A stretch of DNA of 64,000 bases, from positions 1 through 64,000 of the forward strand of contig JAHRVG010000028.1 in the NCBI GenBank assembly GCA_019090795.1, written 5' to 3'. The notes under the pieces were generated by a model, which saw nothing but the letters and a program-made list of their open reading frames with translations, was not told the DNA's origin and ran no database searches. The stretch is from Paracoccaceae bacterium (GTDB lineage: Bacteria > Pseudomonadota > Alphaproteobacteria > Rhodobacterales > Rhodobacteraceae). This document shows, in pieces, positions 1 through 64,000 of the stretch (positions are counted from its first letter, which is position 1; every line of letters starts with the position of its first letter). The position numbers and the translations under genes are program-made.

Positions 1-22
1 GTCAGATGTGTATAAGAGACAG
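1..22 (+). other. Residual Illumina Nextera (Tn5) read-1 adapter / mosaic end
   Basis: gtcAGATGTGTATAAGAGACAG equals the 3' end of the Nextera read-1 adapter, ending in the 19-bp Tn5 mosaic end; the dxs reading frame resumes at nt 23. Confidence 0.95.
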
Positions 23-1809
23 CATCTGGGGGCTGGGCTGGGTGTTGTCGAACTGACCACCGCGATTCATGCCGTTTTCGATGCGCCCAAGGACCGGTTG
101 ATCTGGGATGTGGGTCACCAGTGTTATCCTCATAAAATTTTAACTGGACGCCGTGACCGCATTCGTACCTTGCGTCAGGGGGCGGGCCTCTCCGGCTTTA
201 CCAAACGCAGCGAAAGCAATTACGATCCGTTTGGGGCTGGGCATAGCTCGACCTCGATTTCTGCGGCTCTTGGTTTTGCTGTTGCCCGCGATCTGGGGGG
301 GCGCCGGAATCCGGTCTTGGGGATGCAATCGCCGTGATTGGCGACGGGGCTATGTCTGCGGGCATGGCGTATGAGGCGATGAATAACGCAGGGCATTTGA
401 AAAAACGTCTGTTTGTGATTCTGAACGACAACGAGATGTCGATTGCCCCCCCTGTAGGGGCGATGTCTTCGTATTTATCGCGGCTTTATGCCGAAGAACC
501 GTTTCAGGATTTGAAATCCGCCGCCAAGAGCGCGATTTCCCTACTGCCGCCGCCGTTCCGTGATGGGGCCAAGCGTGCCAAGGATATGGTCAAGCATATG
601 ACCGTTGGCGGAACGTTGTTTGAACAATTGGGCTTTTCTTATGTCGGGCCGATTGATGGCCATGATATGGAGCAGTTGTTGAATGTGCTACGCACAGTCA
701 AGCAGCGTGCTACCGGGCCGATGTTGATCCATGTGCTGACCAAAAAAGGCAAAGGCTATGCACCGGCTGAGGCCTCAAGTGATCGCTATCATGGTGTTGC
801 AAAATTTGATGTAGTCAGTGGGAAACAACACAAAGCACCCTCTAACGCGCCGAGTTATACATCTGTTTTTGCGCAGAGCCTGATTAACGAATCTGAGAAA
901 GACGACAAGATTGTTGCTGTTACGGCGGCGATGCCGGATGGCACTGGGCTGAATTTATTTGCCGAACGTTTTCCAAATCGTTGTTTTGATGTTGGTATTG
1001 CGGAACAGCATGGGGTTACCTTTTGTGCGGCACTGGCTGCGGGCGGGATGAAACCTTTTTGCACCATGTATTCGACCTTTTTACAACGGGGGTATGATCA
1101 AGTCGTGCATGACGTGGCCGTTCAACGCCTGCCCGTGCGCTTTGCGATTGATCGTGCTGGATTGGTTGGCGCGGATGGTGCCACTCACGCAGGCAGTTTT
1201 GATATTGCATTCCTAGCCAATCTGCCGGATTTTGTGGTCATGGCGGCGGCTGACGAGGCTGAATTGGCGCATATGGTCGCGACTGCTGCGGCGATCAATG
1301 ACCGCCCCTCTGCCTTTAGGTTCCCCCGTGGAGAGGGGGCTGGAGTAGAGATGCCGGAAGCCGGAATTCCTTTGGAAATTGGCAAAGGACGTATCATTCA
1401 AGAAGGCAGTCGGGTTGCAATTCTCTCATTTGGAACCCGGTTGCAGGAATGCCTCAAGGCGGGTGAGGCACTGGCCCAGCGGGGCATCAAACCAACGATT
1501 GCAGATGCCCGTTTTGCCAAACCGCTGGACCATGATCTAATCCGTCAACTGGTGGCAAACCATGAGGCACTGATCACGGTTGAAGAAGGTAGTGTTGGCG
1601 GATTTGGCAGTCACGTGATGCAGTTTCTAGCCGATGACGGGGCGTTTGATACCGGCCTGAAGATACGTTCCATGGTTTTTCCGGACACGTTCATTGACCA
1701 CAATTCACCGACAAAAATGTACGAAGTTGCAGGCATGAACGCCCCGCAAATTGAGGCAAAAGTGCTAGAAGTTCTTGGTATCGCGCAAATCGGGGCCGCG
1801 CGGGCCTAG
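23..1809 (+). CDS. dxs: 1-deoxy-D-xylulose-5-phosphate synthase, 5'-truncated by contig end and frameshifted near 295-301
   Basis: [12 protein letters not shown]...[16 protein letters not shown], then in another frame [19 protein letters not shown]...[15 protein letters not shown]...[15 protein letters not shown]. Confidence 0.93.
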
Positions 1810-3032
1810 AGGCTGAATTGGGCAACCAACTCACTGTGCGCAGACCAGCGGAATTGGTCTATCACTTGCACCCAATCCAGGCTGTACCCCCCTGCAATCA
1901 GGGTTTCGGCATCCCGTACGAATGTCGCGGGATTGCAGCTGACAAAGGCGATTTTTTTGATGCCTGATGTGGCCAATTCCTGCACTTGCGCTTTTGCACC
2001 AGTGCGCGGGGGGTCAATGACGGCAGCATCAAACCCTTTGAATTCATCCAATAGTATTGGACGGCGAAACAGGTCACGGGTTTGGGTGGTGATTCCTTTT
2101 AATCCTTGTGCCTGGCGCCATCCTGTATCCAATGCTGCAAGCATTTCCCCTTCGCCCTCGACAGCATGGACCTCGGCTTGCTCGGCTAAAGGCAGGCTAA
2201 AGGTGCCGCATCCGGCAAACAGGTCGAGCACACGTTTGCTGCCTTGGCAAATCTCCCGAACCGCGGCCACAAGGGCTGCCTCGCCCTCAAGGGTTGCTTG
2301 CAGAAATGCACCGGGTGGGGGCAGGATGCACGCTTTGCCAAACTTCTGCAAAGGTGGTTGGATTTCCAGAATAACATCGCCATTCCACACCACACGGGCA
2401 TAATGTTCTTTCTGGGCGATGGCTGAGACCTCTACCAGTTGTGCCGGTTCCAGTGGTTTGGCATCGCGGAACTCGACATCCAAACCGCCCAATGTGCTGG
2501 TTGCGGAAATACGAATTTCGCCCTTGCGCGATGCCCCGAGACGCACAAGATTTTTCAATCCCTCAAGTGCTGACAGAATTTCAGGCCGTATCAAGGCGCA
2601 TTCCTGAAGGTCAATCAGCGTGTCAGAGGCGCGCCCGTGAAATCCGATCATTGCCCCCTTTTTAGTGCGCCGTGCGGTAAACACAGCCCTTCGACGTGAC
2701 TGGGCCGGAGATGTCTGGAGTGGACGAAAATCAGGTGTAAGCTGGTTGCGGGCAAGTGTTTGGCGTACGCTTTCCTGCTTCCATTCTGCTAATACCTTGT
2801 CGTCAATATGCTGGGTCACACAGCCGCCACAGGTTTTGAAATGACGGCAGGCAGGACTTTTCCGTTCTGCAGCAGGTTCGATGATTCGGGCTGACAGCAT
2901 CCGGCCACCGGAGATATCGCCTTCGACCAGTTCACCGGGCAATGTGAATGGCACATAGATTTCTTGCCCGTCCAAAACGGCAACGCCGTCGCCCTGATGT
3001 CCCAGTCGGTCTATTGTCATGCGTGTTGTCAT
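1806..3032 (-). CDS. RumA/TrmA-family SAM-dependent RNA (uracil-5-)methyltransferase
   Basis: TRAM-like N-terminus, CxxC cluster [45 protein letters not shown]. Confidence 0.88.
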
Positions 3033-3107
3033 CGGTGTTTGCCCTAAAAACTGTTAACGTCTCTTATCTTGCATGAGAGGTTTGCAAAATAGCGCAAACG
3101 CTTTTGA

Positions 3108-3689
3108 TTAAATAAAGATCAACAAAGCAGACAAGGCCAGAAAAATTGCCATGACGAGACGAAAAATCCACCATGCCCGCGCGCTATTTAACAAGCGTGC
3201 CAGTAACTGTCCCGAATAGGTCCAGAATATACAGACAAACAGGTTGACGCCTGAGAATGCCAGCCCCAGCCGCATTGCGTCCTCAATCGGTGGCAGGCCA
3301 ATGTTATACGCGCTTGAGGCTACCAAGGCGACGGCCCAGACTTTTGCATTGACCCACTGGAAAAGCACGGCCTCGAACATACGCATTGGGCGATCAGCAA
3401 TTCTGCTTTGGCGGCTTTTGCCTTGTTGAAGCAGGGCAAAAGCCATCCACAGTATCCAAACGGCTGAAATGATCTGTAAGGTAAAACTAAGCTTCGGGTT
3501 TGCCTGCAAAAGCGCCCCCACTCCGAGACCGGATACTGCGCCGATGACGCCAACCCCCAATACCACACCAATCAGGTGCGGCCAGGTTGCTCGGGCACCG
3601 AAGCGGGCACCCGAAGTTGTCAACATGATCACATTGGGGCCGGGCGTTGCTAGGCCAGCAATCAAGAAAGTGATGAGCGGACTAATCAC
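3108..3689 (-). CDS. LysE family translocator
   Basis: ATPGPNVIMLTTSGARFG motif, multiple TM segments. Confidence 0.85.
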   Translation of the reverse strand: MISPLITFLIAGLATPGPNVIMLTTSGARFGARATWPHLIGVVLGVGVIGAVSGLGVGALLQANPKLSFTLQIISAVWILWMAFALLQQGKSRQSRIADRPMRMFEAVLFQWVNAKVWAVALVASSAYNIGLPPIEDAMRLGLAFSGVNLFVCIFWTYSGQLLARLLNSARAWWIFRLVMAIFLALSALLIFI

Positions 3690-4294
3690 TAGGCCAGTTC
3701 GGCGGAAGCAATGAAAAGAACACTGAGGACAATCAGCCCCGCCATGGTAACATTGAAAATCCGCAACCTGTTATCTGTGTTCAACCAGCGTTGCATGCCT
3801 GCCCCAAAGGCTGTCCAACTACTCGCCGAGCCGAAACCGACGATTAGAAATACACTAGCAACGATTAACGCGGTGCTGAACAGCGCGTCAGGTTTCACAT
3901 ATTGCGCGGAAATGCCGATCGCCATAACCCAGGCTTTGGGGTTGACCCATTGAAACGCAGCTCCCTTCAGAAAGCTGAAGGGCTTGCCGGATTGTTTCTT
4001 TGTGGCTTTTCCTGCGGAATTTGCGATCTGCCAAGCCACAAAAAGCAGAACAAAAATGCCACCAAAACGGAGGATTTCCCTTAACAGAGTGCTTTGCTGG
4101 AATAGTTGCCCCAAGCCGATGGCGATGCAAAAGATCATAACCGGAAACCCGATGCCAATGCCCGCCACATGCGGAAATGTGCGGCGAAAACCAAAGCGCG
4201 CGCCGGAACTGGCTACCAAAGCGTTGTTCGGGCCGGGGGACCATGCGGCTGCCATAGCAATGCCTATCAGCGAAATCAGAGCATCTATTGGCAT
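3689..4294 (-). CDS. LysE family translocator (tandem paralogue)
   Basis: WSPGPNNALVASSGARFG...FQWVNPKAWVMA. Confidence 0.85.
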   Translation of the reverse strand: MPIDALISLIGIAMAAAWSPGPNNALVASSGARFGFRRTFPHVAGIGIGFPVMIFCIAIGLGQLFQQSTLLREILRFGGIFVLLFVAWQIANSAGKATKKQSGKPFSFLKGAAFQWVNPKAWVMAIGISAQYVKPDALFSTALIVASVFLIVGFGSASSWTAFGAGMQRWLNTDNRLRIFNVTMAGLIVLSVLFIASAELA

Positions 4295-4352
4295 GGCGAT
4301 ATCCGTTTAGGTATGGGGCATTGACCTACTCTGGCGAAGACTGCCATGCGCG

Positions 4353-5501
4353 TCAATCTAAAAGTTGATACCTTTGAGCGCGTAGGCCCGATGCTATCCA
4401 GCGGCTCTCTAGCTTTTTCAACGCGTTCCCGAGGGCCTGACCACTATAGCGAGGTTGTAAATCCTTGGCTTTGATCGGGAAAACGGCAGCTACGCCCCGT
4501 TCTATTTCTGCGAATGTTGACACAGGAACAGGGGTCGAGAGGCTGGCCGCCAAAACCAGTGCTGCATCTATGGCCACTTGCTTGCCATAGCGATAACCCG
4601 CTTCAGCGGGGCTGCAGCCCTTGGTTATCAATCTCTGCACTGCATCTAAATGGCGTGTATCTGTTTTACTAAGGCGCAGGTTTTGCATAGGGTTTTCGCC
4701 ACCAAGGGCAGCCAGTCTGCGTTGCCAGCATGGTGCAATTCCGGCTGCCAATTCAAGGTGTATCAAAGGGGCGAGTGTCTCTGGATTGGCCCCCGGAAGA
4801 ACCCGCATCAGGGCACCGGTTTGCCCCATTGCAGAAAGTGCAGGTGCAGGATCGGGGGCCGCTAGAAGTTTGCGCATTTCTGCGCCAATACGTTCTTTTG
4901 AAAGGGTTTCAATGCCGCTGACAGATGTGGCGCAGGCGGCCAAACCATCGGTGTCCAAGCCTGCCGCTGGATCGCCATACCAAGCGTGAAACCGAAAAAA
5001 CCGCAAAATTCGCAGATAATCTTCGGCGATTCTTTGTTCTGCACTCTCGATAAAGCGAACACGGCGGGCCAGCAGGTCTGGCAACCCGTTCAGCGGGTCG
5101 GCGATAACCCCCTCCTTATCAGTGTAAAGCGCGTTCATGGTGAAATCCCGCCGCCGTGCATCGTCAATAATATCGGTTGAGAACGCTACAACGGCCCGCC
5201 TGCCGTCAGTCTTGATATCGCGCCGAAAGGTTGTGATTTCATAGGGTGTGCCATCCGAAACCACGGTGATTGTGCCGTGATCAATGCCAGTCGGGACTGT
5301 TTTCAGGCCCGCATTTTGCATGATCTTCACAGTCTCATGGGGTAGGGCATCAGTTGACACATCAAGGTCAGCAACTGGTGCATCCAGTAAATGATTACGC
5401 ACACATCCGCCGACAAAATATGCCTTTTTTCCAGCCTGAAACAAGGCATTCATAACTGCGTTCGAGGCCGGTGTGTGGAGCCACTCGGCACTAATTTGCA
5501 T
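4353..5501 (-). CDS. CCA tRNA nucleotidyltransferase / poly(A) polymerase family
   Basis: YFVGGCVRNHLLDAPVADLDVSTDALP; RRDFTMNALYTD; RILRFFRFHAWYG. Confidence 0.92.
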   Translation of the reverse strand: MQISAEWLHTPASNAVMNALFQAGKKAYFVGGCVRNHLLDAPVADLDVSTDALPHETVKIMQNAGLKTVPTGIDHGTITVVSDGTPYEITTFRRDIKTDGRRAVVAFSTDIIDDARRRDFTMNALYTDKEGVIADPLNGLPDLLARRVRFIESAEQRIAEDYLRILRFFRFHAWYGDPAAGLDTDGLAACATSVSGIETLSKERIGAEMRKLLAAPDPAPALSAMGQTGALMRVLPGANPETLAPLIHLELAAGIAPCWQRRLAALGGENPMQNLRLSKTDTRHLDAVQRLITKGCSPAEAGYRYGKQVAIDAALVLAASLSTPVPVSTFAEIERGVAAVFPIKAKDLQPRYSGQALGNALKKLESRWIASGLRAQRYQLLD

Positions 5502-6129
5502 TTATCAGTTCCACGCGATGCGCCAGCATACGCAACATCCGCGCTGTTGCTCCCCAAATATAATATGGCCCGTAGGGCACAACGTAATAGTGCCGCATTT
5601 GGTCTTGCCACACGCGCCCCTCGATCAGGAAATTGTCGGGTTTCAGCAAATGGTTCAGAGGTACTTCGAACACTTCATCGACTTCACTTTTATCCGGGGT
5701 AGGGGCGAAACCTGAGTCGATCTTGGCTACAAAAAGATGCACATCGAATCCGGTTACAGTTTCATGATTTGGCAATCCTCCCAGCACGTCGACGTGACGG
5801 TGATTTAATCCGATTTCCTCATGGGCCTCGCGCAACGCCGCCGCTTGTGGATTGACATCCCCGGCGTCAATTTTTCCGCCGGGAAAGGCAATTTGTCCGG
5901 GATGATTCCGAAGGGTTGTCGCGCGTTTTGTCAGCACGACGTTAAGTTGGGCATCCCGTTCAATCACAGGAACCAAAACAGCGGCAGATCGCAGGCTGGC
6001 CCCTTTGGGCCAGTTGTCAACGTTGAGGTCAAAATCTGAAGTTGGAGACAGGTTTTCAGCGTCGTTCAAAGCGGCGCGCAGAGTATTGAAGTTGACTGAC
6101 GAACTGGACATGCAAACTCTTTGGCGCAA
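5491..6129 (-). CDS. CoA pyrophosphatase, NUDIX family
   Basis: NUDIX box GGKIDAGDVNPQAAALREAHEEIGL; LTKRATTLRNHPGQIAFPGG. Confidence 0.9.
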   Translation of the reverse strand: MRQRVCMSSSSVNFNTLRAALNDAENLSPTSDFDLNVDNWPKGASLRSAAVLVPVIERDAQLNVVLTKRATTLRNHPGQIAFPGGKIDAGDVNPQAAALREAHEEIGLNHRHVDVLGGLPNHETVTGFDVHLFVAKIDSGFAPTPDKSEVDEVFEVPLNHLLKPDNFLIEGRVWQDQMRHYYVVPYGPYYIWGATARMLRMLAHRVELINAN

Positions 6130-6152
6130 GAAGCGCCAAAGGGCAAGCGGGG

Positions 6153-7187
6153 TTAGTCTTTCTTGCCTGCTTCAAAACCGAGTTCTTTAGGGTCCAGCAC
6201 ATAGTGGGCACCACAAAACTGGCAATCTGCGGTAACTGTGCCTGCGTCCGTTGTCATTTTATTGATATCCTTTGCGGAATATATCGACATAGTTTGGCGT
6301 ACTTTATCGGCACTGCAAGTACAGCCGAATTCAATTGGTTGCGGATCGAAAACCCGTGGCGCTTCTTCGTGAAACAGACGTGTTAGTAGTTGGGTTTGGG
6401 AAACGTGTGGGCCAATCAACTCGGTTTCTTCCACGGTATCCATCAGAATAACGGCGCGATTCCAATTCTCCATTTCCTCTTCTGAAAGAAAATCTACGGG
6501 GGCAGGAGCATTCTTGGGGTCTTTTACAAGTGGTGATGCTTTGGGCATGTGCTGGATCATTAAGCCGCCTGCACGCCAGTTTTCTTGTGAGCCGGGTGCG
6601 CTGGCCCGGGCTGCTACCGTATGAAAATGCGTTGGCAGTTGTTCTGACTGGGAAAAATAGTTCTCTGCACTGGCAGAAAGAGATCCCCCGGTTAGTGATG
6701 TAATTCCCTGATAAGGCTTTGTCCCGTTACCTTGATCAATCAGAATTGCAAACATTCCTTTTCCGATTTTATCAAACCCGTTGCCGGGGGCTTGGTGCAA
6801 GGTCTCGGCATCAAAGCTGGCCCAGGCACGTAGGCGGGCTGGCGCACCGTCTTGGGTAGGACCGAAATAGTCGGTTGCAACGATGCGCAACGGGCCATCA
6901 CCGCGAATCTGTAGGGATAACTTCCATCTTAAATCAATGGTTTGGCCTATCAGGGCAGTCAGAATAGCAGCTTCTGCAACTTGGGCTGAAACCTCTAGCG
7001 GGTAATCATGCTGGGCTAAAATTTGGTCTAGTACACCATCCAAACGGGCAACTCTGCCGCGAATGTCTGCGCGATCCAGTTGGAAAGGTAGGATGAGGTC
7101 ATCCCATTGGGCTATTTCTGCGGTATCGGTCACGATGGCAATCCTTTTGAACAAGGGAATAATGCTGCTTTTAGCGCAAATACTCAA
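6153..7187 (-). CDS. hslO: Hsp33 family redox chaperone
   Basis: C-terminal CTCS...CQFCGAHYV zinc motif; FQLDRADIRGRVARLDGVLDQIL. Confidence 0.9.
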   Translation of the reverse strand: MSICAKSSIIPLFKRIAIVTDTAEIAQWDDLILPFQLDRADIRGRVARLDGVLDQILAQHDYPLEVSAQVAEAAILTALIGQTIDLRWKLSLQIRGDGPLRIVATDYFGPTQDGAPARLRAWASFDAETLHQAPGNGFDKIGKGMFAILIDQGNGTKPYQGITSLTGGSLSASAENYFSQSEQLPTHFHTVAARASAPGSQENWRAGGLMIQHMPKASPLVKDPKNAPAPVDFLSEEEMENWNRAVILMDTVEETELIGPHVSQTQLLTRLFHEEAPRVFDPQPIEFGCTCSADKVRQTMSIYSAKDINKMTTDAGTVTADCQFCGAHYVLDPKELGFEAGKKD

Positions 7188-7230
7188 TTCCCCGCTGCCA
7201 ATTGCATAAAAAGATTGTTAAGCCAAGGGC

Positions 7231-7671
7231 ATGAGAAGATATGGTGAACCTAGGCGCCCTGACGTCAAATATACAGAACGCCCCGGCGCCTATGGAATCA
7301 TTGCGCAGGGGATGGACTTGCTGCTGACACTTCAAGTTCTGAAAAAGCCGGAAATTCAGCTGCCAGGCGGCGGTATTGATCCCGGAGAAACGCCTACTCA
7401 GGCATTGCACCGCGAGGTTTTTGAAGAAACTGGGTATCGGATTATCGTTCAAAAGAGGTTAGGGGCTTATCAGCGGTTTTCGTACATGCCGGAGTATGAT
7501 TTATGGGCCCACAAGATATGCCACATCTATTTGTGCCGTCCAGCCCTGAAGATATGTGATCCGATTGAGCCGAATCACACAGCCCTCTGGATGGGTGCAA
7601 TTGAGGCGCAACCGGTTTTGGAAAATACTGGAGATGCGGCATTCGTTGGACAGGTTTTTGGTAAACATTAG
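7231..7671 (+). CDS. NUDIX hydrolase
   Basis: LPGGGIDPGETPTQALHREVFEETGY NUDIX box. Confidence 0.88.
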   Translation: MRRYGEPRRPDVKYTERPGAYGIIAQGMDLLLTLQVLKKPEIQLPGGGIDPGETPTQALHREVFEETGYRIIVQKRLGAYQRFSYMPEYDLWAHKICHIYLCRPALKICDPIEPNHTALWMGAIEAQPVLENTGDAAFVGQVFGKH

Positions 7672-7706
7672 CGCGAGCGCGTGCGGAACTCGGCCACTGA
7701 AACATT

Positions 7707-8190
7707 CTACTGTCGCTGGCGATTAATTTCAGTGATCTCTTGAAGCGAACGGGCCGTGACTGGCTTCAATGGCCAGCGAGCCAAGCCGATTGGCTTGGCA
7801 TTGCCACTCTCCTCGGCTACGAGAATACAAGAACTGCTTTCTCCGTACCGTTGGTCACGAACTTAATGCCAAAACGGGCGTTTTTGTCGGGTACTGAAAC
7901 AACCGAACCGCCACGCGCCTGAATGCGCTGCCCAGGTATAAATGGCAGAATTTTCACAATGAAATCTTGGTTAGTTTGGTGAAAGCAGTTCACGTATCCA
8001 TCTTTGCGAACCACTAACTACAATTGCAGAGCATCTCCTTTAAGGTGTTTTTAACGGTCTGGCGTCAAAGCAATTACGAGGGTTACCTTTAATGGCACAA
8101 CGGTTGCGCAGGCCCCAAGCAGCGGCAGGAAAACGCTGGTAATAACAACTACTTTGGTAGGATATTGTGGAAGGGTGGCGACAAGGACTC
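7707..8190 (-). pseudogene. Degenerate DUF4384-like protein
   Basis: Reverse-strand reading VLVATLPQYPTKVVVITSVFLPLLGACATVVPLKVTLVIALTPDR*KHLKGDALQL*LVVRKDGYVNCFHQTNQDFIVKILPFIPGQRIQARGGSVVSVPD...; in-frame TAA (8051-8053), TAG (8018-8020) and a frameshift near 7820 to LVAEESGNAKPIGLARWPLKPVTARSLQEI. Confidence 0.55.
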
Positions 8191-8255
8191 CTCGTGCTTA
8201 GTAAATTATTGTTGATCTAATGGCAAATTCTTGAAAACGGGTGAAGCTGCACTTC

Positions 8256-9542
8256 TCATCGCAACATATTTCCTTCAAATTCAATTAGAATTGCTGAGAT
8301 GTCATCGCCAAAGGGTTCTCCCTGACTGAAATCCGTTAATTCCCACATCAAATCGTCAAGGAATTCGGGGCCGCTGCCATCCAGGTTGCGCATCAGCATT
8401 TGTTCCAGACCCTCATCATCGAACAAGTCACCAGCCCTGTTTTGGCATTCGGTGACGCCATCGGAGTGTAAAAGTAATCTGTCGCCAGCCTTGAGATCAA
8501 ATTCAAAGTTTTCAAATTCCAAGTCGGGTAACAGGCCGATGGGCGGTCCGCCATCACCTAGATACCTTACCCCTGTTAAAGGGTTGAACACTACTGGATG
8601 AGGGTGGCCCGCCTGGACCATAATGACATGGCCGTTCGTCAAATCAACCTCTGCAAAGGCCATGGTGAAATAATGTTCGGTATCCAATTCTTCCATCATC
8701 CGTTCATTCAGCAAACGGGCGATATCCTTGGGCGAGCGATGTCGATAGCTGCCGTCTGTCTGGCGGTCAAAGGCAATATTTTGTGTTTTATTGTGGGGGC
8801 TTAAGTAACCTGCCAACCGAACTGTGAGCAAAGCAGAGGATATTCCATGACCGGAAACGTCGAGAGAAAACAGGCCTATCCGGTCTTTGCTAAAGCTAAA
8901 GAAACCAACGAGATCGCCACCGACATGGCTGCTGGATTTAAACAAGAGGGATACTTCGGCACTTTCAAGTTTTTTGTGGCGCTCGGGAATGAGCGAGTGC
9001 TGCAGCTTTTCGGCCTCTGCCAGATCTCTGTTAATTGCGTCATACAGGCCACGCAGTTCGCGCAAAGCATTGTTTGTTATCTCGTTTTGCGTCAGTAATT
9101 CCTGCTCCATTTCAAGCACCCGAGTTCCGGCCCTTATCCGCGCTTTCAGTTCAGCGGAGTTTACCGGCTTTGAAAGGAAATCATCTGCCCCTGCGTCAAG
9201 CCCTTGCGCCACATCATTTTTATCATTCTTGGATGTCACCAAAATGAAATAACCGTAACGTTCACGATGCAGTCTGCGAAATTTTTTGCAAAACTCCAAC
9301 CCGTCCATTTCGGGCATTACCCAGTCACTGATGACCATATCTATTTTTTCAGATTCGCAAATTTCGAGCGCTTTGCTACCGGAATCAGCCTGATGAATCT
9401 TGTACCCCCATTTCTTGAGGCTCAAGGCTATGATCCGTCGCTGTAAAGCGCTGTCGTCGACAACCAAAACCTGAAGAGGAGTGGCTTTTTCTTCCCCGTT
9501 CACCGGTTGATATTTGGGGCCAACTGTTTCCTGTTGCTTCAC
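8256..9542 (-). CDS. Response regulator receiver fused to SpoIIE/RsbU-type PP2C phosphatase
   Basis: VLVVDDSALQRRIIALSLKKWGY...DMVISDWVMPEMDG; C-terminal VGGDLVGFF...LDVSGHGISSALLT...LLLHSDGVTE. Confidence 0.9.
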   Translation of the reverse strand: MKQQETVGPKYQPVNGEEKATPLQVLVVDDSALQRRIIALSLKKWGYKIHQADSGSKALEICESEKIDMVISDWVMPEMDGLEFCKKFRRLHRERYGYFILVTSKNDKNDVAQGLDAGADDFLSKPVNSAELKARIRAGTRVLEMEQELLTQNEITNNALRELRGLYDAINRDLAEAEKLQHSLIPERHKKLESAEVSLLFKSSSHVGGDLVGFFSFSKDRIGLFSLDVSGHGISSALLTVRLAGYLSPHNKTQNIAFDRQTDGSYRHRSPKDIARLLNERMMEELDTEHYFTMAFAEVDLTNGHVIMVQAGHPHPVVFNPLTGVRYLGDGGPPIGLLPDLEFENFEFDLKAGDRLLLHSDGVTECQNRAGDLFDDEGLEQMLMRNLDGSGPEFLDDLMWELTDFSQGEPFGDDISAILIEFEGNMLR

Positions 9543-9698
9543 GGCATATCCATTTTCACCTACTAAACAAACATGACAATTGCAGTGACAGTTTAAAATT
9601 AGGTGAAGCGATGTCAGAAAAGATAATTAAATTTGCTAACCAAAAATTAGACAAATCTCTGCAAGAAGTTGGTTCAAACAGTTTTTACAGAGGTTTAA

Positions 9699-10272
9699 AT
9701 GGCCAAGCTCATGGAATTCTATTTTACCAAGTACGATGCGCGTCGGCCAGAGCCGTCCGTTCCCCATTGCAAAATCTCAGAATTCGTATGGCAAACCCTT
9801 GCTACCGCAACGATTTTACTTGGTTTTTGGTACAGTTGGTGGCGCTGGACGTTCGCCTCGAACTGGGATGCGATGTGGTTTTCAATTCCGGTCGTTCTGG
9901 CCGAGACTTGTGCCTTTATCGGATTGCTATTGTTTTTCATAGTCTCAGGACAATCAACGACACGAGGCAGCAGGCTCCCCCTCAAAGCCGGGCGGATGAT
10001 TGCGTGTGCGGGTCTGAAACCTTGATAAGTGTCGATATTTTCTTGCCAACATTCAACGAAGAACCAGAGCTTATCCGATACTCGATTCGAGACGCTAAGG
10101 CAGTCACGTATCCCTTTCCTACCTTTTTACAAAACACATTGGAGAATTTCCGAGACCCGGATGTTGCTTGGGTGCAAACGCCCTAGTGGCTCTATGATAT
10201 TCCCGAGGGTCACCCACTTGACCGGGTTCTGGAGGATCGTATGGGGTGGATAGGTCGGTTGATCGGCGGCGG
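9699..10272 (+). pseudogene. Cellulose-synthase-like family 2 glycosyltransferase, frameshifted, internally deleted, with a premature stop
   Basis: MAKLMEFYF...WRWTFASNWDAMWFSIPVVLAETCAFIGLLLFFI, then in another frame INDTRQQAPP...VDIFLPTFNEEPELIRYSIRDAKAVTYPF, then FLQNTLENFRDPDVAWVQTP*WLYDIPEGHPLDRVLEDRMGWIGRLIG. Confidence 0.75.
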
Positions 10273-10295
10273 TTTCGCCAGAGATAAGGAGAATT

Positions 10296-10646
10296 ATGAT
10301 GATCGACTGGGTGCAGATCAGACAACTAGAGGAAGACATCGGCGAGGAGGATTTTGGTGATATCGTCAGCCTGTTTCTTGAGGAGGTCGATGAAGTTGTT
10401 GCGCAACTGAGCGAAAATCCACCCGATACAAGTGATAAGCTGGCCCCGAAACTGCATTTTCTCAAGGGCAGCGCGTATAATCTCGGTTTTAAGGCTTTTG
10501 GCGACTACTGCTCTGAGGGAGAAAAACTATCGCTGGAAGGCAAGGGAGAGGATGTGGAGATAGCGAAAATCATAACTTTATACACTGACTCAAAGGATGC
10601 ATTTTTCAGACAGGCGGCGGATCACTGTAGTTTTGTACCGGATTAG
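10296..10646 (+). CDS. Hpt (histidine phosphotransfer) domain protein
   Basis: LHFLKGSAYNLGFKAFGDYCSEGEKLSLEG Hpt core. Confidence 0.8.
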   Translation: MMIDWVQIRQLEEDIGEEDFGDIVSLFLEEVDEVVAQLSENPPDTSDKLAPKLHFLKGSAYNLGFKAFGDYCSEGEKLSLEGKGEDVEIAKIITLYTDSKDAFFRQAADHCSFVPD

Positions 10647-10786
10647 GGAAAAAGCCCTAGCACGATGCTGCCAATAACTTGATCCCAAGTATTTGCCCAA
10701 AGCCAAGCCATTGAGGTCTTGAATGGATTCCAATAGATAAGCGGTTAACAAGAATTAGTTCTTCCTAACCGAATGGCGATATTACC

Positions 10787-11779
10787 ATGATAGACAGGGC
10801 AAGCTCTGTAAGAGAAGTCATTGCGGTAAATTCTGACGGGCTGCTGATTTTGCAGCAGGCCTTGAAAGATCAATCCCTGACGGAGGCGCTGGAGCGCGCG
10901 CTGGCACTGATAGAACAGATGAAAGGGCGTTTGATTGTTGCAGGTGTCGGTAAGAGCGGTCTGATTGGTCGCAAGCTTGCGGCGACCTTTGCTTCTACCG
11001 GAACACCGGCGTATTTTGTGCATCCCGCCGAGGCCAGTCACGGTGATTTGGGGATGATACAGGCCGACGATGTTGTTTTAATGCTTTCTTGGTCAGGCGA
11101 AACCAAAGAGTTATACGATATCCTGAACTATACACGCCGCTTTAATGTGCCCACGATTGCGATAACCGGAGGGGCCAACAGCACTCTGGGGAAAAAAGCT
11201 GATGTGCCTCTCATTTTGCCCAAAGTGAAAGAGGCTTGCCCGCATAATCTGGCGCCAACAACTTCAACACTTTTGCAGTTGGCGCTGGGCGATGCTTTGG
11301 CCATTACCCTGCTCAAGATGCGCGGGTTCACCGAGGTCAGTTTTCGCGATTTTCATCCTGGGGGGAAATTGGGCGCAGCACTCACACCTATTAGCGACAT
11401 TATGGTTAAAGATGATGGCCTGCCAATTGTTGCTGCCACGGCAACCGTCATGCATGTGGTGGGCGAAATTTCGAAGAAATCCTATGGTATTGTCGGGGTT
11501 CTCGATGAGTCCGGCAAACTGGAGGGTGTGATTACAGACGGGGATATTCGGCGTTATCTGGAAGCCAACTCTACTGGGTCGATGCAAAAAGCAATGCTGG
11601 AAACAACGGCGCATGAGATCATGACTACCGGGTCGATTAGTTTGGCACCGGAGCGATTGTGCGCCCGTGCGCTCAGTGTTTTGCAGCAAAACAAAATCTC
11701 AGCTGCTTTTGTCGTCGAGGGTGGGAAACCCGTAGGTCTGGTGGCGCTTATTCAGCTATTGCAGCTTGGCGTTGCCTAA
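10787..11779 (+). CDS. kdsD: KpsF/GutQ family D-arabinose-5-phosphate isomerase (SIS + CBS domains)
   Basis: GVGKSGLIGRKLAATFASTGTPAYFVHPAEASHGDLGMI; FHPGGKLGAAL; CBS repeats. Confidence 0.92.
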   Translation: MIDRASSVREVIAVNSDGLLILQQALKDQSLTEALERALALIEQMKGRLIVAGVGKSGLIGRKLAATFASTGTPAYFVHPAEASHGDLGMIQADDVVLMLSWSGETKELYDILNYTRRFNVPTIAITGGANSTLGKKADVPLILPKVKEACPHNLAPTTSTLLQLALGDALAITLLKMRGFTEVSFRDFHPGGKLGAALTPISDIMVKDDGLPIVAATATVMHVVGEISKKSYGIVGVLDESGKLEGVITDGDIRRYLEANSTGSMQKAMLETTAHEIMTTGSISLAPERLCARALSVLQQNKISAAFVVEGGKPVGLVALIQLLQLGVA

Positions 11780-11841
11780 AACCTATGCAAAACTTTCAGA
11801 GTGGGGATCAAAAAAACCGGAGCAGTCGCGCAAGGTAGGGC

Positions 11842-13155
11842 ATGTCGGAAAAGGCTTCTGATCAGAAATCACTAGGCCTTTCGGTCTATTCGGGCTTGGC
11901 AAAATACGCCTCGCCTTTGGCCGAGCGCCGTGCGCAACGATCTGTTGAAAAAGGTGAAGAGGACGCTGTCCGGATTCAGGAACGTTACGGTAATTCCTCT
12001 ATTGTGCGGGCCGATGGGTTGTTGTTCTGGTTACACAGTTCTGACTTGGGCCATTCATTGGGTTTGATGGGGTTGATGGGCCGATTAAAGGCGGTTTACC
12101 CTGACGCGACGTTTCTATTAACAACCTCTGAGCGGGTTTCGGAGCAGGTAATGGCCGTCCGTTTGCCGATAGGCGCGATACATCAATATGTGCCGTATGA
12201 TATTCCCCGTGCTGTGGAATCTTTTCTGGCGCACTGGCAACCGGATATTTGCCTCTGGGTAGAAGACCGGTTGATGCCCGTTTTGTTCCAGGAAACGATT
12301 ACAAGGAACATTCCGGCGCTGTACCTGAACGCCGACGCGCAGAGTCGTTCCTTTCGGCGTTTACGGTGGATGCCGGGTGTGGCCAGTTCTGTGATGAACC
12401 TGTTTTCGGCGATATTGGCGATAGACGAAGAAGCAGCAAGCGGGTTGCAAAAGCTAGGGGCAAGTCCGGATAAAATATCGGTTGCAGGTGTCCTGAGAGA
12501 AGGCTCGGTTCCGCTGCCTGCAAATGAAGCGATGCGTTCGCATGTTGCGCGGCAACTACAGGGTCGCCCCGTTTGGTTGGCAGTTCATGTGAACGAATCT
12601 GAAGAAGACATGGTGATTGAGGCGCATAAGATGGCCCAACGATCTACCCACCGATTGCTTTCCATTATATCGCCACTGAAGCCTGAGCGGATTAAAGGGC
12701 TATCGGCCAAGTTGGTGGACAGCGACCTCAATTTTATTTGCCGGTCAGATTGGTCGAGTTTGACGCCATTGACCGAAGTTTTGCTGGCAGATGTTCCCAA
12801 TGAGCTGGGTTTATGGTACCGGATTGCATCGGTGTCACTGGTTGGAAACTCGCTAACCAGCGAAGGCAGGGGGGGGAATCCAGATGAGCCTGCGGCTCTG
12901 GGGTCTGCAATCATTCACGGTCCTCATGTCGAAGATTTTGCGGATAGCTTTTTCCGGCTGGCAAGCGTTGGAGCTGCCGTGGAAATTTTGACAGTGGAGT
13001 CTCTGGCCGAAGTAATAAGTGAACTAATGTCACCGGACAAAGCTGCAGAAATGGCGCATGCGGCTTGGGTTGCGAATTCGGAAGGGGCAGAAGTTACCGA
13101 TCAGGTCATCGAGATGGTGGTTGAACTACTTGGACCGCAAGGGGATGAGGCATGA
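11842..13155 (+). CDS. waaA: 3-deoxy-D-manno-octulosonic acid transferase
   Basis: Glycosyltransferase N domain, ...NADAQSRSFRRLRWMPG...; ADVPNELGLWYRIASVSLVGNSL; operon position before lpxK. Confidence 0.88.
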   Translation: MSEKASDQKSLGLSVYSGLAKYASPLAERRAQRSVEKGEEDAVRIQERYGNSSIVRADGLLFWLHSSDLGHSLGLMGLMGRLKAVYPDATFLLTTSERVSEQVMAVRLPIGAIHQYVPYDIPRAVESFLAHWQPDICLWVEDRLMPVLFQETITRNIPALYLNADAQSRSFRRLRWMPGVASSVMNLFSAILAIDEEAASGLQKLGASPDKISVAGVLREGSVPLPANEAMRSHVARQLQGRPVWLAVHVNESEEDMVIEAHKMAQRSTHRLLSIISPLKPERIKGLSAKLVDSDLNFICRSDWSSLTPLTEVLLADVPNELGLWYRIASVSLVGNSLTSEGRGGNPDEPAALGSAIIHGPHVEDFADSFFRLASVGAAVEILTVESLAEVISELMSPDKAAEMAHAAWVANSEGAEVTDQVIEMVVELLGPQGDEA

Positions 13156-14141
13156 AGCCACCGTTGTTCTGGAACATGCCACCGGGTCAGGCAGGCATCT
13201 GGCCCGCGCTGATGGCTCCCCTTTCTTGGCTGTGGAAATCTGTTTCCGCGCGCCGTTGGGCCAAAGGTATGCATACCCGAATATCGGTTCCTGTGGTGTG
13301 CGTCGGCAATATCAATCTTGGCGGCACCGGGAAAACGCCAACTGTGATTGAGGTCGTTAGGCAGTTGTCGGATATCGGAAAGGTTGCCCATGTCGTTAGC
13401 AGGGGGTACGGCGGGGCATTGCAGGGGCCGGTGCGGGTTGATCCCGGAAAACACTCGGCAAATGAAGTGGGCGATGAACCGTTGTTACTGGCAGCATTTA
13501 CCCCGTGCTGGATCGCAAAAGACCGGGCCGCGGGGGCGCAAGCGGCTGTTGCCGCCGGGGCAGAGGTGATTGTTCTGGATGACGGTATGCAAAATCCGGC
13601 ATTGGACAAAGACCTGACAATAATGGTGGTCGATGCGCAAACAGGCTTTGGCAACGGGCGTGTATTTCCGGCAGGCCCCCTGCGCCAACAGATCTGTGAG
13701 GGCGTTTCCCGAAGTGATATAATACTGACAATTGGTACAACCGAGGCGCAAGAGCAGTTTCAGAGCCGTTGGGGAGGATTGTTGGAGGACAAGTCCATTT
13801 CCGGTGCTCTGGTCGCGCTGCAAACTGGTATGGACTGGCGTGGTTTGCGTGCTTTGGCGTTTGCAGGAATTGGCAGGCCGCAAAAGTTTTTTGACACACT
13901 TCGTGCACAGGGCGCAGAGATTGTGGGGCATCACAGCTTTTCTGATCATCAGAAACTGTCAAATGTACTTTTGACACGGCTTGAGAAAGAAGCAAACACG
14001 CTTGGTGCGCAGTTGGTAACAACCGAGAAAGATGCCGCGCGGCTGCCAGCATCTTTCCAGCAAAAAGTGTTAACTCTTCCTGTGCGTCTTGAGTTGGGGA
14101 ACCCCGAGAAATTGGTTGAGGCGTTGCGTAAATTGTTTTGA
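13152..14141 (+). CDS. lpxK: Tetraacyldisaccharide 4'-kinase
   Basis: VCVGNINLGGTGKTPTVIEV...VSRGYGG...GDEPLLLA...LDDGMQNPALDKDL. Confidence 0.93.
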   Translation: MKPPLFWNMPPGQAGIWPALMAPLSWLWKSVSARRWAKGMHTRISVPVVCVGNINLGGTGKTPTVIEVVRQLSDIGKVAHVVSRGYGGALQGPVRVDPGKHSANEVGDEPLLLAAFTPCWIAKDRAAGAQAAVAAGAEVIVLDDGMQNPALDKDLTIMVVDAQTGFGNGRVFPAGPLRQQICEGVSRSDIILTIGTTEAQEQFQSRWGGLLEDKSISGALVALQTGMDWRGLRALAFAGIGRPQKFFDTLRAQGAEIVGHHSFSDHQKLSNVLLTRLEKEANTLGAQLVTTEKDAARLPASFQQKVLTLPVRLELGNPEKLVEALRKLF

Positions 14142-14283
14142 GCATCGGGACGCAAAACAAATACCTTAACTTTTTTTGAATTATCGTATATGAGTATTGG
14201 AATGTGTTGAAGGCGCGGAATTTCTACGACACCATCAACAACCTGCTGGTCTCGAGTTTTGACCTGAAGTTTAGGAGCTTTTC

Positions 14284-14709
14284 ATGTATCGACGCGTTAG
14301 CAGCAGCCGTTTTATTGCCTTTGCAACGATTGGCATTGTTATCGTCATGGCCGTGTTTACTTGGGTCATGTACGGCATGGCGCAGCGCGTATTTGTGATG
14401 ACTGATATAATGGTTGAGCTGAACCAAAGCATAAAATCTATGGTGGGAACCCAAGAAAGCATGACGGCGGATATTCATGCCATGGCGCTGAAGTTTGATA
14501 CGATGAATACAAGTATGGTCAAAATGAATAAGAATGTCGGCGATATGAACACCAGCATTGCGGGCATGTCACATAACATAGAAACGATGTCGAAAACGAT
14601 GCAGGTGATGACTGTAAGCGTAAATCGGATGACCCGTGACATTGGTCAGGCTTCCTATGCGTTTTCCCAACCAATGTCTTATATGTGGGGAAACCCGTTT
14701 CCCTTTTAG
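14284..14709 (+). CDS. Small Met-rich coiled-coil membrane protein (single N-terminal TM)
   Basis: 141 aa; TM IAFATIGIVIVMAVFTWVMYGM then heptad-like Met/Asn repeats; 20 Met by count; GFPFPF-like Pro/Phe end. Confidence 0.7.
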   Translation: MYRRVSSSRFIAFATIGIVIVMAVFTWVMYGMAQRVFVMTDIMVELNQSIKSMVGTQESMTADIHAMALKFDTMNTSMVKMNKNVGDMNTSIAGMSHNIETMSKTMQVMTVSVNRMTRDIGQASYAFSQPMSYMWGNPFPF

Positions 14710-14891
14710 GCCCCAGTGCGAAATTGTTGAAATTGGCACCCAAAACATTCCAAAAACGCGAGGTCTAAAGCCTGCGAATCACTGCAGGTTGAAATCTGGG
14801 TTGAGTCGGATTGAGAGCGATTTTCGGCAGATTTCCGCAAATTGGCCAGTTTAATCTACCAAAACTACAAAATTTCTCTACAAATAACAAT

Positions 14892-14911
14892 ACATTCAAA
14901 TATCTAAATAT
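14892..14911. promoter_or_regulatory. Candidate operator ACATTC-N8-AAATAT upstream of RND/sulfur-globule-like cluster
   Basis: ACATTCaaatatctAAATAT; shared with dsrA upstream region. Confidence 0.45.
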
Positions 14912-15038
14912 AAAAATGCTTTAAAAGAAGAATGCATTATGGTAAATGCAATTTACTGAAGTTTCGGATGTGATGAAAAAATAGCCGCGGAAAAGTTAAA
15001 AAAAGACCACCATTAAAGCTGAAATACTGGGGAGTGTT

Positions 15039-16196
15039 ATGAAGCCTTTGAATTGTATTACACGTACGTTTAGTGCGTCGTTAGCGATCACAACCTTGCT
15101 TTTTGCTGGTGGGTATAGTGCGGTTGCTCAAAACAACGGGGCGCAGTATCAAGTTGTGCCAGTGACCGTTTCGCAGGTTGGTGGTGACGCAACAGTTGGT
15201 GGTACGGTAATTCCCTTTAAAGAGGTCACGCTCACAGCGCAAATTCCCGGTCGCGTCACATTTATGGCAGGCATCGAAGGGTATCGCGCAGCGGATGGTG
15301 AAATTCTGATTAGAATCGGAGACGACGAAATTCAGGCGCGCCGTCGCGCTGCGTCGGCGCAAATCTATCAAGCGGAGTCGGCCCTGCGCAATTCTCAGAT
15401 GCAGTATTCGCGCGAACTGTATTCTCCCCGGACCAATTCTCTTACCAACATTCCCGGGATGGGGCTGCCATCCATGTTTGATCAATTTTTCACCCGTGGG
15501 TTCTCGAATTCGATGGGGCAATCGGATTCTGGGTTTGAGCGTCAGGCTGATCTATATGCGCAGGGCGCTGGCATTAGTCAGGCCCAAAGTGCGTTAATGC
15601 AGGCGCAGGCAAACCTCGAAGCTCTTGATGCCCGTTTGCGCGATGCCAATGCGGTGGCTCCGTTTGATGGCGTGGTTGTTCAAAAGATGGTTGAAGTCGG
15701 CGATACAGTTCAACCGGGAATGCCGCTGATCAAATATGCTTTCACAGACTATCTGCGTATCGTTGCGTATGTTCCTGTGCGGCTGGCCTCTGGCTTAAGT
15801 GTTGGCATGATTGTACCCGCCCGAATTGATGCAGCAGGCGGCGAAGTTGAGGCACGGGTGGCGCAGGTTTTTCCAGTCGCCGACCCAGTTCGCCACACGG
15901 TCAAGGTTAAATTTGATCTACCGAATGATACGGTCGGTGGCCCCGGCATGTATGTAGAGGTAACAGTACCTGATAATTCGGTTCCAACCCGCTCGCAAGC
16001 TGCAATCCCAGCAGAGGCACTGGTTTGGCGAGGAAGCCTGCCGTCGGTGTTTGTGCTTCAAGGCGGCAAGCCAATCCTAAAGCTGGTACGTGTTGGCTAT
16101 CCAACCTCTGATGGCCGCGTTGCTGTAATGTCTGGTCTAAGCGGTGGCGAACAAGTCATTCTCAACCCTCCTGCAAATCTGGTTTCTGGTGAGTAA
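15039..16196 (+). CDS. RND efflux periplasmic adaptor (HlyD/AcrA-like) with an inserted segment in the coiled-coil region
   Basis: Signal peptide; VTLTAQIPGRVTFM...; ANAVAPFDGVVVQKMVEVGDTVQPGMPLIKY; insert SPRTNSLTNIPGMGLPSMFDQFFTRGFSNSMG. Confidence 0.88.
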   Translation: MKPLNCITRTFSASLAITTLLFAGGYSAVAQNNGAQYQVVPVTVSQVGGDATVGGTVIPFKEVTLTAQIPGRVTFMAGIEGYRAADGEILIRIGDDEIQARRRAASAQIYQAESALRNSQMQYSRELYSPRTNSLTNIPGMGLPSMFDQFFTRGFSNSMGQSDSGFERQADLYAQGAGISQAQSALMQAQANLEALDARLRDANAVAPFDGVVVQKMVEVGDTVQPGMPLIKYAFTDYLRIVAYVPVRLASGLSVGMIVPARIDAAGGEVEARVAQVFPVADPVRHTVKVKFDLPNDTVGGPGMYVEVTVPDNSVPTRSQAAIPAEALVWRGSLPSVFVLQGGKPILKLVRVGYPTSDGRVAVMSGLSGGEQVILNPPANLVSGE

Positions 16197-16228
16197 CAGA
16201 AACTGAACAGGAAAACGGGGAGGACGTT

Positions 16229-19200
16229 ATGACTGACAAAAACAATCAAACACAAGCGAACAAAACGGTTTTGACCACCAAACTTGGTTTAGCTGGCAAC
16301 TTGGCCAAAAGCTTTATCAATTCACCATTGGCACCATTGCTACTGCTCGCCTGTCTTGGGCTGGGTCTCATGGGCCTGATCCTGACCCCACGTCAGGAAG
16401 ACCCGCAAATTTCGGTGCCCATGGTTGATATCTTCTTTTCCTACCAAGGCGCCTCTTCCGATCAGGTGGCCTCGCTTGCTACCGATCCGCTCGAACGGAT
16501 GATGTCGGAAATTCAAGGTGTAAAGCACGTTTATTCGGTTTCTCAGCGTAACGGTGCGATTGTAACCGTGCAATTTGAAGTGGGCGAGGAACTTGGCCCC
16601 TCTTTGGTAAAGCTGAACGACAAAATTCAGTCAAATCTGGACAGAATTCCCCCCGGTGTTTCCATGCCGCTGATCCGCCCAAAAGGCGTTGACGAGGTAC
16701 CTGTCGTGACCCTGACCTTGTGGTCGCATCTTGTTGACGAGGCATCTTTGCGCTCTCTTGGTCTTGATGTGTTGCAGCGCCTGAAAGAGGTCAAGGACAC
16801 CTCGCAAAGCTTCATTGTCGGTGGTCGCTCAGATGCCATTCGGGTCGAAGTCTTTCCAGAACGCCTTGCTGGTTTTGGCATTGGCCTAGATCAATTGGCG
16901 CAAACAATTCGAACCGCAAATGCGGAGCGGGCAGTCGGAAATGCCGAGATGGGGGATTTATCCTTCTCGCTGATGACAGGTTCTTTTCTAAACAACGCTC
17001 GCGATATTGAAAACCTGATGATCGGAACCAACAGCGGCGAACCTATATATATCCGCGATGTGGCATTGGTTACGGAATCTACTGACGATGCTACAAGTAT
17101 GGTTTCCTATTATACAGGGCCGGCTTACGGGACTGAAATCGGCGGTGATACAGCCAATAGAGCGACATCGGAACGCGCTCCGGTTGGCGCATCGGCCGTG
17201 ACGATAGCCGTTTCCAAGAAAAGCGGTTCCAACGGTGTGAGTGTAGCCTCCGATGTCTTGGCCCACATGGATCATCTAGAGGGAACATTGATCCCAGAGA
17301 GTGTACATGTCGAGGTAACCCGGAACTACGGCGAAACCGCCAATGAAAAAGTAAACGAACTGATTTTCAAGTTGTTCGTCGTCACAGGTGCGGTGACTCT
17401 GCTGATCTGGCTTGCGCTGGGCCTGCGGGCGGCAGTGGTGGTGCTGATTGTGATACCTGTAGTGATCCTGCTGACCGTGTTTTCGGCATGGCTTATGGGG
17501 TACACAATCGACAGGGTGTCCCTGTTTGCGTTGATCTTTTCCATCGGTATTCTGGTGGATGACGCCATTGTGGTGGTCGAGAACATCTATCGTCGCTGGC
17601 TGCAAGATGGCGCAATGGAGGACAGCATCAGCGTGGATGCGGTGCGCGAAGTTGGCAACCCGACCATTCTGGCAACCTTTACCGTGATCGCGGCGTTGTT
17701 GCCGATGGGTTTTGTGACTGGAATGATGGGCCCCTATATGCAGCCCATCCCGGCACTGGGTTCGGTTGCCATGCTGTTGTCTTTGTTCGCGGCTTTTATC
17801 TTCACCCCCTGGCTGGCCCGGCGCATCCGCCCATCGCTGGAAAAACTGGACAAGATGCAGGCCAGCGAACACCGGCAGGCTGAATGGCTGAACAATTTTT
17901 TCACGGCGCTTCTTGTGCCGCTGATCACCAAACGTCTTGTCGGCTGGTTATTCGCTGCGGGTCTGCTGCTTACTTTCGGCCTCAGCTTGTTCTTGTTCAA
18001 AACCACTGACGTTACCGTCAAAATGCTGCCCAAGGACAACAAGCCCGAATTCAACGTCACAATCAACATGCCAGAAGGCACAGCCTTGCCGATCACTGCG
18101 AATGTGATTGCGATGTTGGCGAATGAACTGCGTAAAATGCCTGAAGTGGTGGCATTGCAGAGCTATACGGGCACGGCATCACCTTTTAATTTTAATGGCT
18201 TGGTGCGCCATACCTATTTGCGTGATCGCAGTTGGCAGGGTGACATTCAGGTTCAGATTGTAGACAAAGCTGACCGTGATCGCTCCTCCGAAGACTTGGC
18301 TGTATTCGCGCGCGGGGCGCTGACTCCCATAGCGGTCGCGCTGGGCGCAAACATTGAAGTTATCGAAATGCCCCCCGGTCCGCCGGTATTACAAACCATG
18401 GTCGCCGAGATTTATGGCCCCAACAACGAAACCCGCCGCCAAGTGGCCGCAGACGTGGCCGATATGTTCCGCAAAGCAGAATCAATTGTGGACGTCGACA
18501 CCTTTATGCAGGCCCCTTATCAAAGCTGGCGCTTTTTGGTGAACCGTGAAAAGGCGTCGCGCCGGGGTGTGTCGGTCAATGACATCAACCGACAGTTGGA
18601 AATGGCCATGGGCGGTTTCAAGCTGGGTGATGTCAAAGTTGAACGCGCGCTGGAACCCAAGTTCATCTACTTGCAAATGCCCCTTGCTCTGCGGGGCCAG
18701 TTTGGGCGTCTTGGCCAATTGCCGGTGCCAACGGCAACTGGGGAAATGATTCCTTTGACTGAACTTGGTCATTTTGAACCCTTTGAGGTAGATGCGCCGG
18801 TTTATCATAAAGACTTGCGCGCGGTCGAATTCGTGACCGGTGAAGCTGCGGGTCGGCTGGCGGCACCGATTTATGGTATTCTTGAAATGGAGGGATTGCT
18901 GGACAGCTATACTTCTCCCGATGGTGTGCGGGTTGATACCAACTATATTTCGGCGCCTGAAACCGACCTCCAATCCGCCATTGAATGGACAGGTGAGTGG
19001 ACCGTGACATATGTGACCTTCCGCGACATGGGCATAGCTTTTGGTGTTGCGCTGATCCTGATTTATATCCTCGTCGTTTGGGAATTTGGCAACTTTACCA
19101 TGCCTGCCATTGTGATGTTTCCGATCCCGCTGACATTGATCGGGATCGTTCCCGGCCACTGGTTGTTTGGGGCATCCTTTACCGCGACCTCCATGATCGG

Positions 19201-20041
19201 GTTCATCGCGTTGGCAGGGATTATTGTGCGAAACTCGATTCTGCTGGTGGATTTTTCACGCCATGCCGTACTGGGCGGTATGGCAGTACAAGATGCGGTG
19301 ATTTACGCCTGTGCTACCCGTACGCGTCCGATCATCATTACGGCATTGGCGCTGATGGTTGGTTCCTCTGTGATCCTGTCTGACCCAATTTTTGAGGGCA
19401 TGGCCGTATCGCTGATGATGGGCGGGCTGGTCTCAACCTTGCTGACACTGGTTGTCATTCCGCTCGGATGTGTGAGTTTCAGTTCAGCGTTGACCAATGA
19501 GGGTGAAGGGGTGGTTGCGCAACCGATCGCCGGGTTGCACACCGAAGTAAAGGAAACAACCAGCCTGCCGAACCGTGACGGGATTGGAAAATCCCGTTCG
19601 ATTTTGGTGGCGATAGCGGACAGCTTGTTAATGATTGTTGAGTTGGTCGTCTTTACCGTGACCTCAATTATCAAGACAATCGCTGAAATATTCGGGGGCC
19701 GTAACAAACCGGCACCGGCACCTCAGCCAGCGCCGGTTGTGACAAAGACTGCCCCGCCAAAGGTGGAGGCTGTAAAAGCGGCGGAACCTACCGTAACGGC
19801 CGAGGCGGAGGTTTCAAAACCTGCCGAGGCCAAACCGGCCCCTGCCAAGGAACCGGTGAAAGCAGCTCCCAAGGTGCGCAAAACGGCGGTGAAGAAAGCT
19901 GCTGCAGTTAAACCCAAGGCAAAAAAACCAGCGGCGGCCAAAGCTAATGCCAAGAAACCGACAACCCGTAAAACAAAGACCAAAGCTACTGCACGACGCG
20001 GTATTCGGCTGAAAAAACCCAACGATAGCGGGAAGGAATAG
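16229..20041 (+). CDS. RND family permease with C-terminal Lys/Ala/Pro-rich tail
   Basis: TM/porter architecture; LMSEIQGVKHVYS-type and GILVDDAIVVVENIYRR motifs; FIALAGIIVRNSILLVDF; tail KPAPAPQPAPVVTK...KKAAAVKPKAKKPAAAKANAKK. Confidence 0.92.
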   Translation: MTDKNNQTQANKTVLTTKLGLAGNLAKSFINSPLAPLLLLACLGLGLMGLILTPRQEDPQISVPMVDIFFSYQGASSDQVASLATDPLERMMSEIQGVKHVYSVSQRNGAIVTVQFEVGEELGPSLVKLNDKIQSNLDRIPPGVSMPLIRPKGVDEVPVVTLTLWSHLVDEASLRSLGLDVLQRLKEVKDTSQSFIVGGRSDAIRVEVFPERLAGFGIGLDQLAQTIRTANAERAVGNAEMGDLSFSLMTGSFLNNARDIENLMIGTNSGEPIYIRDVALVTESTDDATSMVSYYTGPAYGTEIGGDTANRATSERAPVGASAVTIAVSKKSGSNGVSVASDVLAHMDHLEGTLIPESVHVEVTRNYGETANEKVNELIFKLFVVTGAVTLLIWLALGLRAAVVVLIVIPVVILLTVFSAWLMGYTIDRVSLFALIFSIGILVDDAIVVVENIYRRWLQDGAMEDSISVDAVREVGNPTILATFTVIAALLPMGFVTGMMGPYMQPIPALGSVAMLLSLFAAFIFTPWLARRIRPSLEKLDKMQASEHRQAEWLNNFFTALLVPLITKRLVGWLFAAGLLLTFGLSLFLFKTTDVTVKMLPKDNKPEFNVTINMPEGTALPITANVIAMLANELRKMPEVVALQSYTGTASPFNFNGLVRHTYLRDRSWQGDIQVQIVDKADRDRSSEDLAVFARGALTPIAVALGANIEVIEMPPGPPVLQTMVAEIYGPNNETRRQVAADVADMFRKAESIVDVDTFMQAPYQSWRFLVNREKASRRGVSVNDINRQLEMAMGGFKLGDVKVERALEPKFIYLQMPLALRGQFGRLGQLPVPTATGEMIPLTELGHFEPFEVDAPVYHKDLRAVEFVTGEAAGRLAAPIYGILEMEGLLDSYTSPDGVRVDTNYISAPETDLQSAIEWTGEWTVTYVTFRDMGIAFGVALILIYILVVWEFGNFTMPAIVMFPIPLTLIGIVPGHWLFGASFTATSMIGFIALAGIIVRNSILLVDFSRHAVLGGMAVQDAVIYACATRTRPIIITALALMVGSSVILSDPIFEGMAVSLMMGGLVSTLLTLVVIPLGCVSFSSALTNEGEGVVAQPIAGLHTEVKETTSLPNRDGIGKSRSILVAIADSLLMIVELVVFTVTSIIKTIAEIFGGRNKPAPAPQPAPVVTKTAPPKVEAVKAAEPTVTAEAEVSKPAEAKPAPAKEPVKAAPKVRKTAVKKAAAVKPKAKKPAAAKANAKKPTTRKTKTKATARRGIRLKKPNDSGKE

Positions 20042-20045
20042 GACC

Positions 20046-20597
20046 ATGAATATTCTGAAAGCCATTTCTATTGCCGTTGCTTGGGTTCTGGCCGTTGCTC
20101 CGGTGGCTGCACAAACGGGCAGGCCACTGCCCCCGCCCGGTCCTTATCAGGAACTGCGTATCCCTTTGCCGATCCCGGCGCACCCGCACCCACAGTGGAA
20201 TAATATCCTGCCTCTGCCTTACTGGATGCAAAGTCGACCTTTACCTCCGGTTCAAGCTCCGGCTCCGGTTGCCCGCACCCCAAATAATGGCCACGGTCCT
20301 GCTTATCCAGCGGCTCCTCAGGGCCAGCAGTGGGGCCAACGTCCCGTTGCACCGAATTGGGGCAGGGCACCTTATGGCCAAGCCTATCAAGGTCAACCTC
20401 GAATGGGCGGCCAATACCCACAAAGCTACAGCGCGTACTCCGGAGCACCGAATCGGTATTACGGCCAAGGGCCTTCTTTCTTTCCAAATGGCCCATGGGG
20501 CGGGTTTTTCGGCCCGACAAACCCGATTTATGGCTATCAGCCCGCACGTCCGGCGCCTGCTCGGCCACAGCTGTGGAAGGGGAGGAAAAGCAGATGA
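20046..20597 (+). CDS. Secreted Pro/Gly/Tyr/Gln-rich low-complexity protein
   Basis: Signal peptide MNILKAISIAVAWVLAVAPVAAQ followed by P/G/Y/Q-rich sequence. Confidence 0.7.
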   Translation: MNILKAISIAVAWVLAVAPVAAQTGRPLPPPGPYQELRIPLPIPAHPHPQWNNILPLPYWMQSRPLPPVQAPAPVARTPNNGHGPAYPAAPQGQQWGQRPVAPNWGRAPYGQAYQGQPRMGGQYPQSYSAYSGAPNRYYGQGPSFFPNGPWGGFFGPTNPIYGYQPARPAPARPQLWKGRKSR

Positions 20598-21196
20598 GAA
20601 GGTTTGACATGAAAACAGGAAAAAATAGTACAGGGGTTGCACTGGCTGCTCTGGTCTGCATCGTATCCGGTCCAGTTGTCGCGCAGATAGGCAACCCGTG
20701 GAACCCGAACGCAGACGTGGCAGCCACAGGGCCCTCACAATTTATAGCCCCCGCTCCGCGAATTTTGCCCGCTCAGGCCACTGTTTCTAGCAAATATGCA
20801 CCAGCGGATCTGGAGCAACGTCTGTCAGCCGTAAAACGCCCCCAACCCGTGGCCCCGCCGCAAGTGCCGCAAATGGCCCAACCTCAAGGGGTAACAATTC
20901 AGCAGCCAGGGTCTGGGCAAGCAAACCCGTACCCGGCCAGCCCGCAGTATCAAGCACCGGAGGCTAACGGATACCCAAACAATAGCTATGCACCGCAATA
21001 CGGGTATGGCGCACCGCAACAGGGCTACAACGGGTACCCACCCGGTTACGGCCAAGGCGGATACAACAATTATGGCACTGCTACGCCGTATGGGCCGGGG
21101 AACTATCCCGGTGGAGTAGGTGGTTATGTGCCGTACGGGGGTTTCCCCGGCGGTGGGTCATCCCCCTTTAATTTTAGCCCCTTTGGGTTTTTCTGA
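20594..21196 (+). CDS. Secreted Gly/Tyr/Pro/Asn-rich protein, sulfur-globule-protein-like composition
   Basis: ATGA overlap with previous CDS; signal peptide MRRFDMKTGKNSTGVALAALVCIVSGPVVAQ; ...QYGYGAPQQGYNGYPPGYGQGGYNNYG... Confidence 0.65.
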   Translation: MRRFDMKTGKNSTGVALAALVCIVSGPVVAQIGNPWNPNADVAATGPSQFIAPAPRILPAQATVSSKYAPADLEQRLSAVKRPQPVAPPQVPQMAQPQGVTIQQPGSGQANPYPASPQYQAPEANGYPNNSYAPQYGYGAPQQGYNGYPPGYGQGGYNNYGTATPYGPGNYPGGVGGYVPYGGFPGGGSSPFNFSPFGFF

Positions 21197-21308
21197 ACCT
21201 GAAAGCTAGGAGGTTCGCGCCGTTCTGGCGCAGACAAATTGGAAGCTGGCAAATGTCCCAATGCCAAGCTCCCCATCATTTTTAGGGACAAAAACTAGGA
21301 GACTACCA

Positions 21309-21857
21309 ATGCGTAAATCTATCATCACTGCCGCCATCGCTGCAGCCGCAAGCACTGTAATAGTAACCCAAGCAGTTGCTCAAAACTGGGGCCCAGCTCC
21401 TGGCCCAGGTTACTACTCCAACAACAACAACGGTTGGGGCGGTAACAACTGGACGCCATGGGGCGGTAACAACAACGGTTGGGGTGGCAACAACAACGGT
21501 TGGGGTGGCAACAACTGGATGCCTTGGGGCGGCAACAATGGCTACAACAACGGTTGGGGCAACAACTGGGGTCCCTTCTCTGGTTCCAACAACAATGACG
21601 GAAGCGGTGCCGGTTCCTTCAACTTCGGCTTCACTGGTAACGCTGAAGGCAAAGGCCGCGGCGAAGGCCGTGGTGAAGGTCGTGGTGAAGGTTACGGCAA
21701 CGGCTACGGCTATGGTAACAACTATGGCCGCAACCAAATGTGGAACCCAGCTTGGGGTCCATATCCTGGTCCACAAGGCCCATATGCCAACCAACAGCCT
21801 GCCGCTCCAGCTGGCGAAGCTGTTGAAACACCAAAAGCTGACGCAGCAAGCGAATAA
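21309..21857 (+). CDS. Sulfur globule family-like secreted protein
   Basis: Signal peptide MRKSIITAAIAAAASTVIVTQAVAQ; NNNGWGGN repeats, FNFGFTGNAEGKGRGEGRGEGRGEGYGNGYGYGNNYGR, resembling sulfur globule family proteins of purple/colourless sulfur bacteria. Confidence 0.7.
   Translation: MRKSIITAAIAAAASTVIVTQAVAQNWGPAPGPGYYSNNNNGWGGNNWTPWGGNNNGWGGNNNGWGGNNWMPWGGNNGYNNGWGNNWGPFSGSNNNDGSGAGSFNFGFTGNAEGKGRGEGRGEGRGEGYGNGYGYGNNYGRNQMWNPAWGPYPGPQGPYANQQPAAPAGEAVETPKADAASE
21468..21509 (+). repeat. Perfect tandem 21-bp repeat (two copies) inside the sulfur-globule-like gene
   Basis: aacaacaacggttggggtggc at 21468-21488 and 21489-21509. Confidence 0.9.
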
Positions 21858-21881
21858 TTTGCGTCACATGTAACAATGCCG

Positions 21882-21903
21882 CCGCCCCCGGTTCCGGGGG
21901 CGG
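21882..21903 (+). terminator. Strong GC-rich hairpin directly after sulfur-globule-like gene (attenuator or mRNA 3' stabiliser)
   Basis: CCGCCCCCGGTTCCGGGGGCGG, near-perfect palindrome with no following T-run, inside the operon. Confidence 0.6.
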
Positions 21904-21942
21904 TTGGCCCAACTGAAACTGATTCATGTTGAAGAGGTTCCC

Positions 21943-22734
21943 ATGACCAAGCACATTCAGACAGCCCTAGCGCTCTTGGTTGCGACAATGGGTATTATGA
22001 TTGCAGCGATTACCCATGCGCAATCACCTACTGCATCAAAAACATACACTGCCATCGCGGTTCATTCCCTTCCCGGCCAATCTGAAACTTTTGGCACAAT
22101 CGTTAAATCCGGTCAAAACCTGAGGCTGGAATACGACGAAGCGGGCCGCCGGGTGATCCAGATCCTCTTGCCCACAGTGGGCGCGATGTATTTTCTCGAC
22201 CCCAAGACGCAAACATACACCGAGTATCTCGGGCCTTCGGTGCCTGCGACAGATATTGAGGGTTATACATCTCCTTGTCCTGGTAAAGAAGCCAGCCCCA
22301 GTTGCCAACATGTTGGCGACGACGTGGTTAGTGGCGTCAAGGTGGAACGCTGGGCACTGGCCTCGGACCAGTCAGGCAAGCCTCTCGTTATTTTGTGGAA
22401 TTCTGCCCGCCGACGTGCGTTGCGTCAGGACTTTCCTGAAGGCGGCAGTATGGTTATGACTTTTGTGGCTATGGAAGATTTGAACGGTCGTTTTGCGGAG
22501 CACTGGACAATCAAGCATTCAATTCCTGGTAGCGATGTAAAAAGCGGTGACTGGTGGTTTGATCCCAAACTGCGGGTTGTGGTGAGGGAAAACCTGCCAA
22601 GCGGCGAAACGCGCCGGTTGGATAATATCACCGTCGGGCCTGTTGATCCGGCACTTTTCCAAGTGCCCCAAGGGTGGCGAAAAGCCGAGCCGCCTGCAGC
22701 CGTTTTACAAAACCCGGTGGCTGGTAGCGAATGA
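21943..22734 (+). CDS. Secreted DUF4412-like protein
   Basis: RBS gaagagg; signal peptide MTKHIQTALALLVATMGIMIAAITHAQ; MYFLDPKTQTYTEY, SGVKVERW, WWFDPKLRVVVRENLPSGETRRLDNI. Confidence 0.6.
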   Translation: MTKHIQTALALLVATMGIMIAAITHAQSPTASKTYTAIAVHSLPGQSETFGTIVKSGQNLRLEYDEAGRRVIQILLPTVGAMYFLDPKTQTYTEYLGPSVPATDIEGYTSPCPGKEASPSCQHVGDDVVSGVKVERWALASDQSGKPLVILWNSARRRALRQDFPEGGSMVMTFVAMEDLNGRFAEHWTIKHSIPGSDVKSGDWWFDPKLRVVVRENLPSGETRRLDNITVGPVDPALFQVPQGWRKAEPPAAVLQNPVAGSE

Positions 22735-22753
22735 AGCGTAAGGAATACCCAAA

Positions 22754-23374
22754 ATGTTGACATTATTCGCGAATTTCAAAGGTGGAACCGGCAAGAGCAC
22801 ACTGGTTTTCAACATGGCCATGTGGCGTATTTTGCAAGGTAAGAAAGTTACGGTGTGTGATCTCGATCCGCAACGCACTGTGACGGATGTGGCTGAGATC
22901 CGCGATGAGGACGGTGTGGAACCTTCTTTGAGCGTTGTGCATGAATTGCCTGAAAATGGCAAAGCCAAGGGCGATTGGCTGATTGATGTGGGCACCTCGG
23001 ATATGGGTTCTTTGCGTGCCGCAATCCGGATGTGTACCAAGATCGTCATTCCCGTAACGCCATCGCAAGCGGATATCTGGGCGACACAGCATTTTTTGGA
23101 TATCGTAGAAACCGAACGCAAAGGTAAAAAAATGCCCCCGATTGTGGCCTTCATCAACCGTGCAGATCCACATCCCCGCTCGCGTGAGAACGCCGAGACG
23201 CTGGAGGCACTTGAGACGCTTGAGTCGATCAAAGCACTGCCACAGAAAATGGTGCAACGGCTGGCTTTCCGCCGGTCGTTTTCCGAGGGGTTGGCCGTGT
23301 TTGAACTGGACCCGTCGGGCAAGGCGGCAAGTGAACTGGATGAACTGGCGCGGGCGATCTATGGATCAAAATGA
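22754..23374 (+). CDS. ParA/MinD-family ATPase (orphan)
   Basis: Deviant Walker A FKGGTGKST; CDLDPQRT; DVGTSD; VIPVTPSQADIWAT. Confidence 0.88.
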   Translation: MLTLFANFKGGTGKSTLVFNMAMWRILQGKKVTVCDLDPQRTVTDVAEIRDEDGVEPSLSVVHELPENGKAKGDWLIDVGTSDMGSLRAAIRMCTKIVIPVTPSQADIWATQHFLDIVETERKGKKMPPIVAFINRADPHPRSRENAETLEALETLESIKALPQKMVQRLAFRRSFSEGLAVFELDPSGKAASELDELARAIYGSK

Positions 23375-23420
23375 CCGATGCTGAAATACAAAATAGAAAC
23401 CTGGAACAAGGCTGTTGAAT

Positions 23421-24032
23421 ATGCCCTTTCTTCGACTGATCATCATTTACATTGTTGTCATCGCTATCGTATTTGCAATTTTCAACCGCGATAGGGTTAT
23501 GCAACTTGCAGGGTTCTCGCTTGAGTCTTCTGAAAGCGGCAAAGTTGACGAGGCCGCAATTGTTGCGGAAATCGTTGAAACGGCACCTGTACCCGAGAAA
23601 ACCGCTGAGATCACTGAAACTGCCGTGACAATGCAAACCGAAACAGAACCACAGCAAGCCGCTCCGGCACCGGTTGACCAATCACCTAAACAACAGGCAG
23701 TGCCAGCAACTGCCAACCCGAATGCAGATCTCAAATCAAGTCTTGATGAAGTGCGCAAAGCCTTTTGGGGGGGGGATGCCCAAAAAGCAGAGACGCTCTA
23801 TGTTGCACTGGCAGCGCAGTATGAGGCAGATGCCAATATTCAGGGTGAAACCGGGAATTTTTTCTACTCACAGCGTCGTTATCCCGAGGCCGCAAAATAT
23901 TTCCATCGCGCGGGCTTGTTACTGGTGAACACTGGCAACAAGCAGCAAGTGATGTCGATTATTATCGCGTTGCAGCAAATTGCCCCAGACAAGGCAACCG
24001 ACCTGCGTGCCAGAGCTGCCAAACAGCCGTAA
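23421..24032 (+). CDS. Membrane-anchored TPR-like protein
   Basis: N-terminal TM FLRLIIIYIVVIAIVFAIF, Glu/Pro-rich linker, then AETLYVALAAQYEADANIQGETGNFFYSQRRYPEAAKYFHRAG (TPR-like). Confidence 0.6.
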   Translation: MPFLRLIIIYIVVIAIVFAIFNRDRVMQLAGFSLESSESGKVDEAAIVAEIVETAPVPEKTAEITETAVTMQTETEPQQAAPAPVDQSPKQQAVPATANPNADLKSSLDEVRKAFWGGDAQKAETLYVALAAQYEADANIQGETGNFFYSQRRYPEAAKYFHRAGLLLVNTGNKQQVMSIIIALQQIAPDKATDLRARAAKQP

Positions 24033-24059
24033 CCGGAATTCTACAGGGACACCTAGCAT

Positions 24060-25547
24060 ATGAGCCACTTTTTGAATAATCGTCTCGCCCGTCTGGAAAA
24101 CCATCTCAAGGCTGAGAACCCCGCGTTGCTGGAGGTTTTGCCGACATATTACACATTCGATAAGCTGCTGTATCGTACTGGCTTACTGGACAAGGAATCC
24201 TCACTGGCTTCGCGCATTTCGTGGTGGCCGCTGATTTCCGTTCTTGGAACTTTTTCGTCGGGTAAATCTACCTTCATCAATTCCTATGTGGGCGATAAGC
24301 TGCAAAGTACCGGCAATCAGGCGGTGGATGATAAATTTACCGTGATCTGCCATCGTACAGCAACCACCGCAGGCAGCCAAACCTTGCCCGGCACCGCACT
24401 GGATGCCGATCCGCGCTTCCCGTTTTTCCGGATTTCCCATGAAATCGAAAAAGTTGCCCAAGGTGAAGGCAAACATATCGAGAGCTATCTGCAACTGCGC
24501 ACAACCAGTAACGACCGAATTAAAAGCAAAATCATTATCGATTCCCCCGGTTTTGATGCCGATGACCAGCGCCGTTCAACCCTGCGCATTACCGATCACA
24601 TCATTGACCTTTCCGATCTTGTGCTGGTGTTCTTTGATGCGCGCCACCCGGAACCCGGCGCTATGCAAGATACGCTGGAACATCTGGTCGCACGCACAGT
24701 CAAGCGCACGGATGCCTCAAAATTCCTTTATGTGCTGAACCAGATTGATACTGCTGCCAAAGACGATAACGCCGAAGAAATCGTCGGTGCATGGCAGCGC
24801 GCAGTGGCACAGGCGGGATTAGCCGCGGGTCAGTTTTACACCATCTACAACGAAGAAGCTGCGATTCCGATCGAAGACAAAGCCCAGCGGGAACGCTTCC
24901 AGAAGAAGCGGGATGCCGATCTGGCAAAGATTATTACCCGCATGGACGAGGTGGAACTACAACGCAATTATCGCATCGTTAGCGTGCTCGAAACTGTGGC
25001 GAATGAACTGGAGCACGATATCTTGCCCAGACTGCGCAAAGCCAAAGCAAGCTGGCGGCGTGGCGTTTTGATCGGTGACGGTATTGCACTGGCCGTCTTG
25101 GTTGCAGTCATTGCGGGCTTGATGTTCTATTTCAAATGGATGCCGCCGATGCAGGTATTCTCGTTTGATTGGATCGTGAACCACAAAATCGACGTTGGGG
25201 CCAGCATTCTGGCAGCGATTGTTTTGATTGGCAGCTTTCACTTTTGGGTGCGGGGTGTCGTTGCGAAACGGATCGCGAAACCGATGAGCCGAGCTTATGG
25301 TCAGGTCGAACTAAACCTGCGCGCAGCCTTTGAGAAAAGCACCTCTGCACTGCACTCGGTGTTTGGCACAGAACCTGCGGGTTGGGGCGGGCGTGCGGCT
25401 AAAAAATTGCGATTGGTACGCGAAACTGTTGCCAATCATATCCAGAGCCTGAACGACAGATATGCCGACCCCTCAGGTAGATCTGCTATCGTTGAGGGGC
25501 AGGCCACAATAACAGAGCCTGTGGTCAACGCAGAAGCCCACAAATAA
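24060..25547 (+). CDS. Dynamin-like GTPase with C-terminal TM pair
   Basis: P-loop GTFSSGKSTFINSYVG; IIIDSPGFDADDQRRSTLR; NQIDTAAKDD; two hydrophobic segments near residues 345-405. Confidence 0.82.
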   Translation: MSHFLNNRLARLENHLKAENPALLEVLPTYYTFDKLLYRTGLLDKESSLASRISWWPLISVLGTFSSGKSTFINSYVGDKLQSTGNQAVDDKFTVICHRTATTAGSQTLPGTALDADPRFPFFRISHEIEKVAQGEGKHIESYLQLRTTSNDRIKSKIIIDSPGFDADDQRRSTLRITDHIIDLSDLVLVFFDARHPEPGAMQDTLEHLVARTVKRTDASKFLYVLNQIDTAAKDDNAEEIVGAWQRAVAQAGLAAGQFYTIYNEEAAIPIEDKAQRERFQKKRDADLAKIITRMDEVELQRNYRIVSVLETVANELEHDILPRLRKAKASWRRGVLIGDGIALAVLVAVIAGLMFYFKWMPPMQVFSFDWIVNHKIDVGASILAAIVLIGSFHFWVRGVVAKRIAKPMSRAYGQVELNLRAAFEKSTSALHSVFGTEPAGWGGRAAKKLRLVRETVANHIQSLNDRYADPSGRSAIVEGQATITEPVVNAEAHK

Positions 25548-25559
25548 AAGGTTGCGAAT

Positions 25560-26126
25560 ATGTACACAGAACCAACCTGCGCCGTACCAGAGGGCCGATG
25601 CGCAGAGCAGGCCTTTCGTTTGGCGGTTTATGAAGCAGGGCATGCGTTAACGGCGCGCGCATTGGGGTTGCGTGTTATCTCCGTACGTATGTTGCCCCGC
25701 CCACCAATCTTGGTTAGCGACAAAGCGTTTGGACAAGATTGGGAATCATTTATCGAGACGCTGGAAATTCGGATTATTGAATTGTTTGGCGGTTTGCTTG
25801 CTGAGGAATTCACCTGTTCATCGGCCACCTGTTGCAGCGGAGATGTTGCCCGAATTGATGAATTGACTCGTCTGGTGGCCGGTCTGAGCCAAGAAGGCGA
25901 TCACGAGTTTATTTGGGATAAACTTGAGGACGTAGCCCAGAATATTTTTGACCAAAAGAAGAACCAGGATGCGATTTTGCCATTGGCCGAATTCCTTTAC
26001 CAACGTGTATTGGAGGGTGAAGAGTTTGTTGATGGCGCGGATGTCGAAATTGAACTGGATAAACTTGTTCCCTTTGCACCCAAGAAAAAATGGTCAAAGC
26101 GCCTTTTCTCCTTTGGGCGGCCTTAG
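25560..26126 (+). CDS. M41/FtsH-peptidase-like protein with altered zinc motif (YEAGH)
   Basis: LAVYEAGHALTARALG...FGGLLAEEF...CSGDVARIDELTRLV matches the FtsH protease core pattern. Confidence 0.65.
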   Translation: MYTEPTCAVPEGRCAEQAFRLAVYEAGHALTARALGLRVISVRMLPRPPILVSDKAFGQDWESFIETLEIRIIELFGGLLAEEFTCSSATCCSGDVARIDELTRLVAGLSQEGDHEFIWDKLEDVAQNIFDQKKNQDAILPLAEFLYQRVLEGEEFVDGADVEIELDKLVPFAPKKKWSKRLFSFGRP

Positions 26127-26151
26127 GCCGTAACGGGGAAAGCTTGCAAAT

Positions 26152-26171
26152 ACATTCAATTTTATGTATAT
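26152..26171. promoter_or_regulatory. Candidate operator ACATTC-N8-GTATAT upstream of DUF2892 gene
   Basis: ACATTCaattttatGTATAT. Confidence 0.35.
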
Positions 26172-26211
26172 GTAATCAAATTGTCCAAACTCCAACATGT
26201 CAGGTATCAAT

Positions 26212-26424
26212 ATGAATGCTCAACGTCTCACAATGACCCTTGCCGGGTTGTTCATCCTCGTCGCCCTTGGCCTTGGTCATATGATGGGCCAATTTGATCT
26301 TTCCAGCTTAAGCTGGCTGTGGTTCATCATCTTTATTGGTGTGAATTTGTTTCAATCAGGCATCACCGGGTTTTGCCCGCTAACCAGAATTTTGCTGTTT
26401 CTGGGCATTAAACCCGCAAGCTAA
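26212..26424 (+). CDS. DUF2892 (YgaP-like membrane domain) protein
   Basis: MNAQRLTMTLAGLFILVALGLGHMM...WFIIFIGVNLFQSGITGFCPLTRILLFLGI. Confidence 0.8.
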   Translation: MNAQRLTMTLAGLFILVALGLGHMMGQFDLSSLSWLWFIIFIGVNLFQSGITGFCPLTRILLFLGIKPAS

Positions 26425-26568
26425 TTGTTGAATAACTACGTGGCGCTGACCTCTGTGTATAGCGGTCAGCGCTAAAATTATGGGCCTCCCTTCAATGGGA
26501 AACAGCGCGCCCATCGCACGATCTGTGATCACCTATGTTGGCGCAGGTTGATCGCTTGTAAACTCGAT

Positions 26569-26588
26569 ATATTCGAGTATCATAATAT
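26569..26588. promoter_or_regulatory. Candidate operator ATATTC-N8-TAATAT upstream of DUF302 gene
   Basis: ATATTCgagtatcaTAATAT, 32 bp before the start codon. Confidence 0.4.
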
Positions 26589-26619
26589 ATCACTGCATTC
26601 GTAATCTGGGGAGATTCAC

Positions 26620-27207
26620 ATGGGCTTTGTTCGCAATGTATTGGCATTATTGGGCCTGATTGCTGTTGGATTGGCAATTTGGGTAGGGCCGACACTTTAT
26701 AAATATAAGTCAGCATTTGACACGTTTGATCCACAGGCTTTCACCACCTACAGGAAAATGGCGGATCAATTGGTTGAAACCGGGAATGCAGCCGCTGCCA
26801 CTGTCTGGAAGGCCAAGGTTGCCGAAGGCCTGACTTTCGAAGAAGTTGACGAGTCGATCAAGAACATTGCCATAGAGCGCAATATCAGGGGTGTCGGGGA
26901 GTTGCCTTTGGGCGATCAAGTTAGCGCAATGAACGGAGAACCTTGGCGCAAACTGCAAATTTATCTTTATTGTAATCCGCTTACCGCCGCCAAAATGATC
27001 GAACATGATCCCGCGTATGCGGCTTACCTGCCGTGTCGTATTTCACTGGTCGAGGATGACGAAGGCCAGCTGTGGATTTATACTCTCGACATGGACATGA
27101 TGATTTATGGTGGCAAAACCTTGCCGGACAAATTGTTGAAAGAGGCACTTGAGGTGAAAAGCATTATGCAGGATATTTTAGAACGCGCCGCCGAAGGTGA
27201 CTTTTAG
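26620..27207 (+). CDS. DUF302 domain protein
   Basis: N-terminal TM; LQIYLYCNPLTAAKMIEHDPAYAAYLPCRISLVEDDEGQLWIYTLDMDMMIYGG. Confidence 0.75.
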   Translation: MGFVRNVLALLGLIAVGLAIWVGPTLYKYKSAFDTFDPQAFTTYRKMADQLVETGNAAAATVWKAKVAEGLTFEEVDESIKNIAIERNIRGVGELPLGDQVSAMNGEPWRKLQIYLYCNPLTAAKMIEHDPAYAAYLPCRISLVEDDEGQLWIYTLDMDMMIYGGKTLPDKLLKEALEVKSIMQDILERAAEGDF

Positions 27208-27213
27208 AATTCG

Positions 27214-28821
27214 TTAGCTTTGGGCGGTTTTCCCGCCCGAGGCCATTCCAAAAGCCGCAGCCATCAAAGTGCGGGTGTACTCGGTTTGCGGCGCATCAAA
27301 TACTTGTGCGCAGTTTCCGGTTTCAATCACGTCCCCCTGACGCAATACCAATACCTTGTGACTAAGCGCACGAATGACCGCAAGGTCGTGGCTGATGAAC
27401 ATATATGCCAGCGAATATTTCTTTTGCAGATCGCGCAGCAGGTTCACAATTTGTACTTGAACGGTCATATCCAACGCCGAGGTTGGTTCATCCAGAACCA
27501 CCAGCTTTGGTTTCAGGATCATTGCACGGGCAATTGCAATGCGTTGGCGTTGACCGCCGGAAAATTCATGGGGGTAACGGTCAGCTGTTTTTGGATCCAG
27601 CCCGACCTCGATCATCATATCGTGCACCAGTTGGTGTTCGTCCTGCCCTGCCTCTAACCCGTGCACGCCCAGTCCTTCGGCGATGATCTGCTCTGCTGTC
27701 ATGCGCGGGCTGAGCGAGCCGTATGGGTCTTGAAACACCATCTGCATGTCGCGGCGCAAGGGCCGTAGCTCCCTGTTCTTCAAGCCTTGTACATCCTGCC
27801 CCAAAAAGACCACCGGACCTTTGGATGAAATCAACCGCATTACCCCGAGGGCGAGGGTCGTTTTTCCCGAACCGCTCTCGCCAACAATTCCCAGTGTCTC
27901 GCCTTCACGCACCGAAAAAGTTGCCGCATTCACAGCCTTGATGTGGTCTACAGTTTTGCGCAGAAAACCTTTCTTAATCGGAAACCAAATCTGCAAGTCT
28001 TTGGTCGAGACGATTTCCTTTGCATCCTCTGGCACCGGATCCGGTTCGCCCTTGGGTTCTGCCGCCAACAACGTGCGGGTATATTCATGTTGGGGATTTG
28101 CAAAAATTTCGGCGGTAGGACCAGCCTCGACAATCTTGCCGCGTTGCATAACACAGACATGATCGGCAATCCGCCGCACAATTTTCAAGTCATGGGTAAT
28201 GAACAACATTCCCATGCCTTCAACCTTTTGTATTTCCGTCAACAGATCCAGTATTTGCGCCTGAATGGTTACGTCCAGCGCTGTCGTTGGTTCATCCGCG
28301 ATCAGCAATTCAGGACCATTTGCAAGTGCCATTGCGATCATAACCCGTTGCCGCTGACCCCCGGACAGTTGGTGGGGGTAATCGTGCAGCCGCTTTGAAG
28401 CATCCCGAATTCCGACCTTGTTCAGCAGGTCTAATATGCGTGCCTTGGCTTTTTCGCCACCCAGCCCCTGATGCAACGCGAGGCTTTCCCCTAATTGGTT
28501 GGAAATCGAATGGAGCGGATTCAGCGATGTCATGGGTTCTTGAAAAATAAAGCTGATGTCGTTGCCACGCACATCGCGCAATGTCCGATCATCCGCACCA
28601 ATCATTTCGCGGCCCAGATACTTTACTGATCCGGTTACATGTGCAGAATCGGGCAGCAGTTTGACACAGGCAAGGGCGGTCACCGATTTACCAGAGCCGC
28701 TCTCTCCTACCAACGCAACAGTCTGGCCCTTTTTTACCTCAAAACTAACGCTATCCACCGCGGGCGGGTTTTCATTGAAGGCCACTGACAGGTTTTCAAA
28801 TTTCAGGATTGTTTCACTCAT
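27214..28821 (-). CDS. yejF: Duplicated ABC ATPase of peptide/microcin C type transporter
   Basis: Two ABC cassettes (GESGSGKSVTAL, GESGSGKTTLAL; two LSGGQRQR/FSGGQRQR signatures). Confidence 0.9.
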   Translation of the reverse strand: MSETILKFENLSVAFNENPPAVDSVSFEVKKGQTVALVGESGSGKSVTALACVKLLPDSAHVTGSVKYLGREMIGADDRTLRDVRGNDISFIFQEPMTSLNPLHSISNQLGESLALHQGLGGEKAKARILDLLNKVGIRDASKRLHDYPHQLSGGQRQRVMIAMALANGPELLIADEPTTALDVTIQAQILDLLTEIQKVEGMGMLFITHDLKIVRRIADHVCVMQRGKIVEAGPTAEIFANPQHEYTRTLLAAEPKGEPDPVPEDAKEIVSTKDLQIWFPIKKGFLRKTVDHIKAVNAATFSVREGETLGIVGESGSGKTTLALGVMRLISSKGPVVFLGQDVQGLKNRELRPLRRDMQMVFQDPYGSLSPRMTAEQIIAEGLGVHGLEAGQDEHQLVHDMMIEVGLDPKTADRYPHEFSGGQRQRIAIARAMILKPKLVVLDEPTSALDMTVQVQIVNLLRDLQKKYSLAYMFISHDLAVIRALSHKVLVLRQGDVIETGNCAQVFDAPQTEYTRTLMAAAFGMASGGKTAQS

Positions 28822-29930
28822 TTAAAGGTCTTTCGCGGATCAAACGCATCGCGCACGCCTTCAAAGACAAACACCAGCAGGGACAACATGATCGAGATGG
28901 TGAAGAACGCCGAGAACGCCAGCCAGGGTGCTTGCAGATTGTTTTTGGCCTGCAAAGCCAGCTCACCCAAGGAAGGGTAGGACGGCGGTAATCCGAAGCC
29001 TAGGAAATCAAGGCCGGTCAGGGCGCTGATTGCGCCGGTGACGGAAAACGGGATAAAGGTCAACGTGGCCACCATCGCGTTGGGCAACAGGTGGCGGAAC
29101 ATGATTTTCCAATCAGGCACACCCATGGCGCGGGCGGCGCGCACGTATTCGAAATTGCGGGCACGCAGAAATTCGGCGCGCACAAGGCCCACCAAGCCCA
29201 TCCAGCTGAACAGGATGATCAGGCTGGTGAGGATCACAAAGTTCATGGTGAAAATCGCAGACAGGATAATGATGACATAGAGCATCGGAGTGCTTGACCA
29301 GATCTCAAGAATACGCTGAAAGATCAGGTCCACCCAGCCGCCGAAATAACCCATTGTGGCCCCGGCAATGATGCCAATCACCGATGAAACGCCGACGACG
29401 ATCAGCGCAAAAACAGTCGAAATGCGGAACCCGTAAATGATCCGGGCCACCACGTCGCGGGTTTGGTCGTCGGTACCCAGCCAGTGGTTTGCATCCGGTG
29501 CTGACGGGGCTGTTTCCACATCGTAATTCACAGTATTAAAGCTGAAGCGGACAGGTGCCCAGAGCAGCCAGCCTTGTTCGATTGCAATACCACCCACGAT
29601 GCCGTCCGCGGCATCCGCAAAAACCTCCTCGGGTGCATCAAAACATGCATCCAACCCGCCGGAACGGATCAGGCATTGCACTTCGGGAGAGGGATATTCG
29701 GCCTCGGTTTCGAACTCTCCACCAAAGTCGACTTCGGTGTAGAATTTCAAGGCTGGGGCATAAATATTCCCGCGATAGGACACCAACAAGGGTTTGTCGT
29801 TGGCCACAAGTTCGGCGAACAAACAGGTGATGAACAGTACGCTGAAAATCCATAACGACCAGACAGCACGCCGGTTTGCGCGAAAGTTTTCCAAGCGGCG
29901 CTTGGCAATTGAGGATTTGAACAGGGTCAT
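28818..29930 (-). CDS. yejE: ABC transporter permease
   Basis: DppC-type permease; NHWLGTDDQTRDVVARIIYGFRIS; EYVRAARAMGVPDWKIMFRHLLPNAM. Confidence 0.9.
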   Translation of the reverse strand: MTLFKSSIAKRRLENFRANRRAVWSLWIFSVLFITCLFAELVANDKPLLVSYRGNIYAPALKFYTEVDFGGEFETEAEYPSPEVQCLIRSGGLDACFDAPEEVFADAADGIVGGIAIEQGWLLWAPVRFSFNTVNYDVETAPSAPDANHWLGTDDQTRDVVARIIYGFRISTVFALIVVGVSSVIGIIAGATMGYFGGWVDLIFQRILEIWSSTPMLYVIIILSAIFTMNFVILTSLIILFSWMGLVGLVRAEFLRARNFEYVRAARAMGVPDWKIMFRHLLPNAMVATLTFIPFSVTGAISALTGLDFLGFGLPPSYPSLGELALQAKNNLQAPWLAFSAFFTISIMLSLLVFVFEGVRDAFDPRKTFK

Positions 29931-31012
29931 GTGTTGCGGCTCTCGAAATCAATACGCGGGTCGATCCAGACGTACATCAGATCGGAAACCAGCCCGATGA
30001 CCAGCCCCATCAGGCCAAAGACATACAGCGTGCCAAAGAATACCGGATAGTCGCGGTTGATTGCTGCCTCAAATCCAAGCCGCCCAAGGCCGTCGAGCGA
30101 GAAAACGATCTCAATAATCAGCGAGGCCCCAAAGAACACGCCGATAAAGGCACCCGGAAATCCGGCGATGATGATCAGCATGGCGTTGCGAAACACATGG
30201 CCGTAGAAAACCTGCCTCTCGGCTAGTCCCTTGGCCCGTGCGGTGGTGACATATTGTTTGTTGATTTCGTCCAGAAACGAGTTTTTAGTGAGCAAGGTCA
30301 GCGTGGCAAAGGCGCCAATGGTCGAGGCGGTAACGGGCAGGATAATATGCCAGAGGTAATCGGCGATTTGGTGCAGGAAAGTGAAATCGTCAAAGCCGTC
30401 AGATGTTAATCCGCGCAAGGGGAATAGTTTCCAATAAGACCCGCCTGCGAACAACACCAGTAACAGGATCGCGAACAAGAAGCTGGGGATGGCGTAGGCG
30501 GCGATAATGATACCGGAGGACCAAGTGTCAAAGCGCGATCCCTCGGAAATAGCTTTGCGGATGCCCAGCGGGATTGAGATCAGATAGGCGAGCAGGGTGG
30601 ACCATAAGCCAAGGGTGATTGAGACAGGCATTTTTTCCAGTACCAGATCGGCAACCGAGATCGAGCGAAAATAGCTCTCACCAAAGTCAAACCGCAGGTA
30701 ATTACCCATCATCAGGAAAAACCGCTCCAAGGGTGGTTTGTCAAAACCAAATTGTTTTTCCAGATCCTTAATGAAATCATCCGGCAGACCACGCGCACCT
30801 TGATAGGTCTCGCCATTGTTGCCGCCGCCGCCGCCAACCTCAGATCCGCCACCACTGATACGGTCGGTGGCGCTGCTTTCCTCGTCTAATTGCGCAAGAA
30901 TCTGCTCAATCGGGCCGCCGGGCACAAACTGGATCAGGGTAAAGTTGATCACCATGATTCCGATCAATGTCGGAATCATCAGCAATAACCGCCGGAGAAT
31001 ATATGCTCCCAT
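29927..31012 (-). CDS. yejB: ABC transporter permease
   Basis: MGAYILRRLLLMIPTLIGIMVINFTLIQFVPGGPIEQ; YVTTARAKGLAERQVFYGHVFRNAM. Confidence 0.92.
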   Translation of the reverse strand: MGAYILRRLLLMIPTLIGIMVINFTLIQFVPGGPIEQILAQLDEESSATDRISGGGSEVGGGGGNNGETYQGARGLPDDFIKDLEKQFGFDKPPLERFFLMMGNYLRFDFGESYFRSISVADLVLEKMPVSITLGLWSTLLAYLISIPLGIRKAISEGSRFDTWSSGIIIAAYAIPSFLFAILLLVLFAGGSYWKLFPLRGLTSDGFDDFTFLHQIADYLWHIILPVTASTIGAFATLTLLTKNSFLDEINKQYVTTARAKGLAERQVFYGHVFRNAMLIIIAGFPGAFIGVFFGASLIIEIVFSLDGLGRLGFEAAINRDYPVFFGTLYVFGLMGLVIGLVSDLMYVWIDPRIDFESRNT

Positions 31013-31015
31013 GCC

Positions 31016-32899
31016 TTAAAACGCGCCTGCTTCTTTGAGTTTCGCTGCTTTTTCAGCACTGTACCACCAAAAGTCCATTTCGCCCATAGCATAGGGAGGC
31101 AGTTGGGCGGGATGCTCGTACACGTCGAGATAGCTAATATTATGGGCAGCCTTGTACCATTGTGGAATCCAGATGTGCATGGCCCGCAGGCTGCGATCAA
31201 GCGCGCGCACGGCGGTGTTCAGTTCTTCCCGGCTTTCAGCCTTTTCGATCAAGTCCAGCAGGGTATCAATTGCCGGGTTATCCAAACCACTGAGGTTATT
31301 TGCGCCCGGATTGTCCACCACGGCACTGCTGAAAATATTACGTAACTCGATCCCCGGCGTAAGGGACATAACAAAGCGCTGAATGACGATATCATAGTCA
31401 TATTTCTTTTGTCGCTCGGTGGCTTGTGCGGGATCAATGGTTTTCAGGGATGCGATCACGCCCAGCCGTTTCAGGTTATCAATGAACGGATTGATAATCC
31501 GCTCGAATGCGGGGCCATCGTTCAGGAATTCGACTTTCAGAACCTGACCTTTGGCATTGACGCGCTTGCCTTTTACGATTTTCCAGCCAGCTGCATCCAG
31601 TAATTTCCCCGCTTCGCGAATTGCGTTACGATCCAGTTGCCGCGATTTGGAAACATTTGGCGAAAATGCCGGTTCATTGAATACACTGGCAGGTAAGTGT
31701 TCGCGCAGCGGCTCTAGCAGCGCCAATTCGGCTGCATCTGGCAGGCCCGTCGCTTCTAGGTTGGAGTTTTCCCAGAAACTGTCTGTACGTTGGTAAAGGC
31801 CATAAAACAGCGTTTTGTTGGACCACTCAAAATTAAACAACATCCCCAAAGCCTCGCGTACTCTCGGATCTTTGAATTTGTCACGCCGCATGTTCAGCCA
31901 AAAACCCTGCGTGCCCGAGGGGTTGCCGTCGGGAAGTGTTGTTTTTACGACCCAGCCTTTGTCGAGTGCCGGAAAATCGTAAGAGGTTGCCCAAAGCTTT
32001 GAGAGAAACTCTTCGCGGAAATTGTAAACCCCACCTTTGAAGCCCTCAAAGGCAGCGGTGTAATCCGCGTAGTATTCTACCGTTAATGCATCAAAATTTG
32101 AGCGGCCTTGATTGATTGCCAAATCCTTGCCCCAATAATCATCTCGGCGGCGATAAGAGACTTTCTTGCCTGGATCAACCTTGCTCAGTAGATATTCACC
32201 TGACCCAAGCGGCGGGTTTAGGGTGCTCTCGGCGAAATCATGTTCCGTATAATAGGCTTTGGAGAACACCGGCAGTCCAGCGGCCGTCATAGGCAATTCA
32301 CGGGTGTTCGCCCCCTTAACAAAGGTGAATTTTACCCTCGACGGTTCGAGGGCCTCTGCCTTTTCGAAATCTTGCAGCAGTACTTTGAAGCTCAACCGCC
32401 CCTTTTCGCGCAGCAATTCCATCGAGAATGCGACATCCTCGGCAGTTACCGGCGTGCCATCGGAAAACTTCGCTTCTGGTCTGATGTTGAAAATCACCCA
32501 GCTGCGATCCTCTGGGTATTCGATGCTTTCGGCCAGTAACCCATATCTGGAATCCGGTTCGTCAGCGGTGCCTGTCATCAAGCTCTCGAAAAAAATTGTC
32601 GACATAGCGGCTGCTTGGCCTTTTAAAATATAGGGTGTCAGGCTGTCAAAAGTGCCAAAACCCCAAGTTGAGAATTCGCCCCCCTTGGGGGCATCGGGGT
32701 TCACATAATCCAAGTGTTTGAAATCGGGGCCGTATTTCAGGTCGCCAAAAGTCGAAATGCCGTGAGACTTAATGATCCTCTGTTCGGCAACTGAATGCGT
32801 CGCAGTGAGCACACAAACAAGGATCACAAGGGAGAAAACGACCCACAACGGCCGGAGACTGGCCCTTTGGACAATTGCCATAGATATAGGTTGCGCCAT
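31016..32899 (-). CDS. yejA: Periplasmic extracellular solute-binding protein
   Basis: SBP family 5; HGISTFGDLKYGPDFKHLDYVNPDAPKGGEFSTWGFGTFDSLTPYILKG. Confidence 0.9.
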   Translation of the reverse strand: MAQPISMAIVQRASLRPLWVVFSLVILVCVLTATHSVAEQRIIKSHGISTFGDLKYGPDFKHLDYVNPDAPKGGEFSTWGFGTFDSLTPYILKGQAAAMSTIFFESLMTGTADEPDSRYGLLAESIEYPEDRSWVIFNIRPEAKFSDGTPVTAEDVAFSMELLREKGRLSFKVLLQDFEKAEALEPSRVKFTFVKGANTRELPMTAAGLPVFSKAYYTEHDFAESTLNPPLGSGEYLLSKVDPGKKVSYRRRDDYWGKDLAINQGRSNFDALTVEYYADYTAAFEGFKGGVYNFREEFLSKLWATSYDFPALDKGWVVKTTLPDGNPSGTQGFWLNMRRDKFKDPRVREALGMLFNFEWSNKTLFYGLYQRTDSFWENSNLEATGLPDAAELALLEPLREHLPASVFNEPAFSPNVSKSRQLDRNAIREAGKLLDAAGWKIVKGKRVNAKGQVLKVEFLNDGPAFERIINPFIDNLKRLGVIASLKTIDPAQATERQKKYDYDIVIQRFVMSLTPGIELRNIFSSAVVDNPGANNLSGLDNPAIDTLLDLIEKAESREELNTAVRALDRSLRAMHIWIPQWYKAAHNISYLDVYEHPAQLPPYAMGEMDFWWYSAEKAAKLKEAGAF

Positions 32900-33022
32900 G
32901 ATACTCTCCTCCCCAGTCGTGTTGCCTGCAAATAGGCACAGTTAGATTGATACTCGGGTAAAAGGACGCTGGCGTAAACCGCAAGACGCAAATCTGTGAA
33001 TAATTGTCATAATCTGCCCACG

Positions 33023-33050
33023 AAAAAGGGCCGCCCAGATGGACGGCCCC
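33023..33050 (-). terminator. Rho-independent terminator downstream of cytochrome c gene
   Basis: minus strand ggggccgtccatctgggcggcccTTTTTcg. Confidence 0.75.
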
Positions 33051-33071
33051 GAATTCAGAGAAATTTTCCGC

Positions 33072-33590
33072 TTACTTGATTGTTTGCAAGTAAGAAATCA
33101 GGTTGGCGCGGTCGGTTTCTTTTTTCAAGCCGGAGAAGCTCATTTTTGTGCCGGGCGCGTAGTCCTTTGGTTTGGTCAGGAATGAGTTCAACTCTTCCAC
33201 ACCCCAGTTACCACCAAGACCTTTAACGACATCGGAATAACCAAAACCTTCAGACGAAGCGATTGCACGATCAACAATGTTAAACAAGCTTGGGCCAACG
33301 CCGTTTTTTCCTGCTTCCAGTTTGTGACAGGCTTTACACTTGGAGAAAACCTTGGCGCCTTTTTCCACGTCAGCTTCAGCCAGCATATCAGCGAATGAGG
33401 GTCCTTCTTCTTGGGCTTTGGTTTCCTCTTCTGCGTCATCCATTTCAATGGGATAAGCCGAGGCGTGATCTTCGCCGTGGCCATCGTTGCCGACGTGATA
33501 GATTGTTTCTGCACCCCATTGGAGCATAAGCAAAACTAGCAAAGCCGCGCAGGCACTACCGACGATTTTCGTTATTCCCATAGTATCCAT
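33072..33590 (-). CDS. Membrane-anchored class I cytochrome c (c552/CycM-like)
   Basis: N-terminal TM; KGAKVFSKCKACHKLEAGKNGVGPSL; PGTKMSFSGLKKETDRANLISYLQT. Confidence 0.88.
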   Translation of the reverse strand: MDTMGITKIVGSACAALLVLLMLQWGAETIYHVGNDGHGEDHASAYPIEMDDAEEETKAQEEGPSFADMLAEADVEKGAKVFSKCKACHKLEAGKNGVGPSLFNIVDRAIASSEGFGYSDVVKGLGGNWGVEELNSFLTKPKDYAPGTKMSFSGLKKETDRANLISYLQTIK

Positions 33591-33721
33591 GGCTATTCTC
33601 ACCTTAGCTCGTGGACACAGTTGTCCCACATTCAATATTCCGACCCCTTCTAGCGCCTTCCCCTTATTGATTGCAAGGTATAGAAGCGCGACGAAATGCC
33701 CTTTTGAACGAGGAAAAAGAA

Positions 33722-34576
33722 ATGGCCGCTTCCCTAAACAGGCCCACTACTAGAATTGCCTTCCAAGGCATGCCCGGCGCTTACTCGCATCAAGCCTGCG
33801 TTGAGGTTTACCCAAATGCGGAGGCGTTGCCGTTCAATACATTTGAAGGGGCAATTGCAGCTGTGAAAGAGGGCGCTGCCGATTTGGCCATGCTGCCGGT
33901 GGAAAACTCCACTTATGGGCGGGTTGCGGATATTCACCATTTGCTGCCCGAATCAGGGCTGCACATCATCGGTGAACATTTCGTGCGGGTACACATCAAC
34001 CTGATGGGTGTCCCGGGTGCCAAGCTGGAAAACATGGCTTCTGCAATGAGCCATACCGTTTTGCTGGGGCAGTGCCGCAGCTTTTTGCGCGATAATAATC
34101 TGGCACCTGTCATTGGTGCGGATACCGCCGGTTCGGCGGAAATTATCGCCGCGAATGGCGACCTCTTACAAGGCGCACTGGCCTCTGAACTGGCAGCTGA
34201 AATCTACGGACTGGACGTGTTGGCGCGTCACATTGAGGAATACGACAACAACACGACCCGCTTTCTGGTAATGTCACCCGAGCCAATTAGGCCAATGCGC
34301 ACCGACAAAGAGCTGATCACGACCTTTGTGTTTCGCGTACGCAACCTGCCGGCCGCCCTGTATAAAGCGATGGGTGGTTTTGCGACAAACGGAGTTAACA
34401 TGGTCAAACTGGAGAGTTATATGGTGAACGGGTCGTTCACGGCGACGCAGTTTTATGCTGATGTCATTGGTCATCCGGATGATCCGGCCTTGCACCGCGC
34501 ACTAGAGGAACTGGATTTCTTTACGTCTTACGTGGAAATTCTTGGGGTGTATGAGGCCGACAAGGCGCGGGGATGA
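33722..34576 (+). CDS. pheA: Prephenate dehydratase
   Basis: RIAFQGMPGAYSHQAC...LPVENSTYGRVADIHHLL; ACT domain MVKLESYMVNGSF. Confidence 0.92.
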   Translation: MAASLNRPTTRIAFQGMPGAYSHQACVEVYPNAEALPFNTFEGAIAAVKEGAADLAMLPVENSTYGRVADIHHLLPESGLHIIGEHFVRVHINLMGVPGAKLENMASAMSHTVLLGQCRSFLRDNNLAPVIGADTAGSAEIIAANGDLLQGALASELAAEIYGLDVLARHIEEYDNNTTRFLVMSPEPIRPMRTDKELITTFVFRVRNLPAALYKAMGGFATNGVNMVKLESYMVNGSFTATQFYADVIGHPDDPALHRALEELDFFTSYVEILGVYEADKARG

Positions 34577-34577
34577 T

Positions 34578-35054
34578 CTATCCGCGCCGCCTCTTTTTGC
34601 CCGTTGTTCCTTGGATATAATTGGCGTAGGTCCAGACCTTGTGGTTGAATTTTCGATTCAGCGAGTTTTTCGCGAGCTTGGCGGATTGCATTACCAGCCG
34701 TGCGGAAATACTGCGCGCTTTCATGTCCACTGTGACCTTCATCCGGGTTTGCTTTACGGTGAGGGCTATCACCTCAATGGTTGCCACAGCATCTAGGCCA
34801 GCGGTTTCAAAGCCTAGCTTGATCTGTTTAGTCGGAGTGTACTCGTGCAACTCGATATCTATTTGGCGGTTCTTCCCCCTCAATTCACCATCAAAATGCC
34901 AGCACATTCCCGCTTGCTTTTGGACCAGTTGATCGCGCCGTTCCACGTTGGCCCCGATGCGCATGGCATAGGCCTCGTAACTGTCAAAGTCAGAGATTTG
35001 TTTAAAAACATACTCAAGGGGTGCGTTAATATCTTGTACGCTTGTAAAGTGCAT
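34578..35054 (-). CDS. SRPBCC family protein
   Basis: MHFTSVQDINAPLEYVFKQISDFDSYEAYAMR. Confidence 0.7.
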   Translation of the reverse strand: MHFTSVQDINAPLEYVFKQISDFDSYEAYAMRIGANVERRDQLVQKQAGMCWHFDGELRGKNRQIDIELHEYTPTKQIKLGFETAGLDAVATIEVIALTVKQTRMKVTVDMKARSISARLVMQSAKLAKNSLNRKFNHKVWTYANYIQGTTGKKRRRG

Positions 35055-35091
35055 ACTGCTGCCTCTGCTCGTTGGTTCGAATCGTTTTCTT

Positions 35092-36051
35092 TTAGGTTAG
35101 GGTGTCAGATAGCCAGTTGTGAATTAAAAAATGTGCAATAGAGCCTTTGCGGGCCGGTCTGAGGTCCGGATTTTCCGAAACTGTTGCCTGCAAGACCTCT
35201 TCGCGGGTGAACCAACGGGCATCCTCGATCTCTTTGGGGTCTATTGTGATGTCGGTATTCAAGGCCTCAGCACTGCAGCCGATCATCAATGATGCAGGGA
35301 AAGCCCAGGGTTGGCTGGACAAATATGTGACTGCGCCAAGGCGGATTGCGGATTCCTCGAACACCTCCCGCCTTGCTGCGGCCTCCATGGTTTCGCCCGG
35401 TTCCATAAAGCCTGCGAGCAAGGAAAACATGCCTTGTGGCCAGCCATGAGAACGCCCCATGAGGACTGAATTTTCGTGTGTTGCCAATACGATAACTACA
35501 GGATCAGTGCGCGGGAAATGCAAGGCGTTGCAACTGGGGCATTTGCGTTGCCAGCCAGCTTGTTGGGGGGAGGATTTGGCACCGCAACGGGCGCAAAACC
35601 CGTGAATTCGGTGCCACTCGAACAGGCCTCTGGCGGTTGCCGCCAGTTCTGCGTCACGTGGGCTTAGTTGGGCCATAATAGAGCGCAGTTCGGTAAAGAC
35701 CTGTGGCGGCGGCGTACCGGGGAATTGATTGAAACTGGTATCAAAAAATCGGGCCATTGCCCGAGGATCTGCGTCTGGAGCCTGCCAAGGTGAAATATCA
35801 TAGGCGAAAAGAGCTATGTCATCCTCCAACCCCAGAAAAACCGGATCACTTGCAGCTTGTTCCAGAATTGGATGATCCGAGCTAAATCGAACCAACACAT
35901 TGGATTCATAGTCAAAAAATGGTTTACCGCGCCATAAGACAATCGCTTGCCCGGCCTTTTGCAACTGGGCAAGCCGCTCGGGCTCGTCCCGCAGTTCTGC
36001 TGCCCGGTTCAGATTTGAACCGCCAAATACCACTGTTTCCGCATGGCGCAT
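35092..36051 (-). CDS. nudC: NAD(+) diphosphatase (NUDIX)
   Basis: CARCGAKSSPQQAGWQRKCPSC zinc ribbon; NUDIX box GFMEPGETMEAAARREVFEESAI; SQPWAFPASLMIG. Confidence 0.9.
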   Translation of the reverse strand: MRHAETVVFGGSNLNRAAELRDEPERLAQLQKAGQAIVLWRGKPFFDYESNVLVRFSSDHPILEQAASDPVFLGLEDDIALFAYDISPWQAPDADPRAMARFFDTSFNQFPGTPPPQVFTELRSIMAQLSPRDAELAATARGLFEWHRIHGFCARCGAKSSPQQAGWQRKCPSCNALHFPRTDPVVIVLATHENSVLMGRSHGWPQGMFSLLAGFMEPGETMEAAARREVFEESAIRLGAVTYLSSQPWAFPASLMIGCSAEALNTDITIDPKEIEDARWFTREEVLQATVSENPDLRPARKGSIAHFLIHNWLSDTLT

Positions 36052-36150
36052 AGGCCTGCCTCCTGATTGCTTGATGTGGTTGTCGCATGGTCGCAGATAT
36101 CTTGCAATCGCCACCTTGCCGTGCCGAATGATCCCCCCTATATAGAGCGC

Positions 36151-36244
36151 GAGAGGTTGGCGCGGGTAAGCGCCTCGCCAACCCGGTCAGATCCGGAAGG
36201 AAGCAGCCGCAACGAGTCCCGTTTAGGTCGCTGTCCAGCCTCTC
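36151..36244 (+). ncRNA. ffs: Signal recognition particle small RNA
   Basis: GAGAGGTTGG...GGTCAGATCCGGAAGGAAGCAGCC...CCAGCCTCTC: conserved SRP domain IV sequence and closing stem. Confidence 0.93.
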
Positions 36245-36303
36245 ACCTTTCCTCAAACCATCGCGCAACTGCGCTAAGACGAATGCAATTCCAAGGGGAA
36301 GCT

Positions 36304-36687
36304 ATGAATCAGAATAAATCACGGCCAGCGCCGGTTAAAGGTATCAATCATGTTTTTGCTGCCACCAGTTATTCTTTGGCCGCCCTACGTCGGCTTTCAC
36401 GCGAAACTGCCTTTCAACATGAGGTGATCCTATATGTGGGCGTGCTGTTGGTTTTCGCCCTGATCGGGGCAAATTTGGGTGAGTACATGATCGCAACAGT
36501 GTTGTTTTTATTGCTTGTTGCTTTTGAAACCTTAAACACAGCAATCGAGGTTATCGTGGATCATTTAGCCGAGGACTGGGCAGAGTTCGCCCGTGATGCC
36601 AAGGATTACGGCTCGCTTTCGGTAATGTTATTGCTGTTGTCTAATGGGTGTTTCTTTGCCTATGTTCTGTGGCAACATTTAGCTTGA
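36304..36687 (+). CDS. dgkA: Diacylglycerol kinase
   Basis: AATSYSLAALRRLSRETAFQHE...FETLNTAIEVIVD. Confidence 0.88.
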   Translation: MNQNKSRPAPVKGINHVFAATSYSLAALRRLSRETAFQHEVILYVGVLLVFALIGANLGEYMIATVLFLLLVAFETLNTAIEVIVDHLAEDWAEFARDAKDYGSLSVMLLLLSNGCFFAYVLWQHLA

Positions 36688-37172
36688 GGGTGAAAATCTA
36701 ACGCCCAAGCCTTTTGGGCGTCTGTTTCCACAGCTTTGGGTCTGATAGCCCGCAATCGGGATAACGCGCTGCTTGGTTCCATCCCACTTTCTAGAATTAG
36801 CCGTAAGGCAGCCATACCTGATCGCCCATTGCCGCCCCAGCAATGGGCCAGAACACGACCATTGTTCGTGAGAATTTGGTGCGCTAACTCTGCTGCTTTG
36901 GGCCAAGCATTTAAGGTCTGATTGACAGGTACTCCAAAATCCTCAACCGGTAAGTGTCGCCACGCAACATCGGCATGTTGTAAAACGTCACCCAGATCAG
37001 TTGCGCCAGCGCGGTTTAGTTCCGCCATTGTTGTCATAGTTAAAACCAACGCTGGCTGCCACTCCAACAGGGAGGTCATATCAGTTGAAAAATCCCCCGT
37101 TCTGCCGGGCATCGGGCTGATCGCCACAGTGCCTTGGGTCAGTTGCACAGGATAGATCTGAAATTCTTCCAT
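36660..37172 (-). CDS. Protein-tyrosine/dual-specificity phosphatase-like
   Basis: HCWGGNGRSGMAALRLI = HCxxGxxRSG active-site signature. Confidence 0.75.
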   Translation of the reverse strand: MEEFQIYPVQLTQGTVAISPMPGRTGDFSTDMTSLLEWQPALVLTMTTMAELNRAGATDLGDVLQHADVAWRHLPVEDFGVPVNQTLNAWPKAAELAHQILTNNGRVLAHCWGGNGRSGMAALRLILESGMEPSSALSRLRAIRPKAVETDAQKAWALDFHPQAKCCHRT

Positions 37173-37239
37173 TCCGTGTCTCTACGAATTGCTCTGGCCA
37201 GCGCTGACCTGTAGTGTCGCTATACGGCCCGAATCTTAA

Positions 37240-39021
37240 ATGCAAAGGCAAATGATGTCAGATCAGAATTCCGCGACCGGTTATCAGGTTCTGGCGCGCA
37301 AATACCGCCCCGCCAGTTTTGCAGATCTGATCGGACAAGAAGCAATGGTGCGCACGCTTAAAAATGCCTTTGCCTCAGACCGGATTGCTCATGCGTTTGT
37401 GATGACGGGTATTCGCGGCACAGGCAAAACCACGACGGCGCGGATTATTGCCAAGGGAATGAACTGTGTTGGTACCGATGGTACTGGCGGCCCAACGACT
37501 GAACCTTGCGGGGGTTGCGACAACTGTGTTTCCATTGCCGAAGGGCGGCATGTGGATGTGATGGAGATGGATGCAGCGAGCCGTACCGGCATTAATGATA
37601 TCCGCGAGATCATAGAATCTGTGCATTATCGCGCTGCCTCCGCCCGTTATAAAATTTATATTATTGATGAGGTTCACATGCTCTCGACCAGCGCGTTTAA
37701 CGCGCTGCTCAAGACGCTTGAGGAACCCCCTGAACACGTAAAATTTATCTTTGCCACCACCGAAATCCGCAAGATTCCGGTGACGGTGCTGTCGCGCTGC
37801 CAGCGGTTTGATTTGCGAAGGATCGAACCGGAGGTGATGATAGCCCACCTGCAAAAGATTGCCGAGCTGGAAAAAGCACAAGTGGCCGGAGATGCGCTCG
37901 CGTTGATTACCCGCGCCTCTGAGGGTTCGGTGCGTGATGCAATGTCGTTGCTGGATCAGGCTATTGCCCACGGCACGGGGGAAACCACCGTCGATCAGGT
38001 GCGATCAATGTTGGGGTTGGCGGATCGGGGCAGGGTTCTCGATCTTTTTGATCTGATTATGAAAGGTGATGCTGGGGCAGCGTTACAGGAATTATCCGGA
38101 CAATATGCCGAGGGCGCGGACCCGATGTCGGTTCTGCGTGATCTGGCTGAGATCACCCATTGGGTTTCGGTTATCAAGATTTCACCGACCGCTGCGGATG
38201 ATCCAACGGTTTCGCCGGATGAGCGTACCCGAGGGCAAGCGGCAGCAGAAGTTTTACCCATGCGAGCCTTGACCCGAGTGTGGCAGATGTTGCTCAAAGC
38301 TTTGGAGGAGGTCGCCGCTGCGCCCAACGCGATGATGGCGACAGAAATGGCGATTATCCGTCTGACCCATGTGGCCGAATTGCCTTCACCCGAAGAGCTG
38401 ATTCGCAAATTGCAAAGCAACCCACCACCGATGCCTGGAGGCGGAGGCACGCACCCCGGCACACCGATGGGCGGCGGTGGCGGCGGCCAGACAGTTGGCG
38501 GTGCACCCGTTGGCGGGCCAACGGCGATGATAGCGGGCGGCGGTTCGGCGGTGCTTGGCCAGCTGGACCCGGCACAGGCACTGGCACGATTTGCCCGCTT
38601 TGATCAGGTGGTTGATCTAGTTCGGGCGCGGCGTGATATGAAATTGCTGGTCGAGGTCGAGACCTATGTGCAGCTCGTGAAATACAGCCCGGGGCGGATC
38701 GAGTTTCAACCGGGTGACGCCGCACCGCCAGATTTGGCATCTCGGTTGGCGGGGCGTTTGCAAGGTTGGACTGGCGTGCGTTGGGGCGTATCGGTTGTCT
38801 CAAGCGGAGGGGCGGCGACGATTCTGGAAACACGCAATGCAGAACGTAGCGATATGCAGGGAAAAGTTTTACAGCACCCGTTATTGCAAGCTGTGATGGC
38901 GCAGTTTCCTGGGGCGGAAATACGGGATATTCGGTCGTTAGAAGAAATTACCGCAGATCCTGATGAAGCCCTTGAAATGGAAATGCAGGACGAAGACTGG
39001 GATCCCTTTGAGGATGACTAG
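37240..39021 (+). CDS. dnaX: DNA polymerase III subunits gamma/tau
   Basis: YQVLARKYRPASFADLIGQEAMVRTLKNAFASDRIAHAFVMTGIRGTGKTTTARI. Confidence 0.95.
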   Translation: MQRQMMSDQNSATGYQVLARKYRPASFADLIGQEAMVRTLKNAFASDRIAHAFVMTGIRGTGKTTTARIIAKGMNCVGTDGTGGPTTEPCGGCDNCVSIAEGRHVDVMEMDAASRTGINDIREIIESVHYRAASARYKIYIIDEVHMLSTSAFNALLKTLEEPPEHVKFIFATTEIRKIPVTVLSRCQRFDLRRIEPEVMIAHLQKIAELEKAQVAGDALALITRASEGSVRDAMSLLDQAIAHGTGETTVDQVRSMLGLADRGRVLDLFDLIMKGDAGAALQELSGQYAEGADPMSVLRDLAEITHWVSVIKISPTAADDPTVSPDERTRGQAAAEVLPMRALTRVWQMLLKALEEVAAAPNAMMATEMAIIRLTHVAELPSPEELIRKLQSNPPPMPGGGGTHPGTPMGGGGGGQTVGGAPVGGPTAMIAGGGSAVLGQLDPAQALARFARFDQVVDLVRARRDMKLLVEVETYVQLVKYSPGRIEFQPGDAAPPDLASRLAGRLQGWTGVRWGVSVVSSGGAATILETRNAERSDMQGKVLQHPLLQAVMAQFPGAEIRDIRSLEEITADPDEALEMEMQDEDWDPFEDD

Positions 39022-39072
39022 GGCCTATATTTGCGTTAGTGACGCGGAAACATTCAAAACAGGAGACAGCTT

Positions 39073-39417
39073 ATGCTGAAAGGTTTGGGCGGACTTGGCG
39101 ATATGGCCAAGATCATGAAACAGGCGCAGGAAATGCAGTCCAAAATGGCCGACGCGCAGGCCAAGCTGGATGACATCACAGTCGAGGGCGAGGCCGGGGC
39201 AGGAATGGTTAAGGTAGTTATGACTGCAAAATCCGAAGTAAAGCAAGTGTCGATTGATCCGGCGCTGTTTGTCCCTGATGACCGCGAAGTGGTAGAAGAT
39301 TTGATCGTCGCAGCTCTTAAAGATGCTCAGGCCAAGGCCGCCGATGCGGCGCAATCTGAAATGGGTAAGGTGACCGACGGCTTGAACCTGCCTGCAGGGA
39401 TGAAGCTGCCGTTCTAG
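39073..39417 (+). CDS. YbaB/EbfC nucleoid-associated protein
   Basis: KIMKQAQEMQSKMADAQAKLDDITVEGEAGAGMVKVVMTAK. Confidence 0.92.
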   Translation: MLKGLGGLGDMAKIMKQAQEMQSKMADAQAKLDDITVEGEAGAGMVKVVMTAKSEVKQVSIDPALFVPDDREVVEDLIVAALKDAQAKAADAAQSEMGKVTDGLNLPAGMKLPF

Positions 39418-39429
39418 GCGGCGAATGAT

Positions 39430-40266
39430 ATGCGCCCTATTTCAGAATTTCCTGCAGCGGTAGCGGCGAGAATCAGCACTGTTTTCACCGATATCGACGA
39501 TACCTTGACGACGGATGGGCAGCTTCCAGCGGTGGCATATGCTGCATTGGAGCAACTTCAGGAGGCGGGAGTCCATGTGGCCGCGATAACCGGGCGCCCG
39601 TCAGGATGGTGCGATATGATCGCGCGGTTATGGCCTGTAAGCGGTGTGGTTGGGGAAAATGGAGCATTTTATTTTTCCTATGACAAGGACACGTACAAAA
39701 TGCGGCGTGTGTATTTTGCCGATGCAGCAACGCGCCGTGCGAACGAGTTGAAGTTGGATCGCATCCGCAGGAGGGTTTTGGCAGAGGTTCCAGGTTGCGC
39801 GATTTCAGCGGATCAACCTTACCGCGAGGCAGATCTGGCCATCGATTTTTGTGAAGATGTGGTTGCATTAGATAAAGATGCCGTTGCAGATATCAAGGCG
39901 ATTTTTGAACAGGAAGGTGCTGTAGCCAAGGTTTCGTCAATCCATGTGAATGGCTGGTTTGGGGATTATGATAAGCTATCAATGTCGCGACGGTTTACGT
40001 CCGATGTATTGGGTTTTGATCTTGATACCGAGAAATCCCGCGTGGTTTTTTGTGGCGATAGCCCAAACGACGCGCCAATGTTCGGCTTTTTTCCCAATTC
40101 CTGCGGCGTCGCCAATGTGCTAGATTTCGCTAATGAATTGGAAGCGGAGCCAACCTGGATAACGGCTAAAAAGGGTGGTGAAGGTTTTGTCCAGATTGCG
40201 CAAGTGCTGCTTGCCGCGCGGGAGGGATTTAAATTCGGCACATCAAACTTCGGCGGCGAAAAATGA
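39430..40266 (+). CDS. HAD-superfamily hydrolase (HAD-IIB type)
   Basis: VFTDIDDTLTTDGQLP; GENGAFYF; VFCGDSPNDAPMF. Confidence 0.8.
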   Translation: MRPISEFPAAVAARISTVFTDIDDTLTTDGQLPAVAYAALEQLQEAGVHVAAITGRPSGWCDMIARLWPVSGVVGENGAFYFSYDKDTYKMRRVYFADAATRRANELKLDRIRRRVLAEVPGCAISADQPYREADLAIDFCEDVVALDKDAVADIKAIFEQEGAVAKVSSIHVNGWFGDYDKLSMSRRFTSDVLGFDLDTEKSRVVFCGDSPNDAPMFGFFPNSCGVANVLDFANELEAEPTWITAKKGGEGFVQIAQVLLAAREGFKFGTSNFGGEK

Positions 40267-40324
40267 TGTTTGTCAGGAAACACCGCGAGATAAAACCGCT
40301 AATAAGGGGCAAATTGCCTCTTCA

Positions 40325-42688
40325 CTAGGGTGCCGCTGAAATATTTCCGTTTGAGCTTTGCGATTTTGACACTGGCTTGGCCTCTCGATCAATATCCTCT
40401 TCTAGAACCACCTCATTTCGCCGTTGCTGCGTTCCGGGCTGCCATTTTGCCAGATGGCCGAGCAGCTTGGTTTTGACAATTGGCTTTGACAGGTAGTCAT
40501 CCATGCCTGCCTTAAGACACAGTTCACGATCACCTTTCATAGCATTGGCCGTCAGGGCGATGATTGGGCAACGGGGCAAACTTAGTTCAGCCTCCATCTG
40601 ACGGATTGCTTTAGTAGCCTCAAGGCCATCCATTCCAGGCATCGACATATCCATCAGGACAATACCCGGTGCAAAGGGAACATAGCTATCACGGGCTTCA
40701 ATTCCGTTTTCAGCAAATAGCAGTTCGACGCCATCCTTTTTTAACATCGTTTTAACGACCAAACGATTGGTTTTGTTGTCTTCGGCAACCAGTAACTTTA
40801 AGCCTGACAAACCGCTTCGGCCCTCGGTTTTTTTAGCGCTATTTGTAGTTTTTTCCAATCTCGCGGGTGTTTTTTCGATCATGAGTGCTGTGGCAATGGC
40901 TGACTTGAGGACAATGGACCGGGTCGGTTTCATCAAGACTGCGGAAAAACCAAACTCCTTCTGGACTTTCGCCTCGTAGGTCTGTTCGACTGAAGAAAGA
41001 AGAATTATCGGAATTTTGCGCAACCCTGGAATGCGCCGAAGGCGCCGTGTCAACTCAAAGCCATCAATGTCGGGCATTTGGAAATCGAGAATTACAAGAT
41101 CAAACGGGTTTTCGTTTCTATCAGTTTTACCAAGTAGATCTAGAGCGGCTACGGCAGAGTCTGCGACTTCGAAACTGGCATTCCAATTGCGCAGTTGCTC
41201 GCTAATAATCATCCGGTTGATCTCTAAATCGTCAACGATCAACACATGTTTTCCTGTTAGGTCAGCTTCCATATTGAAGTCAGTGCTTAGGTTCGCAGTG
41301 CTGCCCTGCAAAGAAAGAAGAATGGTGAAAGTGGATCCTTCTCCGAACTGTGAAACAACGTCAATAGTTCCGCCCATCATTTGAACCAACCGAGTAGAGA
41401 TTGCCAAGCCAAGGCCGGTGCCCTCAAATTTGCGATTGGCTGCACCTTCTACCTGTTCAAACTCGCTGAAAATAGTTTTTAGATTGCTTTCGGGAATTCC
41501 TACTCCGGTGTCCTGAACCGAAATCCGTAGGTTTGTTTTGCCATTCTCTACTTGGCCGCTGGCATTTATAATGACCTGCCCGTCGTGGGTGAATTTTACC
41601 GCGTTACCGATGATATTTGTAACGACCTGCCGAATACGCCCTGCGTCCCCGATGAAAACGCGCGCCAATTCCGGAGCATATCGAAGGCTGACCTCGACAT
41701 TGTTTTGCGCGGCTTTGGAAGCCACAAGCGCCACCACGTCCTCCAATGCCTTGTGCAAGTCGAAAGGCTTATCCTCAAAGGACATTTTGCCCGCTTCGAT
41801 TTTTGAAAAATCAAGGATGTCATTAATGACGGATAATAAAGCCGCACCGGAATTGGCGATAGTTTCTGTGTAAAGCCGCTGGTCGCGATCCAGATTTGTT
41901 TCCAACATCAGTTCTGCCATGCCGATCACGCCGTTCATTGGAGTGCGGATTTCATGGCTCATATTTGCCAGAAATTCGGATTTGGATTTATTGGCGGCCT
42001 CGGCATTTTTCTGGGCGTCACGCAGTGCTACCTCGCGCTGGGTACGTTCGACCAACATATTATCAAGAGTGGTGACAGAGGCGGAAAGGGAAAGGAATTC
42101 CCGAGAGGCAAGGCGAGGTAGTTTTAAATCTGCCCATGGATCGCCTCTCAGGGTGGCAGACATGCGACTGTGAACCACAGAAAGCGGATAGAGGACCAGT
42201 TTATAGGTTAGGAACAGGTAAAGGGCTGTCAGAAATGCCAAGGCCACCGCGGCATAGATACGGGCTTGAGTGACGCTGTTATCAATTTGTAGTAGCCCCC
42301 CCTTATGTGACCATACCACGCTGATACTGCCAAAGACTTCGCCCTGAAAGGTGACGTTCTGCGAGAACTCAGATGCGGTTTCATGAGTCTTGGCCTTGGC
42401 GGGGTAACGGGCAATGATGTCGCCGCCCTCATCAGAGACCGCAATTTCCAGCAACGCAGGATTGCGGGCGACAGCCTGGCCCAGAGCCGTGCCCAATACC
42501 GGTATATCCTCGACGATTATTGCTTCTAGCATTAGGCCATTGAGTAGCGAAATTGTCAGTTCAGCACGCTCTTGCAGTTGGCTTTTCAAGCGAGACGTTT
42601 CAAAATAACGGACAGCTTCCCCCGCCAGCAGGCCAACACAACAGACTGCAAAAAACATGGAAATGGCAATTTGGGTGGAGAGGCGCAT
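40325..42688 (-). CDS. Hybrid sensor histidine kinase with two receiver domains
   Basis: MSHEIRTPMNGVIGMAELML; GTGLGLAISTRLVQMMGG; two receivers VLIVDDLEINRMI, LLVAEDNKTNRLV. Confidence 0.92.
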   Translation of the reverse strand: MRLSTQIAISMFFAVCCVGLLAGEAVRYFETSRLKSQLQERAELTISLLNGLMLEAIIVEDIPVLGTALGQAVARNPALLEIAVSDEGGDIIARYPAKAKTHETASEFSQNVTFQGEVFGSISVVWSHKGGLLQIDNSVTQARIYAAVALAFLTALYLFLTYKLVLYPLSVVHSRMSATLRGDPWADLKLPRLASREFLSLSASVTTLDNMLVERTQREVALRDAQKNAEAANKSKSEFLANMSHEIRTPMNGVIGMAELMLETNLDRDQRLYTETIANSGAALLSVINDILDFSKIEAGKMSFEDKPFDLHKALEDVVALVASKAAQNNVEVSLRYAPELARVFIGDAGRIRQVVTNIIGNAVKFTHDGQVIINASGQVENGKTNLRISVQDTGVGIPESNLKTIFSEFEQVEGAANRKFEGTGLGLAISTRLVQMMGGTIDVVSQFGEGSTFTILLSLQGSTANLSTDFNMEADLTGKHVLIVDDLEINRMIISEQLRNWNASFEVADSAVAALDLLGKTDRNENPFDLVILDFQMPDIDGFELTRRLRRIPGLRKIPIILLSSVEQTYEAKVQKEFGFSAVLMKPTRSIVLKSAIATALMIEKTPARLEKTTNSAKKTEGRSGLSGLKLLVAEDNKTNRLVVKTMLKKDGVELLFAENGIEARDSYVPFAPGIVLMDMSMPGMDGLEATKAIRQMEAELSLPRCPIIALTANAMKGDRELCLKAGMDDYLSKPIVKTKLLGHLAKWQPGTQQRRNEVVLEEDIDREAKPVSKSQSSNGNISAAP

Positions 42689-42731
42689 GTGAAATCTTTC
42701 GTTGAGTATTTAGCCTGACGAGGGAGGAAGA

Positions 42732-43616
42732 CTAACCGCCAAATTCCAAACTACGGATCATTGCTTTGCGGATGGTGATGTAGTCCTTGTCGTTCCCTTC
42801 CAGAAAACCTGATTTACTTACCGATTTCAGAACCTCCTTATCCGTGGTTTCCAGCATGACGCGGCGCATGGTTTCCACAATTGCCGGGTCCAGACCGGCG
42901 CGCGCCAACCAGGGCTTGGTTACATTGTCGAAACTGACCAACTCGCGGATTGGGACATTTTTCTCGACCAACTTGGCAAAAGTACTGGATTTGAGAGCAC
43001 CTGCATCGAAGTCACCAGCGCCAACAGCTGTTCCCACCCGGTCATGGCGCCCAAGGTATTCAAAATATCTCAAGTCTTCGGCGGAGATTCCGACATCCAG
43101 CAATTCACTTTGGGCCAGAAAACGTCCGATGGTCGAGAGTTCGGACCCGAAGGCAAAGCTGCCATTTCTTAGGTCAGCCAGAGAGCTAATTGTGCTATTC
43201 TGATGAACAGCAATTATCCCTTTAAAGGTTTTTTCACCCTTTGAGCTTTCTATTGCAATGATGCTGATACCGTCTTCGGCCTGTTTTGCGGTAACATAGG
43301 AGGCCGGCCCAAAGCGGGCGAAATCGACCTGCCCTTGAACCAAGGCATCAATACCGTCGTTATAGTTTCTCGATATTGCCATGGAGACCGTTACCTGTTC
43401 TCCGAGGCGCTCGGACATGGCACCGGCTAGGTAGGTTAGAAACGGTTTGAATTTCCGAACCGTTGTGGTTGGCTTGTCTGCGGTATAGGTGCCAAATATC
43501 AGGTTTAATTCGGCACCCCCGGGCGAAGCTGTGAACAGTGCTGCAAGTGCTACAGACGCAATTGCTATGAACAGCGAGGGGGTAGGGGGCATGGTGAGCA
43601 GTCTCCAGAAAAGCAC
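42732..43616 (-). CDS. PhnD/PtxB-like periplasmic substrate-binding protein
   Basis: NLIFGTYTADKPTTTVRKFKPFLTYLAGAMSERLG...DFARFGPASYVTAKQ. Confidence 0.8.
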   Translation of the reverse strand: MLFWRLLTMPPTPSLFIAIASVALAALFTASPGGAELNLIFGTYTADKPTTTVRKFKPFLTYLAGAMSERLGEQVTVSMAISRNYNDGIDALVQGQVDFARFGPASYVTAKQAEDGISIIAIESSKGEKTFKGIIAVHQNSTISSLADLRNGSFAFGSELSTIGRFLAQSELLDVGISAEDLRYFEYLGRHDRVGTAVGAGDFDAGALKSSTFAKLVEKNVPIRELVSFDNVTKPWLARAGLDPAIVETMRRVMLETTDKEVLKSVSKSGFLEGNDKDYITIRKAMIRSLEFGG

Positions 43617-43934
43617 GTAGCCCTAAGGGAGCGTGCCAAAATTGTGCGAACTGTCTTAATACTCGGTGGGAAAAGCTAATATTTTACGAACCAGCCAACC
43701 AATCGGATGTCAAATTGAATGAAATGCCATCTATTTGACGGAAGCGTCAGAGATTAGGCTTGGAAATCATTTTCTTAAGCTGGATAGTGCTATTTAGGAA
43801 GGCGACGCAATTCACGATGCGGGGCTGAAAATGGTTTGCACTACCCCAAGAACTTCCTGAGGTATGTTTTGCAGTGGTTCTGTTAGGAACCTGCGTTATA
43901 CATCCCTTATTAATTGTTCTGCTAGGAGGCAGAG

Positions 43935-44813
43935 ATGCAATCTCAACCCGACAAACTCCGCGCCCTTTTGACCGAAGATCAGATCATTGTGATGCCCTGT
44001 TGCTTTGATCCGCTTTCAGCCAAGTTAATTGCACAAGAAGGGTTTCCACTGACTTTCATGTCCGGTTTTGCCGCCTCTGCTGCGCGGCTGGGGATGCCGG
44101 ACACGGGGTTGATGTCTTATGGCGAGGTGATCGACCAAGGACGTAACATTTGTAGTGCTGTTAACATCCCTGTCATCGGGGACGGTGATACGGGATATGG
44201 CAATGCGCTGAACGTGCGGCGCACGGTGCAGGGGTTCGCAGCGGCGGGATTTGCTGCGGTGATGATCGAGGATCAGGTTGCGCCAAAACGCTGTGGCCAC
44301 ACTGCGGGCAAGGCTGTGGTTGGGCGCGAGGAAGCTTTTGAGCGCATTCAGGCCGCTGTTGATGCGCGCGCCGAGGGCAGCGATATCCTGATCCTGGCCC
44401 GCACTGATGCGCGTCATGGGCATGGCTTGGACGAAGCCATTTACCGTGCTCAGCGTTTCCACGAAATCGGCGCGGATATTTTGTTTGTCGAAGCTCCGCG
44501 CAGCGAGGAAGAGATGCGCATGATTTGTGATCAACTGCCCGGCCCGAAAATGGCCAATCTAGTGGAAGGTGGCCTGACCCCATATTTGCCGCCTGCTGAA
44601 TTGCAAGAGATCGGCTTTGCGATTGTGGCTTATCCAATCGCCCTGTTATCTGCTGCAATGCAGGCGATGACCACAGCGTTGCAGCAATTTAAAACCGGGG
44701 TGGCAGCACCGGAAATCCTGATGCCGTTTGATGAAATGAAAACCCGCATTGGGTTTGATGATTACTTTGAAGCCGAGAAAAAATACGCAAGGCGACTTTC
44801 TCAAAAGGACTGA
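43935..44813 (+). CDS. Isocitrate lyase/PEP mutase family protein
   Basis: DGDTGYGNALNVRRTVQGFAAAGFAAVMIEDQVAPKRCGHTAGK. Confidence 0.9.
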   Translation: MQSQPDKLRALLTEDQIIVMPCCFDPLSAKLIAQEGFPLTFMSGFAASAARLGMPDTGLMSYGEVIDQGRNICSAVNIPVIGDGDTGYGNALNVRRTVQGFAAAGFAAVMIEDQVAPKRCGHTAGKAVVGREEAFERIQAAVDARAEGSDILILARTDARHGHGLDEAIYRAQRFHEIGADILFVEAPRSEEEMRMICDQLPGPKMANLVEGGLTPYLPPAELQEIGFAIVAYPIALLSAAMQAMTTALQQFKTGVAAPEILMPFDEMKTRIGFDDYFEAEKKYARRLSQKD

Positions 44814-44891
44814 ACGCCAACGCCCTAAGGTTTGGCATTTACGAGGCTCGCCACTTATGTATGCTTTGGGAAACTGAGGTGGGCGGCTGTT

Positions 44892-45491
44892 ATGGACGGA
44901 AATAATCAGGATATAGATAACTTGATCCAGCTTTTGGCTAAACTGCCGGGGTTGGGGCCGCGCTCGGCGCGCCGTGCGGTTTTGCATCTGATCAAGAAGC
45001 GGACGTTGCTGCTGACGCCGATGGCGGATGCGATGTTTGCTGTTGCCACCACGGCGCGGGAATGTCTGGTGTGTGGCAACATCGGCACGGCAGACCGCTG
45101 TGATATTTGCGAGGCCCCCAAGCGGGCACAGGGGCAAATTTGTGTGGTCGAGGATGTGGCGGATCTCTGGGCAATGGAACGCTCAAATGTGTTCAAGGGG
45201 CGCTATCATGTCTTGGGCGGATCCCTGTCGGCGCTTGATGGAATCGGCCCAGAGGAATTGCGCATTCCCCAGTTGATTGATCGCGTGGCAAAAGAGGAAA
45301 TCACCGAAGTAATTTTCGCCCTGAATGCCACCGTTGATGGACAGACTACGGCGCATTACATTGCTGATCAGCTGGAGCACCTGAATGTGGCTGTTACGTC
45401 GCTTGCACAGGGGGTGCCGATCGGGGGAGAGCTGGATTATCTGGATGACGGAACGATTTCAGCAGCCCTGAAAGCACGTAAATCTGTTTGA
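44892..45491 (+). CDS. recR: Recombination mediator RecR
   Basis: [27 protein letters not shown]4 zinc motif; [26 protein letters not shown]. Confidence 0.95.
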
Positions 45492-45525
45492 GCGAAGGCG
45501 GGGGGCCACCCCGGGTTTCAGATTG

Positions 45526-46377
45526 CTAAGGCGCAACTCCGTTGGCAGCCAACCACGCTTGCCATTGTTCGGCCGAACCTTTGAAGGCATTGATATCCGC
45601 GTCCCCTTCAATGCCGGGTACAACGCCAGTACTGGTGTATTGCCAGAAAGCCCATTTTCGGCCCGGGTATCGGTCGCTTGGATGATCGGCAACCGAACGC
45701 AGCCAGAAATCGTACCCCGATACCCGCCACAGTTGGTTGTCTTGATAATAATCGGGGGTGGCGTAGATCACCGGGCGTTTGCCGTAATGCTTGCTGATAC
45801 GTTCTAAGAACACTCGCATTTCGCGGCGTACCTTGCTCGGCTCCGGGCGTAGTTTGCAACTGGGGGAGCGCGGGTTCCATTCGATGTCGAGAACCGGCGG
45901 CAACATTTTTGCATCGCGCGGAACGTTGCGGATGAACCAGCGCGCTTGCTCGGCGGCGGTTCTGCAGAAGTAATAGTAATGATAAGCCCCGCGCAATACA
46001 CCTGCACGGCGTGCGGCGCGCCAGTTCTCCGTAAAACGCTCATCCAGATGATCGCCACCTTCGGTTGCCTTGATGTAGGCAAAAGACACATTTGCGCGGC
46101 GGACTTGTTCCCAGTCTATCCGGTTTTGATACCGTGCCACGTCTATGCCATGAATTGCATAAGTCCAGGGTTTACGGGCGGTCCATTCATAGGGATCAGA
46201 ATCGCCAAATTGCGGTGCGGGCCGGTTTGTGATGCTCTTGGACGCGGCTGTCTGTATCACTGGGGTGGAGGGCGCAGTGCAAGCCGTTACAAAAACGGCA
46301 ATCAAAAGGGCAACAAAAACACGCAATTGGACACCTGCTGAAAACGGTACAGTTGGACTCAGGTTAGACCAGCGCAC
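45526..46377 (-). CDS. GH25 family lysozyme lipoprotein
   Basis: Lipobox FVTACT; HGIDVARYQNRIDWEQV...FAYIKATEG...GAYHYYYF. Confidence 0.88.
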   Translation of the reverse strand: MRWSNLSPTVPFSAGVQLRVFVALLIAVFVTACTAPSTPVIQTAASKSITNRPAPQFGDSDPYEWTARKPWTYAIHGIDVARYQNRIDWEQVRRANVSFAYIKATEGGDHLDERFTENWRAARRAGVLRGAYHYYYFCRTAAEQARWFIRNVPRDAKMLPPVLDIEWNPRSPSCKLRPEPSKVRREMRVFLERISKHYGKRPVIYATPDYYQDNQLWRVSGYDFWLRSVADHPSDRYPGRKWAFWQYTSTGVVPGIEGDADINAFKGSAEQWQAWLAANGVAP

Positions 46378-46563
46378 GAAGAAATTCGCCTAAAAAGAGA
46401 GGGGAGGCCGGAATGGTGCTGGTTTCCGCTTGTCCTATGCCCGAACAACTCGGCAACACCCCGTGTTGTTGCTACAGTGATCATACAGTTACCCATTGCA
46501 ATTATGCCGTTTTCAATCAAGGTAACGCCAGTACCGTTTTTACCAGTTCCTTTGGCCTCCTGG

Positions 46564-47598
46564 ATGTCTAGAAAAAACACAATCCTCGTAACCGGTGGTT
46601 CCGGTTTTATCGCTAAACACATTATCCGCCAATTGCTGGATGAGGGTTATCGCGTGCGGGCCTCTGTACGGTCGGCTGCACGTGAAAACGAGGTTAGACT
46701 GGCGGTCGGGCAAAACATCAAAGAAACCGTCGATCTGGAGAAGATGCTGAATTTTGTGCATCTGGATTTGAATTCGGACGAGGGATGGCAAGAGGCCCTG
46801 CAAGGGGTTGGGGCATTGATACATACGGCTTCTCCGTTTCCGATGAACCAGCCAACAAACGAGGATGACGTGATACGGCCAGCTGTTGAAGGCACGCTAA
46901 GGGCGCTTCGTGCTTCCCATGATGCGGGAGTCGAGCGGGTGGTCATGACCTCTTCAATTGTGGCAATTATCCACAAGCGATTGGCTGCCGGGCGTTCGCG
47001 TTACAATGAGGCCGACTGGACAGACTTGAATTCGCCACAGGCAACGGCCTATTCAAAATCAAAAACCCTGGCCGAGAAAGCCGCCTGGTCTTTTACGCGC
47101 GAGCATCCGGAGATGAAGCTGACCGTGATCAATCCTGGGTTGGTTCTGGGGCCGGCTCTGGATGGAAAAATAGGTACGTCGCTGAAGGTTATTCAACGCC
47201 TGTTGAGCGGTAAAGACCCGCTGGTACCGCAAATTGGGTTTGCTATCGTGGATGTGCGGGATGTGGCCACCATGCATGTGCGTGCTTTGCAACGGCCCGA
47301 AAGTGCGGGGTCTCGGTTCATTGCCACCGAGAGATTTATCTGGATGCGGGATATGGCTGCAATACTGAAAGCCGAATACAGTGAGCGCCGGATCCCCACC
47401 CGTTTGGCACCGGATTTCCTGATCAAGTTGATCGCCCTGTTTGACAGGACGATGCAATCCGCGGTTCCAATGCTGGGGGTTGAGCAACATCTTGATAACA
47501 CGGCCGCCAGCGAAGTTTTGGGCATGGAGTTTATCGAGGCTCGACAAGCTGTCAAAACCTCAGCCGCCAGTCTTATTCGCGATCATTTGGTGGATTAA
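46564..47598 (+). CDS. NAD-dependent epimerase/dihydroflavonol-4-reductase-like extended SDR
   Basis: ILVTGGSGFIAKHIIRQLLDEGYRVRASVR; YSKSKTLAEKAAW. Confidence 0.88.
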   Translation: MSRKNTILVTGGSGFIAKHIIRQLLDEGYRVRASVRSAARENEVRLAVGQNIKETVDLEKMLNFVHLDLNSDEGWQEALQGVGALIHTASPFPMNQPTNEDDVIRPAVEGTLRALRASHDAGVERVVMTSSIVAIIHKRLAAGRSRYNEADWTDLNSPQATAYSKSKTLAEKAAWSFTREHPEMKLTVINPGLVLGPALDGKIGTSLKVIQRLLSGKDPLVPQIGFAIVDVRDVATMHVRALQRPESAGSRFIATERFIWMRDMAAILKAEYSERRIPTRLAPDFLIKLIALFDRTMQSAVPMLGVEQHLDNTAASEVLGMEFIEARQAVKTSAASLIRDHLVD

Positions 47599-47655
47599 AA
47601 ATCGATTCTCCCTTTTTTTTACCTGAAGTACATGCAGGTTTAGGCTGACAAGAAA

Positions 47656-48819
47656 ATGACTCCAGAAATATCCAACCCCGCGCCCCAATGGCTTTTGCGT
47701 TTGTGTTTTCTTGCGCTGTTTTTTGCGGTGGTGCGCAATCTGTTACCGCCGAATGCTTTCACCGCAACGGTATTGTTGTTTGACTATGAGTTTGGCTTGA
47801 TCCGGCGTGGCTTGATCGGCGAAATTGCCAATCTGTTTTGGGGGGATACGGTTTCGCGCGGCGAAGTTTTCCTGCTTACTGTTGTTACCACCCTGTTTGG
47901 CGTCATTGCTGCTGTTTTGCTGTTCTTCCGACGCTTCCCCCAAACAATAGCGGGGGTTTTGCTGCTGGTTCTTGTCTTCAGCTCTTTTGCCTTTGCCGCG
48001 ATTATTGCCAGCACCGGATACATAGACCTTGTGCTGATCGGCTTGGTTTGTCTGTCCCTGTTCAGCAGCCCGGCAAAGGCCAGCGGAATTGCCATGCGCC
48101 TTGCTGTATGCGCCCTTGGTATGATGATGCACGAAGTGATGTTGCCCTATTTCACTGTGTTCTTTGCTTTTGACATCTGGATTTCCCGACCCACGCAAAA
48201 GTTCCTGCCCCGTGCGTCCCTGTCCATTTTTCCAATGGTTGCCAGTTTGGTTGCTTTGCTGGTGCTGATAAACTGGGGCCAGTTGCCGGATGCGGAAATC
48301 GCACAATTTCTGCAGTACATAGATTTGAAGTCTGAATTCACCGCTGAACCAGAGGCAACCATTGTGATGGAGCGCACAATCGGGGATAACCTGCAGGTGA
48401 TGGCGCAAAAGCGGCAGATGATGGATTACCGCTCTTGGGTTCTGTTTGATGGCCTTAGCCTGTTTGCCATGACGCTTTGGGTGCTTTGGTTAAACTTCAA
48501 ACTGCTGCGCCCTGATGCGGATATGGTTACACGCATGTTGCTGGTGGCGGCAATTCTCGCACCGCTGAGCTTGAACCTCATAGCCTTTGACGTGGTCCGT
48601 TTCGGCGCTATGTCGGTTTTTGTCGGATTCCTTGCCATAAGCAGCCAGTTGCGCGCCGACGCCGAAGTTCAGCACCGGTTGTCCGATTTGATGTCATGGC
48701 CCCTGTTCGTGACCGTGCTGCTGATTAACCTGAATATCGCGGTCAACCAGATGAACACCGGCGAGGGCCACCAAGGGCTGTTTCCATGGGTGTTGGTTGA
48801 ACAATTAGGCTGGTTGTAG
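47656..48819 (+). CDS. Polytopic membrane protein of unknown function
   Basis: Many hydrophobic segments across 387 aa. Confidence 0.6.
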   Translation: MTPEISNPAPQWLLRLCFLALFFAVVRNLLPPNAFTATVLLFDYEFGLIRRGLIGEIANLFWGDTVSRGEVFLLTVVTTLFGVIAAVLLFFRRFPQTIAGVLLLVLVFSSFAFAAIIASTGYIDLVLIGLVCLSLFSSPAKASGIAMRLAVCALGMMMHEVMLPYFTVFFAFDIWISRPTQKFLPRASLSIFPMVASLVALLVLINWGQLPDAEIAQFLQYIDLKSEFTAEPEATIVMERTIGDNLQVMAQKRQMMDYRSWVLFDGLSLFAMTLWVLWLNFKLLRPDADMVTRMLLVAAILAPLSLNLIAFDVVRFGAMSVFVGFLAISSQLRADAEVQHRLSDLMSWPLFVTVLLINLNIAVNQMNTGEGHQGLFPWVLVEQLGWL

Positions 48820-48999
48820 CAGCAGCGAAATAACCAGTGTGCTGACCATTTGGTTGATAAGGAATAGCCACAGTAGGGCTGAATTCGGACCCAAGGTTAT
48901 CCGGAAACGCATTCGCGGGGTAAAACTGTCGCAAACAGATAAGTTACCCTTGCAACCTGCCGTCTTTCCCACTAATCCAAGCCACGTTATCTGGCCTTT

Positions 49000-49075
49000 A
49001 GGGGTTTAGCTCAGTTGGTAGAGCATCGGTCTCCAAAACCGAGGGTCGTGGGTTCGAGTCCCTCAGCCCCTGCCA
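49000..49075 (+). tRNA. tRNA-Trp (anticodon CCA)
   Basis: AGGGGTTTAGCTCAGTTGGTAGAGCATCGGTCTCCAAAACCGAGGGTCGTGGGTTCGAGTCCCTCAGCCCCTGCCA; complete cloverleaf, encoded CCA. Confidence 0.95.
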
Positions 49076-49183
49076 GATAACCTGATTTTCCTTTTCAGTG
49101 CGTATGTTGGCAGAGAATATCTGGCCCAATTATGAGCTTTGAGGATTCAGGGCGTCTCGGTATTTCCGAAACGCCCAAATGAT

Positions 49184-50287
49184 TTATCCACGCATCATGT
49201 CCCATTCCATGATTTTGACGCCGACGATACCGCCGATGATGATGAACGCCAGTGTGATGAATGATCCGGCGGCGAGAGTGGACAGGCCGGTCATGCCTTG
49301 GCCGATGGTGCACCCCAAGGATAGCACGGCACCGATACCCATCAGTGCGGCGCCCAGCATATTGCGTACCGCGTCACCTGAGTTGGCGAAGGTTGCGAGA
49401 TGGAATTTGCCCTTGGAAATGGCGCCAACAAACCCGCCAAGCAGCACGCCGATCAAGGTGACAACGCCAAATCCGGGCGCGCCCAATGCGGTGTAGCGCA
49501 TCAAATAGTCCAGCACGTCGCCGGAAGGGCGCGCGAAGCTGAGCGAGATCAGCGCGACAGGCACATCTGCGAAATCGTCTTGGGCCAGTGCGGTCAGCAA
49601 CCAGCCAGCGGTGACGCAGAGGCCAAGAGCCACGCCCGCGAAGATGTGGTTGGGGGATTTGCGGAATTCAGTACTCATGAAGCAATAGCCAAGGAGCGCG
49701 ACCAGAACGACAGCGAGGGAAACAGTGCGAGCCATGTCGTAATCCATGCCTGTCAGGCCTGCCAAGATATCGCCAAGGCCCTGGTATTCGATGTCCATGT
49801 CCGCCAGATTGATGGTGGAGGGCCCAAACAGGGCCACACGGACCGGGCCAAGCAAGCCGCCAATGGTCATGAAGCCGAACAGACCTGCGATGATCAGAAC
49901 AACAAGGGAGCGCAGGTCTCCTGCGCCGGTACGCACCAGGTTTTTCGACAGGCAACCGCCTGCGTAAACCATGCCAATACCAAATATCAAACCTCCGACG
50001 ATGTTGCCCAGCCAATTGAACTGAGGAGCCAAGAACTGCGAGGTGGTGAAATCAGCGACTTCCATAGAAGTCAGGATTGCGACACCGATGATGCTGACAG
50101 CACCGCCCAACAGCCACGACCGCAGTCGGCGATAATCGCCAAAGGACATAATGTCGTTGATCGATCCCATGGTGCAAAAATTGGTGATGTAGACGATGTA
50201 ACCAAACACCACCCCAATCAGCAATCCCCCCCAGCCGATATAAAACGCGGGGTCTTCGACCACCATTTCTTTCCAAGTGTCGATCAT
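49184..50287 (-). CDS. YeeE/YedE family sulfur-compound transporter
   Basis: FGIGMVYAGGCLSKNLVRTGAGDLRSL; SLGCTIGQGMTGLSTLAAGSF. Confidence 0.88.
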   Translation of the reverse strand: MIDTWKEMVVEDPAFYIGWGGLLIGVVFGYIVYITNFCTMGSINDIMSFGDYRRLRSWLLGGAVSIIGVAILTSMEVADFTTSQFLAPQFNWLGNIVGGLIFGIGMVYAGGCLSKNLVRTGAGDLRSLVVLIIAGLFGFMTIGGLLGPVRVALFGPSTINLADMDIEYQGLGDILAGLTGMDYDMARTVSLAVVLVALLGYCFMSTEFRKSPNHIFAGVALGLCVTAGWLLTALAQDDFADVPVALISLSFARPSGDVLDYLMRYTALGAPGFGVVTLIGVLLGGFVGAISKGKFHLATFANSGDAVRNMLGAALMGIGAVLSLGCTIGQGMTGLSTLAAGSFITLAFIIIGGIVGVKIMEWDMMRG

Positions 50288-50309
50288 TTCTTGCTCCCCT
50301 TTGTTGTAT

Positions 50310-50349
50310 ACGCATTAACACATAGCGCTATTAGCATGTGTTAATGCGT
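50310..50349. promoter_or_regulatory. Large palindrome with perfect 14-bp arms between cysG and yeeE-like genes
   Basis: ACGCATTAACACAT-agcgctattagc-ATGTGTTAATGCGT. Confidence 0.8.
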
Positions 50350-50365
50350 CTGGGAACATATTTTC

Positions 50366-51805
50366 CTAGAGCGAGTCTTTGGGGGCCAGCGACATCGAGA
50401 ATTTGGCGTCCTGATTGTCAGTGAACCAGCGTAATTTGTCGCGCAGGTTTACGACGCCGCCGATGATGATGATTGAGGGGCCTTTGAACCGGGCTTCTGT
50501 GGCTTTTTCGTACAGATCACTGATGGTGCCCGTAACAATCCGCTGGTTTGGCCGCGTGCCGTTGTCGATGATTGCGGCGGGGGTTTGGGGGTCTGCACCA
50601 TGTTCGGCAAAGCCTTCGGAAAGGATTTTCAGGCTCGACAGTCCCATGTAGATCGCGACGGTCTGGTTGGGGCGCAGCAAAACTTCCCAATCCAGTTCTA
50701 ACACGCCGTCTTTGCCGTGGGCGGTGATGAAAATGCAGGATTGTGCGTAATCGCGGTGGGTGAGCGGGATGCCCGAGTAGGTGGAACAGCCAGAAGCAGC
50801 GGAAATGCCGGGAACGACCTGAAAAGGGATTTTATGTTCGGCCAGCATTTCAATTTCTTCGCCGCCACGCCCAAAGATGAACGGATCACCGCCTTTGAGG
50901 CGCAACACCCGCTTACCCTCTTTTGCAAGGCGCACCATCAGGGCTGAGATGTCCTCTTGGAACATGGTGTGGTGGTCGGGGCGTTTGCCCACGTAAATGC
51001 GCTCTGCGTCGCGGCGGATCAGTTCCAGAATTCCATCGCCGACCAAGCGGTCGTAAAGCACCACATCGGCCCGCTGCATCAAACGCAGCGCGCGGAAAGT
51101 GAGCAGGTCAGGATCGCCGGGGCCTGCGCCGACAAGGAAGACTTCGCCTTGGGCTGAGGGATCTTGACCGGATTGCATGTCGGTTAGGGTCTGTTGTAAT
51201 TGCGCCTTAGCTCCTTCGACGTCACCCGAAAGGAAGCGGTCCCCAACGGGGCCGTCGATCATGGCTTCCCAGAAACGGCGTCGGCCACGGGTTTGCTTGA
51301 TGCCGGAAAGCACCTGATCGCGGAACTTGCCAAGAAACCCGGCCATGCGGCCATAGGCGGGGGGCAGCATGGATTCGATGCGCGCGCGCAGGATGCGGGC
51401 GATAACGGGGGCGGTGCCACCCGAGCTGATGGCGATAACAAGCGGCGATCGATCAACAACTGACGGGGTGATGAAATCGCAATACTCGCAAACATCTGCC
51501 ACATTGGCGAGCACGCCTTCTGCCTTGGCGGCGTCAAACAGGATTTTGTCGCGGGATCCAATTTCGGACGCGCCATAGGCAACAATTGCGCCTTTGAAAT
51601 CCGCAGCCTCTGCTGTTCGCGCGTGGTGGGTCAAATCCGGGTTGTCGCGAAAAGCGTTGAATTCGTCGCTGAGGATTTCATCAAACACATGAACCTTGGC
51701 CCCGGCCAGCAGCGCCCGTTCCACGCGCCGCGCCGCGACAGTGGTGCCACCGTCGACGATGACTTTTTTGTCGCGAATGTCCAGAAAGATGGGGAGAAAG
51801 TCCAT
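50366..51805 (-). CDS. cysG: Siroheme synthase (precorrin-2 dehydrogenase/ferrochelatase + uroporphyrinogen-III C-methyltransferase)
   Basis: VIVDGGTTVAARRVERALLAGA; FLVGAGPGDPDLLTFRALRLMQRADVVLYDRLV; LKGGDPFIFGRGGEE. Confidence 0.93.
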   Translation of the reverse strand: MDFLPIFLDIRDKKVIVDGGTTVAARRVERALLAGAKVHVFDEILSDEFNAFRDNPDLTHHARTAEAADFKGAIVAYGASEIGSRDKILFDAAKAEGVLANVADVCEYCDFITPSVVDRSPLVIAISSGGTAPVIARILRARIESMLPPAYGRMAGFLGKFRDQVLSGIKQTRGRRRFWEAMIDGPVGDRFLSGDVEGAKAQLQQTLTDMQSGQDPSAQGEVFLVGAGPGDPDLLTFRALRLMQRADVVLYDRLVGDGILELIRRDAERIYVGKRPDHHTMFQEDISALMVRLAKEGKRVLRLKGGDPFIFGRGGEEIEMLAEHKIPFQVVPGISAASGCSTYSGIPLTHRDYAQSCIFITAHGKDGVLELDWEVLLRPNQTVAIYMGLSSLKILSEGFAEHGADPQTPAAIIDNGTRPNQRIVTGTISDLYEKATEARFKGPSIIIIGGVVNLRDKLRWFTDNQDAKFSMSLAPKDSL

Positions 51806-51820
51806 GGCTTGCCTCTTGGG

Positions 51821-52033
51821 TTAGCTGTCGTGTTCCTTGGCCCAATCCTGCAACTGGGCGCCAAAAGCGGCGGCATTCGCAGGATCGAGTTCGAAGATGG
51901 TAAAACGGCGGTTTTCGCGCAGGGTAATACGCAGCATGTTCAGCCCGTTGTCGTGGGCGACATTTTTAAGGGTGACGTGCTTATTGAATGGAAATTCGAA
52001 TTTGGCCACATCGGTTATGATTTCTTCAGTCAT
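51821..52033 (-). CDS. Small conserved-looking protein of unknown function (70 aa)
   Basis: Overlaps upstream CDS by 8 nt; tightly packed in dioxygenase-cysG operon. Confidence 0.6.
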   Translation of the reverse strand: MTEEIITDVAKFEFPFNKHVTLKNVAHDNGLNMLRITLRENRRFTIFELDPANAAAFGAQLQDWAKEHDS

Positions 52034-52223
52034 ATTTTAACCCCCGTGCAAAAATCGCCTCTAGCCGCCATTCCCATTTCTTGGGGGTATCGCGGTAATC
52101 GGGCTTTAGGTCAAACTCGATGAACATTTGGCCGGATTCGGCGGCATGTGCAATCAGTAGTTCGAGTTTTTCAAAAGTATCCACCTCTGGATGCTGAATA
52201 ATAAGATCGCTGAGCTTTGCCAT
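52026..52223 (-). CDS. Small acidic protein of unknown function (65 aa)
   Basis: Tight spacing to flanking genes; MAKLSDLIIQHPEVDTFEKLELLIAHAAESGQMFIEFDLKPDYRDTPKKWEWRLEAIFARGLKYD. Confidence 0.6.
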   Translation of the reverse strand: MAKLSDLIIQHPEVDTFEKLELLIAHAAESGQMFIEFDLKPDYRDTPKKWEWRLEAIFARGLKYD

Positions 52224-52226
52224 TGT

Positions 52227-53180
52227 TTATTTCCCCTGTACGCGATTGTGAAAGCGAACACGCATCATCAGGCGTTCACTTGGTTTCGTCATATTTGCGT
52301 CAAAACCGGTGCGGTTGTGAAGCGAATTATTGCACAAAACCCCGACGCCGGATTGCATATGTATGGTTTGGATAAACGGTTCATCCGAGGCCAGCAGCTC
52401 TGTCAGAAACGCGACAGCCTCGGCTGTGATAGCATCCTCACGCCAGGCAATCGAGCGGGTTCGGGCGGTGTAGCGCATTTCCAGCTTACCGGTTTGCGGG
52501 TCAATGGCGAAAACCGGGCCGATGCTGACCGGACGGATTTTACCATTGCCTTCGTCATTCTCCGGGATGGTCATCGCTTGCGGGTGGGACAGCGCGGTTA
52601 TGTAATCCGGGTTGGCATCGCGCAGGCGGATATAAGCAATTTCGGGGTCGAGAAGCTGGTTTTTGCCACCACTTTCTGCAGCGCGTGCGCAATGCAAAAC
52701 CATGGCGCGAATTTTCTGGTCTGGGCCATTGTAATAGCCATCGGTGTGCCAGTTAATTGGGCGTTTGGAATAGGGGATATAGCCCTTCTTGCCCGCTGAT
52801 TCTGATTCCTGTAGCGAAACAATACCATCATTTCCCGCTGATCTGTGCTTTTCCGCGATGCGCAGGCCAAGGCTGTCGGCAAATTGCCGCAGCCGAGAAG
52901 ATATCCGCTCGGGGGCGGTTTCATGTGCCATGTCACGATAGAGAACGGCATTGGAAATATCGCATCTGTTGCAGATTTCCTCACTTTCGTTCGGCTTCAG
53001 ATTCGCGATGTCCTCAATCGGAATAATAAGAGTTTCTTTCGCTAATTCAGATGCTTGCTGTAGTTTTTTTGCGCGCCACTCAGAGTAGCCAGCGGCACTC
53101 AAAAAATCCTTACTGTTTTTATCGGAAATTGAGGTGTTTTTATCAACCATAGTTGGTATTTCCTCGTGTGACGGTTTCAA
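52227..53180 (-). CDS. TauD/TfdA family Fe(II)/2-oxoglutarate dioxygenase-like protein
   Basis: INWHTDGYYN HxD motif; GVLCNNSLHNRTGF distal His region. Confidence 0.75.
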   Translation of the reverse strand: MKPSHEEIPTMVDKNTSISDKNSKDFLSAAGYSEWRAKKLQQASELAKETLIIPIEDIANLKPNESEEICNRCDISNAVLYRDMAHETAPERISSRLRQFADSLGLRIAEKHRSAGNDGIVSLQESESAGKKGYIPYSKRPINWHTDGYYNGPDQKIRAMVLHCARAAESGGKNQLLDPEIAYIRLRDANPDYITALSHPQAMTIPENDEGNGKIRPVSIGPVFAIDPQTGKLEMRYTARTRSIAWREDAITAEAVAFLTELLASDEPFIQTIHMQSGVGVLCNNSLHNRTGFDANMTKPSERLMMRVRFHNRVQGK

Positions 53181-53242
53181 GAATTGGTCGGAAACGTGAC
53201 GTTTAAGGCCCTTTTGAGGGGCTATGATAATTGCATACCATT

Positions 53243-53293
53243 ATATTCAAAAAATGAAATATAAAAAACCTTTACATTCAAAAAAGAAAATAT
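53243..53293. promoter_or_regulatory. Two direct-repeat candidate operators in tauD-like/dsrA divergent region, 31-bp spacing
   Basis: ATATTCaaaaaatgAAATAT (53243-53262) and ACATTCaaaaaagaAAATAT (53274-53293). Confidence 0.55.
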
Positions 53294-53461
53294 AAAATAA
53301 ATCCAAGAGGACGCCTGCATATTGTCATACCGATTCATGATCACACGACAAGTTACCCAAGTACGGCTTTAGGTGTTCTTTTAACATTTGGGGTGTAAGC
53401 CCTAACGTATAGTAAAATTGGTGCGCGCGCGCCGAGGTAAAGCAAAAGAGGGAGACTTGTT

Positions 53462-54748
53462 ATGAAAGACGGCGAACCACACGACGGTAAAACCGAAGAA
53501 GTAGAAATTCACCCAACCCCGATGTTGGATCAGTTGGAAGACGGCCCGTGGCCAAGTTTTGTAACCGGGCTTAAGCGCCTGAGGGATTCCAAGGGCGAGC
53601 GTTATGCGCCAATGGTAAATGACCTGATGGGTCAGTTGAACCACTCCTATGAAAATCGCAAAGGGTATTGGAAGGGTGGCGTTGTATCCGTTTACGGTTA
53701 TGGCGGTGGTATTATCCCGCGTTACTCCGAAGTTGCAGACAAGTTCCCCGAGTCGAAAGAATTCCACACTCTGCGGGTCATGCCTCCTCCGGGTTTTCAT
53801 TATACCACTGATTTGCTGCGCAAGATGTGTGATATCTGGGAAGAGCACGGCTCTGGCCTGATCGCGTTCCACGGCCAATCCGGCGACATCATGTTCCAGG
53901 GTTGTACCACCGAGAAAACACAGGTTGCTTTTGATGAGCTTAACAAGATCGGCTTTGATCTTGGCGGTGCTGGCCCCGCATTGCGGACCGCCATGAGCTG
54001 CGTTGGCGCTGCCCGTTGCGAGCAGTCCTGCTTGAACGAGGCGCGCGCACACCGCGGTATTATTAATTCCTTGCTGGATGAGATGCACCGCCCTTCGCTG
54101 CCATACAAATTCAAGTTCAAATTCTCAGGTTGTGGCAATGACTGCGTGAACGCGATCCACCGTGCGGACTTTGCGGTGATCGGCACTTGGCGTGACGACA
54201 TGAAGGTTAATCAGGAAGAAGTTAAGAAGCACGTCGCCAAGGTTGGGCGTAAGTACGTGATTGACACAGTTATCTCTATGTGTCCGACACGCGCTTTGTC
54301 GTTGCATGATGATGATACGCTGGAAGTAGACAACAAAAGCTGCGTACGTTGTATGCACTGTATCAACGTAATGACCAAAGCCCTGTCGCCTGGTGACGAC
54401 AAAGGTGCTTCAATCATGATCGGCGGCAAGCGTTCGCTGAAAGTGGGCGATATGATGGGCATTATGATTAAGCCGTTTATCAAGCTGGAAACCGAAGAGG
54501 ACTATGAGGCTTTGGAGGAGTTTGCCGAGGAATGCGTTGAATTCTTTGCAGATAACGCATTGGAGCACGAGCGAGTCGGTGAAACCATTGATCGTATTGG
54601 CTTGCCTGCCTTCCTTGAGGCAGTTGACGTCGATGTTGATCCCAACATGGTCAACCATCCGCGAACTTCCAGCTATGTTCGTACCGACGATTTTGATGAA
54701 GAGGCCGAGAAGTGGTTTGAGCGCAAAGCGGAAATGGCTAGCGAATAG
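53462..54748 (+). CDS. dsrA: Reverse-type dissimilatory sulfite reductase alpha subunit
   Basis: KGYWKGGVVSVYGYGGGIIPRY; SCVGAARCEQSCLNE; KFSGCGNDCVNAI; ferredoxin domain CVRCMHCIN. Confidence 0.97.
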   Translation: MKDGEPHDGKTEEVEIHPTPMLDQLEDGPWPSFVTGLKRLRDSKGERYAPMVNDLMGQLNHSYENRKGYWKGGVVSVYGYGGGIIPRYSEVADKFPESKEFHTLRVMPPPGFHYTTDLLRKMCDIWEEHGSGLIAFHGQSGDIMFQGCTTEKTQVAFDELNKIGFDLGGAGPALRTAMSCVGAARCEQSCLNEARAHRGIINSLLDEMHRPSLPYKFKFKFSGCGNDCVNAIHRADFAVIGTWRDDMKVNQEEVKKHVAKVGRKYVIDTVISMCPTRALSLHDDDTLEVDNKSCVRCMHCINVMTKALSPGDDKGASIMIGGKRSLKVGDMMGIMIKPFIKLETEEDYEALEEFAEECVEFFADNALEHERVGETIDRIGLPAFLEAVDVDVDPNMVNHPRTSSYVRTDDFDEEAEKWFERKAEMASE

Positions 54749-54815
54749 CTGCGCGTGAATTTGGACGAAATTGTATCCCTGTCGCAGTGGTCTGCGCAGG
54801 GTTAGGGAGAAAATT

Positions 54816-55898
54816 ATGAGCACTGAAAGAGTAACACCAAGAGCTGCTGACGAGTTGGGCGTGCCTGATCACATCCAGTACATGCACCCGACACTTGTGA
54901 AAAACCACGGCAACTGGGATTGGCATGACCGCCCACGCCCCGGTGTTCTGCACCACGTTTCCAAAACGGGCGATGAAGTCTGGACTGTTCGCGCTGGTAC
55001 ACAGCGCCAGATGGACGTTTACACCATTCGCACGCTTTGCGACATTGGCGACGATTTCGCAGATGGTCACGTGCGGTTTACAACCCGTTCCAACATCGAA
55101 TTCATGGTCACTGACCAAGCCAAGGTTGATCCGTTGATCGCCGCACTCAGCGAGCACGGTTTCCCTGTAGGCGGCACCGGCGCATCCGTTTCGATGGTTT
55201 CCCACACCCAAGGTTGGCTACACTGCGATATTCCGGGCACCGATGCTTCGGGTGTTGTTAAGGGCCTGATGGACATGCTGCACGGTGAATTCATCGACGA
55301 AAAGATGCCGAACCGCGTGCGGATCACCACATCTTGCTGTCAGATCAATTGTGGCGGCCAAGGCGATATTGCGATTAACGTGCAATACACCAAGCCACCG
55401 AAAATCAACCATGATCTGGTTGCCAACGTTTGTGAACGCCCCGCTGTTGTGGCGCGCTGTCCCGTTGCGGCGATCCGCCCTGCGATGGTTGACGGCAAGC
55501 CGACACTGGAAGTTGACGAGAAGAAGTGTATTTGCTGTGGTGCCTGTTACCCTCCTTGCCCACCGATGCAAATCAATGGTGACGATTCAACCAAGATTGC
55601 GATCTGGGTTGGCGGCAAGCACTCTAATGCTCGGACTAAGCCAACCTTTCATAAGCTGGCAGTTGCCAACTTGCCCAACAACGCACCGCATTGGCCCGAG
55701 GTTAACGCAGTCGTAAAGCGCATTGTTGAGGCCTACAAAACTGATGCCAAGCATTGGGAACGTATGGGGGAATGGATCGACCGTATCGGTTGGGGCCGTT
55801 TCTTTGAACTGACCGATCTGGCGTTCACCAAACACCACTTGGACACATGGACTGGCGCTCGCAAGTCAATGAATACGTCCGCTCACATCCACTTCTAG
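54816..55898 (+). CDS. dsrB: Reverse-type dissimilatory sulfite reductase beta subunit
   Basis: TTRSNIEFMV; TTSCCQINCGGQGDIAINVQYTKPP; CICCGACYPPCPPM. Confidence 0.97.
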   Translation: MSTERVTPRAADELGVPDHIQYMHPTLVKNHGNWDWHDRPRPGVLHHVSKTGDEVWTVRAGTQRQMDVYTIRTLCDIGDDFADGHVRFTTRSNIEFMVTDQAKVDPLIAALSEHGFPVGGTGASVSMVSHTQGWLHCDIPGTDASGVVKGLMDMLHGEFIDEKMPNRVRITTSCCQINCGGQGDIAINVQYTKPPKINHDLVANVCERPAVVARCPVAAIRPAMVDGKPTLEVDEKKCICCGACYPPCPPMQINGDDSTKIAIWVGGKHSNARTKPTFHKLAVANLPNNAPHWPEVNAVVKRIVEAYKTDAKHWERMGEWIDRIGWGRFFELTDLAFTKHHLDTWTGARKSMNTSAHIHF

Positions 55899-55908
55899 GA
55901 GCAATCAA

Positions 55909-56301
55909 TTGAAGTTCGGAATCGTAGTTAGCGAAGGCCCTTATACGCATCAGGCGTCGGATTCGGCATATCATTTTGTCAAAGCCGCGCTTGAAGCAGG
56001 CCATAAAGTCCCTCGTGTGTTCTTTTACCACGACGGGGTGAACGTCGCGACCAGCCTGTCCGTCCCGCCACAGGACGAACGCAATATTCAGCAACAATGG
56101 AGTGCTATTGCCAAAGATCACGGTGTTGATCTGGTGGTGTGTATCGCTGCCGCGCAGCGTCGCGGGATGCTGGATGAGAACGAGGCCAAGCGTCAGGGCA
56201 AAGACGCCCATAATATCGCCGAAGGGTTCCGGATTTCCGGTCTCGGGCAATTGATTGAAATGGGCATCGAGACAGACCGTCTGATGACATTCGGGGATTA
56301 G
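55909..56301 (+). CDS. dsrE: DsrE sulfur-relay subunit (TTG start)
   Basis: KFGIVVSEGPYTHQASDSAYHFVKAALEAGHKVPRVFFYHDGV; VVCIAAAQRRG with conserved Cys. Confidence 0.95.
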   Translation: MKFGIVVSEGPYTHQASDSAYHFVKAALEAGHKVPRVFFYHDGVNVATSLSVPPQDERNIQQQWSAIAKDHGVDLVVCIAAAQRRGMLDENEAKRQGKDAHNIAEGFRISGLGQLIEMGIETDRLMTFGD

Positions 56302-56310
56302 GGGAAAAGC

Positions 56311-56721
56311 ATGGAAGATGATGTAAAAAAGTTCCTCTACGTGAATCGCAAAGCGCCTTATGGTACGATTTACGCGCTGGAAAGTCTGGAAGTCGTGCTG
56401 ATTGGTGCCGCTTTTGATCAGGATGTGTCTTTGGCATTCCTTGATGATGGTGTGTTTCAGTTGACCAAGTCGCAGGACACCAAGGAAATTGGCGTAAAGA
56501 ACTTCTCGCCAACTTTTCGGGCGCTCGGCGATTACGAGGTCACCAAGCTGTACGTCGAGAAAGAATCTCTAGATGAACGCGGCCTGACGCTGGATGATCT
56601 GCAGGAAATTACGTGGGAAGACGAAGATGATGATTATGAGGAAAAGCCCTCGATCCGCATCGTTACCCGCGCCGAGATGGCTGATGTGATGGCCGACCAA
56701 GACGTAATTTTGAGCTTTTGA
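56311..56721 (+). CDS. dsrF: DsrF sulfur-relay subunit
   Basis: LYVNRKAPYGTIYALESLEVVLIGAAFDQDVSLAFLDDGVFQL. Confidence 0.93.
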   Translation: MEDDVKKFLYVNRKAPYGTIYALESLEVVLIGAAFDQDVSLAFLDDGVFQLTKSQDTKEIGVKNFSPTFRALGDYEVTKLYVEKESLDERGLTLDDLQEITWEDEDDDYEEKPSIRIVTRAEMADVMADQDVILSF

Positions 56722-56730
56722 GGGACGACA

Positions 56731-57039
56731 ATGGCAACTTTACACACAGTTAACAAATCGCCCTTCGCTAACCAGTCTTTGCTGAGTTGTTTGGCCCACG
56801 CCAAAGATGGTGATACAGTGCTGATGATTGAGGATGGCGTTTACGGCGCTGCCTCGGGAACCGGTTTGGCAGATGCCATGGTGGCAATGGCCAGCCGTGT
56901 TGCGCTGGTTGCATTGCAACCAGACCTGAATGCACGTGGTATTGCAGCAGCACGCTTGCTGGATGGCGTAAAAACAACCGACTACGCAGGCTTTGTGGAA
57001 CTGGCTGCCAGCCATGACCGCACGCAAGCTTGGCTCTAA
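56731..57039 (+). CDS. dsrH: DsrH sulfur-relay subunit
   Basis: ATLHTVNKSPFANQSLLSCLAHAKDGDTVLMIEDGVYGA; position after dsrEF. Confidence 0.93.
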   Translation: MATLHTVNKSPFANQSLLSCLAHAKDGDTVLMIEDGVYGAASGTGLADAMVAMASRVALVALQPDLNARGIAAARLLDGVKTTDYAGFVELAASHDRTQAWL

Positions 57040-57074
57040 TTTACGAATAAAGAAAACCCCGAAAGGAACACCAA

Positions 57075-57407
57075 ATGGAATATGAAGTAAACGGTACAAC
57101 AATCGAAGCAGACGAAGAAGGCTATATCACTAACTTGGGTGAGTGGACCAATGATCTGGCTGGCGTTATTGCCACCGCAGAAGAAATCGACATGACCGAA
57201 GAGCATTGGGCAGTCGTGAACTTTCTGCGTGAGTACTATGAAGAGTACCAAATCGCGCCCGCTGTACGGGTTCTGATCAAATCGATAAAAAAATCCTTGG
57301 GCAAAGAGGTTGGCAACAATAAGTACATGTACGAGTTGTTCCCCTATGGCCCCGCCAAGCAAGCCTGTAAAATTGCAGGTCTGCCTAAGCCTACTGGCTG
57401 TATCTAA
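57075..57407 (+). CDS. dsrC: DsrC/TusE family sulfur carrier
   Basis: C-terminal arm LFPYGPAKQACKIAGLPKPTGCI with both conserved Cys. Confidence 0.97.
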   Translation: MEYEVNGTTIEADEEGYITNLGEWTNDLAGVIATAEEIDMTEEHWAVVNFLREYYEEYQIAPAVRVLIKSIKKSLGKEVGNNKYMYELFPYGPAKQACKIAGLPKPTGCI

Positions 57408-57415
57408 ACCACATT

Positions 57416-57449
57416 AAACCCCAGAATTAATCTGTTAATTCAGGGGTTT
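57416..57449 (+). terminator. Long stem-loop between dsrC and dsrM (attenuator/terminator-like)
   Basis: AAACCCCAGAATTAA-tctg-TTAATTCAGGGGTTT, 15-bp arms with one A-A mismatch. Confidence 0.8.
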
Positions 57450-57469
57450 ATCGTCTGGGAGGAAGTAAA

Positions 57470-58225
57470 GTGTTGTCAACGCTATTTGCAGTGCTGTTCT
57501 ATGTTGCGACGATCCTCCTGATCGTTGGTACAGGGATGAAGGTGTTGAAATACGCCCGCACCCCTGCGCCGCTAAAGATTCCCGTGTCCCCTGCGCCGCG
57601 TACCCGTCGAGGTGTGATCGTTCGCATGGGGCGCGAAGTTACCCTGTTTCAAAGCCTGTTTAAATCCAACCGCTGGATTTGGATTTTCGCAATGCTGTTC
57701 CACTGGGGCATGTTGCTGGTTCTGTTGCGCCATCTGCGCTATTTCACTCAACCGGTATGGTGGTGGGTCGAGCTGATCCAGCCCTTTGGCATCTATGCTG
57801 GATTTGCGATGGTTGCGGGCTTGGTAGGGCTGCTGGTGCGTCGTATTGCTATTCAGCGAATCCGCTATATTTCCAGCCCGTCGGATTATCTGATGTTGCT
57901 GCTGATCATTGGCATTGGCCTGACCGGCCTTGGCATGAAATTTGCCATGCCCGTGGATATTGTTGCCGTGAAAGTATTTTTCCTTGGTCTGATGCGGTTT
58001 GAAATCAATCCGTTGCCGATGCACCCCGGCCTGCTGATCCACCTCGGCTTGGTTGCGACCTTGATGATCATCTTCCCGATCAGCAAACTGATGCACGCGC
58101 CAGGCCTGTTCTTTGCGCCCAGCCGTACACAAGTCGACAACGCCCGCGAGTTTCGGCATCTGTCGGCATGGGCCAGCCAGTTGCCACCATTGCCTGAGGG
58201 CATCCCGACAGAAGAGAAGGGTTAA
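57470..58225 (+). CDS. dsrM: DsrM membrane cytochrome b-type subunit (GTG start)
   Basis: NarI-like multi-TM protein directly upstream of dsrK. Confidence 0.9.
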   Translation: MLSTLFAVLFYVATILLIVGTGMKVLKYARTPAPLKIPVSPAPRTRRGVIVRMGREVTLFQSLFKSNRWIWIFAMLFHWGMLLVLLRHLRYFTQPVWWWVELIQPFGIYAGFAMVAGLVGLLVRRIAIQRIRYISSPSDYLMLLLIIGIGLTGLGMKFAMPVDIVAVKVFFLGLMRFEINPLPMHPGLLIHLGLVATLMIIFPISKLMHAPGLFFAPSRTQVDNAREFRHLSAWASQLPPLPEGIPTEEKG

Positions 58226-58228
58226 CCG

Positions 58229-59755
58229 ATGGCACCCCATGATATGAACACAGATGACGCGCCCAAGATTGTTGGTGATCCGTTCAAGATGCCGGATTTG
58301 GCATGTGGCGCGATGGCCGACAGCAATACGTTTAAGTCAGCGCCTGAACATAACGAGCCTTTGGGTTTTCCGGGTGAGTTGCTGGAAAACTGGCAAGAAG
58401 TTGCAATTGCCAAAATTGGTGAGTTGGCCGAGAAAAACCGAGCGTTTCAGGTGTATCTGGATACTTGTGTTAAATGTGGGGCCTGTACCGACAAATGCCA
58501 TTATTTCCTTGGCACAGGTGATCCGAAAAACATGCCCGTGGCACGTCAGGATTTGCTGCGCTCGGTCTATCGTCGCTATTACACATTCGCGGGCAAATAT
58601 TTCCCGTGGCTGGTGGGTGCGCGTGATCTTACACGCGAAGTGCTGGACGAGTGGTACACTTATTACCACCAGTGTTCCCAGTGTCGCCGCTGCTCGGTTG
58701 CTTGCCCCTACGGTATTGATACCGCAGAAATTTCCATGGCTGCGCGGGAAATCCTCGACAGCGTTGGGGTCGGGCAAAAGTATTGCAACGAGATTATTGC
58801 CAAGCTGAAACGCACCGGTAACAACCTCGGGCTAAACCCCAAGGCGCTACGCGCGACGCTTGAGGATCTTGAGGAGGATCTGGAAGAGGAAACCGGTCTT
58901 GAGGTCAAGCTGCCGCTGGATGTCAAAGGTGCGGATATTCTGCTAATCACCCCGAGCGCGGATTTCTTTGCGGAACCACAAATTGACGGTCTGCTGGGGT
59001 ATGCCAAAGTGTTTCATGCGGCGGGGGTAAGCTGGACGATCAGTTCTTACGCCTCCGAGGCGGCGAACTTTGGTATGTTTATCGGTTCTTATGAAAACAT
59101 GCGCGAAGTGTCCTGGCGTATTCGTCAGGCCGCCAAGGATTTGGGTGTTAAGCGAATTATTTTCGGTGAATGTGGCCACGCATGGCGTGTCGGCTATAGC
59201 TTTCTGAATACGCTGGCGGGGCCGTTTGATTTTCTGGATCAGAACTATCCCATCCCGCAGCATATTCTTGAGTTTACGATGGATGAGATCGACAAGGGTA
59301 CGCTGAAAATCGACAAATCGCGCAATGATGAATTTGTGATGACGTTCCACGACAGTTGTAATGTGGCGCGCGGATCTGCCATGGGCCGCAAAGAGGGCGG
59401 CCAGTTCGATCTGCCGCGTCAGGTTCTGAAGGCCGTTTGTAACCATTTTTACGATATGGAACGTGACACCATCCGCGAGAATACGTTCTGTTGCGGGGGC
59501 GGCGGTGGCTTGCTGACGGATGATCTGATTGACTTGCGGGTCAAAGGGGCCAAGCCGCGCATGACCGCACTGCAACAGGTGACCGAAGATCACGGCGTGA
59601 CCCACATGGCGGCAATTTGTGCGATTTGTAAAAGCCAATTCACCAAAGTGATGCCGAAATACGGCTATGAGATGGATTCGATCCTTTCGGTTCACCAACT
59701 GGTTTCAAATGCGGTCATTCTGGAAGGTCAAGTTGATCCAGAAGACGAAGATTAA
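58229..59755 (+). CDS. dsrK: DsrK (HdrD-like CCG-domain iron-sulfur protein)
   Basis: CVKCGACTDKCHYFLG; CSQCRRCSVACPYGID; FHDSCNVARGS; FCCGGGGGLLTDD. Confidence 0.95.
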   Translation: MAPHDMNTDDAPKIVGDPFKMPDLACGAMADSNTFKSAPEHNEPLGFPGELLENWQEVAIAKIGELAEKNRAFQVYLDTCVKCGACTDKCHYFLGTGDPKNMPVARQDLLRSVYRRYYTFAGKYFPWLVGARDLTREVLDEWYTYYHQCSQCRRCSVACPYGIDTAEISMAAREILDSVGVGQKYCNEIIAKLKRTGNNLGLNPKALRATLEDLEEDLEEETGLEVKLPLDVKGADILLITPSADFFAEPQIDGLLGYAKVFHAAGVSWTISSYASEAANFGMFIGSYENMREVSWRIRQAAKDLGVKRIIFGECGHAWRVGYSFLNTLAGPFDFLDQNYPIPQHILEFTMDEIDKGTLKIDKSRNDEFVMTFHDSCNVARGSAMGRKEGGQFDLPRQVLKAVCNHFYDMERDTIRENTFCCGGGGGLLTDDLIDLRVKGAKPRMTALQQVTEDHGVTHMAAICAICKSQFTKVMPKYGYEMDSILSVHQLVSNAVILEGQVDPEDED

Positions 59756-59788
59756 TACTCGATTATAAGACGTACGGGAGGGTACATT

Positions 59789-61738
59789 ATGGACGGTCAA
59801 ACAAATTCATACCGGCGCTACGAAGACGGCGAGACACCAGGAGATTGGGAACTGGAAGACATGATCTTTCAGCAAGATACATCTTACAAGTGTCCGACCT
59901 ACATTCACCGTACACCTCCTTGTCAGGGGTCTTGCCCATCAGGGGAAGACATCCGTGGTTGGCTGAATATTGTGCGCGGCATTGAAAAGCCGCCCGTTGA
60001 TGCAGATGGCAACGAAATGCCTTGGGCGGATTATGCCTTTCTGCGCTCTACTAACGCCAACCCCTTTCCTGCCATTATGGGACGTGTTTGCCCCGCTCCT
60101 TGTGAGGATGGCTGTAACCGAAATGAGGTCGAAGACCACGTTGGTATCAACGCGGTAGAACATTTCATCGGTGATTCAGCACTGAAAAATAAACTGTCAC
60201 TGGCACCGGCTGGCGCGGATACCGGCAAATCGGTGGCGTTGATTGGTGGCGGTATTGCCAGCTTGTCCGCAGCTTACCAGCTGCGCCGCAAAGGCCACGC
60301 CTGTACGATCTTTGAGGCCCACGATAAACTCGGCGGTATGATGCGTTACGGCATCCCCGGCTATCGGACCCCGCGTGAAGTTCTGGACGGCGAAATCCAA
60401 CGCGTGCTGGACATGGGCGTTGAAGTGCGCACCAATACCAAAATCGGCGTTGATGTCACGTTTGAGCAGCTCGAAGAAGATTTCGACGCCGTGTTCATCG
60501 GTATCGGTGCACAGGGTGGTTCGCCTTTGCCAGTGCCCGGTGCGGATGAGGCACCGAACTGTATTAGTGGTATTTCTTTCCTTGACGCCTTTAACGATGG
60601 CCGCTTGCAACACGGCGCTGAAAAGGTTCTGGTCATCGGCGGTGGTGATACTGCGATGGATGTAGCCGCTGTTGCGCGACGCATCGGTCACATCAACAAG
60701 GTGGCCGAGAAAGACCGCCCTGAATATGTGGTTCTGGGCCAAACGGCCCATGATGTTGCGACCGTTGCCAAACGTGACGGCGCGGATGTTACTGTGGTTT
60801 ACCGCCGTCCGGTCACCGCAATGCCAGCCACCAAGATGGAAATCGAGCATGTGACAGCAGAGGGCGTGATCATTCGCGACTCTTTGGTGCCGGTATCGGT
60901 TGTTCTTGACGATGCAGGCCGCGCAAAAGCGTTGCGTGTTGCGACTGCCGACTGGAGTACCGGTAAATGTGTAATTCTCGAAAACAGCGAGCAAGACATC
61001 GAATGTGACCTGATCGTTGCTGCTATTGGTCAGGTAGGTGATTTGACCGGCATGGAAGAGATGAACAACGGCTGGAACCTGATCAATGCGGATAGCCATT
61101 TCCGCTGGCCGGACCGTGATGGCATTTTCGTAGCTGGTGACGTGGTAAAGCCGCATCTGCTGACAACTGCTGTTGGGCAGGCCTCAATCGCGGCGGATTC
61201 GATTGATCACTATCTGAAGGGCGAAGACCAGAAGAAGCTGCCCAAGGTGAATGTGCATCACTTCAATCTGATGGAAAAACTGATGGAAGGCGGGCACCAG
61301 CCCTCTGAGTATGACCACATTCAGGCCGTCGGTACCGACAGCGCGGATTACGCCATCCACAACTACGAAGATCGTTCCGCCACGCAGATCGTTCCAGCGG
61401 ATGAATTGTACTTGGGCCATTGGGCTTATGACCCCCGCTTCCGGCGTAAGGAAAATCAAATCGGCAGCGAAAACGTGCTGGGCCATTTTGATGAACGCAT
61501 CTTTGGGCCGGATTCAGAAAATGCCCGCAAAGAAGCGGATCGCTGTATGAGCTGTGGCATGTGTTTTGAATGCGACAATTGCATTGTCTACTGCCCTCAG
61601 GACGCTGTTCACAAGGTTAAGAAAGCTGACAACACTACCGGGCGCTATGTGGAAACCGATTACGACAAGTGTATTGGTTGCCACATCTGTGCAGATGTTT
61701 GCCCATCAGGTTACATCAAAATGGGTCTCGGTGAATAA
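59789..61738 (+). CDS. dsrL: DsrL-type NAD(P)H oxidoreductase, copy 1 (diverged)
   Basis: CPTYIHRTPPCQGSCPSGEDIRGW; CPAPCEDGCNRNEV; C-terminal ferredoxin CMSCGMCFECDNCIVYCPQDAV...CIGCHICADVCPSGYIKMGLGE. Confidence 0.93.
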   Translation: MDGQTNSYRRYEDGETPGDWELEDMIFQQDTSYKCPTYIHRTPPCQGSCPSGEDIRGWLNIVRGIEKPPVDADGNEMPWADYAFLRSTNANPFPAIMGRVCPAPCEDGCNRNEVEDHVGINAVEHFIGDSALKNKLSLAPAGADTGKSVALIGGGIASLSAAYQLRRKGHACTIFEAHDKLGGMMRYGIPGYRTPREVLDGEIQRVLDMGVEVRTNTKIGVDVTFEQLEEDFDAVFIGIGAQGGSPLPVPGADEAPNCISGISFLDAFNDGRLQHGAEKVLVIGGGDTAMDVAAVARRIGHINKVAEKDRPEYVVLGQTAHDVATVAKRDGADVTVVYRRPVTAMPATKMEIEHVTAEGVIIRDSLVPVSVVLDDAGRAKALRVATADWSTGKCVILENSEQDIECDLIVAAIGQVGDLTGMEEMNNGWNLINADSHFRWPDRDGIFVAGDVVKPHLLTTAVGQASIAADSIDHYLKGEDQKKLPKVNVHHFNLMEKLMEGGHQPSEYDHIQAVGTDSADYAIHNYEDRSATQIVPADELYLGHWAYDPRFRRKENQIGSENVLGHFDERIFGPDSENARKEADRCMSCGMCFECDNCIVYCPQDAVHKVKKADNTTGRYVETDYDKCIGCHICADVCPSGYIKMGLGE

Positions 61739-61852
61739 ATATGCAGATACAACCAACCCCGGTAACGTGGAATTTGGGCAAGGCCAACGCGCTTTGCACA
61801 GATTTTACCGTGGGGTTGAGGCCATCTGTCAAGACAGGCACAGGAGGCCGCT

Positions 61853-63778
61853 ATGAATAAATCTACCCCTACTTTCCGCCGCTTTGAAGAAGGCGAAACC
61901 GAATCGGATTTTGATCTGGACGAGAAAATTTTCACCCAGGATAAATCGTACAAATGCCCGACCTACATCAACAAGACACCTCCTTGTCAGGGATCTTGCC
62001 CCTCGGGACACGAAATCCGGGGGTGGTTGGCGATTGCGCGTGGCATGGATAAATCCCCGGTCGAGGGCCAAGCTTGGCAGGAATATGCGTTCAACCGCAT
62101 GTCTCAGGCCAATCCGTTCCCCGCCACCATGGGCCGCGTTTGCCCCGCGCCATGCGAAGACGGTTGTAACCGCAATGAAGTCGACGACTTTGTTGGCATC
62201 AACGCGGTAGAGCAATACGTTGGCGACTGGGCCAATGAAAACAAAGTGACCCACCCAGAGGCTGGTACCGACACGGGCCGTAAAATCGCAGTGATCGGCG
62301 GTGGGCCGGCAGGTTTGGCAGCGGCGTTTTTCCTGCGCAAGGATGGCCATGCGGTCACCTTGTTTGAGAGCCACTCTGAACTCGGCGGTATGATGCGCTA
62401 CGGCATTCCGGGATACCGGACGCCACGCGATATGCTGGACAAGGAAATCGGTCGCATCATCGACATGGGTGTCGAGGTTCGCCTGTCCACATGTGTCGGC
62501 ACCGATGTTTCGGTGGAAACGCTGGACGCGGAATATGATGCGATCTTTTGGGCGATGGGCGCGCAAAAGGGCCGTGGGCTGCCGCTGGAGGGCTGGGACG
62601 ATACCGAGAACTGTATCAACGGGGTCGAATTTCTCGATGCGTTCAACCAAGGTTATGTTTTGGGTACGGCACAGAAAGTTGTGGTTGTCGGCGGTGGTGA
62701 TACCTCAATTGACGTTGCATCCATTGCGCGTCGCCTAGGCCATATCACCGACAGCGGCGAGCTGCCGGATCACAGCGGTTTTACCGCCCATGACGTTGCT
62801 GGTTCCGTGATCCGTGACGGTATGTCGGCAACACTTACCTCGCTGTTCCCGATTGAAAAAATGACCGCCGCCGAGCACGAGCGCGAAGATGCGCTGCGCG
62901 AAGGTGTGGACATCAAAGGGGGCGTGATGCCAACCGGTATCAAGCGCGACGACAAAGGTCGCGCCACCGCGTTGCTAATGTGCGAATGTACCATGGACGG
63001 CATGCGTCCGGTTCCTGTCGAGGGCACAGATTTTGAGATCGAATGTGACATCATCATTTCCGCGATTGGCCAGTTTGGCGATTTTACCGGGCTTGAGGAT
63101 TTCAACAACGGTCGTGGTGCGATGGATGTAACGGCAAACTATGCTGTTGAAGGCCACGAGAAGCATTTCGCCGGGGGTGATATCTTGCGCCCGCATTTGT
63201 TGACCACTGCTATTGGGCAAGGGCGCATTGCGGCGGACGCGATCACCGATTTCCTTGATGACGGGGAAATGGAAAAACGGCCCAAGGTTGATGTGCAGCA
63301 TTTTGATTTGTTGGCTGAATTGCAACAACGCGGCAAGTCACCCGATGCTTACGACCATATGCAGAACAGCGGCACCAATACGGCCAGCTTTGCCGTTCAC
63401 AACTACGAAGATCGTTCTTCAACCCAGATCATCACCCACGAAGAACTGTTCAAAGGTCATTTTGATTTTGTGCCCCGTGAAGTGCGTGATCAGGTTGTGA
63501 TTGAAGGTGACGACGTTCTGGGCAATTTTGAAGAACGCATCATCGCCTATTCCGAAGAGCAGGCCCAGAAAGAGGGCGAACGCTGCATGTCCTGTGGTAT
63601 GTGCTTTGAATGCGACAACTGTGTGATCTATTGCCCGCAGGATGCGGTGTTCCGGGTCAAAAAATCAGAACAGACCGTTGGGCGTTATGTGGATACGGAC
63701 TACGGAAAATGTATCGGTTGTCACATCTGTGCAGATGTCTGCCCGACCGGATACATCAAAATGGGCCTTGGAGAGTAA
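61853..63778 (+). CDS. dsrL: DsrL-type NAD(P)H oxidoreductase, copy 2 (canonical FAD motif)
   Basis: CPTYINKTPPCQGSCPSGHEIRGW; VIGGGPAGLAAAFFL; CMSCGMCFECDNCVIYCPQDAVF...CIGCHICADVCPTGYIKMGLGE. Confidence 0.95.
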   Translation: MNKSTPTFRRFEEGETESDFDLDEKIFTQDKSYKCPTYINKTPPCQGSCPSGHEIRGWLAIARGMDKSPVEGQAWQEYAFNRMSQANPFPATMGRVCPAPCEDGCNRNEVDDFVGINAVEQYVGDWANENKVTHPEAGTDTGRKIAVIGGGPAGLAAAFFLRKDGHAVTLFESHSELGGMMRYGIPGYRTPRDMLDKEIGRIIDMGVEVRLSTCVGTDVSVETLDAEYDAIFWAMGAQKGRGLPLEGWDDTENCINGVEFLDAFNQGYVLGTAQKVVVVGGGDTSIDVASIARRLGHITDSGELPDHSGFTAHDVAGSVIRDGMSATLTSLFPIEKMTAAEHEREDALREGVDIKGGVMPTGIKRDDKGRATALLMCECTMDGMRPVPVEGTDFEIECDIIISAIGQFGDFTGLEDFNNGRGAMDVTANYAVEGHEKHFAGGDILRPHLLTTAIGQGRIAADAITDFLDDGEMEKRPKVDVQHFDLLAELQQRGKSPDAYDHMQNSGTNTASFAVHNYEDRSSTQIITHEELFKGHFDFVPREVRDQVVIEGDDVLGNFEERIIAYSEEQAQKEGERCMSCGMCFECDNCVIYCPQDAVFRVKKSEQTVGRYVDTDYGKCIGCHICADVCPTGYIKMGLGE

Positions 63779-63779
63779 T

Positions 63780-64000
63780 ATGAAACGGCTTTTCGCAAGT
63801 TTTCTAATCCTGATTGGGCTGATGGGCAATATGGCGTTGGCGGGCGAGGATGGTAAATCCTCGCTCTATCCGGCGGTCCCGAAAGCGACGGGTAAGGCCC
63901 ATCCCGAGGGCAATGAATTCATGCGGATCAACCATATGAAATTGATGCGCCACGATCGCGATGAAACCACGCTATTGGGGAATCGTGACGTGAAATACTC
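63780..64000 (+). CDS. dsrJ: DsrJ periplasmic cytochrome c subunit, 5' part (runs off window)
   Basis: Signal peptide MKRLFASFLILIGLMGNMALAGEDGKSSLYPAVPKATGKAHPEGNEFMRINHMKLMRHDRDETT; position after dsrL. Confidence 0.88.
   Translation, partial: MKRLFASFLILIGLMGNMALAGEDGKSSLYPAVPKATGKAHPEGNEFMRINHMKLMRHDRDETTLLGNRDVKY

Follow-up and report, generated by a model that had tools for sequence, protein, structure and literature searches.

A conserved gene block with an RND pump, an Sgp-like protein, an orphan ParA and a dynamin-like GTPase as a candidate sulfur-globule system of alpha- and gammaproteobacteria

Sulfur globules have been a subject of research for more than a century. To our knowledge, little is known, beyond the coat proteins, about the factors by which they are built, enclosed, spaced or divided. 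The known work on SgpA-D of Allochromatium vinosum concerns coat proteins only (PMC10386293), and in SUP05 periplasmic sulfur storage with Sgp proteins was reported without dynamin (PMC6509183). In ParA systems, the partners of the ATPase typically act via positively charged, often disordered termini (PMC10241942, PMC12204374).

The window analysed here was a stretch of 64,000 nucleotides from a Paracoccaceae bacterium (contig JAHRVG010000028.1, positions 1 to 64,000), and contained the following block of genes:

14284..14709, + strand: "coil" protein (N-terminal TM and coiled-coil), hydrophobic segment at residues 5-34
15039..16196, + strand: RND periplasmic adaptor (membrane-fusion protein, MFP) with signal peptide; TIGR01730, 3e-43, 148 bits; order conserved
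16229..20041, + strand: RND permease of the HAE type; proton-relay motif GILVDDA; unusual C-terminal extension; NF033617, 8e-123, residues 28-1078
19586..20038, + strand: permease C-terminal extension (approximately residues 1120-1270), candidate ParA partner; hydrophobic segment at 1122-1157, followed by a tail rich in Lys/Ala/Pro that ends RRGIRLKKPNDSGKE
20046..20597, + strand: secreted low-complexity protein A, PPPGPYQ..LPYWMQ motifs, without Pfam match
20609..21196, + strand: secreted low-complexity protein B, NPW..YAPADLEQRL..SPFGFF, without Pfam match
21309..21857, + strand: Sgp-like protein, secreted and rich in Gly/Asn; member of PF17228 (sulfur globule protein family)
21943..22734, + strand: secreted 264-aa protein, putative LolA/LprG/RseB/EPDR1-like half-barrel, from an AlphaFold model compared with Foldseek
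22754..23374, + strand: orphan ParA ATPase (FKGGTGKST); CbiA/ParA, E 7e-13; signature Lys invariant
23421..24032, + strand: TPR-like protein with N-terminal TM anchor, from sequence features and recurrence in other loci
24060..25547, + strand: dynamin-like GTPase with C-terminal TM pair; Dynamin_N PF00350, 1.8e-13
25560..26126, + strand: pseudo-M41 protein (YEAGH for HEAGH); 28 loci, all but one in Rhodobacterales
26197..26424, + strand: YgaP-like TM protein (formerly DUF2892); PF11127, 8e-10
26620..27207, + strand: DUF302 protein with N-terminal TM; PF03625, 3e-14

When the sequence was re-read, the gene inventory of the preliminary description proved correct, with all the genes that it named lying on the + strand at the positions listed, and rDsr genes were present, as it had said, 26 kb downstream of the block (DsrA at 53462). 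It had overlooked three features: the permease has a Lys-rich tail, the 264-aa protein has a predicted LolA-like fold, and the coil gene recurs beside the gammaproteobacterial dynamin gene. Between adaptor and M41-like gene, intergenic gaps were mostly 5-46 bp, the exceptions being those flanking the Sgp gene (approximately 112 and 86 bp); a promoter and terminator scan gave sites no commoner than in shuffled sequence.

The order adaptor, permease, three low-complexity secreted proteins, LolA-like protein, ParA, TPR and dynamin (followed in some cases by pseudo-M41) was kept in approximately 30 Rhodobacterales genomes, and Gammaproteobacteria carried a shorter form: adaptor, permease, Sgp, ParA, TPR, DUF302, coil and dynamin. 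The same gene order persisted amid unrelated flanking genes in other genera of both classes, so chance juxtaposition was excluded, and the sequence distances of RND, ParA and dynamin co-varied among the module loci compared (r 0.82-0.92). In alphaproteobacteria the coil gene preceded the adaptor gene; in gammaproteobacteria it lay directly 5' of the dynamin gene, and the DUF302 gene was placed between ParA and dynamin; the DUF302 protein and the coiled-coil protein at 14284 belong to the module. The other two genes treated as components in the preliminary description had narrow distributions and were for that reason peripheral, not core: the DUF2892 gene adjoined the block only in this genome and its two closest relatives, and probably lies outside the core module, and the M41-like gene was found almost only in Rhodobacterales. 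In nearly all orthologues of the latter, the first His of the M41 HExxH zinc motif was replaced by Tyr (YEAGH or a close variant), and the protein gave no match to the peptidase M41 profile. No plasmid-borne copy was found among the module copies checked.

From this gene order, the co-occurrence with rDsr and Sgp genes, the protein families and the pairing of permease tail with ParA, we infer that the block is probably a machine for periplasmic sulfur globules in which ParA grips the pump tail, with function, cargo, topology, direction and interactions as proposed here. Hydrophobic cargo, which could be sulfur chains, lipid or an envelope component, would reach the periplasm by way of the RND pump, the adaptor and the LolA-like carrier, and the globule would receive its coat from the Sgp protein and the two further low-complexity proteins. 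Around each globule the inner membrane would bulge inward; it may be shaped there by the dynamin-like GTPase, itself anchored in the membrane, acting with two other membrane proteins, the coiled-coil and the TPR protein. By gripping the basic cytoplasmic tail of the pump at its RRGIRLK end, the orphan ParA would spread the assemblies over the nucleoid, giving spacing and inheritance; the stored sulfur would then be oxidised by rDsr.

For the pump, the adaptor and permease homology and the DD proton relay of RND pumps were present, and the PDB relatives of the permease were CmeB, MdtB and AcrB. As the preliminary description had noted, the profile matches of the block genes included no outer-membrane factor, and none was recognised in the orthologous loci inspected. 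The C-terminal tail of the permease (140-330 residues, Lys/Ala/Pro-rich, ending RRGIRLK) was found from alpha- to gammaproteobacteria, and RRGI(R/Q/K)L or a near variant, with a basic tail, was present at every readable RND C-terminus where ParA was present. One tailed RND had no adjacent ParA, with ParA encoded elsewhere in the genome. The two tail-less RNDs (L163 and L202, 82% identical to each other) came from genomes without a ParA orthologue, so that tail and ParA were jointly missing in the single clade lacking either, probably through one evolutionary event. A third permease, L179, was considered tail-less and rejected: the gene has a frameshift, with the tail in another frame. Because of the joint absence, the tail is, on sequence grounds, the likely candidate for the ParA partner.

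A sulfur-globule module in which ParA is instead partnered by one of three membrane proteins (TPR, coiled-coil or DUF302), with the basic tail binding directly to the globule surface, peptidoglycan or nucleoid DNA, is the strongest of the alternatives, and we consider it unlikely. Both TPR and coil proteins have membrane anchors and were found in most module loci, and the extra hydrophobic segment after TM12 could place the tail in the periplasm: its topology is uncertain, and if the extra TM passes were odd in number, it would lie beyond the reach of ParA. However, L163 and L202 retained the TPR, coil and LolA-like proteins though ParA was gone, the tail alone being lost with it, and the strong positive charge of the tail favours a cytoplasmic location (positive-inside rule).

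The ATPase itself appears intact: K9, G10, G11, G13, K14, S15, T16, D38 and D78 (deviant Walker A with the signature lysine, Walker A' and Walker B) were invariant in 29 orthologues. Its orphan status, claimed previously, held, with ParB absent from the block. It scored 128 bits against the partition-ATPase model NF041546, below the cut-off of 180, and had the same neighbours in many genomes; with no ParB in the block, it was assigned neither to ParABS nor to a plasmid partition pair. The nearest solved ParA structure was ParF. In the dynamin-like GTPase, GTFSSGKST, DSPGFD and LNQID (P-loop, DxPG and N(K/Q)xD) were conserved across 21 sequences, hydrophobic segments were located at residues 336-354 and 383-401, and fold matches were to EHD, IniA, mitofusin and BDLP. 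Approximately half of the sampled gammaproteobacterial members of this family adjoined ParA, RND or coil genes.

The third low-complexity protein belonged to PF17228 (29.4 bits, above the gathering cut-off of 26.7). Relatives in L161, L191 and L050 scored 57, 40 and 34.5 bits (best E-value 3.7e-15); among the other module loci searched, L047 gave no match and L022 and L099 fell below the cut-off. Five composition shuffles of the protein gave zero PF17228 matches, and the copies inspected had, as read from sequence, an N-terminal hydrophobic signal ending in an AxA-like motif. Unlinked Sgp genes were found in 19 of 25 ParA+ and 1 of 24 dsrA+ ParA- gammaproteobacteria tested (P 2e-7, kinship ignored). 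The AlphaFold model of the 264-aa protein (pLDDT 88.9) matched EPDR1, LolA, LprG and RseB in Foldseek (E 6e-6 to 1e-3, probability 1.0, with low TM-scores, mostly 0.3-0.55). The A. vinosum sgpD gene, beside a hydrophobic/amphiphilic exporter, was considered as the same module and dropped: the following gene, Alvin_2516, was not sulfur-regulated and SgpD is almost restricted to Chromatiaceae (PMC10386293), so this neighbourhood provides no evidence for the module.

The adaptor, the permease and the LolA-like carrier also resemble lipid or hydrophobe transport systems. The block might thus be a ParA-positioned envelope export system (detoxification/export) for a hydrophobic lipid or sulfur compound, the Sgp gene being merely co-regulated and globules neither product nor cargo. 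This is less probable still: in alpha- and gammaproteobacteria alike the module contains a PF17228 gene, and ParA is matched more closely by unlinked Sgp genes than by dsrA.

Outside genomes with genes for sulfur oxidation or sulfur globules, the module was almost absent. Co-occurrence with rDsrAB and absence from rdsr-negative relatives, the test put forward in the preliminary description, gave a favourable result: a dynamin orthologue was present in 4 of 15 dsrA+ versus 0 of 135 dsrA- Rhodobacteraceae (P 6.7e-5, raw counts, kinship ignored), and the orthologous ParA in 30 of 63 dsrA+ versus 3 of 121 dsrA- Gammaproteobacteria (Fisher P 8.6e-14, kinship ignored). Of the three ParA+ gammaproteobacterial genomes without dsrA (G543, G601 and G618), two had Sgp genes. 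In L050 (alpha) and in L163 (gamma), the module lay close to dsr genes. It was missing from 11 of 15 alpha- and 33 of 63 gammaproteobacterial dsrA+ genomes. Since most dsrA+ genomes lacked it, the module is not a general partner of rDsr, and these genomes, together with SUP05 storage without dynamin, indicate that globules do not generally depend on it. The earlier reading as a module for globule building and positioning was therefore retained for its conserved gene set and its association with rDsr and Sgp, and given up as regards the core status of DUF2892 and M41 and the general partnership with rDsr.

Genomes without SoxCD are the classical thiosulfate globule formers. Absence of SoxCD as the factor deciding which dsrA+ genomes hold the module was rejected, SoxC being present in 13 of the 20 module-bearing alphaproteobacterial genomes, this one included. 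Dynamin alone was also rejected as a marker: in Gammaproteobacteria with dynamin but not ParA the link to dsrA was absent (7/17, P 0.59), and solitary dynamins of this family are found in Azospirillum and in further rDsr-less bacteria. In G041 (matching Azospirillum cavernae), source of the first dynamin relative from a different family, the cluster was absent. That the block is no more than a coincidental neighbourhood (of an RND pump for multiple drugs, a ParA of chromosome or plasmid and a dynamin with a housekeeping role) fits the common family name of every part and the solitary Azospirillum dynamin, but is very improbable, being already contradicted by the alpha-to-gamma order with different flanks, the correlated distances, the unusual permease tail and the association with dsrA and Sgp.

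If the proposed machine for sulfur globules exists, ParA positioning would extend to a new class of cargo and to a new type of adaptor, the tail of a transporter; sulfur globules would have a first membrane-remodelling candidate; and rDsr bacteria that store sulfur could be recognised by a genomic marker. The compact gene set and cultivable hosts make globule biogenesis testable by gene deletion and microscopy; Maritimibacter fusiformis HY14, Maritimibacter sp. HL-12 and Sinisalibacter aestuarii B-399 are such hosts, each carrying both dsrA and the module.

Within the literature searched, the combination is, as previously claimed, undescribed as a system, and each of its parts has known counterparts. 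The module shares with SgpA-D of A. vinosum (PMC10386293) secreted repetitive proteins in sulfur-oxidising rDsr hosts, its own protein matching PF17228. With RND tripartite efflux pumps (AcrB, CmeB, MdtB, MexK) it shares permease, adaptor and the proton-relay DD motif, but its pump has no outer-membrane factor in the block, ends in a long Lys-rich tail and is tied to Sgp and ParA. The 264-aa protein resembles the LolA/LprG/RseB superfamily in its putative periplasmic half-barrel fold, by model comparison, and differs in having no sequence family match and such low TM-scores. The GTPase has the dynamin GTPase domain, long helical part and C-terminal TM pair of bacterial dynamin-like proteins (BDLP, IniA, SynDLP), EHD ATPases and mitofusins, but constitutes its own family, in which no characterised member was found. 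As in McdAB of carboxysomes and other ParA/MinD cargo systems (PMC10241942, PMC12204374), a small ParA ATPase with an intact deviant Walker A lies beside its presumed cargo, with a basic partner terminus (here a candidate), and sulfur-oxidising hosts are among the known cases. The module differs in lacking an McdB, ParB, ParC/TlpT or FlhG-type partner, the candidate being the C-terminal tail of the RND permease, and in its proposed cargo, a membrane-enclosed periplasmic globule, which is not named as a cargo in the passages of the two sources that were searched. More tentatively, with the chances slightly against it, the block could be a dedicated sulfur-globule organelle system, in kind like the carboxysome or magnetosome gene sets, in which the RND pump would be both globule builder and, via an H1-like tail, ParA cargo adaptor, and the dynamin would remodel the surrounding membrane.

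Thirteen genes, with family assignments taken from Pfam and NCBIfam, occupied one strand of the window between 14284 and 27207, with mostly short gaps, in the following order:

14284-14709 (+), protein with an N-terminal TM segment and a coiled coil ("coil")
RND adaptor
RND permease
three secreted low-complexity proteins
secreted 264-aa protein
22754-23374, ParA (orphan ATPase)
TM-TPR protein
dynamin-like GTPase
M41-like protein
YgaP-like TM protein (DUF2892)
DUF302 protein

The source genome (3.63 Mb, 141 contigs) was Rhodobacteraceae-like, with close relatives named Rhodobacteraceae and Marinosulfonomonas. For the block, conservation, co-occurrence and domain identity were shown. The family sample of 150 genomes contained three other genera with close orthologues of both the dynamin (77-79% identity) and ParA (75-80%), in the same genomes; in all three, the permease, low-complexity proteins, 264-aa protein, ParA, TPR protein and dynamin kept an identical order, and the genes outside the block differed. 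A genome scan with the dynamin alignment (455 relatives, 80 kept for locus inspection) placed the block in about 30 Rhodobacterales loci, some broken off at contig ends; adaptor, permease, Sgp-like (sulfur globule protein-like) protein, ParA, TPR protein, DUF302, coil and dynamin also occurred, at varying completeness, in several Rhodospirillales and gammaproteobacteria. The preliminary description's limits were therefore redrawn: the coil gene at 14284 and DUF302 belonged to the wider module, DUF2892 was confined to the closest relatives and the M41-like gene almost to Rhodobacterales. The M41-like protein lacked the first zinc histidine throughout, which makes M41 protease activity unlikely. 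Permease, ParA and dynamin had correlated pairwise distances (r 0.82-0.92), as would be expected of co-inherited genes; ParA sequences of the collected loci formed 21 clusters at 70% identity. Azospirillum carried the dynamin alone: a same-family protein (52-57% identity) was found without the module in many species (loci L080-L098, L103, L104, L106, L120), including A. halopraeferens (L082), which also had dsrA. At two gammaproteobacterial loci (L113:11480-13582, L121:10977-13351), genes for a small membrane protein and a potassium-channel-like protein lay 3' of the dynamin gene.

The preliminary description had proposed a sulfur-globule system and named recurrent co-occurrence with rDsr as support; this association was borne out in both classes (counts uncorrected for shared ancestry). 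Of the 150 Rhodobacteraceae, 15 had dsrA and four the orthologous dynamin, all four dsrA-positive (P 6.7e-5). Among 184 gammaproteobacteria, a ParA orthologue was present in 30 of 63 dsrA-positive versus 3 of 121 dsrA-negative genomes (P 8.6e-14), and the dynamin without ParA showed no association with dsrA (P 0.59); all orthologues had E below 1e-59, and the best non-orthologous matches in the genomes inspected were 1e-33 or weaker. Among 50 dynamin-holding genomes, dsrA was present in nearly all that bore the module and in few of Azospirillum type. The module lay near dsr genes in L050 (alpha) and L163 (gamma), and was missing from most dsrA-positive genomes, a distribution for which SoxC status does not account. 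A close relative in the window's genus (G407) lacked both dsrA and module, which suggests that the two were gained or lost together in this genus. The dsr region of the window comprised:

52230-53120, TauD/TfdA-like dioxygenase gene adjoining CysG and dsrAB, as in relatives L024, L025, L026 and L050
53462 (start), rDsr cluster: dsrAB, DsrE, DsrC, DsrM, DsrK, DsrL
59789-61738 and 61853-63778, two tandem DsrL-like genes after DsrK; L024, L025 and L026 have one, nearer the second copy

In the window, the third low-complexity protein scored 29.4 bits against PF17228, the family of sulfur globule proteins, which is above cut-off, and none of five same-composition shuffles of it matched. Matches came from both classes and reached 57 bits (E 3.7e-15), and some alphaproteobacterial copies scored below cut-off. 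Of 25 ParA-positive gammaproteobacteria tested, 20 had PF17228 genes, and in 19 there were copies outside the module; such genes were found in 1 of 24 dsrA-positive genomes without ParA and in none of 14 control genomes. Both genomes with a tail-less module form, counted in neither group, had them. Two of three dsrA-negative, ParA-positive gammaproteobacteria also carried Sgp genes. On these counts, the module is tied more tightly to Sgp genes than to dsrA. SUP05, with four reported Sgp proteins, forms globules and reportedly lacks dynamin (PMC6509183). PF17228 may overlook divergent Sgp proteins, so a missing match is no proof of globule absence.

RND permeases usually end shortly past TM12. 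The module permease extended 140-330 residues further, with an extra hydrophobic segment, a Lys/Ala/Pro-rich stretch and the end RRGI(R/Q/K)L(K/N). In loci with ParA, from Rhodobacterales through to gammaproteobacteria, every permease whose end could be read closed with this motif or one close to it (ATRGIRLK, KRKGIRLK); the single apparent exception was a frameshift. Two gammaproteobacterial genomes had neither tail nor a ParA orthologue anywhere, and retained adaptor, permease, low-complexity proteins, LolA-like (264-aa) protein, TPR protein, coil and dynamin; both losses were probably one event. One further genome had a tailed permease and a ParA located elsewhere. In the ParA-less module (L163:9081-9683, L202:2-223), an extra secreted protein of about 200 aa, not noticed at other loci inspected, was encoded directly 3' of the dynamin gene. 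The nearest solved structure to the module ParA was ParF. PMC10241942 and PMC12204374 describe partners whose positively charged, disordered termini bind ParA and stimulate its ATPase, and many ParA proteins left as orphans by unrecognised partners. Given this likeness and the co-occurrence, the tail is the best candidate for the ParA partner; its charge points to the cytoplasm, and the extra hydrophobic segment would allow another topology.

The 264-aa protein had no sequence family, and its confident model (pLDDT 88.9) matched EPDR1, LolA, LprG and RseB at E values of 6e-6 to 1e-3 with modest TM-scores, resembling a LolA/LprG-like fold of the type holding hydrophobic ligands. The dynamin had intact G motifs and a TM pair, and its model (pLDDT 73) matched EHD, IniA, mitofusin and BDLP folds. 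We infer each of the following steps, from bulge to coat. Globules of such bacteria being periplasmic, the inner membrane would have to bulge into the cytoplasm as they grow; the pump, with its basic, putatively cytoplasmic tail, would offer ParA a handle, the dynamin, anchored in the membrane, could mould the bulge or cut it off, LolA-like carrier and pump could load hydrophobic cargo, and Sgp-type proteins may coat it.

In line with the preliminary description, open-licence literature searched for sulfur globules together with ParA, dynamin, RND or DUF302 gave no account of the module as a system. Any novelty would lie in the genes taken together as one system; each single part is a member of a known family or resembles one.
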